In this document: positions 1 through 62,045 of the stretch, in pieces | How positions within the stretch are numbered: the stretch's first letter is position 1 | Layout of the letters: each line of letters opens with the position of its first letter | Virus record (IMG/VR): IMGVR_UViG_3300042883_000146 | Location: 1-62,045 of that record | Origin: a virus | Direction: 5' to 3' (one strand) | DNA: 62,045 nt | Made by a program: the position numbers and the translations under genes | Notes under the pieces: generated by a model | What the model was told of the DNA's origin: nothing | Databases searched by the model: none | What the model saw: the letters and a program-made list of their open reading frames with translations, nothing else

Positions 1-2030
1 TGCCAGCATTCTTATTGAAAAGAATAGAAGCTTTACAAACCTCTGGTGATGTTGATATATTTGTTGTAGAATATCAATGTTATGGTAGTGAGTATGTTGT
101 TCAGAGAAATCAAATAATGAATATCGTGAATCCAAACTTTCATACATTATGGGAGAATAAAATGGAACTATTTGATTTCATAAATGATTGGAAACCTGAT
201 GTCATCCATATAGATGAAATGTCTGAAAGACTGAATAGGGAAATGATCGTATCATTATACAATCCAAACAGATCATATCGTATCATTGAAACTTGTCATG
301 ATGTATCATTTAATCCAAATGATAAAATATTTCATCCAGATGCATATGCTTTCTGTACACCATATCACTTAAAGACATTCAATAACACAGATTCTTATAA
401 GCAAGTGATTGAGTTTCCAATAGAGGATTTGAAGAATAAAAAATGTATATGGGATGAAGCCATGTTTGATCTTGGATTTGATTTCTCAAAAGAACATGTT
501 GTAAATGTTGGACTATGGACTTCAGGAAAGAATCAGAAAGAAGCTGTTGAACTAGCAAGACAAATGCCTGATGTACAGTTTCATTTTGTAGGAAACATGG
601 CTCCTAACTTTAGAGAATATTGGTATCCAATAATATTAGATCTTCCAGATAATTGTAAAATATGGGGAGAACGTGACGATGTTTATAAATTCTTAATGGC
701 TTCAGATGTATTTATGTTTAATAGCACTTGGGAATGTAATCCTTTAGTTATTAGAGAAGCTATTGGTCATGAGTGTAAAATACTAGCAAGAAACCTACCA
801 CAATATTGTGGAATGTTTGATGAATACATTACACCAATAGGTGATAACTTAAAAGAACAATTAGAAGAAGCTTTAGAACAACCTGTTACATACACTGTTC
901 CTGTTGATGGATTTATAAATTTTAGAGATGATCATGTTGCTTTATATAAACAAGTGATTATGAATGATGTCAAAATGAGTGCTGTATCTATCGTTCATCA
1001 TTTTGTTAACAATCCATTTCTTGAAATAAAAGGAATTTCTGATAGTGTATTTAAAATATGTTTTTACGATGAACATGATGTTCTACAATACCAGAATACT
1101 ATAAAAGCTAATCATTGGGTGAAGCTCAATAGACAATGGTATACCAAGTGGACAACTAAAGTGTGGGAGAATGAAAAATTAATATATAATAATGTATTAA
1201 GTTTAGAAAACAAAAGAGTTTATATTGCTTTTGATAGTTCTTCTCTTGGAGATAGTATAGCCTGGATACCTTATTGTTTAGAGTTTAAGAATAAACATAA
1301 TTGTGATGTTATTGTAAGTACATTCCATAACTATTTGTTTGAGAATGTATATCCAGAACTTGAGTTTATAAAACCAGGAACATCTGTTAATAACATCTAT
1401 GCTCAATATAATTTAGGATGGCATTATGATATTAATAAGGAACCAGCTTTACCAAATACTATAAAGCTCCAACAAGCTGCAACTAATATATTAGGTCTTG
1501 ATTTTGAGGAGATTAAACCTAGGATTGCATTCACTTCTGGTAACAAATTTGATAGTAAATATGTTACAATAGCAACCAACTCCACAGCAGGCTGTAAGTT
1601 CTGGACTAAAGAAGGGTGGCAAGAAGTGATTAATCATCTAGTTAAAGAAGGATATAAAGTGATTAATGTGTCTAAAGAAAAGAATCCTTTTGATAACTGT
1701 ACACAACTAGAAGACTATTCTATGAATAACACTATAAACACCATATATTATAGTCAGTTTTTCATAGGGCTCAGCTCAGGCCTCAGCTGGTTAGCGTGGG
1801 CTCTTGATAAACAAGTGGTGATGATTGCTAACTTTACAGAAAAAGATCATGAGTTTAGCTGTATCAGGATAACAAATGATACATTGTGTCATGGATGTTG
1901 GAACAATCCTGATTATAAATTTGATCGTGGGGACTGGGACTGGTGCCCCAAACACAAAAATACCCCTAGACATTTTGAATGTCATAGGGGTATATCTGCT
2001 AATGATGTAATTGTTAAACTTCCTCTGTAG
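1..2030 (+). CDS. Two-domain glycosyltransferase: GT4-like half fused to TibC-type protein O-heptosyltransferase half (5' partial)
   Basis: The reading frame is open from the left edge (first full codon at base 3), so the start lies outside the window. Residue numbers here count from the TTG codon at base 15. Residues about 1-300 look like a GT-B fold, GT4-type sugar transferase (SDVFMFNSTWECNPLVIREA near the nucleotide-sugar site). Residues about 325-390 match the beta-rich lead-in of autotransporter O-heptosyltransferases. Residues about 395-671 match their GT9-like domain: LGDSIAWIPY, FIGLSSGLSWLAWA and a cysteine cluster C625, C628, C644, C656 in the context CHGCW...WCPKHK...FECHRG. In TibC this cluster binds iron and the enzyme puts heptose from ADP-heptose on Ser. 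The known family is bacterial. Modification of Thr/Ser-rich virion proteins by this enzyme is my inference. It lies on the strand opposite to the late genes and converges on them. Confidence 0.85.
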   Translation, partial: PAFLLKRIEALQTSGDVDIFVVEYQCYGSEYVVQRNQIMNIVNPNFHTLWENKMELFDFINDWKPDVIHIDEMSERLNREMIVSLYNPNRSYRIIETCHDVSFNPNDKIFHPDAYAFCTPYHLKTFNNTDSYKQVIEFPIEDLKNKKCIWDEAMFDLGFDFSKEHVVNVGLWTSGKNQKEAVELARQMPDVQFHFVGNMAPNFREYWYPIILDLPDNCKIWGERDDVYKFLMASDVFMFNSTWECNPLVIREAIGHECKILARNLPQYCGMFDEYITPIGDNLKEQLEEALEQPVTYTVPVDGFINFRDDHVALYKQVIMNDVKMSAVSIVHHFVNNPFLEIKGISDSVFKICFYDEHDVLQYQNTIKANHWVKLNRQWYTKWTTKVWENEKLIYNNVLSLENKRVYIAFDSSSLGDSIAWIPYCLEFKNKHNCDVIVSTFHNYLFENVYPELEFIKPGTSVNNIYAQYNLGWHYDINKEPALPNTIKLQQAATNILGLDFEEIKPRIAFTSGNKFDSKYVTIATNSTAGCKFWTKEGWQEVINHLVKEGYKVINVSKEKNPFDNCTQLEDYSMNNTINTIYYSQFFIGLSSGLSWLAWALDKQVVMIANFTEKDHEFSCIRITNDTLCHGCWNNPDYKFDRGDWDWCPKHKNTPRHFECHRGISANDVIVKLPL
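1956..1993 (-). terminator. Rho-independent terminator of the leftward late genes, lying inside the antisense glycosyltransferase gene
   Basis: Bases 1960-1974 (atacccctagacatt) pair with 1978-1993 (aatgtcataggggtat) with one bulged base and a 3-base loop. Read on the minus strand, the stem is followed directly by TTTTTGTGTTT. It sits about 20 bases beyond the stop of the last leftward gene (stop at 2014). It overlaps codons of the fourth cysteine of the glycosyltransferase metal cluster. Confidence 0.75.
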
Positions 2031-2472
2031 GAGTGATGATATCAGAGTCTATTAACTTAAAGAATACACTATAGCGTCCTTCAGAATTAATATCTTTGAT
2101 GTCTTCTAATGTAATAACAGAATGTTCAATTTCTTTCTGTTCAGATAGTAATGTTTCATACTCTTGAGCAAACTGTACAAATTTAGGATTGATTATAGTT
2201 TTGGCTTCATCTAAGTGTTGTGTAACAATAATGCCACCATTATCTGTTTCTTCACCATACTTCTTGATGAGTTCATCACGTAATCCTTCTAATATCTTTT
2301 TATCTGCTGCAAATGAATCTACTAGTTTAGATAAATGATATTTAATTACTAGGTTAATTTTTTCTCCTAGTAAACCTTTAAGCACAACTTCTCCAGTTTG
2401 CTGATTAGTTAAACCACTAATCTCTGATTCTAGAGCAATAACTTCTCCAAGTGTTAATTTAGTTTTCTTCAT
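2014..2472 (-). CDS. Hypothetical late protein, last gene of the leftward array
   Basis: This is a 152-residue, helix-rich, charged protein without a signal peptide or membrane segment. I chose the ATG at 2472 (MKKTKLTLGE). An in-frame TTG at 2493 would add seven residues with no better start context. Its 3' end overlaps the 3' end of the convergent glycosyltransferase by 17 bases. As the last gene behind the fibre genes it could be a fibre assembly chaperone, a small virion protein or unrelated. I do not recognise the family. Confidence 0.7.
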   Translation of the reverse strand: MKKTKLTLGEVIALESEISGLTNQQTGEVVLKGLLGEKINLVIKYHLSKLVDSFAADKKILEGLRDELIKKYGEETDNGGIIVTQHLDEAKTIINPKFVQFAQEYETLLSEQKEIEHSVITLEDIKDINSEGRYSVFFKLIDSDIITPTEEV

Positions 2473-2506
2473 TTTAAGTTGATTTATTGACAAATGTAAT
2501 AATAAT

Positions 2507-2851
2507 TTATTTAATTACAACTGTTGTTGTAGATGTGGTGGTAGTAGGCTCTAACGTAGTTGTTGTACTTGTTGTAGGAGGAACGTAATCACCTGTAATA
2601 GTTAAATTAAGTTGTTCTGCTACCCAATCCCAAGCATATTCATCTATTGTCCATTCAGCATAAGCCTCACCTGACATATTTAAATTGCCTTGCGATAGCT
2701 GATTAGCTATATTACCATCAACTGTACTATATAATCCCCACCAAAAGGTAGCTGAATTATTAAGAGTTACATTAATAGCATAAGTATTTAATACTGATGC
2801 TTCTTGGACTGTGCCATTATCCCATATAGAGATGGGTGTTATTGTTTTCAT
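2507..2851 (-). CDS. Small fibre-cluster protein with a poly-Thr tail
   Basis: The 114-residue protein opens with MKTITPISIWDNG. A compact domain contains SGEAYAEWTIDEYAWDW and LNLTITGD, and the chain ends in a tail of about 20 Thr/Ser broken by TLEP and VVIK. The globular part is a paralogue of the next gene upstream (2902-3213), which shares the opening, the SGxxYxxW...AWxWxA pattern and the final LTI but has no Thr tail. The fold is unknown. Its place downstream of an S74 fibre suggests a fibre cap, decoration or host-contact protein. The Thr tail is a plausible O-glycosylation target or a flexible spacer. Confidence 0.75.
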   Translation of the reverse strand: MKTITPISIWDNGTVQEASVLNTYAINVTLNNSATFWWGLYSTVDGNIANQLSQGNLNMSGEAYAEWTIDEYAWDWVAEQLNLTITGDYVPPTTSTTTTLEPTTTTSTTTVVIK

Positions 2852-2901
2852 TTTTTGTTTATTAAATGTTTATTAAAAAAACTTATTTTATTTTTAATAA
2901 C

Positions 2902-3213
2902 TTAGTCTGGAATAATTGTAAGTTTCAACTCACCTGCTGCCCAATTGTATGCCCATTCATTAGCATCTGTAGCCGCATCCCAATCTAAATAATCCTGTCC
3001 TGAAATGCTCAATGACCCTGTAACCAATGTATTATACATAGGTAGCATTGAAGGAGTTGGAGGATTTGGTGGAGTTGGAATAAGTTGATTTAATTGATAA
3101 TTAAAATTTGCAGTTGTAGATAAATTGTCGTATGAAGACGTTAATACAAATACTGTTGCTTCTTTTTCTTCGCCATTTTGCCAAGAAGAAATTGGTTCGA
3201 TTGTTTTTGCCAT
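2902..3213 (-). CDS. Small fibre-cluster protein, paralogue of the Thr-tailed neighbour
   Basis: The 103-residue protein starts MAKTIEPISSWQNGEEKEATV and ends in ELKLTIIPD. It shares start, middle (SGQDYLDWD, EWAYNWAAGEL) and end patterns with the 114-residue product downstream, so the two arose by tandem duplication. It has a Pro-rich insertion (PTPPNPPTPS) and lacks the poly-Thr tail. It starts 7 bases after the stop of the 933-residue fibre gene, so the two are very likely cotranscribed. Function unknown; perhaps a fibre-associated protein. Confidence 0.75.
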   Translation of the reverse strand: MAKTIEPISSWQNGEEKEATVFVLTSSYDNLSTTANFNYQLNQLIPTPPNPPTPSMLPMYNTLVTGSLSISGQDYLDWDAATDANEWAYNWAAGELKLTIIPD

Positions 3214-3220
3214 TTTATTT

Positions 3221-6022
3221 TTAGTTAGATAAGTTATTTATTGATTGTTTTAATTCTTCTATTTGTAGTTGTTGTTCTTTAATTCCTTCGACTAATAGTG
3301 CTACTAGTTTTTCATACTTCACAGTCATATATGCTTCAGACACTTCAGAAATAAAGTTTTCTGCTTCTTTAGGGTCTTTGCTTGGAGTATTTAATCGAGT
3401 TGTATATTCTTCTGTTAAAAGAGGTTCAATAGATTGAACTTCTTGTGCAATAAGACCAATATCTCTTATACCTGCTCTTTCCTTTAAAATATTTACCTGC
3501 TCATTATTCCAAGTATAAGTTACACCTCTTAGTTGTTTAATTTTACTAATAGCACCTTTAATAACCTCAACATCTTTTTTAAGACGTATATCAGAATAAT
3601 TTGCATATACATTACCTGTTACATAAAGATTTCCTGTAATGTAACCTCCATCACCTATTGTAGCTATTTTCTCTGCACCATTACTATAAAGACGTTGGTC
3701 TGCATTAGCGTATGTAAGAATAGACCATCCAACTGAAACATGAAAAAGTCCACATGGTCCACCTACTCCACCTGTGTGCATCATGAGATGCATGCCTCCG
3801 TCTACGTTCCATCCAGAATATCCATTATTAGCACCACCCATATACCAAGATGTGTAGGAAGAAGTGTTTCTTTGTAAATATTTAGTTGTATCATTAGAAT
3901 CATAGAATATAGGAGCACGTACATCACTAGAACCAATTAATGTTGTTGCAGTTAATGTTCCTGTAGATGAAGTAATAGTAACTGCAGCACAAGAATACGC
4001 TAAAGTTCCTATACCATTTGAATAAGGAGCTCCCCATAAAACTTGATAAGCTGCTGAATCTGTTCTGTTCATTAAATATGTAACAGAACCTGCATTTCCT
4101 GTTGTTGTTGTAGCAGTAGAAGCATTACCTGTTAATGCTCCAATAAAAGTTGGAGCTGTTACATTTCCACTTGTCCATATTCCAGAACCAATTGCTGTAG
4201 TAGTAATACCATTTTGCATATGTAATAGCTGATGGTTTAATCCCGCTTTTGATTGTGGGTTGTTTCCTGCTCCACCATAATCTGGATTATATGACCAAGC
4301 TAAACCATATAGGTTTCCTATATTACTTGATGCTCCACCATCTGTTAATATGTATGCAGCACCCATAGCAAATATGGCTTGAGTTTGAGCAGGATCATAA
4401 ACACCTATTAATCCTTTTCTTCCATTACTAAAAACAACATTTTGTGCTGTGGAATTTCCTCTATTTGTTACTGTTGCTAAGGTTTCACTTGCAGCATTAC
4501 CTGTAATGCTTATACCCCAAGATCCTGATGCAACTCCTCGTATTGACACCATTGCATTTGTAGGAGAAACTGAACGATAGTAATTATCACCTTGCTTTGT
4601 TATGAATGATGTTATAGCTGTTCCAGCACCAGGATTACCATCATCAGTCATATTTAGGTAATTACCAAAGATATATCCATTAGCATCTCTTACTACAATT
4701 CCATTTGCTATGGTTGAAGTTGAAGCATGATATCCATCTACTGTATCTGCATTACCTGCACCATCAGCATAAGAAACTCTTACAGCTGAAGGAGAAGCTG
4801 GACTAACCTGTAAAAACCATCTAGTTCCATCATATGTCATATACATATAATAAGGTGCAGCACATCCATAACAATATGGATTATCTGTAGCATATAAACG
4901 AGTACTATTAGTAGCATATGTGGCTGTTGTAGCACTATCAGCCACTCTAGCAGAATCCACTCTAACACCATAAGTATTACCTCCATTCCATCCCATTAAT
5001 GTAGGATATAATGCACTCCAAGCTATTTGTGAATTTGTATTATTTACTGAAGTTCCACTTGGAGAAGTTCCTTGAGAGGCATCAAAAATGACGTGACCAT
5101 TGCCGTAGTTTTTCCATGCTAATAAACCTACAACATTATTTATAACAGTAGAATCGTTCCAATTTGATTGAGTTCTTAAAACAACATTACCCGATGCTGT
5201 ACCTGTTAATGCCCCAACAAAAGTTGGAGCTGTTACTGTTGAACTAAACGTAGCTGCTCCTGCATCTGTAATGGTTAATAAATTAGCATTGTTTGCATCA
5301 TTTCTGACAGACCAAAGTCCTGTTGATAATTTTAATAAGCGTGTATCTGTTCCGTCGTATTGAAAGAAAGCCTTGCCAGTAGCACCATTTCTGATAATAG
5401 ATGGCATATACACATTGGCAGCATTGGTAAAAGTTATTGTTCCTACATTTGCTGTTAAATCACCACTAAACGTAGCTGCTCCTGTGGATGATATTGAAAC
5501 CCTATCTGAAGCTGCTGTTGCAAATATTAAAGAATCAGTTTGGTGATTATATTGAATATAACCACGATAGGCTTCGTTCCCTGTTGTTCCATCTGCAAAT
5601 TCTATCAGTCCACTACTTGCATTTGAACTTGCTATTGTAAGTCCTGCATTTGTTAAACCAGTACTTCCTACCGTTAATTGTGAATAAGGTGTCATAGTAT
5701 TAATTGCAGAACCACCTATTGCACCTTTTCCACTAAAAGTGGCACTTGTTCCTGATAAAGCACCTGTAAGCGTACCTCCTGTTAATGGCAAATAAGCACC
5801 TAAATCAGATGTCAAAGCTAATGTACCTGTAGCACCTGGCAAAGTATACGTATACGTGCCATTGGTTATAGTTGAACCTAATGTAAGCTGACCAGATACT
5901 TTACCACTACCAGTAACTTCAAATTTAAAACTACCACTAGGTGCTCCTCCTATTCCTATATTAAGAGAGGAATCTGAAAATACTCCCTGAGCTAATGTAC
6001 CTAAGTTTTTTGTTAATCCCAT
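3221..6022 (-). CDS. Tail fibre or receptor-binding protein with C-terminal S74 intramolecular chaperone
   Basis: The 933-residue protein starts MGLTKNLGTL and continues with many short beta repeats of the type seen in trimeric phage fibres (ATFSGKGAIGG, LTGTASGNV, NTATFSST-like units). The C-terminal ~125 residues form an S74 (endosialidase-type) chaperone: YSDIRLKKDVEVIKG with the expected catalytic Ser in SDIRLKK, then IRDIGLIAQEVQ and a coiled-coil end EGIKEQQLQIEELKQ. In this family the chaperone drives trimer folding and then cuts itself off. The neighbouring 866-residue fibre carries a second S74 domain of clearly different sequence, so the phage probably displays two fibre types or a two-part fibre. 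Receptor unknown. Confidence 0.85.
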   Translation of the reverse strand: MGLTKNLGTLAQGVFSDSSLNIGIGGAPSGSFKFEVTGSGKVSGQLTLGSTITNGTYTYTLPGATGTLALTSDLGAYLPLTGGTLTGALSGTSATFSGKGAIGGSAINTMTPYSQLTVGSTGLTNAGLTIASSNASSGLIEFADGTTGNEAYRGYIQYNHQTDSLIFATAASDRVSISSTGAATFSGDLTANVGTITFTNAANVYMPSIIRNGATGKAFFQYDGTDTRLLKLSTGLWSVRNDANNANLLTITDAGAATFSSTVTAPTFVGALTGTASGNVVLRTQSNWNDSTVINNVVGLLAWKNYGNGHVIFDASQGTSPSGTSVNNTNSQIAWSALYPTLMGWNGGNTYGVRVDSARVADSATTATYATNSTRLYATDNPYCYGCAAPYYMYMTYDGTRWFLQVSPASPSAVRVSYADGAGNADTVDGYHASTSTIANGIVVRDANGYIFGNYLNMTDDGNPGAGTAITSFITKQGDNYYRSVSPTNAMVSIRGVASGSWGISITGNAASETLATVTNRGNSTAQNVVFSNGRKGLIGVYDPAQTQAIFAMGAAYILTDGGASSNIGNLYGLAWSYNPDYGGAGNNPQSKAGLNHQLLHMQNGITTTAIGSGIWTSGNVTAPTFIGALTGNASTATTTTGNAGSVTYLMNRTDSAAYQVLWGAPYSNGIGTLAYSCAAVTITSSTGTLTATTLIGSSDVRAPIFYDSNDTTKYLQRNTSSYTSWYMGGANNGYSGWNVDGGMHLMMHTGGVGGPCGLFHVSVGWSILTYANADQRLYSNGAEKIATIGDGGYITGNLYVTGNVYANYSDIRLKKDVEVIKGAISKIKQLRGVTYTWNNEQVNILKERAGIRDIGLIAQEVQSIEPLLTEEYTTRLNTPSKDPKEAENFISEVSEAYMTVKYEKLVALLVEGIKEQQLQIEELKQSINNLSN

Positions 6023-6055
6023 TTTATTTTATTTTGTAGTCACTTGTATTAATTT

Positions 6056-6092
6056 CATTATCTCATATAGAGATTGGTGTGATTTGTTTCAT
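6056..6092 (-). pseudogene. 5' remnant of a third copy of the small MKTITPISIW fibre-cluster gene
   Basis: Between two fibre genes, the minus strand reads M-K-Q-I-T-P-I-S-I and then TGA where the intact paralogue (start at 2851) has TGG for Trp, followed by GAT AAT. The 37 bases match bases 2815-2851 at 32 positions. No further homology is visible before the start of the next fibre gene. It looks like the scar of a duplicated or exchanged fibre cassette. Confidence 0.6.
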
Positions 6093-8693
6093 TTAGTTAT
6101 TTTTTAAAATGTCTATTTCTGCTTGTTGTGATTCGATTTTAGACATACACTCCTGCAATACTTTAATTGTAGCATGATAAAGGTCAGCAGTATAAATAGA
6201 TTTTAAAGGTTCTTCATCATTTATGATTTCATTTCCTTCTTCATCATACTTAGGTTTATTATCCCATCCATCTACATCTACAAATTCAGGTGCTACCGCT
6301 TCTACTTGTTGAGCAATTACACCTATATTAAAGTCATCATGTGTTTGGTCTTTATATTTAAACTTAACTATTTGAATAGCTTTAAACTTATCCCAATATG
6401 ATTCAAGAGGTTCTATGTCTTTTTTGGTTCTTTCGTCTGATAAATTAACGTCATTTGCTTGATAGTTAGATATACCTCCATTTGAATTTATTAAAGCTCG
6501 AGTAGCATTTACATCTCTAAATCTTGCAAAGAAATTAGTTGCGTTATTAGGGTCATAAGCAAAGAACGTTTCTATTCCGTATGGACTAGAGTTACTATGG
6601 TGAAAATAAGTTACTTGGTTGCCATTCAAGTTTTGAACATTTTCGTGATAACTACCATTTAAATAAGTTCCACTATTTGATATTTTAGTATAACCACCTG
6701 ATGTAATACGCATACGTTCTACACCTGACCCTATAAAAATTAAATTTGTACTTGCATCTTGATGTATGCCATAATTATTAAAAGCTATTCCTGATGAAGT
6801 ACCTGTTCCGTTTGCAAATATTCTACCTCCTGTAACTTGAAATTTTTCTCCCGAATCTGTAGTAGTTCCGATTAATACATTACCACTTGATGTGATACGC
6901 ATACGTTCGGTATTATTCCAAAATCTAAGATTTGACGCAACAGTTGGTGTACCAAAAATACCAATAGATAATTCGGTAGGTGATGTGGATGAGTAATACT
7001 CAAATCCAATACCTCCTTTAGCAGTTTGTGATGAGCCCGCAGCTCCAGTAGCGGCAACTACATTTGATGATAAATAAAGAGCAGGTTCCCCTCCAATAGA
7101 GGCATTAGTCCAAGAACCGTTATTTAAACTCGAATCAGGATTAGATGTTCCTGATGTTCTATTTATAATCCTTCCTGCAGAAGTATTAGTTGTTGATGAT
7201 GTGCCTATCAATAATGAACCATTAGATGCAATACGCATACGTTCGGAAGCACCTGTATAAAACAGCATTGGAATTGCAGTAGTTGAGTAATTTGCAATTA
7301 AACTTGCTTCTGTACTCGTGGCACTAATATCAAAAATCCCGTTTGTTCCTGCCCCATTATGTTGTATTCTTATTTGGTTAGCAGCAGTTCCATCTCCAGC
7401 AATGTGTAAATTTCCGCTTGGACTTGTTGTTCCTATACCTACGTTACCACCATTTATAAAAGAATTACCACTTGTGCTAAATCTTACAATACCCGTAGCT
7501 GCATCATTTCTTAAATTAAATTCAGTATTACCTCCACTTAATTCAAATAATTGTAACATATCAGAAGAAGTAGTACTGTAAATAACATTAAATACGTCAG
7601 CAGCAGAACCACTACTTTTAACACCTAATCTACCACTTGGACTTGTTATTCCTATACCTACGTTACCACCTGATGTGATGGTTAATCTTTTAGTAAATGA
7701 TGCTCCAGTAAAAACTTCAAAATTGTTATTAGTTTGAATCACACCATTACTATTAACTAAACCAATGTATGTATTATTACTTGCATTTGAATATGTAGTA
7801 AAAATATTATTTGTAGATGTATTTATTAGGTTTATAGCTGATGCTGCGCTTGTTAAATTTACAGATACTGCACTACTAAACGTAGCACTTGTTCCTGATA
7901 ATGCTCTGCTCACCAATGTAACCGTAGTTCCATTATCAGTAATAGCACTATCTCCTATTGTACTTGCACCTGTAAACTTAGGAAGAGTGTTTGTTGTACC
8001 TGTTCCTGTTATTTGATTTGCAGGTGTTATTCCACTAGTTCCTGATGTTCCAGTTGTTCCTGATGTTCCAGAGGTACCACTTGTGCCTGATGTACCACTC
8101 GTACCTGTTACACCTGTTACATACGCCACTACATCCACTATATCACCTAATAAACAAGGAGTGGCTAATGTTATACTTGTACCACTGGTTGCTGTAAATT
8201 CTGCTGGAGCAAGTTTTGATCCATTGTAATAAACATCCACTTGTCCTACATTATATGTTACAGCAAATACTGTTTGTCCTGCTGTTGCTGTAAATGTAGT
8301 TTCGTTTCTTGCATTAGGATCAGGAGTGATTCCACTTGTCCCACTTGTACCTGCAGACCCACTAGAACCAGTGCCACCACTTGTTCCAGACGTACCATCT
8401 ATCCCTGAAGTTCCACTAGTGCCTGTTGTACCTGACGTACCACTAGTACCAGTGGTTCCAGAAGTTCCTGTAGCTCCTGATAAATTAATTGTCCAATCAC
8501 AACAAGTGCCTGTTCCTTCATAAGAAATAGGTGTAAAAACTAATGCTCCAGTACCAATATTGTAAGAAACTACTTGTCCAGATATATAATTACAATTAGA
8601 ACAATACAGAGTGATAAAATCACCAGTGATGTAATACAACCCTGAAGTTACAGTTATTGAAATATCACAATATGGGGAAGGTATGCAACTCAT
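6093..8693 (-). CDS. Tail fibre with collagen-like Gly-Thr-Ser segments and S74 chaperone
   Basis: The 866-residue protein begins with a small Cys-rich domain (MSCIPSPYCDISITV...CCDWTINLSG, residues 1-72). A collagen-like block of Gly-X-Ser/Gly-X-Thr triplets follows at about 74-120, then a compact beta domain (ETTFTATAGQTVFAV...VDVVAYVTG, about 130-190), a second collagen-like block (about 193-222) and a long repeated shaft with the unit ERMRI(T/A)S(S/N)G. The S74 chaperone starts near residue 750 (SDERTKKDIEPLES, FNIGVIAQQVEAVAPEFV) and ends in a coiled coil. It is a trimeric fibre that probably self-cleaves after folding. It lies in a late run of adhesin genes. The host receptor cannot be deduced. 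Confidence 0.88.
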   Translation of the reverse strand: MSCIPSPYCDISITVTSGLYYITGDFITLYCSNCNYISGQVVSYNIGTGALVFTPISYEGTGTCCDWTINLSGATGTSGTTGTSGTSGTTGTSGTSGIDGTSGTSGGTGSSGSAGTSGTSGITPDPNARNETTFTATAGQTVFAVTYNVGQVDVYYNGSKLAPAEFTATSGTSITLATPCLLGDIVDVVAYVTGVTGTSGTSGTSGTSGTSGTTGTSGTSGITPANQITGTGTTNTLPKFTGASTIGDSAITDNGTTVTLVSRALSGTSATFSSAVSVNLTSAASAINLINTSTNNIFTTYSNASNNTYIGLVNSNGVIQTNNNFEVFTGASFTKRLTITSGGNVGIGITSPSGRLGVKSSGSAADVFNVIYSTTSSDMLQLFELSGGNTEFNLRNDAATGIVRFSTSGNSFINGGNVGIGTTSPSGNLHIAGDGTAANQIRIQHNGAGTNGIFDISATSTEASLIANYSTTAIPMLFYTGASERMRIASNGSLLIGTSSTTNTSAGRIINRTSGTSNPDSSLNNGSWTNASIGGEPALYLSSNVVAATGAAGSSQTAKGGIGFEYYSSTSPTELSIGIFGTPTVASNLRFWNNTERMRITSSGNVLIGTTTDSGEKFQVTGGRIFANGTGTSSGIAFNNYGIHQDASTNLIFIGSGVERMRITSGGYTKISNSGTYLNGSYHENVQNLNGNQVTYFHHSNSSPYGIETFFAYDPNNATNFFARFRDVNATRALINSNGGISNYQANDVNLSDERTKKDIEPLESYWDKFKAIQIVKFKYKDQTHDDFNIGVIAQQVEAVAPEFVDVDGWDNKPKYDEEGNEIINDEEPLKSIYTADLYHATIKVLQECMSKIESQQAEIDILKNN

Positions 8694-8740
8694 TTTATAA
8701 TTTTATTTAAAAATAATTTTTTTATAGATCTATATCAGAT

Positions 8741-10405
8741 TTAGCAATTGAGTGTTGTGTCTGCTCCTATCACTCCTGTTGCAGGATTTAAGTCATAAAT
8801 ATCTGGAGGACCTGATGATCTAACTACATAATTATATCCTGTTACAGGAACTGCAAAACCAGTATCATAATATATACTATCACCAGTGGTTAACAATACA
8901 CTACTAGAATAAACTATTGCAATACCTCCTGTACAAATTGTTGCTGTAGAATTATCTAGTAATACAGAATAACTATACACTCCTGGAGGAAGAGGAGTGG
9001 TTGTTGTTGTTGTGGTTGTTGGAGGAAACAATGTTGTTGTAGTTGTAGTTGTACATTCAGCTAAAGGAAATGAAATACAATCATTGGATGTTCCTTCATA
9101 AACAACACTTTCACCTGATGTACCACTTGTTCCACTAGTACCAGTCGTTCCACTAGTTCCTGTGGTGCCACTTGTTCCAGAAGATCCTGTAGTTCCAGAT
9201 GTTCCACTACTTCCAGAAGATCCTGTGGTGCCAGAGGTACCTGATGTACCATCTATTGCAGAGGTTCCACTTGTTCCTGTAGTGCCAGAGGTTCCACTAG
9301 TACCTGATGTACCTGTAGTACCAGATGTTCCAGTGGTACCAGATGTACCATTTGTACCATCTCCACCAGAAGCACCATCAAGATTTACATACCATATAGG
9401 GAAACTTCCTGATCCAACAGTTTTTGTAGGAGCACCAAATATTAATATTCCTGTTAAAGGATCATAAGATATCACTTCACATTCTTGGAAGTTATTAGCA
9501 TCTCCTGCTATAATTATAGATTGTGCTACTGAGTAAGACAAATCTAAATCCACTGTTAATGTTCCTGCGTTACCTAAAACAAAACTTGTTACAGAAGTGG
9601 TAGCATATCTATCTCCTTGTATTCCTGAGCTTCCTGATGTACCAGATGTAGCAGACGATCCACTTGTTCCAGTGGTGCCTGATGTAGCAGATGTACCACT
9701 TGTACCTGATGTAGCAGAAGAACCACTAGAACCTGATGTTCCACTAGTACCAGAGGTAGCAGAGGTTCCAGAGGTGCCTGTTGTACCACTTGTTCCTGTA
9801 GTACCACTTGTTCCACTAGTTCCATCTATACCACTTGTACCAGAGGTTCCACTTGTACCACTAGTTCCACTAGTGCCTGTTGTTCCAGAAGTACCTGTAG
9901 TTCCACTAGTTCCACTACTACCACTAGTTCCACTTGTTCCACTTGTTCCTGTGGTTCCTGAAGTTCCTGTAGTACCAGATGTTCCTGTTGTGCCTGAAGT
10001 TCCACTAGTTCCTGTTGTACCTGAAGTACCTGTTGTGCCACTTGTACCTGTTGTACCTGAAGTTCCTGTTGTACCACTTGTACCAGATGTACCTGATGTT
10101 CCTCTTGTACCTGATGTGCCACTCGTTCCTGTAGTTCCACTAGTGCCACTAGTTCCTGTGGTACCACTAGTACCTGTGGTTCCACTAGTACCTGTGGTTC
10201 CTGAACTACCAGACGTACCTGAAGTACCAGAAGTTCCACTAGTACCAACAGCAATATTTCCAATAGCCTCATCAATTTTTTCAAGAGCTAATTGAATATC
10301 ATCATTAGTATTAATTCCTGTATATACTAAATTAGCTCCTTCGTAATGTACACAAAGAGCATTTAATATGACAGGACAAGGCGTGGCTTGACAAAGTACA
10401 TTCAT
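8741..10405 (-). CDS. Collagen-like virion protein built of Gly-Thr-Ser triplets, with poly-Thr hinge
   Basis: The 554-residue protein has an N-terminal domain (about 1-50: ALCVHYEGANLVYTGI then IQLALEKIDEAI) shared with three other genes in this genome. A collagen-like block of about 205 residues follows (from G54) with triplets GTS, GTT, GSS and ATS and almost no proline. Next come a beta domain (about 265-335, SFVLGNAGTLTVDLD), a second collagen-like block of about 80 residues, a double poly-Thr hinge near residues 455-480, and a terminal beta domain with Cys residues (GVYSYSVLL...TTLNC). Prokaryotic collagen-like fibres form trimers with Thr often replacing hydroxyproline. The Thr/Ser density makes it the prime candidate substrate for the glycosyltransferase at the left end. 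Confidence 0.82.
   Translation of the reverse strand: MNVLCQATPCPVILNALCVHYEGANLVYTGINTNDDIQLALEKIDEAIGNIAVGTSGTSGTSGTSGSSGTTGTSGTTGTSGTTGTSGTSGTTGTSGTSGTRGTSGTSGTSGTTGTSGTTGTSGTTGTSGTTGTSGTSGTTGTSGTTGTSGTTGTSGTSGTSGSSGTSGTTGTSGTTGTSGTSGTSGTSGTSGIDGTSGTSGTTGTSGTTGTSGTSATSGTSGTSGSSGSSATSGTSGTSATSGTTGTSGSSATSGTSGSSGIQGDRYATTSVTSFVLGNAGTLTVDLDLSYSVAQSIIIAGDANNFQECEVISYDPLTGILIFGAPTKTVGSGSFPIWYVNLDGASGGDGTNGTSGTTGTSGTTGTSGTSGTSGTTGTSGTSAIDGTSGTSGTTGSSGSSGTSGTTGSSGTSGTTGTSGTTGTSGTSGTSGESVVYEGTSNDCISFPLAECTTTTTTTLFPPTTTTTTTTPLPPGVYSYSVLLDNSTATICTGGIAIVYSSSVLLTTGDSIYYDTGFAVPVTGYNYVVRSSGPPDIYDLNPATGVIGADTTLNC
9117..9356 (-). repeat. Tandem 9-base repeats coding Gly-Thr-Ser triplets (second collagen-like block)
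   Basis: About 240 bases of degenerate 9-mers on the minus strand (GGx ACx AGT/TCx) code for GTS, GTT and GSS. Third codon positions vary from unit to unit, so the repeat is held at protein level, although slippage and recombination remain possible. Confidence 0.85.
9625..10246 (-). repeat. Tandem 9-base repeats coding Gly-Thr-Ser triplets (first collagen-like block)
   Basis: About 620 bases of 9-mers code for some 68 collagen-like triplets. The complementary strand gives a long but meaningless Val-Pro-rich open frame, a by-product of the repeat. Confidence 0.88.
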
Positions 10406-10426
10406 TTTATAAAGTTTTTATATTAA

Positions 10427-10705
10427 CTAAAGAGCAACCCAATCAGCAGCACCACTGCCTATAGATTTAGCATAGTATAATGCAGGAGCTGCTGTATTTA
10501 CATATAGTTGACCGATGTAAACAGCACTGTTTGTAGGAGCTATTATTCCTGTTATAGGAACAAGATTGTTATTGATTTTAATAATTGCTGTCTCAACAGA
10601 ATCTAATGGTTCAATATCTGTATTAACAAGATATTCTCCATTATAAAGGATACATAGAGCATTCTCGTATGTAGCACATGTAGGACATATAGCAGCAGTT
10701 CTCAT
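10427..10705 (-). CDS. Short protein with the shared N-terminal adhesin domain
   Basis: The 92-residue product starts at ATG 10705 (MRTAAICPTC); an in-frame TTG nine bases earlier is less likely. Residues about 14-45 (ALCILYNGEYLVNTDI...VETAIIKINNNL) match the N-terminal domain of the collagen-like protein downstream and of two proteins near 46 kb. The rest (YIGQLYVNTAAPALYYAKS...ADWVAL) resembles small phage domains that end in a Trp. It has no collagen-like or Thr tract and may be the minimal version of the attachment domain. Its exact role is unknown; it is probably a virion protein transcribed with the fibres. Confidence 0.72.
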   Translation of the reverse strand: MRTAAICPTCATYENALCILYNGEYLVNTDIEPLDSVETAIIKINNNLVPITGIIAPTNSAVYIGQLYVNTAAPALYYAKSIGSGAADWVAL

Positions 10706-10773
10706 AATATGCAAATTTATTTATTTTAAATGTATAATTGATTGTTTATATGTATATAGTTGACATAATATAG

Positions 10774-13700
10774 CTATCGTATACCATATTGTGATTGCAT
10801 TTTTATTCCTAAGTCTTTTGCAAGATTTGGATAGAACATAGGAAGAAGACTTGCAAATTGATTAGTAACTGGAAAAGATCTTAGCCAATACTTAATGACA
10901 AAGTTTTTATCTTCTAATTCTTGATTACCTGTAGCTATAGCATAGTTTTCTGTCATAAATTTTGTAACCATATTTTTATAGTTATCAACTAAACCTAAAG
11001 AAGGAAATATACCACTGGATATTAATCCAGTTAAATTAGTTGGATTATAAAAATATCCAAGTTCATCTTTAAATTTATCTACAGCCTTTAGTGCAAATTT
11101 ATATTGGTTCTTAACAATAGGATCATCATCATCATCTGGAAGAGCTTTTAAACCTAGAGCTAAAGCAAACAAAGAAGCATAAACTAATGCATCTAATAAT
11201 TGATTTTTAATGTTCTGTCTAACAAGATCCATAAATTCACTTTCAGTCATCTCAAGAACTTTACCTGTATCATTTTCATAATCAGCTTTTTTCTTTTCAA
11301 ATAATTCTCTCATATATTCCACCCCTTTGTCATTAGCCATAAGAGAATTACTTAGTCTACCTAAACTTTTTAATAAATCTTCAGATATGATTCTAAAAAC
11401 CATTCTTGATCTTCCCCATTCATATGCATCTGAAGCAGCATTGTATTTCAAATTACCCATACGAACATCAATCAAACGAGGTATCCAATTCTTGAATACC
11501 ATGAAAGAGTTTCCATATATGGTCATATTAATAAGTCTTTTGTTTTCTTCTGTTAAAGATCCTAGTGCATCACTAGTAAATTGTTGAATCTTTCTTCTTG
11601 TTTCAATAACACTATCAGACTTTTGTTCAACTTCAGGAATAACAAACTGACCATCCTTAACTTCTCCTAGCTTTAACACTCCTTGTTTTTCTACAAGATC
11701 TTTAACATCCTTTTCAAACTTTTCTGCTCTTGCATCTCTTTCACTTTGAGTACCTGCATAAAAATCTTTATACTCAGGGGTACTTTTAAGATATTGTCTA
11801 GCGTTAACTACTTCACCGTTTACTACAGCAGAATTTCTTATATAAGCAAAGAAGTTAGTCACTTGTACTGACTTCTCTCCTTCTCTCATTAGTACCATTA
11901 AATAGTCTTGAATAGCTTGATCATCCACCTTGTTTAAAGATAGTTTTCTAGCTGCATCTCTATTGTAATTTTCTGTAAAAGGAATAAAGTAATCTAATGC
12001 TGCAAGCATTTTTAACTTGTCTTCTGCTCCACTCATCTTATTAGCACCAAGCCACATCTCTGCAGAAATGTAATCTGTTTTTGTAAAATACACTCCTGCA
12101 TTAATTAATGACTGAGTCTTACCTCCAAACAAGTTAGATGCAGAAGATAGAACGTTTAATCCTAAAGCAGTCACTTGAAAAGTATTATTCATCTGAGTGA
12201 TGATTTTATTAATACTTATCTGTCTATTCTCTAAGTTTTCAGGTAGTAGTTTAAATCCTAATTTATTATTAATAGTTGATCCAAACTTACCAAACTTACC
12301 TAAGAGTTGATCGAAAGATTCACTCTCAATATATTTCTGTTGATAGATAATGGCTTTAACCATATTTTCTATCAGTTTTGTGTTCTCACTATTATCAGGA
12401 TTATATTGAAGCACTCCATCTTTATATTCAGTTTTACCAAACATAGATGTAGCAATAGCTTTTTTATTCTTCTCTAGTCTTATTAGAGCTCTACCTTGTT
12501 CTTCAATTTCTGATAAATACTTAAATTTAATAGCAAACTCATTATAGAGGGCCATAGTTTTAAATAAATCTGTAGATGCCTGATCTACATCTTCTAAAGC
12601 TGTAGTGAAGTATGTAGGAATAACATCAACAGGTTTACCTGTAAGAGGATCAATCTTTCCATAACCTATATCAGATTCATCTAAAGATATATTTTGTAAG
12701 AACTGTTCTCCTAAAGAAACCTTACCTCCAAATATTAACTTTTCAGATAGTCCTTTTCTTACCCAGGGTAAGAATGTTCTTGCTTGTCTAGCATTAATGT
12801 ATCCTATAGATTTATAATATTCATTTCTTTCTTTAATATAGTCATAGAATTTTAGAGCAGGAGCATTTTCAGGTTTATGAAGTTCTTTCCATTCGTTAGA
12901 CTCCCATTTATTTCTATTAGGAAATTTATTAATTTCATCATATAATAACCAACCTAAAGATTCTGGAGTGGATATATTATAAAGATCACTTGCTTTTTGT
13001 TTTTCTATTTTAATATCTCTATCATTCTTTTCTTGAGTATCCACTCTAGGTTTATTTTCTATTCTTTCAAACTCTTCTGCTTTCTTTTTTTCTAAATGTT
13101 CTTTATAAGCTTGTTGATCTACATTGTCTCTAATCCATGCAAAGTCTCTAGAGTCTTTGTTTATTGCAGACTTTAGTTCTTTATAAAACTCAGGATTAAA
13201 TTCATCTATGAGTTCATTTTTATTTTTCTTTTTAATAATATCAAACATGTTCTTAGCTGACAATCCTTTAGATGTAGCCCATTTTTGATATTCATCTTTT
13301 AATTCTGTAAGTTTTTTAACTTCTGTAAACGTATCCATTCCAGAAAAAGCAAAAGCTTTGTTAGCTTTTTTAAATAAAGTTTCTAATCCTTTAAGTTGAA
13401 TAGTAGCAGTGTTACCTAGAAACTTAGTTATACCTCTAACAATTTTTTCAGGAGAAGAAAGATTATTTATATTTTCACTTCCCCCAATAATATCATTAGT
13501 AAATTCTTTATCAACTTTTTTTAATTGTTCTTTAAATTTTCTAGCTTCATTTGCAGATTTTCTTAAATCTTTTTCCAACTGTGAATCTTCTTCAGTTAAT
13601 TCTTTACCTTCAAATAAAAAATCAAGCTGAGTATCTAAATCAATATAAGTTTCTAAAGATTCTAAGGATGTACCAAGGCTTTGTGCAAAATCAGAAATTT

Positions 13701-16485
13701 GATTTTGATCAAATGACTTAGCATCCTTACCTTTGAATTGAGTTGTATATTTATTAATAATATCTGAAACTTGTTTATTTAATATCTTAGCTTGATAAAT
13801 TAATGGAGCAATATTCTGCTTCATTTGTAATTGTCTAATTGCAGAAAATAAAGCATTTAACTGTTCAGCTTTAGATTGTTTTTCTTCTGATAACACTTTT
13901 GTTTCAGAAAGTTTTTTATAAATGGCATTAAGTTTTTCTAATAAAGTATCAATCTCCTCAACATTTGTTTTTTCAGCTTCTAACCCTACAGGAATTAAAA
14001 AATCTTCTTGAATATTTTTAACATTAACATCTCCTATTCTTACATCAAGTAATTTTGGAAGTATGTTCTTTTTAGCATTAGCCTTAGAATACACTGCTTT
14101 AATAGGAATCATTCTTGTCTGTTCAAAATTCTCATTTTTAACATTATAAGCATTATTTATAATATACTTATATTGTTCCATTTGAGTATTCCAAGCATTC
14201 ACTTTATACCAAGGAATATCAGTGTATTTATCAATATCAAGATCCATAAACTTCCAATCAAGGATGTTCACTTTACCTTCAGGAGTGATAGCCATAAAAT
14301 CTATTGTACCAGCAATATCTCTTTTAGCATCATATATAGTTGTTTCAGAAAGAAATTTTGTACCAACAGGAAAAGATCTTAATCTATCTAATAGATTATC
14401 TCTAAGTGTAATGTACATATCATTATCATCTTTATTAAGAAGAGATGTGTAATCATCATTTTTTATAGCTTCATTTATTTCTGCAGGACTTTTTAATAGT
14501 CCATCTGAGTTTACAAACAAATCAAAAGCATACTCAAGATCAGCATGTCCTGCAGTTCCTTTTTCAGCTTTTAAATCATCTACAGCAGTTTGAAATTCTG
14601 ACTTAGTTAAATCTTTGTTTTTAAATCTTCTTTCATACCAATCTTCTACAAGATCGCTAACACGTCTACCTATCTTTTTACCATTAAACGCATATCCTCC
14701 CTGATTAGGTAGTTTTGTGATTTTAGAATTAACAGCTTTAATGTTATCAATAATTTGATCTTGTTTACTTTGACCAGCTTGTTGTAAGAACACTCCATCC
14801 TCTACAATGTCTTCAGCTGTACCAATATCTTTACCAGAAAGAATATCCATAGCAACTTGATCAAATCCACTTGTAGCAAATAGTCCTTTAAAATATTCTA
14901 ATATTTGTTTCCACCAAGATTGTACATTCTCTAACAACTCAGGTTTTTCTGTGGAACCTTCTGATTTATTAATTACCACTTCAGCTAACACTTTACCTAT
15001 AGCTTCTTCTTTAAGCTTTATAACATCAGGTTTACCATCTTTTCCTTTATAATTAGCATTGGTAGAATATTCTATAAATACATCTTTAAGAATTCTGTAT
15101 TTATTAATCTCACCCATTAACTTTTTATACAAAGCTGGGTTTGTTTGTTTAATTATTGATACAGCAAAGTGCATAGCTTCTTCTGGAAGAGCTGTAGCTT
15201 CTTTACCTTCTACCACTTGTACTAATTTTTGAGTAAGATTAGCAACAGCATTAGCATCTAGCTTAACACCATCAACAACCACTTGCTTTACACCTTTTAC
15301 ATCTACACCAATACGTTTTAAGAAATCATTAACAATAGCAATAGTTTTAGGAGATGCAGTTGAAGATACAGTGGTTCCTTCTAGTTGAAATAATGTTAAT
15401 TGGTTTCCAGGTTTAGCAACAAAGTTTTTAAATCCTTTTATATCCTTTTCATTTCCTAATATGTGAATTTGTTCTGGTTCAAATACTGCAAGTTCATCTC
15501 CTAATACACTTTCTTTTTCAAAATAACTATCAGCATTAGGATAATTATCTTTATAAAATTGCTCACCCTCTTCTAGTTGAATAGGATTCCGCATATTCAA
15601 TAAATTAGCTATTACTTTACCATAATCTTTAGCTTGATTATAAGATGTAGTAAAATGAACAGCTCCATACTCTCCAGTATTATATTTTTCAAAAGTATCT
15701 CCTTTAATACCATGATAAACAATATCCTTTACTTTACTATCAGGAAATATACTATCTAAGTATTGAGAATATTGTTCAGGTGTTCCTATAGATGCTAACT
15801 CTGGATTAGAATTAAAGAGTTCTTCCACTCCAGATTTTTGTCTTATGTTACTCATCCTACGAAGAGCTTCCTGGTTTATTCTATCTTCATACTGCCCAAC
15901 AGATTCTCCACTGTTTTTAAAAATGTACTCATGAGCCTTTTCATGAAGAAGTGCAAAAGTTAAAAACTCATCTAATGTTTTAAACTCATTTTCTGATAAA
16001 GCTGTTGCCTGACTTCCATCAGATAAAACTGCAGGAGTTGTCCAAGCCTTATCTTTAAACTTTTGTGTAAATAGATCTTTTACAAATAAAAACTTTTCTC
16101 CTTTATTTACATTTCTAAATGCAACAGGCACTTCTCTTTCTGTAGGTATCTCAGCAACAAAATCAACTACAGTATTTTGAAAAGATTTATTTTTTTCAAG
16201 ATCATCTAAAGTGGTTAATTTATCTATAATTCCTCTATCTATAAACGGAGCTTTTTCTAACCTAAGTTCATGGTTGTAATAAACATTAACTAAAGAATCA
16301 GGAATCCTAATATCACGATCAATGAAATCACCATTCAAACTAAATGACACAACTGGTACACCATAATTTTGATTCACTTTCTTAGCAACAGCTTGAGCTC
16401 CTTCTATAGATAGATTGAATCCAGAGTCTGTATCTGCTGAAACTTTATTAGTAAGTTTTTCTTTTATTTCAATTTTACAAGGCAT
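10774..16485 (-). CDS. Polyvalent virion protein: zincin-like, ART-like and PD-(D/E)XK nuclease-like domains
   Basis: The 1903-residue protein lies 11 bases after the giant RNA polymerase. A zinc-metallopeptidase motif HEKAH occupies residues 181-185 in the context FALLHEKAHEYIF. An ADP-ribosyltransferase-like block follows (VYHG with H258, then YGAVHFTTSYNQAKDYG). A PD-(D/E)XK nuclease-like block comes later: GTIDFMAITP, then NILDWKF with D743-W-K745, and QMEQYKYII. Long coiled-coil regions lie at about 870-1190, and a hydrophobic segment near 1780 (LVYASLFALALGLKAL) is followed by DDDDDP. Such mixtures are typical of polyvalent proteins that are injected with phage DNA. Which activities are live is unknown. 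It probably travels inside the virion together with the polymerase. Confidence 0.75.
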   Translation of the reverse strand: MPCKIEIKEKLTNKVSADTDSGFNLSIEGAQAVAKKVNQNYGVPVVSFSLNGDFIDRDIRIPDSLVNVYYNHELRLEKAPFIDRGIIDKLTTLDDLEKNKSFQNTVVDFVAEIPTEREVPVAFRNVNKGEKFLFVKDLFTQKFKDKAWTTPAVLSDGSQATALSENEFKTLDEFLTFALLHEKAHEYIFKNSGESVGQYEDRINQEALRRMSNIRQKSGVEELFNSNPELASIGTPEQYSQYLDSIFPDSKVKDIVYHGIKGDTFEKYNTGEYGAVHFTTSYNQAKDYGKVIANLLNMRNPIQLEEGEQFYKDNYPNADSYFEKESVLGDELAVFEPEQIHILGNEKDIKGFKNFVAKPGNQLTLFQLEGTTVSSTASPKTIAIVNDFLKRIGVDVKGVKQVVVDGVKLDANAVANLTQKLVQVVEGKEATALPEEAMHFAVSIIKQTNPALYKKLMGEINKYRILKDVFIEYSTNANYKGKDGKPDVIKLKEEAIGKVLAEVVINKSEGSTEKPELLENVQSWWKQILEYFKGLFATSGFDQVAMDILSGKDIGTAEDIVEDGVFLQQAGQSKQDQIIDNIKAVNSKITKLPNQGGYAFNGKKIGRRVSDLVEDWYERRFKNKDLTKSEFQTAVDDLKAEKGTAGHADLEYAFDLFVNSDGLLKSPAEINEAIKNDDYTSLLNKDDNDMYITLRDNLLDRLRSFPVGTKFLSETTIYDAKRDIAGTIDFMAITPEGKVNILDWKFMDLDIDKYTDIPWYKVNAWNTQMEQYKYIINNAYNVKNENFEQTRMIPIKAVYSKANAKKNILPKLLDVRIGDVNVKNIQEDFLIPVGLEAEKTNVEEIDTLLEKLNAIYKKLSETKVLSEEKQSKAEQLNALFSAIRQLQMKQNIAPLIYQAKILNKQVSDIINKYTTQFKGKDAKSFDQNQISDFAQSLGTSLESLETYIDLDTQLDFLFEGKELTEEDSQLEKDLRKSANEARKFKEQLKKVDKEFTNDIIGGSENINNLSSPEKIVRGITKFLGNTATIQLKGLETLFKKANKAFAFSGMDTFTEVKKLTELKDEYQKWATSKGLSAKNMFDIIKKKNKNELIDEFNPEFYKELKSAINKDSRDFAWIRDNVDQQAYKEHLEKKKAEEFERIENKPRVDTQEKNDRDIKIEKQKASDLYNISTPESLGWLLYDEINKFPNRNKWESNEWKELHKPENAPALKFYDYIKERNEYYKSIGYINARQARTFLPWVRKGLSEKLIFGGKVSLGEQFLQNISLDESDIGYGKIDPLTGKPVDVIPTYFTTALEDVDQASTDLFKTMALYNEFAIKFKYLSEIEEQGRALIRLEKNKKAIATSMFGKTEYKDGVLQYNPDNSENTKLIENMVKAIIYQQKYIESESFDQLLGKFGKFGSTINNKLGFKLLPENLENRQISINKIITQMNNTFQVTALGLNVLSSASNLFGGKTQSLINAGVYFTKTDYISAEMWLGANKMSGAEDKLKMLAALDYFIPFTENYNRDAARKLSLNKVDDQAIQDYLMVLMREGEKSVQVTNFFAYIRNSAVVNGEVVNARQYLKSTPEYKDFYAGTQSERDARAEKFEKDVKDLVEKQGVLKLGEVKDGQFVIPEVEQKSDSVIETRRKIQQFTSDALGSLTEENKRLINMTIYGNSFMVFKNWIPRLIDVRMGNLKYNAASDAYEWGRSRMVFRIISEDLLKSLGRLSNSLMANDKGVEYMRELFEKKKADYENDTGKVLEMTESEFMDLVRQNIKNQLLDALVYASLFALALGLKALPDDDDDPIVKNQYKFALKAVDKFKDELGYFYNPTNLTGLISSGIFPSLGLVDNYKNMVTKFMTENYAIATGNQELEDKNFVIKYWLRSFPVTNQFASLLPMFYPNLAKDLGIKMQSQYGIR

Positions 16486-16496
16486 AATATAATATA

Positions 16497-19400
16497 TTAT
16501 TTACAAGTTTCTGATGATCTATCAATTGGAGGAAGTCCTTCTGGAGCATTAATATCAGTGGATGGTTGTGTAGATGCTTCTGTTGGTAAAGGTACATCTT
16601 CCATTGTAATTTCCTCACCATAGTATTCAATTATATCTTCATTAGGAATAATTTGGTTCATTATAACTGTACCATTTTCTATTACAGAAGGTCTAAAATC
16701 TTCATAGAATTCAGAAGCTCTATCTCCATCTCCATATAAATTGATTAACTTATACACATGCTTAATATCTCCAGATTTATCTATAGTGGTGAGGGGAATA
16801 TTAGTGTTAGGATAATTAACTCTAGCATAGCCATATACATCTTTAAGAGAATAATCACCTTTTGCCTTTCTTAATGCATAATCAAGTTTAGTTACAGACA
16901 ATCCTGTTTTTATATCAATGCTGTCTCCAGTACCTTCATCTGTAATCACTCTAGGAACTTTAAGATAATTTTTTTGAGAAGCTATATAATCATACATTGT
17001 ACTAACAAGTAATATTTTTCTTTCAGTAGATTTAATGTTAAATGCTTCTAATTTAGGAAACATAGATGAGTAGTATAAATAAATATCTGCATAATGATTT
17101 CCAAAAGAATCTAACTGTACACTATTTGGAGTGGCTGCATCTCCTTTAAACCTAACACTTACATCCCTAAATCTTGGTTGGAATGTAGGCATTATGTCAT
17201 CATTCTTAAAATTATTAGCATGAAACATTCCTTCAGCAAATGCATCAAGATTTTCATCATTAGCTAAACTAATAATTACAGGTCGTACAATATCACTATA
17301 GTCTTCTATAGGAATAACATTCTTAATAGATATAGCAGATTGATAAGTTCCTTGTAGAATAGATACATAGATGAGATCTTTGTATAATTGATTTAACTCA
17401 TCATTGTAATCTCTAAGTTCTCTCATCATGCCTACATACATATTATTGTCATAAGCATCTTTAGTGTTAGCTATTAACTTTACACTTTTAGCACCATCAG
17501 GTCTATCTCCACTAACAACTTGTAGCTCTCTAAGTATTTGTATATCTGGATAAGCTTTCTTTGCTTTTTCCAGTCTCACTGCTACAGAAGTATTTGGATC
17601 TATTAATAGCTCTTTAATTCTACTATTAACTCCTATCTTAGTTTGAATAATATAATCTAAGAAATCTGCTTTCACCTTGTTAGATAATTTTTCAAAATCA
17701 TCTGCACTCATGAAAGGATTTTCTCCAAAAGGTTGTAATATTTTATTAGTGATGGCTCTAAAATCATCTTCTTCTAATTTAAATATAGCCCCCATTGATT
17801 GCATAGACTTACCTAAGAATTCTTTTTGTTTTCCAATAAAGGTGTTATCTAAGATGTTATCTACAGAATAGATGATGTTTGTGTTACTTGCAATTTCAGT
17901 GTTCCAAGTTTTTCTATCATATACACTACTATTATTAAAAGAAGAAGTGTCGTAGTTAGTTGCTTGTGTAAACTTAAATGCATACTCAGCCATCTTAGCA
18001 TATTTCAAGAACTCATTAAAAATTACTTCTTGTTCAGCATATTGTTCAGCATTAAGCATTTCATTTTTATTACTATAGTAATCTTTAATGTTTTGTTCAA
18101 GTTTAGTTATATCAAATGTAGTTCCAACAGATTCTTCTAGTTTTTCTCTTTCTCCACCAAATTGATTTTTAATCTTTTCAATGTTATTTGCACCAAATAA
18201 ATTCTTTTGTCCTGTACCATCTAACATCTTTAGATATTCAGAAATGATTGGTTGGTTTAAGAACATTGCAGCTTGTTCTCCTGAACCTATATTTTCTAAG
18301 AACATGAATGTTCCTACAACAAGATCACTCTGTACAACATCAGTGATGTATGGCTTATTAGCCACATCCACAAAGGCTGTAGCATATCCTGATAGTCTAT
18401 TGGATATAAGTTCCTTGCCATCTTTTACAGTGGTTCCTGAGAGAGATATATAAGGTTGACCATTCACCATAGTGGTGTTATGCTTTAGTTTAATAATTCC
18501 ATCTCCTAAAATCTTTTGATCTCTTAATGAAACATTTACAAATCTTGCAGGATCAATATACACTTGACTCTTTTGTTTTAAAGAAAGATTGGTGATGTTC
18601 ACTGCTGCAATACCCACCCATCTTTTAGCTGTAACAAATGCATGTCTCAACTTAGTCATGTAGTTCCTATCAAGAATTCTATTCTTTATAAGATTTTCAT
18701 CATATCCTCTAAGAGAGTTTAATTTTTCAGAAAGTTTTTCAAGTCCTGCGTCATTTACTGGAGATATTAAACGATCAAAGTTTTCTGGAAGAGTGATGAG
18801 TTTCTCTAAAGAATCATAGTATTCATTCTCTAAAGATTTTTTATACATGTCCTTTACATATTTTTCTTTATAGAAAGATTGTAAAGATGAATCCTGAAGA
18901 TCTTCTATTTCTTTTATTATAGATTCTTCTGTGTTTATATAATCTTCAGCTCCTGAAAGAAGTGTAGATATAAACTCTGAATATTTTTCAGAAAGATTTT
19001 TAGGATCTTTTAAATCATATATAGTAATCTGTAATGCTTCTAACAACTCAGATTTTTTAAATGCTTTATTTACTAAAGTGTCTTCAAATACTTTACCATA
19101 AAACTCTTTAGTATCTGCCTCAGAGTCTAAATACTTAACAAGTCTAACATTTCCAGTTCTATCTACATAAGTAGACTTTAAGTACATGTTCAACTTATCA
19201 ATATCAAAGTCACTTCCTGCTTTGGTTGTAATCTCAGAAGGTACCACTACTGTTGCTCCCATGTATTGTGGAAGAAATCCTTTCACTTTAAACACTTCCA
19301 CAGAACTTAATGCCTGTGTAGGAATACGAAATCCTATTCCTGTAAGAATAGCTTTTCCTTCTTTAGTTTCGTTTAAATATTTAAGAATAGCTTTATCATT

Positions 19401-22400
19401 AGGAAACTTGGTTTTGTTTTTAAACTTGTCTTTAAACCAGTGTGGAAGAAGTATTTCACAATAAGGAGCATCTTTAGTATAGAACTTAAGTGTGCTATCT
19501 GTAAGAGCTACTTGTTTCTTTTGGTCATCAGAAAGTTTATTGTATTGTTCTTTAGAAATCTTCACCCATCCTTTATCTGTTTTCATTGTAAGCTCTCTGC
19601 CTTTAGTAGCAGATTCAAACATTGTTACAGGTACTTGAACATGTGATCCTCCTGACATCTTAGGTCTAAGAATAGCCTTATCAATCATAGAATACATGAT
19701 ATTTCTAATCTGTAAGTAAGAAGGAGCTGCTTCAAATGGAATTCTGAATTGATCATTTTCATCAAGTTGAATAGCATCAATAGTATTATCAGATACATCT
19801 CTTCTTAACATCTCATACATCAATGTTTCAGAAACAGCTTTACCATTTACAAGTTTGAAACCATTATCCATATCTTCTACTCCAAGCTTAATTAAAAGCT
19901 CATTGTAGGCATTCTCATGCATCTTATTTAGAATATCTGTATTTCTTTCGTACTCAGCTTTTGCTTCTGGACTAGTTGGAACACCATTATCAAACAAATC
20001 CATAGAAGCTAATTTAACTAGCTGAGATCCTCTGGTTTGTTCTTTCTCTCCTTCTGTAGCAGTTTCTACTTGAATACCATAAGATTTCCAAGGAACACTA
20101 ACAATTGTATCTTTAGCAAATGCTTCTGTATTAAATGATCCATCAGCATTATATAAACTATATGTACTATCTACCCCCACCTTTCTACCAGACTCAACAA
20201 CAGCATAACCAATTCCTTGTTTGAACATTTGCTCATACATCTTTTCAAGATTGGTTCCTTTAACCATACTGTAATAAATAGGCATCTGTGAAAACTTATC
20301 TAATACAAGATTAATTTTGTTTTCTCCAAACTTATTTCCAGATACAATAGGCTTTAACACTTCTATAATATGTTTAGGAGCATCAGTTTTTAATAAAGCT
20401 TCATCATGTTTTGCAAGAGCTTTTCCTCTAGCATCTTCTGAATATTTAAAACTTGGAAAATTTTGTCTTGTAAAAGCCATTTGCCACTGATGCCAATCTT
20501 CAGCTTGATCAGTCCATTGACCATTTTTTAATTTAATTTCTCTGTATGTACCATCCATTAACCAAGAAGCAGCATCTGCTTCATTAGTATCTCCATACGC
20601 TTCTAGAATATTAGATAGACTGCCTACAAGTTTTACATCTGTAAGACTAATAGTTTTAGTGTAAGATTTAAATGCTTGATAACCATAATCACCTGGTAGT
20701 AGTTGTATACCATCCACTTGATTTGCATTCTCATTTAAGTATGTATTGTATTCTGGAGAATCAAATGTAACCCTGCGTGGAGATAAGAAAGACTTAATAC
20801 GTTTAGTCTCATCTAACTTAGCTCCTTTAATTGCAAACTGATATGGATCTCCAAATAATATTTTATGGTATTCAATATTATTAATAATATAATTAACGTT
20901 AGCAAATGTTACTATATCATTTAAAGTTTTTTCTGATAAATTATTTTTATTAAACTTTTCTTTAGTAGCAAAAGCATCTACAAGACTTGGATAAGCAAAT
21001 GTATCTTCACCCACTTGAAATGCTTGGCTATTAGCTATCAACACATCTTTAGTAGCTTTTACAGTATTTTGAATATAAACTTGTATAGCTTCATTAATCT
21101 CTCCAATATTTTCTTTACTATTAATATACTCCTCAATTTGTTCTTGAGTAGCATTAGCTTCAATCATATTATTGATATCTTCTAATTGTTTATCAAATAA
21201 AATATCTTTAAAGAATCTTAATTCTTTTGCTTTACCTTTTACATTCTTTAATTGTTTTCTATTATCTGCATCTAAAGCTAAAGTAATATCATCTGATAAA
21301 TATCCTCTGAATATACTATTGATATTACTCAAAGCTTTACCACTTTCTATACTCTTAAGAGAAACATTGTTACCAAGATTCATCATCCACTCTGTAGAAC
21401 TATCTCCAGGAAGTAGAATATAATAATTACCTTCTAGATTATTATTAATTTCTTGAGTAAATCTTTCTCCTAGTCCTAATTTAGTAGTTTTGTATCCTTT
21501 GTTATCATCTAACTTTTTAGTTCCTTGTATATATCCTATCTTAACTTCTTTAATTCTATTACCATCTTTATCAAAAAACAATCCTCCTTTTTTAAGTACT
21601 TGAGAGTTTGCTGAGAATATATCGTTTAACTCAGGACGAGATGCTAAAAGTTCATCTAATGTATTTGCTTCATTAAACTCATTCTCAAATACAGAAGGAG
21701 CATTACTATCTGAGAAAGAACCAATACGTTGATTCTCCACACCAAAATAAGTACTCTCTTGATTAGGATTTGTAACCTTATTATAAAGTTCAGCTAACTT
21801 AGTAATACGACCATCCACTCCTAATGTCTCTCCAGTTACACTCATGATACTTGGAGTAGTTCCTAAGTATTTATAAATTGCATCAACAGCTTCTGAAAAG
21901 CTTTGTTTTTGATACTTCTTTAAATTAGTGTATACATCAAACTCAAAGTTAATTCCAATATTACCTAAGAAAGCAATTTGATCTTTAGGTTTTTTTACAG
22001 ATATTTCTTTTAGTTTTTCAGAATCAACATTGTAAGTTTTATTATTTTTATTGTATTTAATAAATCCAGCAGAATCTTTAGCAATAGCTTTAATGTTCTC
22101 TACCCACCCTTGTTTGGTTTGTTTAATAGCTGTAAACAAATTAGCAGGAGCTATGTAAACTTCATTACCTGTTTTATATTGAATTAATGCATCAGGCTTT
22201 TGTTTAGTAAACGTTTGATAGAACTGTATAAAGTATTTCCAATCATCATTTGTAAATTCATTAAATGGAATATGTTTAGTTACTTTTCCATTTGCTCTGT
22301 CTAACTTTCCACCCACTCTAGAAAACAATCTAACATAGTTAGGATCATCAAAAGATAAATCGTAAAGTTTATCTACCATCTTAGATACAGAAGTGGTATT

Positions 22401-25400
22401 AGATAATTTACCTAACACTGTAGAAAATGCTCTACTAAAGTTTAATAATCTATATCCACCTATAGAGTTATCTGTTTTTGCTAATGGTAACTCTAATACT
22501 AGAGATCCATCTTCTTGATTAGTAGCAAATGTTTCTAATAAAGTTGATAATGAAAACTTAATTGCACCTGAAGAATTCTTTTTCCAATCTGTTGAAAAAG
22601 GTTCAGGAGAATAATCTCTATTAGTTTGATCATCATTAATTTCTTCTTCTTCATTAAAAGTTATACCTAATGTACGTAATGATTGTTTGGTTTTAACTTT
22701 TAATTCTTTCCAAGTTTCTTCTCCTAATAGATCTAATCTACTAAACCCATCTTCATTTACTTCTTCAGAATATTCTTGTTCAATTTGATCAAACATTTGA
22801 TCTGCAGTGATAGATAAAGGATTGAATAATAATTTCTTATCTCCTTCTGTAAATAGAATACCTGCAGCTCTAGCTGTCATATCTTGAACAAACTCATATG
22901 TTTGTTGTTCTGTTAAATTAGCAGCAGCTCTGTATTCAGCAAACTCATTATCTTTAGGTTGTCTTAGTTCCCTTTCTTTAAACTTTCCTGTATCAATTGC
23001 TTTAAATAATTCTTCTTTTAAAGAAGGATTAGTTCCAAAAGTTTTAAAGAAATCCATAATCATCTTAAAGAATCTACGAATTCTTTCTCCTAATGATTTA
23101 GCTGGAAGTTTTCCCAATCTATAATCAGCAAAATCATCCATGATTCTTTCTTTAAGAATCTTATCAGACACTTTAGCATCATCATATGAATAAGTTTTAC
23201 CAGAAGCTCTATCTTTAAATGTTCCAGGTCTAGCTCTTTCTTGATCAAGTATGGCTTGTTGTTCTTCAGGAGATAGCATACCATTCCAAATAGCTTCACC
23301 TATCTCATGATATTCAGTACCTCTAAGTCCACCTTTAACAAACTTAACTATATTGTTTTCAAATACACCCCAAGCTTTTTCTCCTGTATTAGTAGTGATT
23401 ATATTTTCAAGAACTTCATAAGGAATAGTAGCTGCATTAGCTGCATGCCATTCTTTAAATAACTGAAGATCAGCATCAGTCATTCTATCTTTCTTATCTA
23501 GTCCTACAGTTCTATATTGGTTTTTAGGTTTAAATCCTTTAAACTTATTTGCATCTGGCTTCTTAGGAACTTCTGGTTCCTTTTCTTCTAAAACAACTTC
23601 TTCTTTCTCTTCAACTACAGGAGCTGGAACTTGTTCTACAGGAGCTTGAGCTTTTAATTTTGTTGATAAATTTGCAGAAATTATATAGCTAATATATTGT
23701 GCAACTTGTTCTTCATCTTTTTGTGTTGCATCAAACTGATTTATTTGTTTTAATGTAGGAATTACATTATCATTTAACAATGTAGGATTTTTTGCTATTG
23801 ATTCTATAACAGCTGTATTATTTTCACTACTAACTAAAGTGACAATTACATCTTTTTCTGCAGATGGTACAGCTGTAAATTCTATATCTCCAGCTTTAAG
23901 TTTATACTTATTAGGAGTGGTGCCATCTAATTCAAATCCATCTACTACAGGAACTTGAATAGTTTCAACAGGAGCTGCAACAACAGGTTTAGGTACCACC
24001 TTCACTACAGGTAATTCTAAACCTTCCAATGTAGCATATTTTTGTTTGAAGGAATATGGCACTGATTCTGTAGACTTAGCTACAGAAGTGCTAAGAGGAG
24101 TTTCAGAGGATGGTCTAGAAGGACCACTAGGATAGTTTGCAGATAGTAAATATGTTTGATAATTAGTCCATTCACTAGTTGTAAAGGTTCCTGTTTTATC
24201 TATATAGAATTCAGTAAAAGGTTCATTAAAGTTTTTCTTTAATGTTTCGTTATTTACATTATTATATATTTCTTGTAACTGATTAACTATCTGAGTTTCA
24301 TTTTTTACAATTTCAGTTAGTGGATAAGATTCTTTACCAAGATCAATAGCTAAATCAGAAACATTAATACGTATCTGATTGTCTCCCATTGCTCCTGCTT
24401 TATCTTTCCAGAACAATATATTTTGTAAAAAATAAGAATACTCTCTATTAATTCTAATAGTTTTACCAGCTTCAGATTGAGAAATCATATCTGCAGCAAG
24501 AGCTTTTATAACTTCAAAGATTCCTTTTGCTTCTCTATTATTAAACTTTTTATTATTTAAAAATTGTAAAGTGTCTCCATACTGAAGTACAGGAACACCA
24601 TTAGGATATTTAAGAATTTGTCCCTTGTGTGTAACTGATCCTGTTGTAGGAATAACAATAAGTCCTTCTTGAGTAGATATTTTATTTTCAGGAACTAGTA
24701 TTCCTCCCACTTGATTCTTCTCAACTATACCATCTGCATTTTTTATTTCAATAGGAATTCCTCTTGAAACATCAAATGAATAACTTGTAACAGTATTAGC
24801 TGGAGCTGAAAACAATTGTTCTCTTAATATTCTCCATCCTTTAGCAGCTGCTTCAAATTCTTCTTTTTGATCTTCTCTATACCTAGGTCTTCCTGATCCA
24901 TCTTTAGTTTCAGTAGTAGGCATTCTTTTAAATACCACTTGTTCAAGATCTACTTGCTCTCCTAATTTAGTAAGAGGTTTTCCTTCTTTGTTTACAAAGA
25001 ATAAATCTTTTCCTTTTTGTATTACAAATACTTGAACAATTAAACCCTTGTCTATATCTAAGACTTTATCTATATCTTCAAGAGGAGTGTTAGCATCTTT
25101 ATTATAAGACATTTGTGCTAAACCAGTTAATCCTAAATCAGCCATTTGATTAGGAGTGACTAGTATAGACTTCATCTGTCCTCTATTAGAGAAGTTGTTA
25201 ATATTATTTAAAAACTCTACAGACCTTTTAATGTAAGGAGCACTCTTAGTAGGATCATTATCATTTTCATTTTCTCCTACACTTGATAAAAAGAATATAG
25301 AAAAATCTTTTAATTTACCTTCTTGTCCAGTAAACTCAAGAGTGGAAGTATCAGGTGTGGAAACAGTTCCTGAATTAAGTTGTAATGCAGTTTGTTCTTT

Positions 25401-28310
25401 ATTAATTTGCTCAGAATTTTTTAGAAGTTTTTGTTTTTTTGCTTCTTCTTCTTCTCTAAGTTTTATTAATTCTTTTGTTTGATCGTTAAACTCTTTTTCT
25501 ACATCATCAATAAGAGCTTGATTATCTAATGCATTTATAAAATCTAATTTAGTTTCTCCAGGAGCTAATTCAATTCCACCTATTTCTGAATACTCAGGTC
25601 TAGCTATCACTGTATCAATAGCCTTATTTAAAATATCTGTAAACTCTTCAGATCTATTTTCTTTATCAGAGATGTTATATTCTTTAAACTCAGTAGGAGT
25701 GAGAAATTTAATCTTACCATTAGGAAGTCTCACTTCAAATTCTCCTCCTAATGTTTTAGCTACTACAGTGATTTTAGGAGCAAGTTGTAACGCAGTTCCT
25801 TCTTTTCTTATAGGTTCTTTTAAGGAATATTCTTTACCTATTTCAAGTTCAGCATTAACTATCTTAGTTTTCTTTTCTCCTTCAAGTTTTTCTTTTTGTT
25901 CTACTACAGCAGGAGAAGTGTCTATCTTTTCATCAGCACCATATCCTCTACCATAAGTATAGTTTAATGGATTCTTTTTAATATCATCATATTCCTCTAT
26001 AAATAACTTTCTACGAAGAGATAATTCAATAATATCAGACAGTTGAGTTTTAAGTTCATCTTTAACATCAGAAGTTACATCTAGTTCATTAATTTGTGAA
26101 AGAACTTCTTCTGTAGCTATTTTGTTTGCTTTACCATCTTTAATAATACTTTGAAGTACATCCATTGTAGATACACCTGCTTGAGACAGTCCACTATTAA
26201 CTAGAGGAATACGTAAATCATAATCAGCAATCTTACTAGAAGCATATACCAATTTATCAATAACCTCATCAGAATACTTTCTTAATTGTTTTCCATCAGG
26301 ACTTAAAATAGGAGCACCTTCTGCATCTGTTAATATCTCTCCAGAATATCTTAAATTAATAGCTTTATATAATTGTTCTGTATTTTTAGCTGTAGTTTCT
26401 AATGTAGAAAGTCTTTTTTGAAAAGAAGAAATGTCATCATTAATGTTAGCTAGTCCTTGTTCTTTTAAGGAAGCTAGTCCTTGCTCAGTAACACCTGTTT
26501 GTTTTAATTCTGCTAGATCATCCATCACCATATCAAACCTACCATACTTGATACGAGGAGCTAAATAGTTATGTACTAAATCTGCTTTTATATCTTTTGC
26601 TTCTAATTCATCTCCAGAAATAATTGCATCTTGTTGTTGTTTTTGTAAAGTCACCCCTCTGTTTACAGAAGAAAGTCTGTCAATAAATGCTTCTTTAAAT
26701 GATGGAGTAGAATTAAGGGAATTGATAAATTGTTGAGTGTTAGTGGCTACAGATTTATCTTGTAAGTAATTACCTTTAGCCTGCATTATTCCTCCAGTGA
26801 TACCTCCAAGAATTCCTCCTTCAATACCTTCTTTAGAAACTAATGCTCCTACATCTTTACCTGTTTGATCTGTACCAAATAAGCCATATAAAAATCCATC
26901 AGTTAATATATCAGCATCATCTGATTCTCTAGATTTATTGAAGTAATTATTAGTACCCACTTGCAAAGCATATTGTCCAATCTCTTGACCTGCTTCTTTT
27001 GGATCAAATACATATTGACCCACTCTTTTTGTTTTCTGGTATAGTTTACCAAACTTAGTAACAGGAACTTTAGCACCATATACTCCACTCTTTAGAAGTA
27101 CATCATCTGCTTGGCCCACTAAACTATTTGCAGCTTGTTTACTTGCTCTATAAGAAGATCCCATTAAGTAAGGAAGTTGAGCAAATTCTGTAACAGATAG
27201 TAATGCTAGGTTTCCAAAAAAAGAAGTTTTACCCACTTTCTCTGCCTCCATATTAATACTTTCTAATTCTGCCCCTGTAGGCTCATTACCATAGTTTTCT
27301 AATTTATATTTTTCAATTAAATTATTTCTAAATTCATTAGCTGTTTGTAAAGCTTCAAAAGAAGCTTCTCCTGCAGAAGAATAAGCAGCAACAGCTGTAC
27401 GTCTAGCAGTATCATTAATAGTAGCAAATAGATTAGTTGTCTTTGCAAGTTCTGCTAGTCTTGAAGATTTAGCTGTGATGTCTGCAATAGAAGAAACTCC
27501 TTTATCTAATATAGCAGCAGCTTCTTTATTTTTGGCAACAGAAAATGCTCTTGCACTATTTCTCAGTATAGGTGTAAATAATTTAAAAGCCTGAGAAGAA
27601 CTTGCTGCAGTTCTAGCTGCAAGAGCTCCTGCAACTTTTCCTAATCCTCTACCTGCTACATTCACTGCAGCATTGGCAATGTTACCACTAACCATTGCTC
27701 CTACAGCATATCCACTATTTTTGATTAATTTATCAAATAGGAAATTAGCTGTCATCCAGTTATCTGTAGAATACCAAGCTGATTCTTTCTCTACATCAGA
27801 ATAATAATTTGGAAGATATTCTTGATCCACTTTATTATTCCATTTGTCTAAATTTCTTAGTCCTTCATTATCCCATATATCAGCAAGCCTTCCAGTAAAT
27901 GCAGCACTCACTGTACCCCCTAACATAGCAAAGCCTCCAGCAATTGTTGTAGCTGCAAGATTAGTACCTTTTAAAATACCATTAACTCCTTTTGATAAAA
28001 CACTTTGATTATAAGAAACATAATCCTCTTGATTAGAAACTATAGGATTAAACTTTTCATACCTCTGGTTTGATTTTAAAACAGCATCTGTAATAAATCT
28101 TCCCTTTTCTTTAAAATCAGCATTCTTAGATAAATTGTTTAATATATCATATGCGTCATCAGTAGCATTCTTTTGTAAAGTGGTGTCACTAAAATCACTT
28201 CTTCCTACATCTATTCTTGGTGCAGGAGTTACTTCATTTAGATCTACTCTTTCCATAGGAATAGCAGTTTCTTTTATAATAGATTGAAGATTTTTATCAA
28301 AATCTGGCAT
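16497..28310 (-). CDS. Giant virion RNA polymerase (crAss-like, DFDID-type)
   Basis: The 3937-residue protein carries DFDID at residues 3034-3038 (context AGSDFDIDKLNMYL), the metal-binding active site of single-chain double-psi beta-barrel RNA polymerases known from phi14:2 gp66. An upstream block near residue 2885 (KMSGGSHVQVPV) fits the partner barrel. The N-terminal ~1500 residues contain Gly/Ala-rich hydrophobic stretches (about 107-140 and 490-510) that could help delivery through the tail. A Pro/Glu-rich linker lies near 1550-1580. A zincin-like helix HEIGE (1668-1672) lacks the second His of HExxH and is perhaps inactive. In crAss-like phages this enzyme is packaged and transcribes early genes after injection. 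It is much longer than phi14:2 gp66 and may combine parts split over several genes elsewhere. Confidence 0.88.
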   Translation of the reverse strand: MPDFDKNLQSIIKETAIPMERVDLNEVTPAPRIDVGRSDFSDTTLQKNATDDAYDILNNLSKNADFKEKGRFITDAVLKSNQRYEKFNPIVSNQEDYVSYNQSVLSKGVNGILKGTNLAATTIAGGFAMLGGTVSAAFTGRLADIWDNEGLRNLDKWNNKVDQEYLPNYYSDVEKESAWYSTDNWMTANFLFDKLIKNSGYAVGAMVSGNIANAAVNVAGRGLGKVAGALAARTAASSSQAFKLFTPILRNSARAFSVAKNKEAAAILDKGVSSIADITAKSSRLAELAKTTNLFATINDTARRTAVAAYSSAGEASFEALQTANEFRNNLIEKYKLENYGNEPTGAELESINMEAEKVGKTSFFGNLALLSVTEFAQLPYLMGSSYRASKQAANSLVGQADDVLLKSGVYGAKVPVTKFGKLYQKTKRVGQYVFDPKEAGQEIGQYALQVGTNNYFNKSRESDDADILTDGFLYGLFGTDQTGKDVGALVSKEGIEGGILGGITGGIMQAKGNYLQDKSVATNTQQFINSLNSTPSFKEAFIDRLSSVNRGVTLQKQQQDAIISGDELEAKDIKADLVHNYLAPRIKYGRFDMVMDDLAELKQTGVTEQGLASLKEQGLANINDDISSFQKRLSTLETTAKNTEQLYKAINLRYSGEILTDAEGAPILSPDGKQLRKYSDEVIDKLVYASSKIADYDLRIPLVNSGLSQAGVSTMDVLQSIIKDGKANKIATEEVLSQINELDVTSDVKDELKTQLSDIIELSLRRKLFIEEYDDIKKNPLNYTYGRGYGADEKIDTSPAVVEQKEKLEGEKKTKIVNAELEIGKEYSLKEPIRKEGTALQLAPKITVVAKTLGGEFEVRLPNGKIKFLTPTEFKEYNISDKENRSEEFTDILNKAIDTVIARPEYSEIGGIELAPGETKLDFINALDNQALIDDVEKEFNDQTKELIKLREEEEAKKQKLLKNSEQINKEQTALQLNSGTVSTPDTSTLEFTGQEGKLKDFSIFFLSSVGENENDNDPTKSAPYIKRSVEFLNNINNFSNRGQMKSILVTPNQMADLGLTGLAQMSYNKDANTPLEDIDKVLDIDKGLIVQVFVIQKGKDLFFVNKEGKPLTKLGEQVDLEQVVFKRMPTTETKDGSGRPRYREDQKEEFEAAAKGWRILREQLFSAPANTVTSYSFDVSRGIPIEIKNADGIVEKNQVGGILVPENKISTQEGLIVIPTTGSVTHKGQILKYPNGVPVLQYGDTLQFLNNKKFNNREAKGIFEVIKALAADMISQSEAGKTIRINREYSYFLQNILFWKDKAGAMGDNQIRINVSDLAIDLGKESYPLTEIVKNETQIVNQLQEIYNNVNNETLKKNFNEPFTEFYIDKTGTFTTSEWTNYQTYLLSANYPSGPSRPSSETPLSTSVAKSTESVPYSFKQKYATLEGLELPVVKVVPKPVVAAPVETIQVPVVDGFELDGTTPNKYKLKAGDIEFTAVPSAEKDVIVTLVSSENNTAVIESIAKNPTLLNDNVIPTLKQINQFDATQKDEEQVAQYISYIISANLSTKLKAQAPVEQVPAPVVEEKEEVVLEEKEPEVPKKPDANKFKGFKPKNQYRTVGLDKKDRMTDADLQLFKEWHAANAATIPYEVLENIITTNTGEKAWGVFENNIVKFVKGGLRGTEYHEIGEAIWNGMLSPEEQQAILDQERARPGTFKDRASGKTYSYDDAKVSDKILKERIMDDFADYRLGKLPAKSLGERIRRFFKMIMDFFKTFGTNPSLKEELFKAIDTGKFKERELRQPKDNEFAEYRAAANLTEQQTYEFVQDMTARAAGILFTEGDKKLLFNPLSITADQMFDQIEQEYSEEVNEDGFSRLDLLGEETWKELKVKTKQSLRTLGITFNEEEEINDDQTNRDYSPEPFSTDWKKNSSGAIKFSLSTLLETFATNQEDGSLVLELPLAKTDNSIGGYRLLNFSRAFSTVLGKLSNTTSVSKMVDKLYDLSFDDPNYVRLFSRVGGKLDRANGKVTKHIPFNEFTNDDWKYFIQFYQTFTKQKPDALIQYKTGNEVYIAPANLFTAIKQTKQGWVENIKAIAKDSAGFIKYNKNNKTYNVDSEKLKEISVKKPKDQIAFLGNIGINFEFDVYTNLKKYQKQSFSEAVDAIYKYLGTTPSIMSVTGETLGVDGRITKLAELYNKVTNPNQESTYFGVENQRIGSFSDSNAPSVFENEFNEANTLDELLASRPELNDIFSANSQVLKKGGLFFDKDGNRIKEVKIGYIQGTKKLDDNKGYKTTKLGLGERFTQEINNNLEGNYYILLPGDSSTEWMMNLGNNVSLKSIESGKALSNINSIFRGYLSDDITLALDADNRKQLKNVKGKAKELRFFKDILFDKQLEDINNMIEANATQEQIEEYINSKENIGEINEAIQVYIQNTVKATKDVLIANSQAFQVGEDTFAYPSLVDAFATKEKFNKNNLSEKTLNDIVTFANVNYIINNIEYHKILFGDPYQFAIKGAKLDETKRIKSFLSPRRVTFDSPEYNTYLNENANQVDGIQLLPGDYGYQAFKSYTKTISLTDVKLVGSLSNILEAYGDTNEADAASWLMDGTYREIKLKNGQWTDQAEDWHQWQMAFTRQNFPSFKYSEDARGKALAKHDEALLKTDAPKHIIEVLKPIVSGNKFGENKINLVLDKFSQMPIYYSMVKGTNLEKMYEQMFKQGIGYAVVESGRKVGVDSTYSLYNADGSFNTEAFAKDTIVSVPWKSYGIQVETATEGEKEQTRGSQLVKLASMDLFDNGVPTSPEAKAEYERNTDILNKMHENAYNELLIKLGVEDMDNGFKLVNGKAVSETLMYEMLRRDVSDNTIDAIQLDENDQFRIPFEAAPSYLQIRNIMYSMIDKAILRPKMSGGSHVQVPVTMFESATKGRELTMKTDKGWVKISKEQYNKLSDDQKKQVALTDSTLKFYTKDAPYCEILLPHWFKDKFKNKTKFPNDKAILKYLNETKEGKAILTGIGFRIPTQALSSVEVFKVKGFLPQYMGATVVVPSEITTKAGSDFDIDKLNMYLKSTYVDRTGNVRLVKYLDSEADTKEFYGKVFEDTLVNKAFKKSELLEALQITIYDLKDPKNLSEKYSEFISTLLSGAEDYINTEESIIKEIEDLQDSSLQSFYKEKYVKDMYKKSLENEYYDSLEKLITLPENFDRLISPVNDAGLEKLSEKLNSLRGYDENLIKNRILDRNYMTKLRHAFVTAKRWVGIAAVNITNLSLKQKSQVYIDPARFVNVSLRDQKILGDGIIKLKHNTTMVNGQPYISLSGTTVKDGKELISNRLSGYATAFVDVANKPYITDVVQSDLVVGTFMFLENIGSGEQAAMFLNQPIISEYLKMLDGTGQKNLFGANNIEKIKNQFGGEREKLEESVGTTFDITKLEQNIKDYYSNKNEMLNAEQYAEQEVIFNEFLKYAKMAEYAFKFTQATNYDTSSFNNSSVYDRKTWNTEIASNTNIIYSVDNILDNTFIGKQKEFLGKSMQSMGAIFKLEEDDFRAITNKILQPFGENPFMSADDFEKLSNKVKADFLDYIIQTKIGVNSRIKELLIDPNTSVAVRLEKAKKAYPDIQILRELQVVSGDRPDGAKSVKLIANTKDAYDNNMYVGMMRELRDYNDELNQLYKDLIYVSILQGTYQSAISIKNVIPIEDYSDIVRPVIISLANDENLDAFAEGMFHANNFKNDDIMPTFQPRFRDVSVRFKGDAATPNSVQLDSFGNHYADIYLYYSSMFPKLEAFNIKSTERKILLVSTMYDYIASQKNYLKVPRVITDEGTGDSIDIKTGLSVTKLDYALRKAKGDYSLKDVYGYARVNYPNTNIPLTTIDKSGDIKHVYKLINLYGDGDRASEFYEDFRPSVIENGTVIMNQIIPNEDIIEYYGEEITMEDVPLPTEASTQPSTDINAPEGLPPIDRSSETCK

Positions 28311-28321
28311 ATTAATTTATT

Positions 28322-30898
28322 TTAAAGATTTCTAATAGTTTCTTTATCCTTCTCACTAATCAAAGGACTATTAAGATATAACTGTAAAGCTTGAGATTTT
28401 GTCATTTGATACAAATAAGGAATAGCTTGATCTCTAGTTAAAGGAGTGTCATCTAGTTTTAATGGAACTATTCCATTAGGAGTTTTTAATTGTAAACTAA
28501 TATATTGTTTAGTGTTATTAGTTTTATTCCAAACTAAGTCTGCTTTAATATCTAAAGCTGTATTAGGCATTTGAGCTCTTCCAAAATACGCAGTGCTATA
28601 TTGTCCTGTAGGATTAGTGCTTCCATTTCCCAAGTGTTGTGCTTTTACAACATCTCTATATTGTTCGTTTGGTTCATTACGATCATTTATTGGAAGTTGT
28701 CTAGCTTCTGAACTTTCTAATGGAATAGTTACTTCTTCTCCTCCCTTACCTAATATTAAAAAAGTTTGATCTCCTTGTACTAATTTTTTATATATAATCT
28801 TTTCCCTACCATCAGTACTAAGCCATTCTTTACCAGTGGCAATTTGACTCTGACTTAATTCTTTACTACCTCCTTCACCTTCATATCTACTCAACACTGC
28901 ATCAGCAATTCCTTCCCAAGATCTTCTCGCTATATCTCCCTCCCCACTACCAAAAGTGATAGTGGACATTCTAGGCACATAACTTCCATTACGTTCTAAT
29001 AAAGTGGATTGAACAAGTTCTTCTTTCTCTCTTGCAATTTTAGATAGTCCAGAAGAAACTGATTTAGATATTTGAAAAAATCTATTTTGATTAGTTGCAT
29101 CTAAACCTAAACTAAGAAGTTTTTCTTTTTCTGTAAGAGGTCTTCTAAATCTTTCAGAGGTGGTTCCTAAATAAGCACCTTGAGCTCCACCATAACCAGG
29201 AGTTTGAGTCACTTCTCTATTAGCTACATAGTTAGCAATTTCTTTAGCAGTAAAATTAATGCTTCTTCCAGCTCTATCTTTTACAGTTACTCCTGGTAGA
29301 TTTACTACATTACTAAAAACTTCTTGTTCTGCTCCTTTAAATTTATCATCCACTTCTTTAAAAATACCTTCTTTAGCTAATTTTAATCTTAAAGCTTTAT
29401 TTTCATTGTCTATAATAGCATCCACTTCATCTCTCCATTCAACAGGTATTGCTTTCTTACTATTACTATCTCCTATAACATACCAATTAGCATCTCCATT
29501 TTTATATTTTTCAATAGCAGCTTTAATTTGACTTGGAGTAGTTCCAGGAATTCCCTGTATCATTTTAGTTATTCCAGCATTAGCAGAAGACTCATACATA
29601 AGTTCATCTTTAACCATAGCAGATAAAGGATCTTTGACATTAGTGTTTTGACCTTTGTAAGTTTCAAACCCACTACTTACACCATTAAGTTCAATGTTTT
29701 GTTTTTGTATTTTAAGATCAGTTTCTATTTTATCTAAATTATAACCTCTTGTATCATTAAATTCTTTCCAATTTTGAGCTCTTTTAGATAATTCTAAATT
29801 AGCTCTAGTTATAGCATAAGTCTTTTCCCAATGCTGTGCATTTAATATAGGATTTTCAAGAAGGTTTTCTTTATTGTTTTCCCAAGCATAAGCATTGGCA
29901 AATTGTGAAATAGCACCATTCTTATAAATAGTAGATTTAGCTAAAGATGGATTAGCCATAACTAACTCTAATTCTTCTTTTAATTCAGAATTTAATTGTG
30001 AATTTTTATTCTCAAGACTTTCTATTATTCCTTGAAGTTGTTTTTGTTTTTCAGGATTTGAAGTACTTAGTCCCACCTCTCCTTGTAACTTTTGAATAAG
30101 TGAGTTATTAGATTCGATCTGAGAATTATATTTAGTATTAGAATACACTGCTAATTTTTCAGGAGTGTCATATCCCCTAAATTGATAATTAGCATTTATA
30201 GATAATTGATTTTGTTCATCAGGAGTTAAAGAAGCTCTAATTGCATTTTCAATCTTTGCTGCAGAAACTGTTTCCTTACTTATTCTCTGCATTGCTTCTG
30301 CAGTCTTTTGTCTGTTTACAGATCCATCTGCATTTGTTACATAAGGAATATCTTGTTCATTTAAATCAGAATGTAGACCTTTGAAAACTTCTAACCATTT
30401 TTTATCTACATCAATATATTGAGTATATCTATCTGAGAAAGAAGCATTAACATCATCAGCATTTAGATATGCATTTGCTTTTTGTGAAAAATCATAAATA
30501 TTAGCTTGAGAAGATTTACCCTCTCCAATTGCTTTTTCCATCTCTTGAGCTTGCTTTCTATACCAAGCTGTAGACTTCACTGCATTTTGAATAGTGGCAT
30601 CTTTACCAATTTGTTTAGCCATCCCCCCTACAGAATTAACTAACTGATAATTAGAGAAATCTCCAGCTGCTACAGTTTTTAACTTAGATCCTAATTCATT
30701 TAGTTTAGACTGAAGGTATTGCTGTTGTTTTTCATTTGCAATATCTAGTCCTGCAATGTTATCAATGTTAGTTTGAATCTTTTGGAGACCCTCGTCATAG
30801 CGTCTTTGTTTTTCCATACCAACTTGAACCATTGCCTCTATAGGCAATTGTTGGATGTATGGATTAAACTTTGGGGCAATATCTGTATATGAAGCCAT
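28322..30898 (-). CDS. Probable virion cargo protein upstream of the RNA polymerase
   Basis: The 858-residue, mostly helical protein (MASYTDIAPKFNPYIQQLPI) has coiled-coil stretches, for example around 270-310. It has no signal peptide and no recognisable catalytic motif. It ends 11 bases before the RNA polymerase start and is preceded by an 88-base gap that could hold a promoter. In crAss-like phages large proteins at this position are packaged in the head or tail as cargo and ejected with the genome. The assignment rests on position and size only. Confidence 0.65.
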   Translation of the reverse strand: MASYTDIAPKFNPYIQQLPIEAMVQVGMEKQRRYDEGLQKIQTNIDNIAGLDIANEKQQQYLQSKLNELGSKLKTVAAGDFSNYQLVNSVGGMAKQIGKDATIQNAVKSTAWYRKQAQEMEKAIGEGKSSQANIYDFSQKANAYLNADDVNASFSDRYTQYIDVDKKWLEVFKGLHSDLNEQDIPYVTNADGSVNRQKTAEAMQRISKETVSAAKIENAIRASLTPDEQNQLSINANYQFRGYDTPEKLAVYSNTKYNSQIESNNSLIQKLQGEVGLSTSNPEKQKQLQGIIESLENKNSQLNSELKEELELVMANPSLAKSTIYKNGAISQFANAYAWENNKENLLENPILNAQHWEKTYAITRANLELSKRAQNWKEFNDTRGYNLDKIETDLKIQKQNIELNGVSSGFETYKGQNTNVKDPLSAMVKDELMYESSANAGITKMIQGIPGTTPSQIKAAIEKYKNGDANWYVIGDSNSKKAIPVEWRDEVDAIIDNENKALRLKLAKEGIFKEVDDKFKGAEQEVFSNVVNLPGVTVKDRAGRSINFTAKEIANYVANREVTQTPGYGGAQGAYLGTTSERFRRPLTEKEKLLSLGLDATNQNRFFQISKSVSSGLSKIAREKEELVQSTLLERNGSYVPRMSTITFGSGEGDIARRSWEGIADAVLSRYEGEGGSKELSQSQIATGKEWLSTDGREKIIYKKLVQGDQTFLILGKGGEEVTIPLESSEARQLPINDRNEPNEQYRDVVKAQHLGNGSTNPTGQYSTAYFGRAQMPNTALDIKADLVWNKTNNTKQYISLQLKTPNGIVPLKLDDTPLTRDQAIPYLYQMTKSQALQLYLNSPLISEKDKETIRNL

Positions 30899-30912
30899 AG
30901 TCTTTAGGGATG

Positions 30913-30973
30913 AGCAAATTTAACTTAAAGTATTATATCTTACAAGTATAATAACTGTTTTAGGTAATTTGCT
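30913..30973 (-). promoter_or_regulatory. Intergenic inverted repeat upstream of the cargo-polymerase genes
   Basis: The 88-base gap holds agcaaatt (30913-30920) and its exact complement aatttgct (30966-30973) around a 45-base AT-rich core containing TATAAT on the minus strand. It could be a promoter or operator for the cargo, polymerase and polyvalent genes. No strong Bacteroidota -33/-7 pair is visible. Confidence 0.3.
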
Positions 30974-30986
30974 ATAATTGAATTAA

Positions 30987-33983
30987 TTATAAATTTTTAA
31001 TTGCTTTGACAATTGAACCATTTCTAGAAGCTTTAGTTGAAGTTTTTTCTTTACTAGTTTTTGCTTCTAATAAAGCTTTGTATTTAGTAAGTTCATCAGG
31101 ACTAGCATTAGCAATCATTTCATCAAAATTTACTAGAGGATTCATGTTAATTGCTCTTCCAGATTTATCGTATCTGTAGTTGTATAGATTTTCCATAACA
31201 CCTAATTGTCTGTTCTCAAGTTTGTTTTGAGCATACTTAGATGCAATAGAATTTAAAGCTTCTTGTGTTGTAGCTTTTGTAGCACTCTTTGCTGCTTCTT
31301 GTCTTTGTTGTTGAGTATCATATATTTGCAAGTTTTGCAACTTAGCTTGGTTTAATGCATCTATATTACCAGCATATGTTTGTGCTCTTTGTCCTTGGTT
31401 GATTCTCATTTGTTCTCCTAAGATTTGATTCTTAGCCATAGTAGCTTGTCCATATATAGCAGCTAATGCTTCTGGATTATTTTGAGCAAGTCTTTCAGCT
31501 TGTCTGGTTTGAGCAGTGATTTCATTTAACTGATCTTGAAGAGATATATCATATGGGGTTTGTAGTTGTGGTTGGAATGTTTGTGCTTGCACTGGTTCTA
31601 ACTGATTATTAGATAGTGCATACATCTCACCCATCAACTGTCTAGGATCCAATTGTTCAGCATCAGTGGGTCTTAAGAATGGAAGCACTTGATTAAAGGC
31701 ACCTATTCCTTGTTCCAACCAAGAAGACTTTGGTGTTTCTCTTTCTTTTAAACCTTTCATATTAGCTAGGAGAGTTTTTAACTGCTCATCTTGAGTACGC
31801 TTAGTTAACTTAGCATAATTATCATTAGAAGGAAGTGATCCAGGCTTAAGAGGTGTACCATAATCTAAAGGATTTGCTTGATACAAAAAGTCTTTAACAT
31901 TATATGCAGCTCCTAACCTATCATCAATCTTAACATCCTCAGTTCCATAAAGTTCTTTATTTTTAGATTTTATTAGGGCAGCTCTTTTAGGATCTTTTAG
32001 TAAGAACTCTTGAAATTCTTTGTTTCCTTTTCCAGTAAAACCTAAAGACTTTGCAATATTATCCAATTGCTCTGCATTATATGCAGATTTGGTTTTTTGT
32101 CCAAGAGCATCTTTATTACCCTCCCAAGGTTTTAAACTATACTTGCTAGTATATCCCTTTTGAGCCATAGGAATAGAAGCACCAAGTTTAGCTTTCTTTA
32201 TCTTACCTTGTGCAAGATCATCAGCAACTAAATTGTATTCTTCTGCTGTATCATTAATAGCACTTTGTAAATCAGCTGCATCTTGTTTCTTTCCAGCAAT
32301 ATCTTTAAGTTTCATATTACCACCCATTAAGTTTGCTTGAAGAGCAGACATCTTTAATTTATCAAATGAACTATTAACATCAAGATTGTCTAACATATCT
32401 GTAGAATTATCTATAAGCTTATTTTGTTTAGCTTCAATTTTAGATAAATCATTTACATAGTTTTTAAACTTCTGATTCTTTAGTTTAGGATTTCCTAATA
32501 TGTTAGCACCTTCTTTATTAATCTTAAGATTACCAAACACAACCATATTATCTTCTCCAGATCCACCATCTCTTAGTTTAACTGCAGGTTCACCACCTTC
32601 CACTTCTACAGGACTTTGTCCATAAGATATAGGCATACCACCATTCTCATGAGAAGGTCCTCTAAACATTACAGTTTCTCCTCCATCTGGAAGATATGGA
32701 TTGTTTGATATTGGTTCTGCTTTTCCTCTATAAACTTGTAACTCTCCACCCATAGCATAGGTTTGCATAGCTCTTTCACTAGGAGGTGTATAACTTTTTA
32801 GATGTCCACCAGCTCTTAACATATCTGCATCAGCAGGAGGGTGCAATAAATCTTTTACATCATACTCTCCAAATTTAGTAATCACTTGTGGTTGCCAATC
32901 ATTGCTCACCCATCCACCATCTTCCATTACATTACCAAACTGTTGAGAAACATAATTACCCATCATTCCTGCCATGTTACGATTAGATATGTCATCATAT
33001 TTTTCAATGTTTCTACCACTTTGATCTATAAGGCTTCCAATAGCTTGTCCTGCAAATTTACCTACAGCAGCTCCAACAGGTCCTCCAAAGAATGTACCTG
33101 CTGCTGCACCCACTCCACCACCTATTTTAGAACCAGCACTAGGACCTCTTCCTTTATTAATAAGCATGTTACTAATATTTCCAAGAGCTTCACTTCCACC
33201 TTGATTATTCATAACATTACCAAATCCTCCTTGATTAATAGCTGTAGAGAATCCTGAAGCAGCCATAGGTAATTTACCACCATAATAAAAAGCTTTAACT
33301 TGATCACTATCATTTAATGGTTCATATCCAAGATCATCATATAGAGTGTTAGGAGCATATGTATTTTGTATCTCTGTTGGATTACCTCCAATCATTGTTC
33401 CATTTTTTGCAGAAAGAATATTAGTTCCTACACCATAAGAAGGAGATAATTGATCTGGTTGAATAATAGTATCTTCTGGTCTAGTATAATAATTTTTTAA
33501 TGGTTGTCTTCTTTGACTAGCAGCTGCATCAGCTTGCACTCCTGTCAACAGAGAATTTTGTTTAGCTTCTTTAACAGCTCTGTTCTGATCTTTAATCATA
33601 GACACTCCCTCTACAACATCCACACCTGCTTGAAGATAAGGATTCATTTTAGATAACTTGTCACCTGGAAGTTTAGTTGTAGCTGCTTGTTGTGCAGTTT
33701 TAGCATTAGTATCAACTCCTCCTACAGCAGTAGTTTCTGGATTATATTGAGGTTGTCCATATACAGATCCAAATCCATATCCTTCTTCTGTACCATTCTG
33801 TGCTTTAGGTGGATTATCAAAATCAGTTAATTGATGAAGTTGTTTATTAACCATAGAAGCACCCATAGCAGCTTTCTTAAAAGCTTTACCATGCACCTTC
33901 ATAAATGCTTCTTCACTTGGAAACTTTTTGTAAAACTGTTTTTCAGTTTTAACACCTGCTAGTTTTAATATTTGATCTTTCAT
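30987..33983 (-). CDS. Large cargo-type virion protein with Gly-zipper region and repeated AQNG-type motifs
   Basis: The 998-residue protein has a Gly/Ala-rich segment near residues 280-320 (GGGVGAAAGTFFGG, VGAAVGKFAGQAIG) that looks like a membrane-inserting glycine zipper. Short motifs recur: PPKAQNGTE near residue 60, GGKLPMAASG near 235, MEDGGWVSND near 355, GASIPMAQKG near 605. Similar motifs occur in the next gene upstream, so the two proteins share sorting, docking or processing signals. The C-terminal third is Gln-rich and helical. It is probably packaged and may help open the cell envelope during DNA entry. Family not recognised; the role is inferred from position and the glycine zipper. 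Confidence 0.6.
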   Translation of the reverse strand: MKDQILKLAGVKTEKQFYKKFPSEEAFMKVHGKAFKKAAMGASMVNKQLHQLTDFDNPPKAQNGTEEGYGFGSVYGQPQYNPETTAVGGVDTNAKTAQQAATTKLPGDKLSKMNPYLQAGVDVVEGVSMIKDQNRAVKEAKQNSLLTGVQADAAASQRRQPLKNYYTRPEDTIIQPDQLSPSYGVGTNILSAKNGTMIGGNPTEIQNTYAPNTLYDDLGYEPLNDSDQVKAFYYGGKLPMAASGFSTAINQGGFGNVMNNQGGSEALGNISNMLINKGRGPSAGSKIGGGVGAAAGTFFGGPVGAAVGKFAGQAIGSLIDQSGRNIEKYDDISNRNMAGMMGNYVSQQFGNVMEDGGWVSNDWQPQVITKFGEYDVKDLLHPPADADMLRAGGHLKSYTPPSERAMQTYAMGGELQVYRGKAEPISNNPYLPDGGETVMFRGPSHENGGMPISYGQSPVEVEGGEPAVKLRDGGSGEDNMVVFGNLKINKEGANILGNPKLKNQKFKNYVNDLSKIEAKQNKLIDNSTDMLDNLDVNSSFDKLKMSALQANLMGGNMKLKDIAGKKQDAADLQSAINDTAEEYNLVADDLAQGKIKKAKLGASIPMAQKGYTSKYSLKPWEGNKDALGQKTKSAYNAEQLDNIAKSLGFTGKGNKEFQEFLLKDPKRAALIKSKNKELYGTEDVKIDDRLGAAYNVKDFLYQANPLDYGTPLKPGSLPSNDNYAKLTKRTQDEQLKTLLANMKGLKERETPKSSWLEQGIGAFNQVLPFLRPTDAEQLDPRQLMGEMYALSNNQLEPVQAQTFQPQLQTPYDISLQDQLNEITAQTRQAERLAQNNPEALAAIYGQATMAKNQILGEQMRINQGQRAQTYAGNIDALNQAKLQNLQIYDTQQQRQEAAKSATKATTQEALNSIASKYAQNKLENRQLGVMENLYNYRYDKSGRAINMNPLVNFDEMIANASPDELTKYKALLEAKTSKEKTSTKASRNGSIVKAIKNL

Positions 33984-33989
33984 AATGTT

Positions 33990-35375
33990 TTAATTGTATT
34001 TGGATAACCAACCACCATTTTCTTTCTTTGGTTTATAAGTATTGTCAATTGATAATTTATTATATTTTAACATACCAGCTATTTTCTTAGCTCTTTCTTC
34101 ATCTGTTAAATTTTTCATAACACCTATGTCACTACCAATATAGTTGTTTTTCATATCCATAAAAAATCCTTCTCCTTCATTAAAGTTGGATAATTCATAT
34201 CCAAGTCCCATTAAGTTTGCTGCTCCCATACGAATAGCATCATCTAATGCAGGAGCATACTTACCTATAACTTTAGGAACTTTTAAATTTTTAGCTACAG
34301 ATGCAGACATAGCAGCATGCCTAACAGCATCCAATGGACCTCCATCATCTGCACCATAATCATATCCTTGTTTTTCAGCAATCTCTAATGCTCTATTTAC
34401 AAACTTTGGATCACCAAATTTATTCATTTGTTTTTGCACAAAACGATCTTTTGCATTTAAAATAGGTTCTCTATAACTCATTAGACCCCCATCTTGCATC
34501 ATAGGATACTCTGTAACAGACTCTCCATCATAAGTGTAGTCTTGCCCAGGTTGCATCATTTGCGTGTCTCCTGTGTCAGATATACCAAGCACAGGATAGT
34601 CCACCCCTTGCATAGTTATTTGGTTAGAGTTTATTTTTGTTATCTCTCCTGGATATTCCCACTGTCCTCTATCATCTTCTATTACAGATCCATCTCTACT
34701 AATATTCTTTGGTTTCCAATCTAGTCCTTCTTGGTAGAACTTCATCTCTTGTCCATTCTGAAGTTTAGGAACATATTTAAAAAACTTACCAGTACTATCT
34801 AAAGTATTTTTACTTTTAAACTCTGCACCTTCTGGACTATTGTACCAATCAAGTTCTAATTTTAAAGTAGGATGTCCCTTTGCTTTTAAAAATTGTCCTG
34901 TTTGATTATCTACAGTGGGTAAATGCCCAGTTTTATCAGGAGTGTATCCTAACTCCCAAGCTCTTTTAAGATTATAATCTGAAGTTTCTTTTAAGTTGTT
35001 TTGTTTCTTCCACTGGTTATAAGATACTTTTTTTCCATCTTGAGAAGAAGCTTTTGTCTTCTTAGTATATTTACCATTAGCAGGAGCAGGATCTTGTGTA
35101 CGTGCGTACGTGAATCCTACAGAACCAGGAAGACTTCCTCCCATTGCCATTGTTCCTCCCCAAGCACCATTGTAATCAAAGCCTTGATCTGTTAAGCCAG
35201 CCATAGTTCCTTCTATGCCATTCTGTGCTTCAGGAGTGTTGTTATATTTACTTAACCAACCACCATCTTTCATTGTGTTATCTTTACCACATTGGTGACA
35301 GACGTACATATCTTTCTTGCTGGAATCAGATTTATTCCAGGACCACCCACATGTACATGTAACTTTACTAGCCAT
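33990..35375 (-). CDS. Cargo-type protein with N-terminal zinc ribbon and duplicated GGWLSKYN motif
   Basis: The 461-residue protein begins with a zinc ribbon (C7-x-C9 ... C26-x2-C29). The motif DGGWLSKYN (37-45) recurs as the very last residues (ENGGWLSKYN, 452-461). PEAQNG near 48-53 and PKLQNGQ match motifs in the 998-residue neighbour. Residues about 345-425 contain DAVRHAAMSASVAK and MDMKNNYIGSDIG, which resemble the RHxxxxA...MDxxNNxxG pattern of the DUF6973-like family; this link is tentative. Its start codon overlaps the stop of the gene upstream by one base (TAATG), so the two are translationally coupled. Probably a packaged protein, possibly with an enzymatic C-terminal domain. Confidence 0.6.
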   Translation of the reverse strand: MASKVTCTCGWSWNKSDSSKKDMYVCHQCGKDNTMKDGGWLSKYNNTPEAQNGIEGTMAGLTDQGFDYNGAWGGTMAMGGSLPGSVGFTYARTQDPAPANGKYTKKTKASSQDGKKVSYNQWKKQNNLKETSDYNLKRAWELGYTPDKTGHLPTVDNQTGQFLKAKGHPTLKLELDWYNSPEGAEFKSKNTLDSTGKFFKYVPKLQNGQEMKFYQEGLDWKPKNISRDGSVIEDDRGQWEYPGEITKINSNQITMQGVDYPVLGISDTGDTQMMQPGQDYTYDGESVTEYPMMQDGGLMSYREPILNAKDRFVQKQMNKFGDPKFVNRALEIAEKQGYDYGADDGGPLDAVRHAAMSASVAKNLKVPKVIGKYAPALDDAIRMGAANLMGLGYELSNFNEGEGFFMDMKNNYIGSDIGVMKNLTDEERAKKIAGMLKYNKLSIDNTYKPKKENGGWLSKYN

Positions 35376-36244
35376 TATTTGAAAGAGATTTGAGAAGGTG
35401 TAACAATGAATTGGCTCACTATATGTATCTCAGAATTGTTATCTAAGATGTGTCTTATCTTTAAATCTTTAGCCCTAAATGTATCTTTCTTGAATGACAT
35501 GGTTGTGTAATTCATGTTGAACTGATTTATGATTTTATCTATAGATAGAGATTCACAACTTCTTACAAACAAGGGAACACTCTTATCTTTAACCAAAGAC
35601 CAGAATGTATTGTATTGATAGAAGTTATCACTCTTAGTATATGTAATGGTTTTACTATCTGTGTTATATATTGGATATTTTAAATATGCACTTAAGTTAT
35701 TAATTGGTTTAGGAACTAATTCTAAAATACCAGAACTCTGTTGTCCATTATAAACAATAGCTTTGTTAAACCAATAGTTATCTATTTCCACTTTATCACA
35801 TTCGTCAGAAACAAAATCAACATCACGAAGATATCTATACACTTTGGAATAGTCTTTTACATTTTGTAATATCTCATCTTGATATTGATATGCAAAAGGG
35901 TATTCGATAATATAAGGTTCTATGTTATTATAGAAATAATTGTATACAACAGGATTTTTTAAATGTCTCCATATACATGCATTACTACTAGGAACAAATT
36001 TTGTACTAGCAATTTCAGTTGGATAAACAGTACCAACAGGAAAGTTGCGTTTGTTTTTACATTTTCCTAAAGATTCAATAGACACAATAGTTACATCATT
36101 TGCCACTGAATATCCCCTACCTGCTATCAATTCATTCTTAGTGACAAGAGCATCTATAACATCTCCATTCTGAGCATTTGTCACTTTGAATGGACCTGCT
36201 TTAATAGAACTTGATTTCAATTTTATATATATGGTCTTTGACAT
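35375..36244 (-). CDS. Tail-associated structural protein (unrecognised family)
   Basis: The 289-residue protein has a mixed alpha/beta composition and is rich in Tyr and Asn (MSKTIYIKLKSSSIKAGPF). It lies 3 bases downstream of the tail-tip protein and overlaps the next gene by one base. It has no signal peptide, membrane helix or obvious catalytic site. The compact position between the tail-tip protein and the cargo proteins suggests a tail component. I do not recognise the family. Confidence 0.6.
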   Translation of the reverse strand: MSKTIYIKLKSSSIKAGPFKVTNAQNGDVIDALVTKNELIAGRGYSVANDVTIVSIESLGKCKNKRNFPVGTVYPTEIASTKFVPSSNACIWRHLKNPVVYNYFYNNIEPYIIEYPFAYQYQDEILQNVKDYSKVYRYLRDVDFVSDECDKVEIDNYWFNKAIVYNGQQSSGILELVPKPINNLSAYLKYPIYNTDSKTITYTKSDNFYQYNTFWSLVKDKSVPLFVRSCESLSIDKIINQFNMNYTTMSFKKDTFRAKDLKIRHILDNNSEIHIVSQFIVTPSQISFK

Positions 36245-36247
36245 ATC

Positions 36248-39200
36248 CTATCCTAAAATGAGAGTGGTGGTGGTGGTAGTGGTAGTGGGTGCCACTTCTT
36301 GTGCAACACCACCTAAATCACAATATAACACTGTTGTAGTAGTAGTAGTGGTAGCAGGAAGTTCTGCTGTTCCTGCTAATTCACAATTATAAGCCACTGC
36401 TGTTCCTGCTAAACGACAATCTAGAGCAATAGTGGTGGTTGTAGTGGTGGTGGGTTGTGGAACCAATTCACCTACAATAGCATCAATCTCACTACAACAA
36501 TCATTAAGTCCTGAATAGAAGAAGTTATTCTCAGCTAAGTACCAATTAGGTAAATAACTATGGAATGAAATCCAACTCTTTGTATTAAAGTTAAATGATA
36601 CTGACCAAGACTTATTACAGAAGTAATCAAGATCTGTAAGATCCACTTGCGTTAATATCTCTACGTCATTCACTATTTCTTTTACATAGTATTCTTTTGT
36701 AATTGAATCATATATAATGTTATTTGTTTTTGGAATATAGTCAAGCTTTGTAATAATTATTCTATCATACTTACTATCAAATACACCATGTAGTCCTACA
36801 CCAGTGAAATGATTATCTGTATCCACTTCTGGGAAGTATTTTATAATCTCAAAAGCTAAATGATCTGTAAACCATCTATTCATACCAGAACCATATCCAG
36901 ATAGATCTGTAGCTTGGTTACCAGCAATTAAGAACACTTGTCCTCTCTTAGCATCTATTGTTATTTGTCCTTGTGGGATCTTTAACAACATCTTGTTTTG
37001 AGAACCTACATATCCAAGATCTGTTTCTGCAAAATCAATTGGGGGAGAACTTCTGAATAATGAATCATTACCCATGTAAGCAGCTTGTGGATTACTTGTA
37101 TTGATTGTTAATAGAGTGTTATATAATAAACTCTTATTATCAAATCTAGCAAGAACAGCTTTGTTCTCAATACCATCTAATGATGTAAGATTACCATAAT
37201 TCTGAGGAAAATCAAAATAAGAAACAGCTCTATAAATTAACCAATTATTTACTATATTACCTACAGTGCTTATCTGAGGATCAGAATAAATTGCTCTAAA
37301 AGGATAAGATGTTAAACATGTATCAGGAGTCCAGTTAATAGGAAGATGACTAAAGAAGTTTTCTGTATTTTGTTTAGAGAATGTAGTGTTATAGTAATAT
37401 GTATTATCTTGAGCAATAGAAACATTACTTTCTTGTACCCAATCATCAGGTATATCTGTACTAACATGAGGCCAGAAATCTCCTTCTTTATTATTAAAGG
37501 CTTGACGTAAGTCTACATTATATCCTGATTCACAATAGAAATAAGGAATACCATAAGCAAACAAATACATCTTACCATCATAGAAAGTTCTTCCTGGATT
37601 ACTTTCAGGAGTTTGACTATTAGGACAATCTAAGTTATGAGCTTTAATTGATATAAAGTTTCTTAGATTTATACCATCTACAGAAACATCACTAAGAACA
37701 GATCTTGCTGAAAACCAATACTCAGGATATGCAACATTTCCTATCTCATCATAGTATATATCAGAATCATCAGGAGCTCCCACTCTATTATCTATAAAGA
37801 AAGGAAGTTTAGTTTTAAAAGCAAACTTACTAATAAATGTATCACCACCAAACACTGTATCATACACTGGTGCAAGGATGGGTGTAATATCTCTTTGGAA
37901 TCCAGTATCTATTGTATCATATGAATAGATTTGTCCCCATTGATTTACAAATTGATTCTTTAATGAAGCGTAATAAGAAACAACAGAAGTGGAAGATATT
38001 TCTTCAGGTTTACTACAATCTTTTTCAGATAGAACAAATCTTGAATCATCTGTAACCATAGGTATTCCACTAGGAGCTATAGATGGTGTTTTATCTGGAA
38101 ATGGTAATGGTGGTTTAGCATCATCAGTTTTTAAATAAACTGAAGATTCTCTTTGCCAGTTGTTTATATTTTTATCATCACCAACACTCTGTACTCCAGG
38201 AATTAAATATTGAGCAATATCAAGAGTTCTTTGTTTAATACCTAATATACCATCTGCACTAGTAGCTGCATTATCAATATACCCACTATAGTCATAACTA
38301 CCTATTGAGTTAAATGAATAGGCATAGTTACGTCTAGTGATACCATTAATATAAATAGTTAGATATGATTGATATGCTGCAAATAAAACAGAAGCATCAA
38401 ATGTTGTAATACTAGCAATATCAGTGGAACTCTTTAACGCATCTTCTTGAGCTTCCTTACTAATCAGTTTATAAAGAGCATTCTTTCTCACTTGAACAAA
38501 ATGAGCTCTACCAGCTCCAAACATTACATTTTCAAGTTTAAGAATATCTCCTAAAAATGGTTGACCAAAAGAAGTTTCTGGAGAGTTGAATACATGTCTA
38601 TATTTAGAACCATCTGCATTAAATCCATCTAAGTTTTTAGGAACACAGATATCATAACCAACAGATCCCACTTTTTTAATATCATAATCTGTATCTCCTG
38701 ATACCCATTCAGGAATAATTAGAGAATTAACTTGCGTGGCTCCTGTCACTCCTATTTGTGTTTTATTTGGAGGTTGTGTACAACAATCACTTGCTGGAGT
38801 GTTTGCACAATAATCACAAAGAGAAGTGTAAGGGGCAGGATCTCCACAAGCTCCTGTAGCATTTATATTAGGAAAGTGAATATTAAAATCTGCAGAAAAT
38901 GATCCATCTCTAGGAGTGATGACATATATATCATATGTGTTAGATTGAAAACATCCTTTACCACTAATAATTCTTGGAGAAGGAAAATCAAGACAGCAGA
39001 AGTTTAAAGTTTCTCCTACAGATGTAGCTTGTTTTGTAACAATTGTGTTTGTGTAGCAATCAATGTATTCAACTATAAATGGACTAACACCATCAAGTTC
39101 TGTAACAGTTACACTGAAGTTTCTACATATGGCATTACCACCATCTTTTGCATTTGCTGTATAGGCATTGTTTTGAGCTAGTAAGAATGGATCTATAGAA

Positions 39201-41032
39201 AGATCATTATAAGGATAGTTAGGATAGTAGTATTCAGTTCCTTCTCTATCATACTTACCAACATTTCTAAGAATACCTTTTGCAACAATAGATCTATTTG
39301 TGTTTCTATTTCCCCTTACAATCTTAAAGCCTTCTATATTATCTTTCTCAGTTTGTGAAAGACCTGATGAACCAATTAACACTGCTATCTGTGATAAGTC
39401 TACACTTACACCAATAGGATATATAGCATCCTTTTGTACAGTCATTGCTCCTGGAGAGGAGAATATAGCTGATTCATAAATAGGACTTATAAGAGCATCT
39501 GGAAACTTATGATGTCTAATTGGTTGGTTTGATAAGTCTCCCCAAACTAATTCATTACATGGATATGTTTCTGTTGATTCCCAATAAGCAAAGTCACCAT
39601 ATTGGTAATTACCTTTATAGTCAACTGAAGTGTTATACTCTGGAGAAAATCCTGTTACAGTGGCACTGTTATATATCTTCCACCAAGGACTAGTTCCTGT
39701 AAGAGGATCTGGTTCTCCTATAAAATCATTATTAGTAGGAGAAACAGGATATAGGTCATTACCATTTGCAGCTCTTCCTGGAATATGAAAGCCATCAGTT
39801 TGTTTACCATTTTTTAATAAGAATACAATTTCAAATGCATACACCTCATCACGCATGTACCCACGAAGGTTAGTTGCATTAAGTCCATCAGCATAAGTTT
39901 CTGTATTAGGAATTCTATATGATTGCCATTGAAGAGTTATTTGATTTGCTATTCTTTGGTAATTAACTTTATCTATAGATGTTAATTGATCCCATACAAG
40001 AATGTCTCTCACCATTGTAACATCTTGAGCTATTTCATAATATGGAAACTTCTCAAAGATGTCTTGAAGCGTAAGTCTTATTTGTTCTTGATTTTGTCCA
40101 GTGTAAGTTATCACTGTTGAAACCTCATCAATAAAATATGTACCAACTAATTCTACAGATGTAATAGCGTTAATGGTCTTTATAACAGCTAAGTTATAAT
40201 ATTGCCATTGTCCTGTTACATCTAGATTAGATATAGTGAGCTCAATAGATCTACCTACTGGATAATTAAAATTAGGAGTGGTGAGTTGTGGATCAGAAAT
40301 AGGTGTGGGATTGGTTACTGAATAATAAGAAGAGTAACCAAATCCTATAGCATCTGAGTATTGAATAGCAAATTGATATGTACCAGCAATTAAGTCTCCA
40401 CCAGTATTGATGTCAGTCACTTCTAACTGAGGAATAGAAAAGTTAGGTTGAAGTAATAATTGATTACAATCAAGTTCTTCAGTAAATTGTGGATCACACA
40501 AGTCTGAAGAATAAGTTTGAATATAAGGAATCTTATCTATATCTAGATATCTTCTAGGATTTAATCCATCAGTCCAATAAATTTCTGTAGTACAATTTGT
40601 TATCTTATGTACTGATTTATGAATAGGATTGTTAATATTAAAGTTTAAACATTTAGCATTAACAAGAGTGCGATATATACAATCATTGTTATCCATATAT
40701 CCTATTTCAGAATCTTCTGTTTCAGGATTTACAATAAAGAATATATGTTTATTTTTTTCAAATATAGAATGAGTACCAATCAGTTGATATCCTTCAGGAA
40801 AATCAAAACAAAGTTCATTCCCTGGTTCGTTTTGATAATTGACAGAATTTGCATCAAAGTTTTCTACAGCAGCATTTAAAGCATACGTAAGACTGCCTTT
40901 GTTAATCTGATTAATAGATTGATCTAAATTTAAGCCAACAGTGGCACTGTTATATTCTTGATTAACAGCACTACTATCAGGACTAACCAGATTCTTTATT
41001 TTCGTAACTATATTATTGCTATCTTCTGCCAT
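36248..41032 (-). CDS. Very large tail-tip (muzzle-like) protein with a triplicated poly-Thr tail
   Basis: The 1594-residue, beta-rich protein begins MAEDSNNIVTK; its early region (ALNAAVENFDANSVNYQNEPG) fits the large crAss-like tail-end protein, called the muzzle in phage crAss001. It follows the candidate ring protein (41041-42003), as in crAss001. Many Cys residues lie between about 640 and 780 (CDYCANTPASDCC). The last 75 residues are three modules of 7-8 Thr, each except the last followed by Cys-x-Leu-x-Gly-x-Ala units (CRLAGTA, CELAGTA, CDLGGVA). The tail would sit at the outer end of the virion, where it could vary in repeat number or carry sugars. The role is by position and size. 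Confidence 0.72.
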   Translation of the reverse strand: MAEDSNNIVTKIKNLVSPDSSAVNQEYNSATVGLNLDQSINQINKGSLTYALNAAVENFDANSVNYQNEPGNELCFDFPEGYQLIGTHSIFEKNKHIFFIVNPETEDSEIGYMDNNDCIYRTLVNAKCLNFNINNPIHKSVHKITNCTTEIYWTDGLNPRRYLDIDKIPYIQTYSSDLCDPQFTEELDCNQLLLQPNFSIPQLEVTDINTGGDLIAGTYQFAIQYSDAIGFGYSSYYSVTNPTPISDPQLTTPNFNYPVGRSIELTISNLDVTGQWQYYNLAVIKTINAITSVELVGTYFIDEVSTVITYTGQNQEQIRLTLQDIFEKFPYYEIAQDVTMVRDILVWDQLTSIDKVNYQRIANQITLQWQSYRIPNTETYADGLNATNLRGYMRDEVYAFEIVFLLKNGKQTDGFHIPGRAANGNDLYPVSPTNNDFIGEPDPLTGTSPWWKIYNSATVTGFSPEYNTSVDYKGNYQYGDFAYWESTETYPCNELVWGDLSNQPIRHHKFPDALISPIYESAIFSSPGAMTVQKDAIYPIGVSVDLSQIAVLIGSSGLSQTEKDNIEGFKIVRGNRNTNRSIVAKGILRNVGKYDREGTEYYYPNYPYNDLSIDPFLLAQNNAYTANAKDGGNAICRNFSVTVTELDGVSPFIVEYIDCYTNTIVTKQATSVGETLNFCCLDFPSPRIISGKGCFQSNTYDIYVITPRDGSFSADFNIHFPNINATGACGDPAPYTSLCDYCANTPASDCCTQPPNKTQIGVTGATQVNSLIIPEWVSGDTDYDIKKVGSVGYDICVPKNLDGFNADGSKYRHVFNSPETSFGQPFLGDILKLENVMFGAGRAHFVQVRKNALYKLISKEAQEDALKSSTDIASITTFDASVLFAAYQSYLTIYINGITRRNYAYSFNSIGSYDYSGYIDNAATSADGILGIKQRTLDIAQYLIPGVQSVGDDKNINNWQRESSVYLKTDDAKPPLPFPDKTPSIAPSGIPMVTDDSRFVLSEKDCSKPEEISSTSVVSYYASLKNQFVNQWGQIYSYDTIDTGFQRDITPILAPVYDTVFGGDTFISKFAFKTKLPFFIDNRVGAPDDSDIYYDEIGNVAYPEYWFSARSVLSDVSVDGINLRNFISIKAHNLDCPNSQTPESNPGRTFYDGKMYLFAYGIPYFYCESGYNVDLRQAFNNKEGDFWPHVSTDIPDDWVQESNVSIAQDNTYYYNTTFSKQNTENFFSHLPINWTPDTCLTSYPFRAIYSDPQISTVGNIVNNWLIYRAVSYFDFPQNYGNLTSLDGIENKAVLARFDNKSLLYNTLLTINTSNPQAAYMGNDSLFRSSPPIDFAETDLGYVGSQNKMLLKIPQGQITIDAKRGQVFLIAGNQATDLSGYGSGMNRWFTDHLAFEIIKYFPEVDTDNHFTGVGLHGVFDSKYDRIIITKLDYIPKTNNIIYDSITKEYYVKEIVNDVEILTQVDLTDLDYFCNKSWSVSFNFNTKSWISFHSYLPNWYLAENNFFYSGLNDCCSEIDAIVGELVPQPTTTTTTTIALDCRLAGTAVAYNCELAGTAELPATTTTTTTVLYCDLGGVAQEVAPTTTTTTTTLILG
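36258..36450 (-). repeat. Three poly-Thr modules with CxLxGxA spacers at the tail-tip protein C-terminus
   Basis: Minus-strand ACN runs coding 7-8 Thr lie at about 36262-36287, 36331-36353 and 36426-36448. They are separated by Cys-Leu-Gly modules, one of which is itself duplicated (DCRLAGTA and NCELAGTA). Recent internal duplication is likely. Confidence 0.75.
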
Positions 41033-41040
41033 GGTTAACT

Positions 41041-42003
41041 TTAGTTATTTCTTCTTCCGAATCTATTAGTTCTATTAGGAAGTTCATACATATTAAACCT
41101 ATTCAGATCATTTTTAATTCTTCTCTGTTTAGTCCAAGCATCTTGTTTCTTTATTTCAATATCAGCCATGATGAATGCTTCATCATGAAGTTGTTTATAG
41201 TATAGCATCTTCTGTTGTATTTGATTAAAGGTTTCATCATTAATCTGATTAGACAGAACTTCAAACACTTTGTATTTAATAAAAGCTTCTACAAATTCCC
41301 TAACACGATAATTGTCTGGGATCATTTGGTTACCAATATTATCATATTCTGTAACATACATTAATAGATGTACAACACCATCTCTAAAATTAGTAACAAA
41401 CTTATTGTCTCTAATGTCAAAAGAATCATAACTAGATGATCCTGGCGTAAATTCTCTATTCTGAGCTTCATTTGTAAAAGACCAAGCTTCTGTATAATCC
41501 ACTGTACAATTTCTATGTGCAGAAATACTTCCTGGTTTTAGTAAGTATTCTCTCTTAAAGTTTACAGAAGAAGACACAGTGCTTTTGTATATAGTCTGCT
41601 CTATTACAGTGCAAGTACCATTACAATTAGGATCTGTACATCCAGGAGATGAACAAGGATCTCCCCCTACATCTAGAGGTCTCACTTGAATATTCTCTGT
41701 TAATGTAGCTTGAGAATAAAAAGATCCAGAGTCTTGATTATCTACAGGAAGTGCTGAACATCTCCAAGCTTCTCTAACAGCAAAAAAGTTGTCAGGGAGT
41801 CTAGCTTCAAAGTCTCTAATTTCCAAAATTACTTCTGCAATTACATAAGAAGATCTTCCTAATTTTCTAAGACACTTATCAAGATAGGTGGGAAACATTA
41901 AGTCATCCACAGCACCTGTATCAAAGTAGCTTTTTAATTCTTCCTTTACAGTTGAGTAAACAGGTTCAGGAGAAACAAAATTATATTTATAATAGTAACT
42001 CAT
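41041..42003 (-). CDS. Candidate ring (tail-neck) protein adjoining the tail-tip gene
   Basis: The 320-residue protein begins MSYYYKYNFVSPEPVYSTV and continues SYFDTGAVDDLMFPTYLD and LPDNFFAVREAWRC, wording I associate with a conserved crAss-like structural protein. A Cys cluster (CSSPGCTDPNCNGTC) near residues 118-132 may bind a metal or form disulfides. Its place directly upstream of the tail-tip gene fits ring protein 1 of crAss001, which links portal and tail. The C-terminal quarter is basic and helical. Assignment by order and remembered pattern. Confidence 0.6.
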   Translation of the reverse strand: MSYYYKYNFVSPEPVYSTVKEELKSYFDTGAVDDLMFPTYLDKCLRKLGRSSYVIAEVILEIRDFEARLPDNFFAVREAWRCSALPVDNQDSGSFYSQATLTENIQVRPLDVGGDPCSSPGCTDPNCNGTCTVIEQTIYKSTVSSSVNFKREYLLKPGSISAHRNCTVDYTEAWSFTNEAQNREFTPGSSSYDSFDIRDNKFVTNFRDGVVHLLMYVTEYDNIGNQMIPDNYRVREFVEAFIKYKVFEVLSNQINDETFNQIQQKMLYYKQLHDEAFIMADIEIKKQDAWTKQRRIKNDLNRFNMYELPNRTNRFGRRNN

Positions 42004-42012
42004 AATATTAAA

Positions 42013-42489
42013 TTATTTTTTCCACTCTTGATATAGATATTGATATTTATCCTCAATTTTAAGGAAATGTGATAGTAGTCTTGATGTAGCTCTTGAAGGT
42101 TTAAAGTACCATAGTTCTAGATGTTTGAATCTAGCTGTATCTTTAAACCACATCCATCCAAAGAAGTAGCCTTCTGTATGGTAGTTGAAGTTATAAATTA
42201 CTTTGCCCTTCTCTTTAGTTTTTTGCCAATCTATAGGAAGATTAACAAACTCTTTGCCATTTATTCCTTTTGTTTTTCTTCTCTTCTTTTTGTTGATTGA
42301 AAACTCTCCAAAACCAAAAGGAAGTTTTGCTCTCTCACCAGTTTCTAGAATGTATTCTTTATAAGATTCATTAAATGCATACACTATAACTTTCCATTCA
42401 TCGAATGATATCTTTATAGAATTATGTTTCTTACAGAAGTTGTTATAATTATCTTTGCTAGAACTTCTCCAATCAACTTTGGTACGCAT
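42013..42489 (-). CDS. HU/IHF-like DNA-binding protein
   Basis: The 158-residue protein has a helical first half and then LPFGFGEFSINKKKRRKTKG (about 57-76), which matches the beta-arm entry of HU/IHF proteins (GFGxFxxxxRxxR) with a strongly basic arm. crAss-like phages encode IHF-like proteins inside the structural block, as here. The long C-terminal part (YFFGWMWFKDTARFKHLELWYFKPSRAT) goes beyond ordinary HU. It probably bends or compacts DNA during packaging or transcription. A second HU-like gene is at 60057-60428. Confidence 0.65.
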   Translation of the reverse strand: MRTKVDWRSSSKDNYNNFCKKHNSIKISFDEWKVIVYAFNESYKEYILETGERAKLPFGFGEFSINKKKRRKTKGINGKEFVNLPIDWQKTKEKGKVIYNFNYHTEGYFFGWMWFKDTARFKHLELWYFKPSRATSRLLSHFLKIEDKYQYLYQEWKK

Positions 42490-42494
42490 GCATG

Positions 42495-43223
42495 TTATCT
42501 TGTTGGTGGTACATTAGGAGCCTGACCATCTATATTATCTGATGTAATATCAGTTTTTAATTGGAAGTAGGTGGATAAGAGCTTTTGTGATGTTAAATCT
42601 AACACTTGCTTTTCTAGATATCCTGGAAGAGAAAATGGTTTATCTAATGGATTCATACACCAATCTTCATCAGTTGGTCCACAACCTCCACATCCAGTTT
42701 CAGGATACATAAGCTCATTAGGAACTTCTTGTTCAAAACAAGCAGCAAGTCTAATTGCTTGAAGCAATGGATTATTTACATATAGATAATCATTTAATAT
42801 CCAATAATATTCTTCCTTTTTTATAATTGGAAGTTTTATCAAATTTGTATATCTATTGATGGTAATCTCTTTTAGTTTAGTTCCTGTGCCTCCCATAGCA
42901 TTAATAGAATAAACTCCTTGAATAAGGTATTGATAGTTTCCTTCAGATATACGAGGAATTTTGTATCTAGTTCTAGCAACATTACAAGGATCTTGATAAT
43001 CACAACATTCAGAAATAGGAACCTCAATCATTTCAAGACATGGAATAGTAGTGAATAGAGTGCTAGTGGCCCAGAGTTTTCTAAGGTTAGTCTCTCTCTT
43101 AATTAATAAAATACTATTATTCCTCACTTCAGAAGCAATAGCTCTATCTGTAATCAAACTATCTGTTGATAGGATTTTATGCATAGAACGTACATCTGAA
43201 ACTAACTTTCTTAATGTTGACAT
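42495..43223 (-). CDS. Candidate ring protein 2 / tail connector
   Basis: The 242-residue protein begins MSTLRKLVSDVRSMHKILS. It contains Cys pairs (ECCDYQDPC near 73-81, CGGCGPTDEDWC near 178-189) and ends in a Pro-rich tail. In crAss001 a protein of this type lies a few genes upstream of ring protein 1 and the muzzle, with an IHF-like gene nearby. The order here is the same. It lies 5 bases upstream of the HU-like gene and 3 bases downstream of the phosphoesterase, so all are cotranscribed. No enzymatic motif is visible. Confidence 0.55.
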   Translation of the reverse strand: MSTLRKLVSDVRSMHKILSTDSLITDRAIASEVRNNSILLIKRETNLRKLWATSTLFTTIPCLEMIEVPISECCDYQDPCNVARTRYKIPRISEGNYQYLIQGVYSINAMGGTGTKLKEITINRYTNLIKLPIIKKEEYYWILNDYLYVNNPLLQAIRLAACFEQEVPNELMYPETGCGGCGPTDEDWCMNPLDKPFSLPGYLEKQVLDLTSQKLLSTYFQLKTDITSDNIDGQAPNVPPTR

Positions 43224-43226
43224 TAT

Positions 43227-44423
43227 TTATAATCTAAATTCAAACTCACTAATTTTACCTAAATCTTTATCATAAACTAAAGCGAGGGCTGCACGTACTG
43301 AGTGTACAAAGTTATTATCTGAATGCCATCTATCTGTTCCAGATAAACTAGGCATCTGTTGTATTCTCACTCCTTTAATTTCTTTAGCCATGTAATGATG
43401 TTTATCTCCTGTATGCACTTCTCTATAAGTAGCATTACCAAATGCTTGACTGTATTCAGGATGTGTTGCAAACAATAAAGGAAGATCTTCTATCTTACAG
43501 TTACCATGATGATAACCAATAAATGTATTACCTAATACAACAGCTTTCACTACACTATGTTCTCTATTAAAGATGATATTAGGATCTGCTGCAAAGTAAA
43601 CTTCTAAAGCATGTGCTAGATAATATGATTTAGTTTTATCATGATTACCTTGTACTAATACAACAATCACTTTATTAGAAACTTTTTTCATCATAGTGAT
43701 GGTCTCTACAAGTAGAGAAAATCCTAATTCATATTCATCAGCATAATCAATAATGGTATCTTGTGGAGTACCATTAGTTGTTTGATGTTGATAATTATCT
43801 GTATGAAAGAAATCGTTTGATATTGGAAATATAATTTTATCAATATCATACAATGCTTTTACATCATATATTAATGATGTAGCTGCTTTAAAATATCTTT
43901 TACATCTTTTAGATGGTGAGTTATCTCCATCTATATGTCTTTTAGCTAAGTGATAATCAGATAGAGATATTTCAACATCTATCACTTTAGCACGTTCGTT
44001 CTTAGGTTGAACTTGTTCTTTATAGTTAGATTTATAATCTACTAAAAATTTAGCAAAATCTTCAGGAGTATAATCGTTTGGTTTTTTAAGTTTGGAAAAT
44101 ACTGAAGATGTAAATTTTCCATTGGGAAGTAGTTTAGACCAATAGTTTGTAATGATATATTTATCTAAATTAATCTTATGTAATCTAGCTAACTCAATAT
44201 CATCTTTAGGTTCATAGCTTAGTATTAATATGCTTTCTATTGTTCCTGTTTCATTGTTCACTTTACGAGATGATTGATAATCTACATTGTTGTTTTTCAA
44301 CTGGTTAAGTAAATTATTAACTTCCATCTCACTAATTCCAAGCTTTTTGGCATAAAAACTTTTACTTCCTTTTTGCTTCAACAGTCTTTTTAACTGATGT
44401 AGAAGCTCTTGGTTTTCAGACAT
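43227..44423 (-). CDS. Calcineurin-like metallophosphoesterase with N-terminal helix-turn-helix
   Basis: The 398-residue protein has all the metal-binding blocks of the family in order: DYHLAKR, NDFFHTDN, VQGNHDKT, GYHHGNCK and HTGDKHHYM. Residues 1-45 (SFYAKKLGISEMEVNNLLNQL) form a helix-turn-helix, followed by a linker with a second small domain (about 50-140). The fold hydrolyses phosphodiesters or phosphomonoesters with two metals. Substrates in phages include nucleic acid ends and cyclic nucleotides, and none can be named here. It opens the ring and tail gene set behind its own terminator and a promoter-like sequence, among virion genes. The HTH may recruit it to DNA. Confidence 0.82.
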   Translation of the reverse strand: MSENQELLHQLKRLLKQKGSKSFYAKKLGISEMEVNNLLNQLKNNNVDYQSSRKVNNETGTIESILILSYEPKDDIELARLHKINLDKYIITNYWSKLLPNGKFTSSVFSKLKKPNDYTPEDFAKFLVDYKSNYKEQVQPKNERAKVIDVEISLSDYHLAKRHIDGDNSPSKRCKRYFKAATSLIYDVKALYDIDKIIFPISNDFFHTDNYQHQTTNGTPQDTIIDYADEYELGFSLLVETITMMKKVSNKVIVVLVQGNHDKTKSYYLAHALEVYFAADPNIIFNREHSVVKAVVLGNTFIGYHHGNCKIEDLPLLFATHPEYSQAFGNATYREVHTGDKHHYMAKEIKGVRIQQMPSLSGTDRWHSDNNFVHSVRAALALVYDKDLGKISEFEFRL

Positions 44424-44451
44424 ATATAGTCGAGTTTATATAAAAATTTAG

Positions 44452-44484
44452 TAAAGATACAAAATAGTTTTTTAAAATACCAAA
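44452..44484 (-). promoter_or_regulatory. Bacteroidota-type promoter upstream of the phosphoesterase
   Basis: On the minus strand TTTG (44481-44484) is followed after 21 bases by TATCTTTA (44452-44459). This differs from the Bacteroidota -7 box TAnnTTTG only in the last base. It lies about 30 bases upstream of the start codon and just past a strong terminator, so the ring and tail genes probably begin a new transcript here. Confidence 0.55.
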
Positions 44485-44532
44485 TAATTTAAACTAACTA
44501 AGTTATTGGCTATAATCAATTTAGTTATAAAT

Positions 44533-44563
44533 AAAAAAACTCCTGAGAAATTAATCTCAGGAG
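44533..44563 (-). terminator. Strong rho-independent terminator
   Basis: A perfect 9-base stem ctcctgaga (44540-44548) / tctcaggag (44555-44563) is followed on the minus strand by seven T. A second small hairpin (aatcctg 44564-44570 / caggatt 44585-44591) lies between it and the preceding stop. It ends the adhesin cluster transcript. Confidence 0.88.
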
Positions 44564-44599
44564 AATCCTGTAAAACCAACAAAACAGGATTTTTATATT

Positions 44600-45142
44600 T
44601 TATGTAGCTCCACAAAGACCACAATCACTTTCACTAGTACAAGGAGGGGTTTCAGGAACACCAGGGCAATAAGTCACTGTAATTCCTGCAGGAGGTGGAG
44701 CTTCAACTGAACCTGTTACTACACATTCTGTTACTACACTATTTGCTGGTACAAGTTGAGATAATTCACTTCCACCACAAGGTGTAATTAGTATATTTAA
44801 ATCACCTTCTGTTGTATTTTCTAATCTAACACACTCACATGGATATGTAGTTGTAGATGTGGTTGTAGTTGTAGATGTACTTGTGGATGTGGTAGTAGAT
44901 GTACTAGTAGTTGTAGTGGTAGTGCCACCAACAATTAAATCAATATAATTAGTACATACAGAATCAGATTTCACTCTTATCACTATAGTTCCATTTGGAA
45001 CTAAAGAAGATGTGTATCCTGATACTAAAGAAGCTTTAGGTACATTGGTTTCAAAAGGAACTACAAACCCATCTACATCTGAATACAAATCAAATGGTCC
45101 TGTATCAGAACCTGCTAATGTAAGTGTTATTAATACTGTCAT
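44600..45142 (-). CDS. Two-domain virion protein joined by a long Thr/Ser linker
   Basis: The 180-residue protein has an N-terminal beta domain (about 1-73: LTLAGSDTGPFDLYSDVDG ... IRVKSDSVCTNYIDLIVG). A linker of about 26 Thr/Ser residues (about 74-99) follows, then a C-terminal Cys-rich domain (YPCECVRLENTT ... SESDCGLCGAT). It has no signal peptide. It is the last gene before a strong terminator, in a cluster with a Lcl-type adhesin and a collar-type protein, so it is probably displayed on the virion. The linker is one of the purest Thr/Ser tracts in the window. Function unknown. Confidence 0.72.
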   Translation of the reverse strand: MTVLITLTLAGSDTGPFDLYSDVDGFVVPFETNVPKASLVSGYTSSLVPNGTIVIRVKSDSVCTNYIDLIVGGTTTTTTSTSTTTSTSTSTTTTTSTTTYPCECVRLENTTEGDLNILITPCGGSELSQLVPANSVVTECVVTGSVEAPPPAGITVTYCPGVPETPPCTSESDCGLCGAT

Positions 45143-45163
45143 AATTTTTTATTTTGGTTTTAA

Positions 45164-46081
45164 TTAAAAACTTCTTATTGCTCGAGAAGAAAGTGCAGCA
45201 GCTTTGTTAATATTTGATTGTAGACCTGTGGTAAAAATATGCTGCCACGCATCTCCTGCACTAAACTCTGAACTACTCCAATAATTAGATGCTATAAATC
45301 CACCAATTGCAACTCTATTTAGATATAGTTTATTTAACTCGTCTTTACTTGGTAGATACCAATCAGAATATCCTCCTTCAACTAAATCACTACATAATCT
45401 TGCAACAATTCCTGCTGTCGCACATCCTGCAACTATATCAATTGTATTTTGATTACCAGTTCCTATTGCTGTTCCATCTGCTCCAGATATAAGTGTTCCA
45501 GCACACCCCCAAATGGCTAAACTAGGAATATTATCAGCAACAGTAGCTACAAGACCATGCTCACTACCAGCATCATATCCAGGATCTCCTGGTTGTAATA
45601 TATATGCAATCTTACCACCTAATGCAGATTCTCCAATAGTATATGTTCCTGGAGGAATAGGTGCTATTGTAGTAGTAGTGGTTGTTGTAGTTGGTGCGAT
45701 TGTTGTTGTTGTAGTGGTGGTGGTAGATGTACTACTTGTTGTTGTAGTTGTGCTACTAGTGGAAGAAGATGTTGTTGTTGTTGTAGGTGTAATAGAACAA
45801 GAAGCTACTAATTGACAAAAGTATGCTTGGAGAAGAGGAGTGTTCTCAATTGTATCTATAATATGTGCTATAAATTCATCAGAGCACATTCTATTATCTA
45901 TCTTCTGTAAAGCTACTTGTAAATTATCTTGTGATTGAATTCCTGTACAAGCTAAGTTAGGTCCATTATATATAATTCTATCACTTGTTAAACATACAGG
46001 TTCACAAGGATTATCACAAGCAAATGGAAATGCAATTCTATAAGCTTCATTATAACAAGGCATTCCTGGTAAACAAGACAT
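45164..46081 (-). CDS. Adhesin with shared N-terminal domain, poly-Thr stalk and Lcl/DUF1566-type C-terminal domain
   Basis: The 305-residue protein has a Cys-rich N-terminus and the shared domain (RIIYNGPNLACTGI, then LQVALQKIDNRM). A Thr/Ser stalk spans about residues 98-140. A C-terminal domain follows: GGKIAYILQPGDPGYD, HGLVATVAD, CSDLVEGGYSDWYLPSKDEL, NYWSSSEF and SSRAIRSF. The last domain matches the DUF1566 / Lcl C-terminal family, which in the Legionella collagen-like adhesin binds sulfated polysaccharides. A phage use would be binding to host surface glycans. The Thr stalk would hold the head away from the virion. It is cotranscribed with the collar-type protein upstream and the Thr-linked protein downstream. 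Confidence 0.8.
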   Translation of the reverse strand: MSCLPGMPCYNEAYRIAFPFACDNPCEPVCLTSDRIIYNGPNLACTGIQSQDNLQVALQKIDNRMCSDEFIAHIIDTIENTPLLQAYFCQLVASCSITPTTTTTSSSTSSTTTTTSSTSTTTTTTTTIAPTTTTTTTTIAPIPPGTYTIGESALGGKIAYILQPGDPGYDAGSEHGLVATVADNIPSLAIWGCAGTLISGADGTAIGTGNQNTIDIVAGCATAGIVARLCSDLVEGGYSDWYLPSKDELNKLYLNRVAIGGFIASNYWSSSEFSAGDAWQHIFTTGLQSNINKAAALSSRAIRSF

Positions 46082-46090
46082 AATTTAAAA

Positions 46091-47170
46091 TTAAGGAATG
46101 TATATAATATAATTTGTTGCCAAAGCTGGCTGATAATTTGGATGTGATAAACCACCTCCTGCACTAGCATTTGTTACTGATACAGAAATTCCAGTTGTAG
46201 AAGAAGAAGTGTTAGTACTAACACCTGCTTGAAAAAATTCACTTCCTGTTGTTCCTCTTTGATAAAAAGTACCAGATGTATTAAGATAGGTATGAGTGTG
46301 ACCAGGATCAGTGACTGATACAGTGTTTGTATGTGTATGTGCAGGAATTTGTGTTGTAGTTAAAAGTACATTGTTTGTGCCATTCACTGAGTTTAATGTA
46401 TATGTAGGATTACCTGGAATAGCTGGATCTACTGCAGCAGACATTGCTCCTCCAGGAACACCTGTTGTTACACCTACACCCACTCTACCCCTTTTATCAG
46501 GAGTACCATTAGATCCATTACATATATAAATCTTATCCCATCCTAAGCCTGCAATACCTGCTCCAGAACCATCAAAATTAGATAATGGACCATAGTATTC
46601 CACTGCAGTGAATGGAACCATCTTAGCGTTCTGTTGAAGGGTTGGAGTTATTGAATTTAGATAGGCTTGTATTAATGCATCTAGATCAGCAAGTTTAACA
46701 TAGTTTGTATCTACATCTACAGCAAGAGCTACTAATGCAGCATCCACATCACAAAGTTTTGTGATTACAGCTTGTAAGATATCATGTGTTCCACTTGTAG
46801 CAGATACGCCTGTTAAACACTCAACATCATAATTTTCCTCAAGAGCTGCAAGTTCTGCAACAATTACATCTATTTGAGCTTGTAAATCACATGCTGCTTG
46901 AACTAAAGCTTTGAAAAGGTTTAACGCATTTAAGTCTTCACAATCAGGAAGATATTGACTAACCACCTCACAAATAATTTCAGGATATATAGTTAATTTA
47001 ATTCCTGTACCATCTAATGTAGATGTAAGAAATTCAATAAGAGCCTGTTCTACATAAGACAGAGAGTCTCCTGTTTGTATTCCCAAAATAGGAACATCTA
47101 TTCCTGTGTATCTAACACACTTATCTGAGACAATCTCAGTACATCCATTATAGCAATTTGAACAAGACAT
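46091..47170 (-). CDS. Receptor-binding protein with tail-collar domain and HxH motifs
   Basis: The 359-residue protein starts with a Cys-rich N-terminus and the shared domain (KCVRYTGIDVPILGI, YVEQALIEFL). A helical stem follows (about 70-190, predicted coiled coil). The C-terminal domain contains GWDKIYICNG, TPDKRGRVGVG, TQIPAHTHTNTV, DPGHTHTYL and NYQPALATNYIIYIP. This is the pattern of phage tail collar / short tail fibre tips, where paired HxH motifs bind iron in the trimer. It probably makes the irreversible contact with the host surface. It has no poly-Thr tract, unlike its neighbours. Confidence 0.8.
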   Translation of the reverse strand: MSCSNCYNGCTEIVSDKCVRYTGIDVPILGIQTGDSLSYVEQALIEFLTSTLDGTGIKLTIYPEIICEVVSQYLPDCEDLNALNLFKALVQAACDLQAQIDVIVAELAALEENYDVECLTGVSATSGTHDILQAVITKLCDVDAALVALAVDVDTNYVKLADLDALIQAYLNSITPTLQQNAKMVPFTAVEYYGPLSNFDGSGAGIAGLGWDKIYICNGSNGTPDKRGRVGVGVTTGVPGGAMSAAVDPAIPGNPTYTLNSVNGTNNVLLTTTQIPAHTHTNTVSVTDPGHTHTYLNTSGTFYQRGTTGSEFFQAGVSTNTSSSTTGISVSVTNASAGGGLSHPNYQPALATNYIIYIP

Positions 47171-47172
47171 GT

Positions 47173-47439
47173 TTATTTATATTTTAAAAGTTTCACTCTA
47201 CTAGCAATCATTTCTACAGTGAATGGTGCAGCGTAATCTGGATTACAAAGTTTATACGTTAATATTCTTTTGTAATTCAGAAGGTCCATCATAGCTTCTG
47301 CTGGTATGGGTTGGTTTAATAAATAGATAATATTATTATATAGAGTGCTTGCTAATTCTGTTAGTCTGCAATCTATATCAATTAAAAGTGCTGTAACTGT
47401 AGCACATGCTGGATAAGTGGTAAGTCTAGGAGTTAACAT
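47173..47439 (-). CDS. Small conserved-type late protein
   Basis: The 88-residue helical protein (MLTPRLTTYPACATVTALL...VKLLKYK) has no membrane helix or catalytic motif. Its start overlaps the end of the 41-residue zinc-knuckle gene by 14 bases, so the pair is translationally coupled. Together with the zinc-knuckle and the 188-residue gene it forms a compact trio between the major virion protein gene and the adhesins. Function unknown. Confidence 0.68.
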   Translation of the reverse strand: MLTPRLTTYPACATVTALLIDIDCRLTELASTLYNNIIYLLNQPIPAEAMMDLLNYKRILTYKLCNPDYAAPFTVEMIASRVKLLKYK

Positions 47440-47551
47440 ATTTTATAACTTGTTTAAACTTTGTAGCAGCTGCACGACACATTGCACAAAGACCATTAAC
47501 TAATTGACAACCACATCCAAAATTTCCATTACATCCTCTACAAGTAGCCAT
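47426..47551 (-). CDS. Tiny zinc-knuckle protein (41 residues)
   Basis: This short frame runs from ATG at 47551 to TAG at 47426. It codes for MATCRGCNGNFGCGCQ, then LVNGLCAMCR and a basic tail. Seven residues are Cys: C4-x2-C7, C13-x-C15 and C22-x2-C25 give a compact zinc-binding arrangement (six cysteines). It fits exactly between the 188-residue and 88-residue genes: its start is 1 base after the upstream stop and it overlaps the downstream start by 14 bases. Cys spacing and packing argue strongly for a real gene. It may bind nucleic acid or a structural partner. Function unknown. Confidence 0.75.
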   Translation of the reverse strand: MATCRGCNGNFGCGCQLVNGLCAMCRAAATKFKQVIKYVNS

Positions 47552-47552
47552 A

Positions 47553-48119
47553 TTATCTAAAGTTTACAACATAGTTATTACCAGAACAATAACAGTTATT
47601 TCTAATAAAATTATCTAGCATATTATTTGCTTGAGTGTATAATCTATTAGATTCAGTTATTGCACAATTATTTGCAGCAGCTATAGACCCTTGAATAAAG
47701 AAGTATATACTTGTAAGATTAACTTTCTGTTGAGTCTTTATAGCTCTATCGCATTCCATCATATCAAGTTTCATAAATGCTTCATCAAACTTCTCTTGTA
47801 TTTTATCCACTCGCATTATGCTTCTTTCAACAAAGTTTTCATATGCAGGTTCAACAGTGTATCTAAGAGTGTATATTCCATCAGGAAGAGGTATTAAAGG
47901 TTGTCCTAAAATACTTAGCCCTAATGATGCAGATGTAAATATATTAAAATCATTAGGTGTAAAAGGAAGAATTACAATTCCTAATGATGGAACATTTATT
48001 TCAATTGTAGGAGCTGTTACAATAGGAGGATTGGTAGGATATGTTGATGCATCAGCCACACCTAATGTTAACGTACTATATGTAGGTACTACTATTATAT
48101 CTAGATTTAAAGCTGGCAT
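47553..48119 (-). CDS. Conserved-type late structural protein
   Basis: The 188-residue protein has a Pro- and Ile-rich beta half (residues 1-95) and a helical half (about 96-188: ENFVERSIMRVDKIQEKFDE, KLDMMECDRAIK, AAANNCAITESN, NNCYCSGNN). I recall similar proteins in crAss-like genomes close to the zinc-knuckle gene. The helical half with its conserved-looking Cys residues may bind a partner. It follows a terminator-like hairpin that separates it from the 391-residue virion gene upstream. Probably a head or connector accessory protein. Confidence 0.62.
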   Translation of the reverse strand: MPALNLDIIVVPTYSTLTLGVADASTYPTNPPIVTAPTIEINVPSLGIVILPFTPNDFNIFTSASLGLSILGQPLIPLPDGIYTLRYTVEPAYENFVERSIMRVDKIQEKFDEAFMKLDMMECDRAIKTQQKVNLTSIYFFIQGSIAAANNCAITESNRLYTQANNMLDNFIRNNCYCSGNNYVVNFR

Positions 48120-48125
48120 AATTAG

Positions 48126-48178
48126 TTTAAATAAATATGCCAGAGGATCTGAGATTTAATCCTCTCACCTCTGGCATA
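48126..48178 (-). terminator. Terminator-like hairpin behind the 391-residue virion gene
   Basis: tatgccagagg (48136-48146) pairs exactly with cctctggcata (48168-48178); an alternative inner stem gagga/tcctc is possible. On the minus strand the stem is followed by TTTATTT. It could attenuate expression of downstream genes relative to the abundant virion protein upstream. Confidence 0.6.
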
Positions 48179-48210
48179 GGTTATGTGATATTTAATTTAC
48201 AACTATCCAA

Positions 48211-49386
48211 TTATGGAATTAAAGTGGAAGTGGTTGTAGTAGTAGGCCAAATTGTAGTGGTGGTAGAAGTGGTTGTAACACAAGTGTTATCATTAACCAC
48301 AGTACCAAGAGCAGCTTCTAATACAGTTTCAATAGCAGCAGCAATTCCACTTACAGCTGAATTAGGAGCAGCAATAATCACCATAGAATCTTCCATGATA
48401 TAATCACCCCACTGATAAGCAGACTTGTTATATTCATTGAACTTGATGTAGTAAGTGTCATAAGTCACTCCTGAAGATACCCAAGACTCGAAGTTCTCGT
48501 TGTATCCAGCCATTCTGTAAAGATGCTTTAAGTATCCTGCTTGGTAGCTGTAGAAATTCTTCTCTAATTGAGCAATTTCAGCAGATTGACCTGAAGGGTA
48601 AGAAGCACGTTGGATGATGATAGGATCAGCAACAACGTCACAGTTATCATAAACAATAAAGTCAGCAGTAGTAGCAGGACCATTGTATACGAAAGTTCTG
48701 AAGTACATTCTATCATATTCAAAAGGGAATGCAGCAACATCACATGGCTGACCATATACAGTTAGAGGCTTTCCAGTGATACGAAGGATTGCAGAAGCAT
48801 TGTTTCCTAAACGTTCAAATGTGTAGAAAGTGTTGAAGCTAATGTTATCAGGATTGTTACCTGGAGCTTGTTGCTCTAATTTAGCAATAACGCTATCAAT
48901 GAATTGAGGAATATCAACTGAATCACAAGGATTAGCATCACAAGCACAGCAAGGAGCTTGAACAGTTACTGAACGAGTGAAACCATTGAAATACAAGGTG
49001 TCAATGTAAGAAGAATGTGCACGAAGAGTTAATGTAACTACATCACCACACTGTACATTCCAATTAGTTACATCAGTAACTTGAGTTGCAGCAGTGGGAC
49101 ATCCTTTTACTGTGTACCATTCAGTTACATTAGAATTGCAACCAGAACCTGATGGACATCCTTTAATCTTATCAGAACGTTTAGATCCTTGTAGATAAGT
49201 GTTTGTTCTACCTTGAGCTATGTAAAAATAAGGAGAAGCAGCAATATTAGCAGCTGTTGCTAAAGTATAGTCACTTCTAAAAATACCCACTTGACCTGCA
49301 GTGAGGTCTTGAGTTGAACCAGAGCTAGGAAGAGCAGTCTGTCCTACTGGAACCACGAATAACGTGGTTAATGAAAAATCAGCCAT
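48211..49386 (-). CDS. Probable abundant virion protein with poly-Thr C-terminal tail
   Basis: The 391-residue beta-rich protein begins MADFSLTTLFVVPVGQ. It has Cys-rich stretches (KGCPSGSGC near 75-83, APCCACDANPC near 143-153) and ends in TTTSTTTTIWPTTTTTSTLIP. Its base composition and codon use look closer to the major capsid gene than to most neighbours (more GC, more preferred codons), which suggests high expression. A terminator-like hairpin follows the gene. It could be an auxiliary capsid, head-fibre or other major surface protein. The choice cannot be made from sequence. Its exposed Thr tail is a candidate for O-glycosylation. Confidence 0.65.
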   Translation of the reverse strand: MADFSLTTLFVVPVGQTALPSSGSTQDLTAGQVGIFRSDYTLATAANIAASPYFYIAQGRTNTYLQGSKRSDKIKGCPSGSGCNSNVTEWYTVKGCPTAATQVTDVTNWNVQCGDVVTLTLRAHSSYIDTLYFNGFTRSVTVQAPCCACDANPCDSVDIPQFIDSVIAKLEQQAPGNNPDNISFNTFYTFERLGNNASAILRITGKPLTVYGQPCDVAAFPFEYDRMYFRTFVYNGPATTADFIVYDNCDVVADPIIIQRASYPSGQSAEIAQLEKNFYSYQAGYLKHLYRMAGYNENFESWVSSGVTYDTYYIKFNEYNKSAYQWGDYIMEDSMVIIAAPNSAVSGIAAAIETVLEAALGTVVNDNTCVTTTSTTTTIWPTTTTTSTLIP

Positions 49387-49415
49387 TTTTTATATTAATT
49401 TAATTGTTTAAAATT

Positions 49416-50147
49416 TTATTCATTTGTTTGTATCCTGTATGCTGCACTTTGTACAGCAGATTGATTCTCAGTATACATTGCAAGATTTTGAACTGTAAGA
49501 TCTAGAAGTTCATCTTCAAGATATAATTCAAGTTCGCAATTTCTATCTACTGATGGAACTCCATCAAATCCAATATATCCTGTTTTATCAATGTATGCAG
49601 GATATCGCATATACATAATGTTAATAGATGTTGGTGTAAACGTACCATCTGTAAATATGCTCATCTTATCAGTAGAAAGGTAATTGAATGTTTCTTGATA
49701 TTCAAATGATGGTTTATAGTGAACATTATTTAAAAGAAACTGTAAATCACCATGTTTAGTTAAATCATTGTTTATCCAAATCTTTCTATCCTTACATCTA
49801 CCTTTTTCTGCTATTACATAGCAATCTAAGTAGAACATGTATTTTGGTACTAGGGAATTTATATTTGCATCCCATTGATTTAATTCTACATTTTCTAATG
49901 TTAATGGAAGTGGTTGATTATTATAATTTACTACAAGACTTTGTAAATCTTCATAACGTTTCTTGAAAGCATCAAGTCCCATTCCACCCACTGTACTAAA
50001 CCCATCAACCTTTTGTTTAATTAGCTTTATCTGAGCTTCATTTAATGCTAAAATTTTATCTTCAAGATTAATTTGCTGATGTTCGTTTGTGGATAGCTTA
50101 TTTAGTTTTTGATCTATTTTATATAATAAACTATCTACTGGTATCAT
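49416..50147 (-). CDS. Head-tail connector-type structural protein
   Basis: The 243-residue protein begins with a coiled-coil helix (MIPVDSLLYKIDQKLNKL), then an alpha/beta middle and a helical C-terminus (LELYLEDELLDLTVQNLAMY). It lies two genes downstream of the major capsid gene, 28 bases before the 391-residue virion gene. The size, position and C-terminal helical bundle resemble connector or ring adaptors, but I have no decisive motif. No enzyme signature is present. Confidence 0.55.
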   Translation of the reverse strand: MIPVDSLLYKIDQKLNKLSTNEHQQINLEDKILALNEAQIKLIKQKVDGFSTVGGMGLDAFKKRYEDLQSLVVNYNNQPLPLTLENVELNQWDANINSLVPKYMFYLDCYVIAEKGRCKDRKIWINNDLTKHGDLQFLLNNVHYKPSFEYQETFNYLSTDKMSIFTDGTFTPTSINIMYMRYPAYIDKTGYIGFDGVPSVDRNCELELYLEDELLDLTVQNLAMYTENQSAVQSAAYRIQTNE

Positions 50148-50171
50148 ACTTTATATTTTTAAACTAGCTAC

Positions 50172-51140
50172 TTAAACAGCAGCTAGTTTTTTAGATTTAA
50201 CTTTTTGTTCAAGAGTGATTAACTCATCTTGATTATCATCGTCAGCAAGGAATTTGATTAAATCTTCTTCATCCTTTGCCACTTCAAACTCACCTTCATA
50301 CACTTTACCATTAGTTTTTAATCTATAGACAGAGTGAGTAATTGCTTGTTTTACAAGATCTTTAATATGGAGCAAGTTTTCTTTCATGTCAGCAAATCTG
50401 CCAAACACTTCAACAGGATTCAGTCCTTGGAATTTACCATTAGCAAATTCTGTTTGTTTAAGAACATTATCTACTAAGTTATATACCACTTCTTCTTTAG
50501 TATCATCTGTAACAGGTAACCCTAATAAGCGTGCCACTTTTCTTTTCTTCTCAGGACTCATTGAATCAAACTTCACAATAGCCTTATTGATTAGTTGTTT
50601 CTTCTTATAAATCACTGCGTTTTCAATCTCATCATCAGCTACATAAAATTGTGTGTCAGCTGAATATTCTCCACGTTCCCAAGCTTGGTAACTAGAAGCA
50701 ATTGTAGGATGAACACGTAACCAAGAAAAAGCTAATTCTTGAAAAGGATTAGTTAAATCGAAATAGTTATCACCATCTAGTAACTTAACAGCTTGTACGT
50801 GAAGTACATCATCTGCAGAAGTTGATAAACCATAGTTCCAAAAAGAAGAACGTGGTCCTAAATCAACACTACCTAAAGCATCTTCAAGCTTTATTTTAAG
50901 AGCTTTAACACGTTCAGTTTCTAATTCTCTTTCTAGTGGATCTTGAATTCTGCGAATATATGCAGCATTAACATCTAGTCCTGTTCTATACTGACCATCC
51001 AATTCCTTATAAGGATATTTGAATACACCTGTACCAGGAATTCTTGTCAAACCTTTTGCAGAAAGTCCTCCTTGCATTGTTTGTAATTGAGAGTTATTGT
51101 AATCTCTTTTAAGTGTGGCGATTTTTCCTATCTTGCCCAT
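50172..51140 (-). CDS. Head-region protein following the capsid gene
   Basis: The 322-residue protein begins MGKIGKIATLKRDYNNSQLQ, is mainly helical after residue 100, and has an acidic C-terminal region (LADDDNQDELITLEQ) ending KSKKLAAV. It comes first after the major capsid gene, behind a 204-base structured spacer, so it may be expressed at a different level from the capsid protein. Function unknown; a head completion or internal head protein is possible. Confidence 0.55.
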   Translation of the reverse strand: MGKIGKIATLKRDYNNSQLQTMQGGLSAKGLTRIPGTGVFKYPYKELDGQYRTGLDVNAAYIRRIQDPLERELETERVKALKIKLEDALGSVDLGPRSSFWNYGLSTSADDVLHVQAVKLLDGDNYFDLTNPFQELAFSWLRVHPTIASSYQAWERGEYSADTQFYVADDEIENAVIYKKKQLINKAIVKFDSMSPEKKRKVARLLGLPVTDDTKEEVVYNLVDNVLKQTEFANGKFQGLNPVEVFGRFADMKENLLHIKDLVKQAITHSVYRLKTNGKVYEGEFEVAKDEEDLIKFLADDDNQDELITLEQKVKSKKLAAV

Positions 51141-51173
51141 AATGTAGTTAATTTATTTTTGGTTTTATTATTG

Positions 51174-51320
51174 CAGAGTGTTTCCATTGAAGGAAATGCA
51201 AAGAGACATGTAATCTCAGTCATCACTCTGAAAATGAGAATGTAGGCTCTCCCAGGTGGGAGGTGTGGAGAGCCCACTTCTCAGAGAAAAAGCTCATCTT
51301 AAGCGACCAGTTCTTATGAG
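51174..51320 (-). ncRNA. Structured RNA segment in the spacer downstream of the capsid gene
   Basis: The 204-base gap holds three nested elements. On the capsid side cttatgag (51313-51320) pairs with ctcat-c-ttaag (51294-51303 region), followed on the minus strand by CTTTTTC, a terminator for the capsid mRNA. Next is a long stem ggctctcc (51245-51252) / ggagagcc (51267-51274), extended by gagaa (51236-51240) / ttctc (51278-51282). Last is a three-way-junction candidate: cagagtg (51174-51180) / cactctg (51224-51230) closes hairpins tttcc/ggaaa and gaga/tctc. The GC-rich stems stand out in AT-rich DNA. It may be a stabilising 3' end or an independent RNA. Confidence 0.5.
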
Positions 51321-51344
51321 ATGGCAGATGAACGTATTATTGTA

Positions 51345-52898
51345 TTAGAATTGAGGGATTTCTTCAATCAAGACTGTACGAGACAAATCTTCAATAAAGA
51401 TATCACAACGATCTTTCATCCAGATTTCGTATCCTGGGAATTTGTTAGCAGAGCTCATACCTTGAGATTTTGCAAATCCTAAGTGATGACGAGTTCCATC
51501 AATATATCCCCAAGTCATAGAAGGTGCACCCTTCATTCTCACTTCTCTCATGTTATTAATCATAGAACCATCAGACATTGGAGATACATCAAATACCATA
51601 AATACTGGTGTGCTCTTTTTGTTCTGACCAAATTCTAGATTTGATTGTGGTAAATCTAATTCTTTCAAGTGAATAAGTTCAACACGACCAGTCTCACGAG
51701 TTACCATTGCATCGAATGCAAAGTTGTAAGTGATGTGTTGTCCTTCTCCTTGCATGTATCTGTTTCCAGAATCAGCCATGAATGTTAAACCTGAGTTTAA
51801 AGCATCATTCTTTAGAGCCTGCTGGAATACATCGAATCCTGCCTCATTGGTGTACATCTTTACACGTCTGTCTTTAACATCAACACGTCTGTAGAAAAGA
51901 TCCCCAAATACTGAACGAATCAAGTTAGCAGAGAATTCTCCACGATTGTATTGTACCAAGTTACCATTGTTACGCATTCTGTGGTATACACCTGCAGAGG
52001 TACGCTTAAGTTCTTGTTTAGAACCATTGGTCTTCACTGTACCTGGCTTAGACCAAATCATACGCTTCACCTTAAGTTCAAGCATAGACTTACGCATCCA
52101 GAATTCAATGAATGGTTCCCACTTAACATCATTACGTGTAAGAGGAAGTTGATTACGTCTCTGTGGAGCATACACTAGAATATCTAGAGCTTTACCAGAA
52201 GCATCAACCATCATTTTATCATCAGCCCATTCAGTGATTTTGTGCTCATAACCATATGCAGAACCTAAAGATTCAAACATAGTGATCTTCTCACCTAAAC
52301 GAGGCAATCCTAATAAATCTTGATCGAATTCACCAATAGCAGCATCAACTAGTTCTAGTTCAATACCAGTCTTTAAGAAGGTGGAACTTACAAAGTCTAC
52401 TGTTGGGTTATCAGTCACTAGTGTGAAAGAATACAAGAATCCCATATTCCAAGGCACAGGATCTTTGATCACGTAGAAACGTGGACCATACTGACGAGAA
52501 CCTACAGAGATGATAGCATTCTTAGAAAACTCGTTAGTATCCAATACTAATGAAAACTCCTGACCATCAATACCTGGTTTGGTCAACGCTAACGTTGAAT
52601 CAGGAATATCAATGATTTTAGGGAATTTGTAAGGAACTTGTACATCCCATTTCCAAGCATCACTATTATTATCAATGTAATAAGGTGTGCTCTTGTTGAT
52701 CATGTCCAAGAAATCATTACTGTACAATGAACTCTGGGTGTAAAGACTAATGATTTTCTTATCATAATCTGCAGGTTCAGTTGAGTGAAAAGACTCTAAG
52801 TGATTAGAATCAGTGAGCTTTCCAACAGCACGTTTGTCCATTGAAGCCACTCTCGCATAAGTAAAACCAGTTAAACCTGGGATTGTTTGAATTGCCAT
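51345..52898 (-). CDS. Major capsid protein
   Basis: The 517-residue protein begins MAIQTIPGLTGFTYARVASM. It follows terminase, portal and an acidic scaffold-like protein, the usual slot of the HK97-fold capsid protein. Composition and pattern (SPMSDGSMINNMREVRMKGA, TWGYIDGTRHHLGF near the C-terminus) resemble crAss-like capsid proteins as I remember them. Codon use and GC content are distinctly higher than in most neighbours, as expected for the most abundant virion protein. A terminator and structured spacer follow directly. Confidence 0.85.
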   Translation of the reverse strand: MAIQTIPGLTGFTYARVASMDKRAVGKLTDSNHLESFHSTEPADYDKKIISLYTQSSLYSNDFLDMINKSTPYYIDNNSDAWKWDVQVPYKFPKIIDIPDSTLALTKPGIDGQEFSLVLDTNEFSKNAIISVGSRQYGPRFYVIKDPVPWNMGFLYSFTLVTDNPTVDFVSSTFLKTGIELELVDAAIGEFDQDLLGLPRLGEKITMFESLGSAYGYEHKITEWADDKMMVDASGKALDILVYAPQRRNQLPLTRNDVKWEPFIEFWMRKSMLELKVKRMIWSKPGTVKTNGSKQELKRTSAGVYHRMRNNGNLVQYNRGEFSANLIRSVFGDLFYRRVDVKDRRVKMYTNEAGFDVFQQALKNDALNSGLTFMADSGNRYMQGEGQHITYNFAFDAMVTRETGRVELIHLKELDLPQSNLEFGQNKKSTPVFMVFDVSPMSDGSMINNMREVRMKGAPSMTWGYIDGTRHHLGFAKSQGMSSANKFPGYEIWMKDRCDIFIEDLSRTVLIEEIPQF

Positions 52899-52928
52899 TT
52901 TTTATTATTTTAAATTATTATTGATATA

Positions 52929-54182
52929 TTATAAAAACCATGAATCTGATTTTTCTGATTTATTCCCTTTAATTACACCCTTCTGTACTTGTCTTGCCAC
53001 TTCACCAAATAAGTCATTTGACTTTTTAGTAATGCCTGTTTTTTGTATAGTTGATAATGTAGGATCTTTTTCTAGAATCTTTAACAACAATGCCACCTTC
53101 ACTTTCATTTGGTGATTTTCAGGTTTTTTCATTTCTAGAATAGTTCGGTCAAAATCAGTAAGTGTCTCACCAGATGTTGTCTTATACTTATCTACTAATA
53201 GAAAATCCTGTAGTTCACTTGCTAATTTAGGATTCAATGGAATACCATCAAACTCCTTTGTTTTCAGTTTATCTTGAAGGATAGCCTGAACATTACTTAT
53301 GTATTGATTCTTAATACTTGCTTTTTGTTGCAATTCTCTTTCTGAGTTTTGCTCTAGTTGTTGAAGTTTCTGTGCTTCTTTTTTAACTAACACCTTATGA
53401 TGTTTAGTAGCAACAGTTTCAAGATCACCATAGTTTTGTAATCTTTCCACTTCAGTTTCTACATCTTCTGCATCAAAACCTTGATCAGTTAATGCTTGTT
53501 TAATCACTGCTATCTGATTCTTTTCCTGTGAAAGGTCCATATCAGAAAAATTAGCTATAGTGTTAAATGTATCGAAATACTCTTTAGGATTAACTCCTTT
53601 AACAAATATGGCATCAAATGCTTGTTGATAATCTTCACCAAATTGTCCAATGAAATTATTAACAACTTCAATAGCCCCTTTCTTTTTCTCTACTTGAAAC
53701 TTTTCTAAGAATTCTTCAGGAGTGTTTATTTGCACATCCTCATCATCATCTTCTTTGGTAAATACACCCAGTTTAAATAAATCATTTGCTAGAGCACCAA
53801 ATCTAGTCACTTCTGGTTCAGCATCATCATCATCATCAGCAGCTTCTGATGTTTTCTTTGCAACAGGAGCTTTAGTTTCTTCTTCTTCTTCCTCTTCTTC
53901 ATCATCACCCCCTGATAAGAAATCACTTATACTAGCTTTAGTTTCTTCGTCTTTATCTTCAGTGTCTACAACATCATTTCCTATACTTTTTACAGGTGCA
54001 GGTTTAGTTTTTGCAGGAGCAGGATCTTCCACTTCTTTTACAATTTTCTGAAGACCATCAGGACTACTTGTAGAAGTTTCTGGTTCATATAAATCACTTA
54101 GTAATTCAGAGTTTCCCATGCCCATTTCCATAGTGTTTTCAATACTAAATTCGAAAGAAGGGCTATTTAAATTATCAGCCAT
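52929..54182 (-). CDS. Acidic scaffold-like head protein
   Basis: The 417-residue protein is extremely acidic in the first third (runs of D and E near residues 93-125, GGDDEEEEEEEETKAP and AADDDDDAEPE). The rest is helical with coiled-coil stretches (about 230-290: KEAQKLQQLEQNSERELQQ). It lies between portal and major capsid genes, where tailed phages encode the scaffolding protein that directs procapsid assembly. No protease motif is visible, so if it is removed the protease is elsewhere. Call by position and composition. Confidence 0.72.
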   Translation of the reverse strand: MADNLNSPSFEFSIENTMEMGMGNSELLSDLYEPETSTSSPDGLQKIVKEVEDPAPAKTKPAPVKSIGNDVVDTEDKDEETKASISDFLSGGDDEEEEEEEETKAPVAKKTSEAADDDDDAEPEVTRFGALANDLFKLGVFTKEDDDEDVQINTPEEFLEKFQVEKKKGAIEVVNNFIGQFGEDYQQAFDAIFVKGVNPKEYFDTFNTIANFSDMDLSQEKNQIAVIKQALTDQGFDAEDVETEVERLQNYGDLETVATKHHKVLVKKEAQKLQQLEQNSERELQQKASIKNQYISNVQAILQDKLKTKEFDGIPLNPKLASELQDFLLVDKYKTTSGETLTDFDRTILEMKKPENHQMKVKVALLLKILEKDPTLSTIQKTGITKKSNDLFGEVARQVQKGVIKGNKSEKSDSWFL

Positions 54183-54236
54183 ATGTAGTTTTTTATTATA
54201 TTTGGTTTATTAACGTAAAATTATGCAACATCTATG

Positions 54237-54307
54237 GAAATACAAAGACTTATGTTACTATATACCAACTTATTCAGGATAATATAGCATTAAAGTTTTT
54301 GTATTTC
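54237..54307 (-). promoter_or_regulatory. Intergenic inverted repeat upstream of the scaffold and capsid genes
   Basis: The 138-base gap holds gaaatacaaa (54237-54246) and its exact complement tttgtatttc (54298-54307) around a 51-base core. A weak -7-like AGTCTTTG (54243-54250) is present on the minus strand. The design resembles the inverted repeat at 30913-30973 (8-base arms, 45-base core). Confidence 0.35.
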
Positions 54308-54320
54308 TAATCAAAAATGT

Positions 54321-56900
54321 TTACTTTTTCTTTGCTCTTCCTTTAGCGTTCTCTTTAGCCACTGCTAAATCGTTTGCTTGATTCTCTCTAGCCACTTGTA
54401 GTTTCTCTCTTTCAAGTTGTAGTTTTTGAGAAGCTTGTTTGTTTTGAGAATTGATTTGAGCCATTTTCATTTCGTAATCCTTTAGTGCTTTAGTTTGGTC
54501 ATTAGCAAGTTTACCAATCTCTAATACATCTGGAACACCACTAACGTCTACATCAGATAGTGGTCCAGATTTAGATTCAGCAGCAATCAAGGCAATCTCT
54601 TTCTTATTGATTCTATCTAATTCATTTTGATAGTTTTCATTAGCAATGTCTTGATCTTTTATTTGCTGTGCTTGAGCAATTTGAGCTTGAGCAATTTGTC
54701 CTTGCTGTTCCACCTTCTGTTGTTCAAGTTGTGCTTGTTGTTGCTGCATTGCTTCTTGTTTATCTTTAAGAGATTTAAACACCTTCTTCATCTGTCTTAC
54801 AGATTTAGTAGAATACAATTCAATAACATCATATAAAGATCCACCATTCTGCATTAATGGTTGAGCAAGTTGTCTAAGTTCCTCAAACATCTTATTATCT
54901 TCAGGACGATTTGTTAAGAACACCTTTAAGTCTCTAAATTTCAAATCAGATCCATTCACTTGTACAAATGCAGATTCTCCTTCAGATGTAACGTACGATA
55001 GCGTACTCTGTGGTTTAGCACTTTCAATATAAAGAGCTGCATCAATAATAGATTGATACACTTGACCCATCACATACTCATGAGCAACAAACAGAGGCTC
55101 TGTCTGTGAATAACTTTGTTGCATGGCAGTGTTTGTACCTGTAGCAGATTCAGAGGCTGATATAGAGCCCATACGCTGTCTAGACATACCTACAAGTTCC
55201 CAACATTCATTCTTAATTTGTTGAGCTAATGTATATCGTGCTTGTATCTCTTGTGTACGTGTTAAATCAAGAGATGTAAATTGATTGAATGAACTAGGAC
55301 TCTTTAAGTTTTCAGGAGAGTCATCTATAAACACCACTCCTCTGTTACGAGCTTCCATTTCCCAAATATCAAGAGCATCTTGAGCATCTCCATCTTTAGG
55401 GATAGGGATGTGCCTAATAGACATAAGTTGCACCTTACCCACTTCTTTCTCTAATAGTTTATATAATTGGTTCATACAAACATTATATATCACTTGGAAA
55501 GGTTTCATCAAATCCACTAATGATTTTGATTCAGTATTCTTCACTTCATAGGTTATTCCTATAATAGGACAATAACTAAGTAGCTTATAAGGTTTTATGT
55601 GATAAATATCTGGTCCAATTTTAATTCCTTGATACCATTGATTAATCCATCCCCAATCTAATGAGATTTGTGTAGGAATAGTTCCACTCTTATATGTTTC
55701 ATCAACAAGTGTAGATTGTTCATTACCCATTTCATCTGTATAGATGAGTTTACCAATCTTTTTCTTAGATATCCAATAACATCTAACTACAACATACTTA
55801 TAACCAAATGAAGATACGTTAGATGTAAGTCCTAAGAAGTCTTTTAGTCCATCATTATTTTCTTTCATCTCACTCTCAATCATCATTCTTGTTTGTAACA
55901 CTAATGGATCGTATGTGTCATATGTAACAGAATCAATACCAGGAGAAACATTAGGATTACCTAGATTAGAGTCTCTAACGTTTATTAGTCCATAATCTTG
56001 CAATGAACTACGTAAGTGATCTATCTCTTCTTTTGTAAGATCTGGAACAGATTCAATTATCTCAGATAGTTCCATCACTTGCACAATACCAGCAGCATAT
56101 GCTCCTTGTGCTCTTCCTGTAGGATCTGATATATATTTTCTATCTGGTGTAGTGAGGAACCAAGTGTTCTTTGGATTAGCCACTTCTACATTAAAACCAA
56201 GCTTACTATTATCTTCGTATATGTGATAGAACTCTCTACCAGAAATAAGCATGTCTCTAAAGGCATCCTCACTCTTTTCTTTCATATTAAACTCAGCTTT
56301 CTGACATGTAAGAATGTGATTAGCCCATTTCTCTGCAACAGATGTATAGCTATCAAGTTCATCCTTCACTTCATTCATTGTCATTTGCTGAAGTTGCTCT
56401 TCATCAATCTCTTCTCCCTCTAGAGCCACCTTTTCAAGAATTTGTTTCTTGGCTTCCTGCAATACATATTCTTGAAGAATACCTGTTTTGAATTCAAGTT
56501 CTTCTGATTTAGAATCATCATCAAATGCTTTCACCCTAAATGTATCAGGACGTTTTGATATCTCTCCCACTAACTCATTCACTGGTGTAGTGATGATGGA
56601 ATACATCTTTACATATGCTGGTAAACCAAGATCTGCTGTTAGCATATCTGTAAAGCTTTTCACTTGCTCTTCTTGATAGAAATCTTCCATACGAAGAATT
56701 CCTTTCATCAAATCATAATTTTTAACAAATGTATCTCTATTCTTTATATACTCAGCGTATGCTTTGTTTGCAAAATAATCCATTGTATTCTTAATCCAAC
56801 TCTCATCCTGCTTTTCTTTGTCAGTTTTGAATTGGTCAGGAAATATGTTTAAATATGCATACCTGATGGTAGCATCTTTAGTATATCTAATTATTGCCAT
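54321..56900 (-). CDS. Portal protein
   Basis: The 859-residue protein lies directly downstream of the large terminase, sharing one base (TAATG). It precedes the scaffold-like and capsid genes. The size fits the large crAss-like portals. The middle part contains the alternating alpha/beta pattern and Trp/Tyr-rich stretches typical of portals (DWGWINQWYQGIKIG). The last 200 residues form a long Gln-rich coiled coil (QEAMQQQQAQLEQQKVEQQG) like a portal barrel, ending in a basic tail GRAKKK. It forms the dodecameric channel for DNA packaging and exit. Confidence 0.82.
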   Translation of the reverse strand: MAIIRYTKDATIRYAYLNIFPDQFKTDKEKQDESWIKNTMDYFANKAYAEYIKNRDTFVKNYDLMKGILRMEDFYQEEQVKSFTDMLTADLGLPAYVKMYSIITTPVNELVGEISKRPDTFRVKAFDDDSKSEELEFKTGILQEYVLQEAKKQILEKVALEGEEIDEEQLQQMTMNEVKDELDSYTSVAEKWANHILTCQKAEFNMKEKSEDAFRDMLISGREFYHIYEDNSKLGFNVEVANPKNTWFLTTPDRKYISDPTGRAQGAYAAGIVQVMELSEIIESVPDLTKEEIDHLRSSLQDYGLINVRDSNLGNPNVSPGIDSVTYDTYDPLVLQTRMMIESEMKENNDGLKDFLGLTSNVSSFGYKYVVVRCYWISKKKIGKLIYTDEMGNEQSTLVDETYKSGTIPTQISLDWGWINQWYQGIKIGPDIYHIKPYKLLSYCPIIGITYEVKNTESKSLVDLMKPFQVIYNVCMNQLYKLLEKEVGKVQLMSIRHIPIPKDGDAQDALDIWEMEARNRGVVFIDDSPENLKSPSSFNQFTSLDLTRTQEIQARYTLAQQIKNECWELVGMSRQRMGSISASESATGTNTAMQQSYSQTEPLFVAHEYVMGQVYQSIIDAALYIESAKPQSTLSYVTSEGESAFVQVNGSDLKFRDLKVFLTNRPEDNKMFEELRQLAQPLMQNGGSLYDVIELYSTKSVRQMKKVFKSLKDKQEAMQQQQAQLEQQKVEQQGQIAQAQIAQAQQIKDQDIANENYQNELDRINKKEIALIAAESKSGPLSDVDVSGVPDVLEIGKLANDQTKALKDYEMKMAQINSQNKQASQKLQLEREKLQVARENQANDLAVAKENAKGRAKKK

Positions 56901-58924
56901 TATATAAAAAGTTTATTTTTTCGTTTAGGAAACATTCCTCTACTCTCTGTGAATAATCTATTTTTTTGTTTTGTGTTAAACATTGATTCAATTCTACCAT
57001 CTCCACTCTTTCCTATTTTTCCCATAATAGGATCCATTTTCATGGCTAATGCTACAGCTAACTCTGCAGCAATGATTCTATCAAAGTTACCCATCTCATT
57101 ATATTGTATCATTTCTTCTAATAGAACAGGATCAAATATCTTCACCATACCCTTTGTTTCAGAAATGATATTACCATCATCATCTTTCTCAACATGTAAT
57201 ACATCTTCTGTGTATTTCTTTAAACATCCATGCAGAAAACTTCTAATCTTATCAGCAGATCTATGTATACCATAATCACGTCTCACTGTTGTATTAGGTA
57301 CTATTTCTTTTAACCAATCTGGTTGACGTTCTAGATAATGAGCATCTCCTTTAGCTATCATATAATCTATAAAGGATATTTCATCATTCTCGCATAGTGT
57401 GCGAGCATTGTAATATTTAATAAGAAGTCTAGCTTGTTCTTCCCAAGTTTCTTTCTTGTCTGGTCTAGCTGTGTAAGATGCTACAAACATATCTTGATAC
57501 TTCTCACCAGATATAGCATGCATACGTTTATATATGTATACAGATCCTAATGAACTAGAATATGCAGACTTACCTTGTCTATATGGATCCACTCCTGCAA
57601 CATACAGTCCATAAGGAGGGGCTTCCATAGGAAACTCATATATAACTATAGGAGCATCTTTCTCATCTGAATTTTTTAAAGGAAAGTTAGATATAGGAAG
57701 TTTATCTGTAAACTCGTGTTTGATATTTCCATCATCACTAAATAATATAACAGGTGTTCCTGTTCTTTCATTTTGTAACAGTCTGGTTTTCTGTCTCTTA
57801 GCAGCTTCTATATCAAATATATTTGTATCTTCATTCAAGAATATATCATCCACTTCAATTGGATAATACATCTTTTCTTTTAGATAGGCCATCCTATCTC
57901 CTGCTTTCTTCAGTCTTTCTAAATTAGATGTAACAATTTCTGTAGCTTTTTCTTCATTAGAAACAAGCATGGTTACATTGTGTAAATCACTTTTAGCATT
58001 AGCATTTAAATACTCACCTAATGAAGAATCTTCTTTAGCTTCCATTCTATATTTATTAGAAATGAATAAGCCATGTATTCTTTTTGAGTCTTTATCGTTA
58101 TTGTATTCTAAGAAGTTGAAGTTGTTTACATCAAACATTAAACTCTTGGCATCCATAAATTTCTTCATGTCACCTCCTGTACCTGTAAGAATAGGACTAC
58201 ATCCCCAACCAAATGGTGTTGTAAATCCTGGAGTGGCAGCTTGTAGTCCTCTTAAGAAAGATCCTTTACCTATCTCATCAATGATGAGCTTTCTAGGTTT
58301 TGTACCTGCAATAGCTTCCTCATTGTTTCCCTCATCTAAGTTACGTATAATGATTTGTGAGAAAGGAATTCTCTCTCCTCCTCTGGTCTTGATACCAAGT
58401 GTCACTTGATTCTTCCAGTTGTCCTCAATTCTTTGCCATCTCCATGCTTCAGGGATGAAGTTGAGTCCTTTATCTATCTTATCTGTAATAAGCTTTATAT
58501 CTGGAGCATTCAGTCCAGCAATAATATTCTGTGAGTTTTCATCAAATGTAGCACCCCATGCAATATAGGAGCTTTCAATAACAGACTTAGCTAAACGTCT
58601 AATGCCTAGAATAACTAAACCTTTCTTTTCATTTTGAGCTCTATCTATTTCATTAGTTATCACCCACTCATTATCTCTAAGAAGAGGATTAGCATATTTT
58701 TGTGATATCCTTCCTCTATCATCTATAACATCCACTTCTGTATGCCATATGTTTAAATGCCAATATAAAAATGGATTAATGTAAACACCATCCATCATAC
58801 ATCCATTCAGACATATCTCTTTATGAAATTCAAAGAAAGCATCATACTCTTGACTAGTCTTATCAGGAAGTCTTTTCTGATTTATAAACCAATCATGGTA
58901 ATCAATGCTAATTAAATCTGTCAT
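56900..58924 (-). CDS. terL: Large terminase subunit (packaging ATPase and nuclease)
   Basis: The 674-residue protein has an N-terminal ATPase with a Walker A-like loop GIRRLAKS (107-114) and Walker B KLIIDE (212-217, Glu catalytic). A C-terminal RNase H-like nuclease domain follows, with acidic residues in YVAGVDPYRQG (about 445), ENDE (about 515) and NFDRIIAAELA (about 640). It powers DNA packaging through the portal and cuts the concatemer. The P-loop has Ala where GKS/GKT is usual. It overlaps the downstream portal start by one base and the upstream 111-residue gene by four bases (ATGA), so the three are translationally coupled. Confidence 0.92.
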   Translation of the reverse strand: MTDLISIDYHDWFINQKRLPDKTSQEYDAFFEFHKEICLNGCMMDGVYINPFLYWHLNIWHTEVDVIDDRGRISQKYANPLLRDNEWVITNEIDRAQNEKKGLVILGIRRLAKSVIESSYIAWGATFDENSQNIIAGLNAPDIKLITDKIDKGLNFIPEAWRWQRIEDNWKNQVTLGIKTRGGERIPFSQIIIRNLDEGNNEEAIAGTKPRKLIIDEIGKGSFLRGLQAATPGFTTPFGWGCSPILTGTGGDMKKFMDAKSLMFDVNNFNFLEYNNDKDSKRIHGLFISNKYRMEAKEDSSLGEYLNANAKSDLHNVTMLVSNEEKATEIVTSNLERLKKAGDRMAYLKEKMYYPIEVDDIFLNEDTNIFDIEAAKRQKTRLLQNERTGTPVILFSDDGNIKHEFTDKLPISNFPLKNSDEKDAPIVIYEFPMEAPPYGLYVAGVDPYRQGKSAYSSSLGSVYIYKRMHAISGEKYQDMFVASYTARPDKKETWEEQARLLIKYYNARTLCENDEISFIDYMIAKGDAHYLERQPDWLKEIVPNTTVRRDYGIHRSADKIRSFLHGCLKKYTEDVLHVEKDDDGNIISETKGMVKIFDPVLLEEMIQYNEMGNFDRIIAAELAVALAMKMDPIMGKIGKSGDGRIESMFNTKQKNRLFTESRGMFPKRKNKLFI

Positions 58925-59256
58925 TTTCTATTCTTTAACCACCTCTCAGCCATTGATGACATTTCACCATTGCCTCTCACCTCCACTTTAGCTTCTTCTG
59001 CTTTACGTAATTTATCCACCACTTCTAATAGGGCTAGATAGTTTTTCATTGTTTCTTGAATAAACTTACCTTGAGATTCAATGGATGCAATCACCATAGG
59101 CATTGTTCCACCTCTAGCTGTAGGTTTCCATTCAATCCTATCTTTAATGACATTGAGGGGATTGGCATCAACATAAGCTTTCCATGAACTAAGCTGTTCT
59201 TCAGCCCAATCAAGTTCAGTGTTAATGTATGTAGTTTTGTTAGTAGCTTTCGCCAT
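58921..59256 (-). CDS. Candidate small terminase subunit
   Basis: The 111-residue protein (MAKATNKTTYINTELDW) has a helical C-terminal half rich in Lys and Glu (ETMKNYLALLEVVDKLRKAE) and a short basic end. It is directly upstream of the large terminase with a 4-base overlap, the usual place for the small subunit. I see no clear helix-turn-helix, so the call rests on position and size. It could equally be a terminase accessory protein. Confidence 0.5.
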   Translation of the reverse strand: MAKATNKTTYINTELDWAEEQLSSWKAYVDANPLNVIKDRIEWKPTARGGTMPMVIASIESQGKFIQETMKNYLALLEVVDKLRKAEEAKVEVRGNGEMSSMAERWLKNRK

Positions 59257-59521
59257 TATCTTCTTCTTCTAAGATGTTATTTAAATTCATTCCATCTCTA
59301 ATAATATCTTCAATATCATTAGAATGTTGCACATCTAGTTCTAATTCAGTTTTGTATTTTGTAAGAATGTATAACAATTCTTTATCTGATATTCCCCATG
59401 TATCTCCTTGCCCATCAAGGGCTGTTGATAAATGCTTTCCTAAATTATATGTAGGAAAACTATTATGTAACTCATTGAGCAAATCTATTATCTGTGTGTA
59501 ATAGTTTGTTTTGATTCTCAT
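59240..59521 (-). CDS. Small hypothetical protein upstream of the terminase genes
   Basis: The 93-residue protein begins MRIKTNYYTQIIDLLNELHN. Its C-terminus is acidic and helical (DIEDIIRDGMNLNNILEEE). It overlaps the candidate small terminase by 17 bases, suggesting coupled translation. I see no motif or membrane segment. Function unknown. Confidence 0.62.
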   Translation of the reverse strand: MRIKTNYYTQIIDLLNELHNSFPTYNLGKHLSTALDGQGDTWGISDKELLYILTKYKTELELDVQHSNDIEDIIRDGMNLNNILEEEDNGESY

Positions 59522-59526
59522 GTTAT

Positions 59527-59799
59527 TTATATTAATTGGTTTAAATCGTCATCAGATAAATCAGATGATTTTAATTCTTCCTCGTCATCAGTTTCTTCAA
59601 AATCAAAATCTTCCTCATCAGCCATGTAGTCTTCACGAACATGAATACCAATGATGTCTTGTTCAACATCTGGAACACCTGAAATATCTATATAATCAGC
59701 TCCCTGATTGTAGATTTCTTCTAATGTCTCTAAAAGTCTTTTTAAAGGAATCTTCTGAAGAATGATTGTTTTCTTATTTTCCTCCATCATCATTATCAT
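59527..59799 (-). CDS. Small acidic hypothetical protein
   Basis: The 90-residue protein has a helical N-terminal half (IILQKIPLKRLLETLEEIY) and a strongly acidic second half (DEEDFDFEETDDEEELK). Several start codons are possible (M1, M3-M5). The first overlaps the upstream zinc-binding gene by 26 bases. The acidic tail could mimic DNA or bind a basic partner; that is speculation. Confidence 0.6.
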   Translation of the reverse strand: MIMMMEENKKTIILQKIPLKRLLETLEEIYNQGADYIDISGVPDVEQDIIGIHVREDYMADEEDFDFEETDDEEELKSSDLSDDDLNQLI

Positions 59800-60079
59800 T
59801 TGTTTTAAGAATTTCTTGCTCTTCTATTAAGCTCATTAATGCCATCCATTGACCTATTGGACATTCACAAGATAGACATTTTGTTTTAGCATCTATATTA
59901 CATCCACAATGTGTGCAATGATCGTCTGGTCTTATTGGTGTATGGTGATGTTTTGAATGAAAAGCACATCCATTACATATCACTGTTCTCTCCAGAGATG
60001 TCTTTTGTATCAGGTCTTTTAATGCTGCTGGTGGAAGAAGCTTATTCCTCCATCCCTCATAAATCTGATTTAATTTCAT
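59774..60079 (-). CDS. Zinc-ribbon protein
   Basis: The 101-residue protein carries several Cys/His metal ligands between about 35 and 75: CNGCAFHSKHHH, DDHCTHCGC and KCLSCECP. The spacing suggests two zinc sites. N- and C-terminal parts are helical. Zinc-ribbon proteins of this type occur in crAss-like genomes near the packaging genes. It may bind DNA or act as a transcription factor. It overlaps both neighbours (26 bases with the gene after it, 23 with the HU-like gene before it), showing a tight operon. Confidence 0.62.
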   Translation of the reverse strand: MKLNQIYEGWRNKLLPPAALKDLIQKTSLERTVICNGCAFHSKHHHTPIRPDDHCTHCGCNIDAKTKCLSCECPIGQWMALMSLIEEQEILKTNDNDDGGK

Positions 60080-60428
60080 TGTTGGTGTTTATTTTTGGTT
60101 TTAATACACTTATGTTTAATACAGCACTTTCATATTTTAGTCTTGCATTATTACGTCTTTGTTCTGATAGAGAATCATCATCCATCAACCTCTCAAAGAG
60201 AGCTTTTTGCGAAAGAAGCTTTTCCATCTTCTTAATAGCCTTCTTATTATTAAATATAAACTTACCAAATCCAGAAATCTCAACACTTTTAGTAGATGTC
60301 ATGGCTTGGGTGGCAGACTGAAACTGATGCGAAACAATAGCATCTAATGTAAACTCAGGAATCAACATCTTTACAGACATTTTCCTTATCAAGAAGTCTT
60401 TAACGGTTAAACTCTTAGGCCTCTCCAT
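60057..60428 (-). CDS. HU/IHF-like DNA-binding protein
   Basis: The 123-residue protein has two helices, then the HU signature SVEISGFGKFIFNNKKA (about 50-66; consensus GFGxF), and a helical C-terminus instead of the usual long beta arm. Start MERPKSL overlaps the upstream winged-helix gene by 14 bases. It is the second HU-like protein of the window. Such proteins bend DNA and may act in packaging, replication or late transcription. The overlap with a winged-helix gene suggests a joint role in late gene control. Confidence 0.68.
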   Translation of the reverse strand: MERPKSLTVKDFLIRKMSVKMLIPEFTLDAIVSHQFQSATQAMTSTKSVEISGFGKFIFNNKKAIKKMEKLLSQKALFERLMDDDSLSEQRRNNARLKYESAVLNISVLKPKINTNNEIKSDL

Positions 60429-60777
60429 GTAACAATTTAATATCTAACATAACATCATTACTAAAATTCAAAAGAATAACAGGATTCACTTTAATCTTAC
60501 TCCCATCCTTCACTAACACACCCATTCTTTTCAACTTAGAAATAATGTTATTAATTGTAGCACTTGTTGTATCATGCTTCTTACAGAAATCTTCTCGTAT
60601 ATACTTATAAGACATATTACCACTAATAGCTGTAAAAGCTATCAATTGTATTTCTCTTTGTGTAAGCTTTAAATTGTTAATTGCTGAAAGAATAGCATAA
60701 TACTTCTCTGCTAATAGAAAACTATCATCTCTAACCAACTTAAGCTTCTGAACAATTGTTTTTTTGGTTTGTTCCAT
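60415..60777 (-). CDS. Winged-helix DNA-binding protein
   Basis: The 120-residue protein has the layout of a winged helix: LTQREIQLIAFTAISG (helix 1), MSYKYIREDFCKKHDTT (helix 2), TINNIISKLKRMGVLVKDG (recognition helix and wing). It is preceded by the best Bacteroidota-type promoter of the window (60798-60828) and heads the operon that leads into the packaging genes. It is a candidate regulator of late genes or a DNA-recognition subunit for packaging. Both fit the position. Confidence 0.68.
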   Translation of the reverse strand: MEQTKKTIVQKLKLVRDDSFLLAEKYYAILSAINNLKLTQREIQLIAFTAISGNMSYKYIREDFCKKHDTTSATINNIISKLKRMGVLVKDGSKIKVNPVILLNFSNDVMLDIKLLHGEA

Positions 60778-60797
60778 AATCTATTACGTAATTAATA

Positions 60798-60828
60798 CAA
60801 AGATAGAGCATTAATAACTATTCTCAAA
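60798..60828 (-). promoter_or_regulatory. Bacteroidota consensus promoter of the packaging operon
   Basis: On the minus strand TTTG (60825-60828) is followed after 19 bases by TATCTTTG (60798-60805). This matches the -33 TTG and -7 TAnnTTTG boxes of the primary sigma factor of Bacteroidota. The start codon of the winged-helix gene is 20 bases downstream of the -7 box. Confidence 0.75.
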
Positions 60829-60853
60829 TACAATAATTTGATGAATAGCTATA

Positions 60854-61102
60854 TTATGCATTAATATCTTTATGAAACAATACATTAAAATTCACTAACA
60901 CTAACCCAATTGTCAATCTATCTACACATTGATACAAATCTTCATACGTTCTATCATACGATACACCTAGATTATAATAAGGACTATCCAACATATTAAT
61001 CTCCACTAACATCTCCACCTTAATATTCCCATACATTCCATAATATACAGATGATACAATCAATATAAGCATTACAACTAACAATACTATTATTCCATTC
61101 AT
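60854..61102 (-). CDS. Small single-pass membrane protein
   Basis: The 82-residue protein starts with an N-terminal hydrophobic helix (about 3-22: GIIVLLVVMLILIVSSVYYG), followed by a 60-residue soluble part with one Cys. No cleavage site is evident, so it is probably anchored with the C-terminus outside or inside depending on charge; the topology is not decidable here. It could be a holin-like, spanin-like or superinfection protein. None is supported by a motif. It is the first leftward gene after the strand switch. Confidence 0.6.
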   Translation of the reverse strand: MNGIIVLLVVMLILIVSSVYYGMYGNIKVEMLVEINMLDSPYYNLGVSYDRTYEDLYQCVDRLTIGLVLVNFNVLFHKDINA

Positions 61103-61143
61103 GTTTGTTTGTGAGCTTTTTTATAGTTCCCACCCTCCACCCT

Positions 61144-61175
61144 CAAAGGTCTACATGTTAAACGAGATAACCAAA
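61144..61175 (-). promoter_or_regulatory. Possible promoter for the leftward genes at the strand switch
   Basis: Minus-strand TTTG (61172-61175) is followed after 20 bases by GACCTTTG (61144-61151), one base off the TAnnTTTG box. GGGTGGAGGGTGGGA follows immediately downstream, a G-rich motif related to those upstream of the rightward genes. Confidence 0.4.
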
Positions 61176-61204
61176 TTTATTTTAAAAATAATTTTTTTTC
61201 AAAA

Positions 61205-61323
61205 TATAGGGGGGCCTATGTTGGGGAGAGAGTTGACCACTTCATCTTAAGACCCCCCAAACAAATTGCGTGGTGGGAGTGTCCCCCCACAAACTATCCA
61301 TCCAAAAACCCTTTGGATAGTTT
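61205..61323 (+). promoter_or_regulatory. Structured leader upstream of the rightward 131-residue gene
   Basis: In order, the segment holds: atagg/cctat around gggg (61206-61219); ttgggg (61221-61226) with ccccaa (61255-61260); gtggg (61273-61277) with cccac (61286-61290); and a perfect 10-base pair aaactatcca (61291-61300) / tggatagttt (61314-61323). G and C runs are rare elsewhere in this AT-rich window. It may be a 5' leader, an operator set or a replication-related site. Confidence 0.45.
61271..61283 (+). promoter_or_regulatory. TGRTGGGAGTGTC element, copy 1
   Basis: tggtgggagtgtc begins 102 bases upstream of the start at 61373. A nearly identical copy (tgatgggagtgtc, 61891-61903) begins 100 bases upstream of the next rightward start at 61991. 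Confidence 0.45.
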
Positions 61324-61372
61324 AATTTATTAACTTAAACCTTGTGGTGTACAGGCAACCACACAAAACAAC

Positions 61373-61768
61373 ATGGCTAACATGACACAAATACTAAGCG
61401 GTAATTTCTCTAAAGGCGAAAATGCTAAAGGTAATTTCTCAGGCTACGATTCAGAGGGCGATAGAATCTTCATCTTCAAAGCTCAAATGGAGGGATTAGG
61501 CATCAAGACAGATGCAGACTTCAAACCTTTCTTTGCTTTAGTTAAAGCCAAACCTATCCAAGTGAGAGATGCTGAGGGCGAATTAACTGACGTAATAGAG
61601 CAACGCTTACAAGCTACAGCTGTCTTCAAGACTGAGGCAGAGCTTTACAATGCTAAGAACTCAAGCAAACGTCTTGAATTGGGTGCAATGCTTGACCTGC
61701 AAAAGACTGCAAGTGCAAGTGGCTTAAGCGAATCGCAAATGGATGCATTGCTATCTGCATCAATCTAA
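61373..61768 (+). CDS. Rightward gene of unknown function, probably well expressed
   Basis: The 131-residue protein (MANMTQILSGNFSKGENAKG) is mixed alpha/beta with no Cys, no membrane helix and no signal peptide. It ends in a helical segment (SASGLSESQMDALLSASI). GC content and codon choice are higher and more regular than in most late genes, suggesting strong expression. The start region ACAAAACAACATGG is A-rich without a Shine-Dalgarno site, as usual in Bacteroidota. It has its own leader and terminator. Other in-frame Met (position 4) is possible. Probably an early or DNA-metabolism gene by strand; function not recognised. Confidence 0.68.
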   Translation: MANMTQILSGNFSKGENAKGNFSGYDSEGDRIFIFKAQMEGLGIKTDADFKPFFALVKAKPIQVRDAEGELTDVIEQRLQATAVFKTEAELYNAKNSSKRLELGAMLDLQKTASASGLSESQMDALLSASI

Positions 61769-61770
61769 TG

Positions 61771-61816
61771 CAATTGGACTATCCTTAATGGGTAGTCCAA
61801 TTGTTATTATATATAT
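61771..61816 (+). terminator. Rho-independent terminator of the 131-residue gene
   Basis: caattggactatcc (61771-61784) pairs with gggtagtccaattg (61790-61803), a 14-base stem with one G-T pair and a 5-base loop, followed by ttattatatatat. It starts two bases after the stop codon. Confidence 0.85.
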
Positions 61817-61890
61817 AGGGTGGGAGAATGTGTGCATTTATGGGTGGGCTATTTAAAAAACCCTGTTTAATTGTGTTTAAACGCATAAAA

Positions 61891-61903
61891 TGATGGGAGT
61901 GTC
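61891..61903 (+). promoter_or_regulatory. TGRTGGGAGTGTC element, copy 2
   Basis: tgatgggagtgtc matches copy 1 at 12 of 13 bases and keeps the same ~100-base distance to the following start codon. Related G-rich strings (gggtggga at 61818-61825; gggtggg at 61842-61848) lie in the same spacer. Confidence 0.45.
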
Positions 61904-61990
61904 ATCCCTTCAGACATATAACATGCTCTTTTCAACATCATTAAATCAATACACTAATTAATATACATATAGCTTTAAACAAAGAAAACA

Positions 61991-62045
61991 ATGGTAAAGA
62001 CATTAACATTAGTTCCTGTATTAAGTGAATTAATATCATCTGGTG
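61991..62045 (+). CDS. Rightward gene cut by the right edge
   Basis: ATG at 61991 opens a frame MVKTLTLVPVLSELISSG that runs off the window. The start is preceded by AAAGAAAACA, similar to the A-rich start of the 131-residue gene, and by the second TGRTGGGAGTGTC element. Too little is visible to assign a function. Confidence 0.55.
   Translation, partial: MVKTLTLVPVLSELISSG

Follow-up and report, generated by a model that had tools for sequence, protein, structure and literature searches.

A giant virion-type protein joining a gp47-type cargo protein to an RNA polymerase, with a coupled HExxE form of the zincin-like site

Background

The locus described here raises the question of what a single viral protein of 3937 residues is composed of, and whether the protease-like motif in its middle is the remnant of a site or a site in its own right. 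The window is the whole stretch of DNA analysed, 62,045 nucleotides, corresponding to positions 1 to 62,045 of the IMG/VR record IMGVR_UViG_3300042883_000146. Large multidomain proteins were reportedly noted at this place by Yutin in 2018. In crAss001, mass spectrometry detected gp47, gp49 and gp50 in virions, and the cargo proteins were proposed to be ejected partly unfolded (PMC10172136). Virion packaging (PMC10172136) and transcription of early genes (PMC10136315) have been shown for homologues of the window protein, and crAss-like polymerase genes of up to ~6000 amino acids are mentioned in a review (PMC10136315).

Layout of the giant chain

A reading frame of 3937 codons occupies 16497..28310 on the minus strand; it opens with ATG and shows no internal stop in the translation. 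The single chain proposed by the first-pass annotation, which had left the strand unstated, is thus intact. DFDID at residues 3034-3038 (19197..19211, minus strand), the catalytic metal-binding loop, is the only DxDxD string in the chain. HEIGE at residues 1668-1672 (23295..23309, minus strand) is the HExxE motif of the active-site helix; as had been read earlier, the His-Glu pair is kept and the second His is gone, and a motif search of the whole chain found no HExxH. Both motifs are considered to be beyond chance because both are conserved.

Most of the chain lies outside the polymerase core, in agreement with the earlier reading; a gp47-type module and a zincin-like domain precede the polymerase. 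The N-terminal module covers residues 60-870 (25701..28133, minus strand). A Pro/Glu/Val-rich and poorly conserved linker at residues 1501-1590 (23541..23810, minus strand) is followed by the zincin-like domain at residues 1600-1800 (22911..23513, minus strand), which among relatives is as conserved as the polymerase core. The polymerase part, of the crAss001 gp50 / phi14:2 gp66 type, extends over residues 1860-3937 (16500..22733, minus strand).

The glycine-rich hydrophobic runs described earlier were reduced to one such stretch, at residues 118-136 (mean Kyte-Doolittle value 1.34), which together with a Pro/Val stretch at 1438-1456 (1.25) exceeded 1.2 when means over 19 residues were taken along the whole chain. 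Hydropathy did not support an N-terminus of transmembrane or signal type. Comparison of the giant chain with Pfam and PHROGs was uninformative, and no Rfam elements were found in the window.

The polymerase part

A phmmer search matched one solved structure, 6VR4 (phi14:2 gp66, E 1.7e-21), with DFDID aligned to DFDID. The motif is in register with that of phi14:2 gp66 and is invariant among the relatives, except for I/V at the fourth position. A profile of 58 sequences for residues 2400-3400 matched 6VR4 at E 7.1e-60 over 957 positions. The catalytic core (residues 2400-3400; 18111..21113, minus strand) was modelled with AlphaFold at a mean pLDDT of 87.4. With this model Foldseek placed 6VR4 on top (E 4e-29), followed by QDE-1 and RDR2. 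VIA-align gave Z 19.0 to 6VR4 (3.3 A over 764 residues), Z of about 13 to QDE-1 and RDR2, and lower values for phage and cellular two-barrel enzymes.

The RNA polymerase claimed by the first-pass annotation is thereby upheld across the catalytic core, and the double-psi barrel that it had expected around DFDID is present in the model. By homology and prediction, residues ~2400-3400 are a two-barrel polymerase of the crAss-like virion type (phi14:2 gp66) within one polypeptide. A virion RNA polymerase of the N4 type (T7-like, single-subunit) is ruled out, the core having two barrels and not the T7-like right-hand fold. The homologous single-chain two-barrel core is shared with phi14:2 gp66, but the window differs in that its polymerase follows, within one chain, a cargo protein of the gp47 type and a zincin-like domain.

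The N-terminal part and the fusion

A tblastn search with the N-terminal part found crAss001 gp47; weaker homology was seen to phi14:2 g067 and to a protein of Leptolyngbya phage Lbo-JY46. When a profile of nine full-length relatives was compared with crAss001 gp47, model positions 80-869 and 1642-1704 matched gp47 residues 71-900 and 2131-2193. The latter segment of gp47, which is aligned to the HEIGE region, carries HEAFH. In the polymerase part (~2400-3450) the same profile matched crAss001 gp50, phi14:2 gp66 and cr108_1. The genes g067 (1797 aa), g066 (2180 aa) and g065 (1421 aa) of phi14:2 have the same order as in the window, and g067 and g066 together come close to the 3937 residues found here. 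The order of cargo genes, gp47/g067, RNA polymerase and polymerase-associated protein is found in the window, where the equivalence to gp49/g065 is one of position and of homology to cr108_1.

Because of these profile matches together with the order and lengths of the phi14:2 genes, the window protein is regarded as a gp47-type cargo protein and a polymerase in one frame, that is, a predicted fusion of two known virion cargo proteins. The odd 3937-residue protein is explained in this way. The N-terminal ~1500 residues, earlier suggested as a translocation region, belong instead to a known partner protein of the crAss001 gp47 / phi14:2 g067 type. In crAss001 gp47 the N-terminal module is homologous and the same zincin domain is found at the C-terminus, but gp47 and g067 are encoded by separate genes, whereas in the window the protein is fused to the polymerase. 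The zincin motif differs as well (HEAFH in crAss001 gp47, HEIGE in the window), and in g067 HExxH is absent and nothing matched the zincin region.

From two scans with the polymerase core, a segment lacking the zincin motif, 157 locus records were obtained, many of them on shared contigs. The N-terminal module, zincin and polymerase were found in one reading frame in 59 distinct relatives, with lengths of about 3650-5100 aa; the single exception, 3188 aa, lies at a contig end. The relatives L076 and L094 are split, and L009 has a frameshifted appearance. Fused giants also occur in gut Suoliviridae (cr50_1, 4774 aa; cr118_1, 4946 aa). In cr50_1, cr118_1 and cr108_1 the gp47-type zincin and the polymerase share one reading frame as in the window, but HExxH and an acidic residue 1720 are retained there, in contrast to HEIGE and K1720. 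The fusion as such is therefore already known in gut crassviruses and is not new.

The zincin-like domain

The AlphaFold model of residues 1575-1850 had an overall pLDDT of 83.9, rising above 90 near the motif. Its topology comprises strands, the active-site helix and then a helix (model positions 142-158) with K1720-E1721 (23148..23153, minus strand). A Foldseek search with the model gave no significant zincin match (best E 0.7). The top neighbours in VIA-align were almost all zincins, with PPEP-3 first (Z 7.2 over 128 residues, a range also seen for unmatched models). By the VIA-align calibration this value is weak on its own, and the assignment as a zincin therefore rests more on homology to relatives with HExxH at the same place (HEAFH in crAss001 gp47, cr50_1 and cr118_1; HESFH in cr108_1). 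The PPEP-3 / M34-type zincins are the best structural neighbours, with a fold-level resemblance at 14-16% identity, but they read HExxH where the window has HExxE. The zincin profile matched no chain among the PDB sequences, and Pfam gave chance-level matches to the 70 zincin members, with no peptidase family among the families listed. As in zincins, a candidate third-ligand Glu is found on the following helix with an acid four residues later (E1721 and position 1725); HExxH itself is replaced by HEIGE.

The zincin region was aligned for 70 sequences including the window, the relatives being 21-60% identical to it. H1668 and E1669 were invariant and E1721 was found in 69 of the 70. Residue 1672 was Glu in 53 sequences and His in the other 17, with nothing else. 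All 53 HExxE forms had H1668, E1669 and E1721, and always Asp or Glu at 1725. Judging from the alignment, the HExxE forms retain the third ligand and the general base as well as the side of the first His (H1668 with its acid at 1725). Among the first 75 codons read at 1672, Glu was encoded by GAA/GAG and His by CAT/CAC, which are two base changes apart; the one-step intermediates Gln and Asp were absent both from these codons and from the 70 aligned sequences. On trees of the polymerase core, built without the zincin motif, the number of state changes at 1672 ranged from 13 on the careful tree (at least nine forced by starred branches) to 15 on the quick tree. The coupled HExxE/Lys version is carried by most of the sampled environmental relatives, and 14 phage genomes from gut samples (Steigviridae, Suoliviridae and Dulem virus 41) have HExxH with Glu or Asp at 1720.

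Coupling of residues 1672 and 1720

In the 70 sequences the column most associated with 1672 was 1720, directly before E1721. It was Lys or Arg in all 53 HExxE forms. In the HExxH forms it was Glu in 12 of 17, and Lys (2), Leu, Val and Asn in the other five. The combination of Glu at both positions was found in none of the 70. Residue 1720 followed 1672 in 12-13 of 13 independent pairs on the quick tree and in 8-9 of 9 on the careful tree, with no pair showing the opposite. Lys1676, on the same helix, accompanied E1672 in 33 of the 53 HExxE forms.

In thermolysin, Asn165 before the ligand Glu166 bonds His146 and Asp170, four residues after the ligand, bonds His142, and vibriolysin is alike (PMC3268031). 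In rat DPP III, Glu507 before the ligand Glu508 bonds the second His and Glu512 the first, and replacement of these residues weakens zinc binding (PMC3268031). By the logic of the sequence, positions 1720 and 1725 are the putative equivalents of these His-bonding residues, and from the known zincins we infer a contact between 1672 and 1720. Since known zincins bond their second His through the counterpart of 1720, a carboxylate-His pair would here have been exchanged for a Lys-Glu pair.

The site had earlier been called degenerate, a description that does not fit a motif which is strictly conserved in 53 of the 70 sequences and shows coupling with 1720. Because only Glu or His occurs at 1672, the ligand positions are kept, 1720 is coupled to 1672 and the domain is conserved at the level of the core, HExxE is best described as a conserved, putatively charge-compensated alternative site and not as decay. 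What is new is this coupled HExxE variant of the gp47 zincin site, the polymerase and the fusion being of known kinds; no published role for the coupled HExxE/Lys form was found in the literature.

HExxE was rejected as a sign of fusion, as fused gut phages and fused environmental relatives retain HExxH. Compensation by a second zincin downstream was also rejected. Apart from phi14:2 g065, a zincin-like HExxH is present there only in the window and in a single relative, and genomes of the HExxH type likewise have no such downstream copy; HELRH in L094 is unrelated.

Proposed mechanism and alternatives

In the proposed mechanism the fused chain would be packaged in the capsid as a unit and would pass the tail with the gp47 part first, partly unfolded, as proposed for the crAss001 cargo. 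The polymerase would refold in the cell and its DFDID core would transcribe early genes; the fusion would guarantee one gp47 per polymerase. The second His ligand would be replaced by Glu1672, with Lys now at 1720, its usual partner position. Most likely, the metal site would comprise H1668, E1672 and E1721 with E1669 as general base, its charge and metal preference being altered, and the HEIGE domain may act as a limited peptidase or processing domain on its own chain or on a partner during delivery. We consider it probable that the protein is a packaged gp47-RNAP fusion whose HExxE zincin is still a metal site with such a limited role.

Metal binding is favoured because general base and ligand positions are all retained, and because a precedent exists in the CLCA proteins, described as self-cleaving zinc proteases with an HEXXE motif (PMC6851300), although these are otherwise unrelated animal proteins. 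The main rival is a metal-free site in which an ion pair of Glu1672 and Lys1720 (and Lys1676) replaces the metal and maintains the fold, and the domain has no role beyond that of a scaffold, or of an interface linking the gp47 part to the polymerase. The strict pairing of Glu with Lys or Arg in 53 of 53 forms is compatible with this, the enrichment of Lys1676 would suit a simple salt bridge, and substituted zincins are often inactive yet conserved; in a survey of substituted HExxH sites, Lys, Arg or Leu, and not Glu, were enriched at the second His, and many such sites were regarded as inactive (PMC3650047). A metal-free site would, however, need none of E1669, H1668, E1721 and the acid at 1725, which are invariant in the same 53 forms, and the repeated changes between His and Glu also speak against it. 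It is held to be possible but doubtful. Decay of a zincin made redundant by the fusion would account for the loss of the second His in the window and most environmental relatives, but the conservation of the domain, the restriction of 1672 to two residues, the invariant ligand positions and the coupling to 1720 all argue against it. As fused gut phages retain HExxH, fusion does not make the zincin redundant. As a general account decay is already refuted by the alignment, the trees and the conservation of the domain, and it is very improbable.

The N-terminal ~1600 residues could alternatively be a dedicated, tape-measure-like translocation tail that is cut off by proteolysis to free the polymerase. 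The homologues are ejected cargo, one mildly hydrophobic Gly-rich stretch exists, and the virion RNA polymerase of P23-45 is fused to the tape measure protein (PMC10770324). P23-45 gp96 resembles the window protein in kind, as a chain of ~5000 aa joining a virion polymerase to another virion protein, but its polymerase is N-terminal, its partner is the tape measure protein and the structural similarity is much lower (Z 7). The region in the window is instead orthologous to gp47, a separate cargo protein in crAss001, its hydrophobicity is weak and a conserved cleavage site was not identified. Since crAss001 encodes gp47 and polymerase separately, neither depends on being joined to the other in cis; cleavage may thus occur but is not necessary. 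A dedicated tail of this kind is unlikely.

The zincins of crassvirus virion polymerases may have alternated many times between two functional sites, one being HExxH with an acid before the third ligand and the other HExxE with Lys or Arg there. This wider proposal is made tentatively, as a real possibility falling somewhat short of probable. If true, the charges of the second metal ligand and of its partner are exchanged in concert, so that nature has repeatedly re-engineered a metalloprotease site in an injected polymerase. Should both forms be active, they amount to natural experiments on the ligands open to a zincin; should the Lys form be inactive, an injected enzyme has been repeatedly lost or regained. 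In either case, a two-residue exchange would make it possible to test what gp47 does in the delivery of a polymerase several thousand residues long.

Variation among relatives and neighbouring genes

The relatives L003, L004 and L007 differ mainly by inserts, which measure 200-450 aa in the linker immediately N-terminal to the zincin (window equivalents 1567-1581) and 118-600 aa near the C-terminus, after the equivalent of 3900. In cr108_1 (L015, NC_055878.1) the fused polymerase gene is broken precisely at DFDID by a group I intron at 15479-15797 (RF00028, E 1e-20), the reading frames stopping and resuming at model positions 3034/3035. An overlapping frameshift, either an assembly error or real, splits the polymerase reading frame just before the core in L009 (17334-17374) and L021 (9155-9195). 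Five gut Suoliviridae (L178, L181, L182, L185 and L186) have in-frame stops within or beside the zincin domain even though each gene is annotated as one CDS, a pattern that fits stop-codon recoding. The cyanobacterial Leptolyngbya phage Lbo-JY46 (L176, PP438436.1) has, at 19734-32640, a gp47-type protein of 1552 aa (E 2e-21) adjoining a 2748-aa protein with HELAH and HEFMH and without a DFDxD string.

In the window the giant frame is preceded by a gene of 858 aa (28322..30898, minus strand), a conserved neighbour in the relatives. The next gene, of 1903 aa (10774..16485, minus strand), has the position of phi14:2 g065 / crAss001 gp49. Its residues ~361-1901 are common to the relatives and cr108_1, and residues 1-360 are extra and absent from the relatives. 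This extra N-terminus, with HEKAH at 181 and, at 255-323, a weak match to ART-PolyVal, resembles polyvalent-type proteins; near residue 740 the stretch KVNILDWKF has a PD-(D/E)XK nuclease-like appearance. Further along, at 8741-10405 and 6093-8693, are putative tail-fibre genes with long TSGTSG-type repeats.
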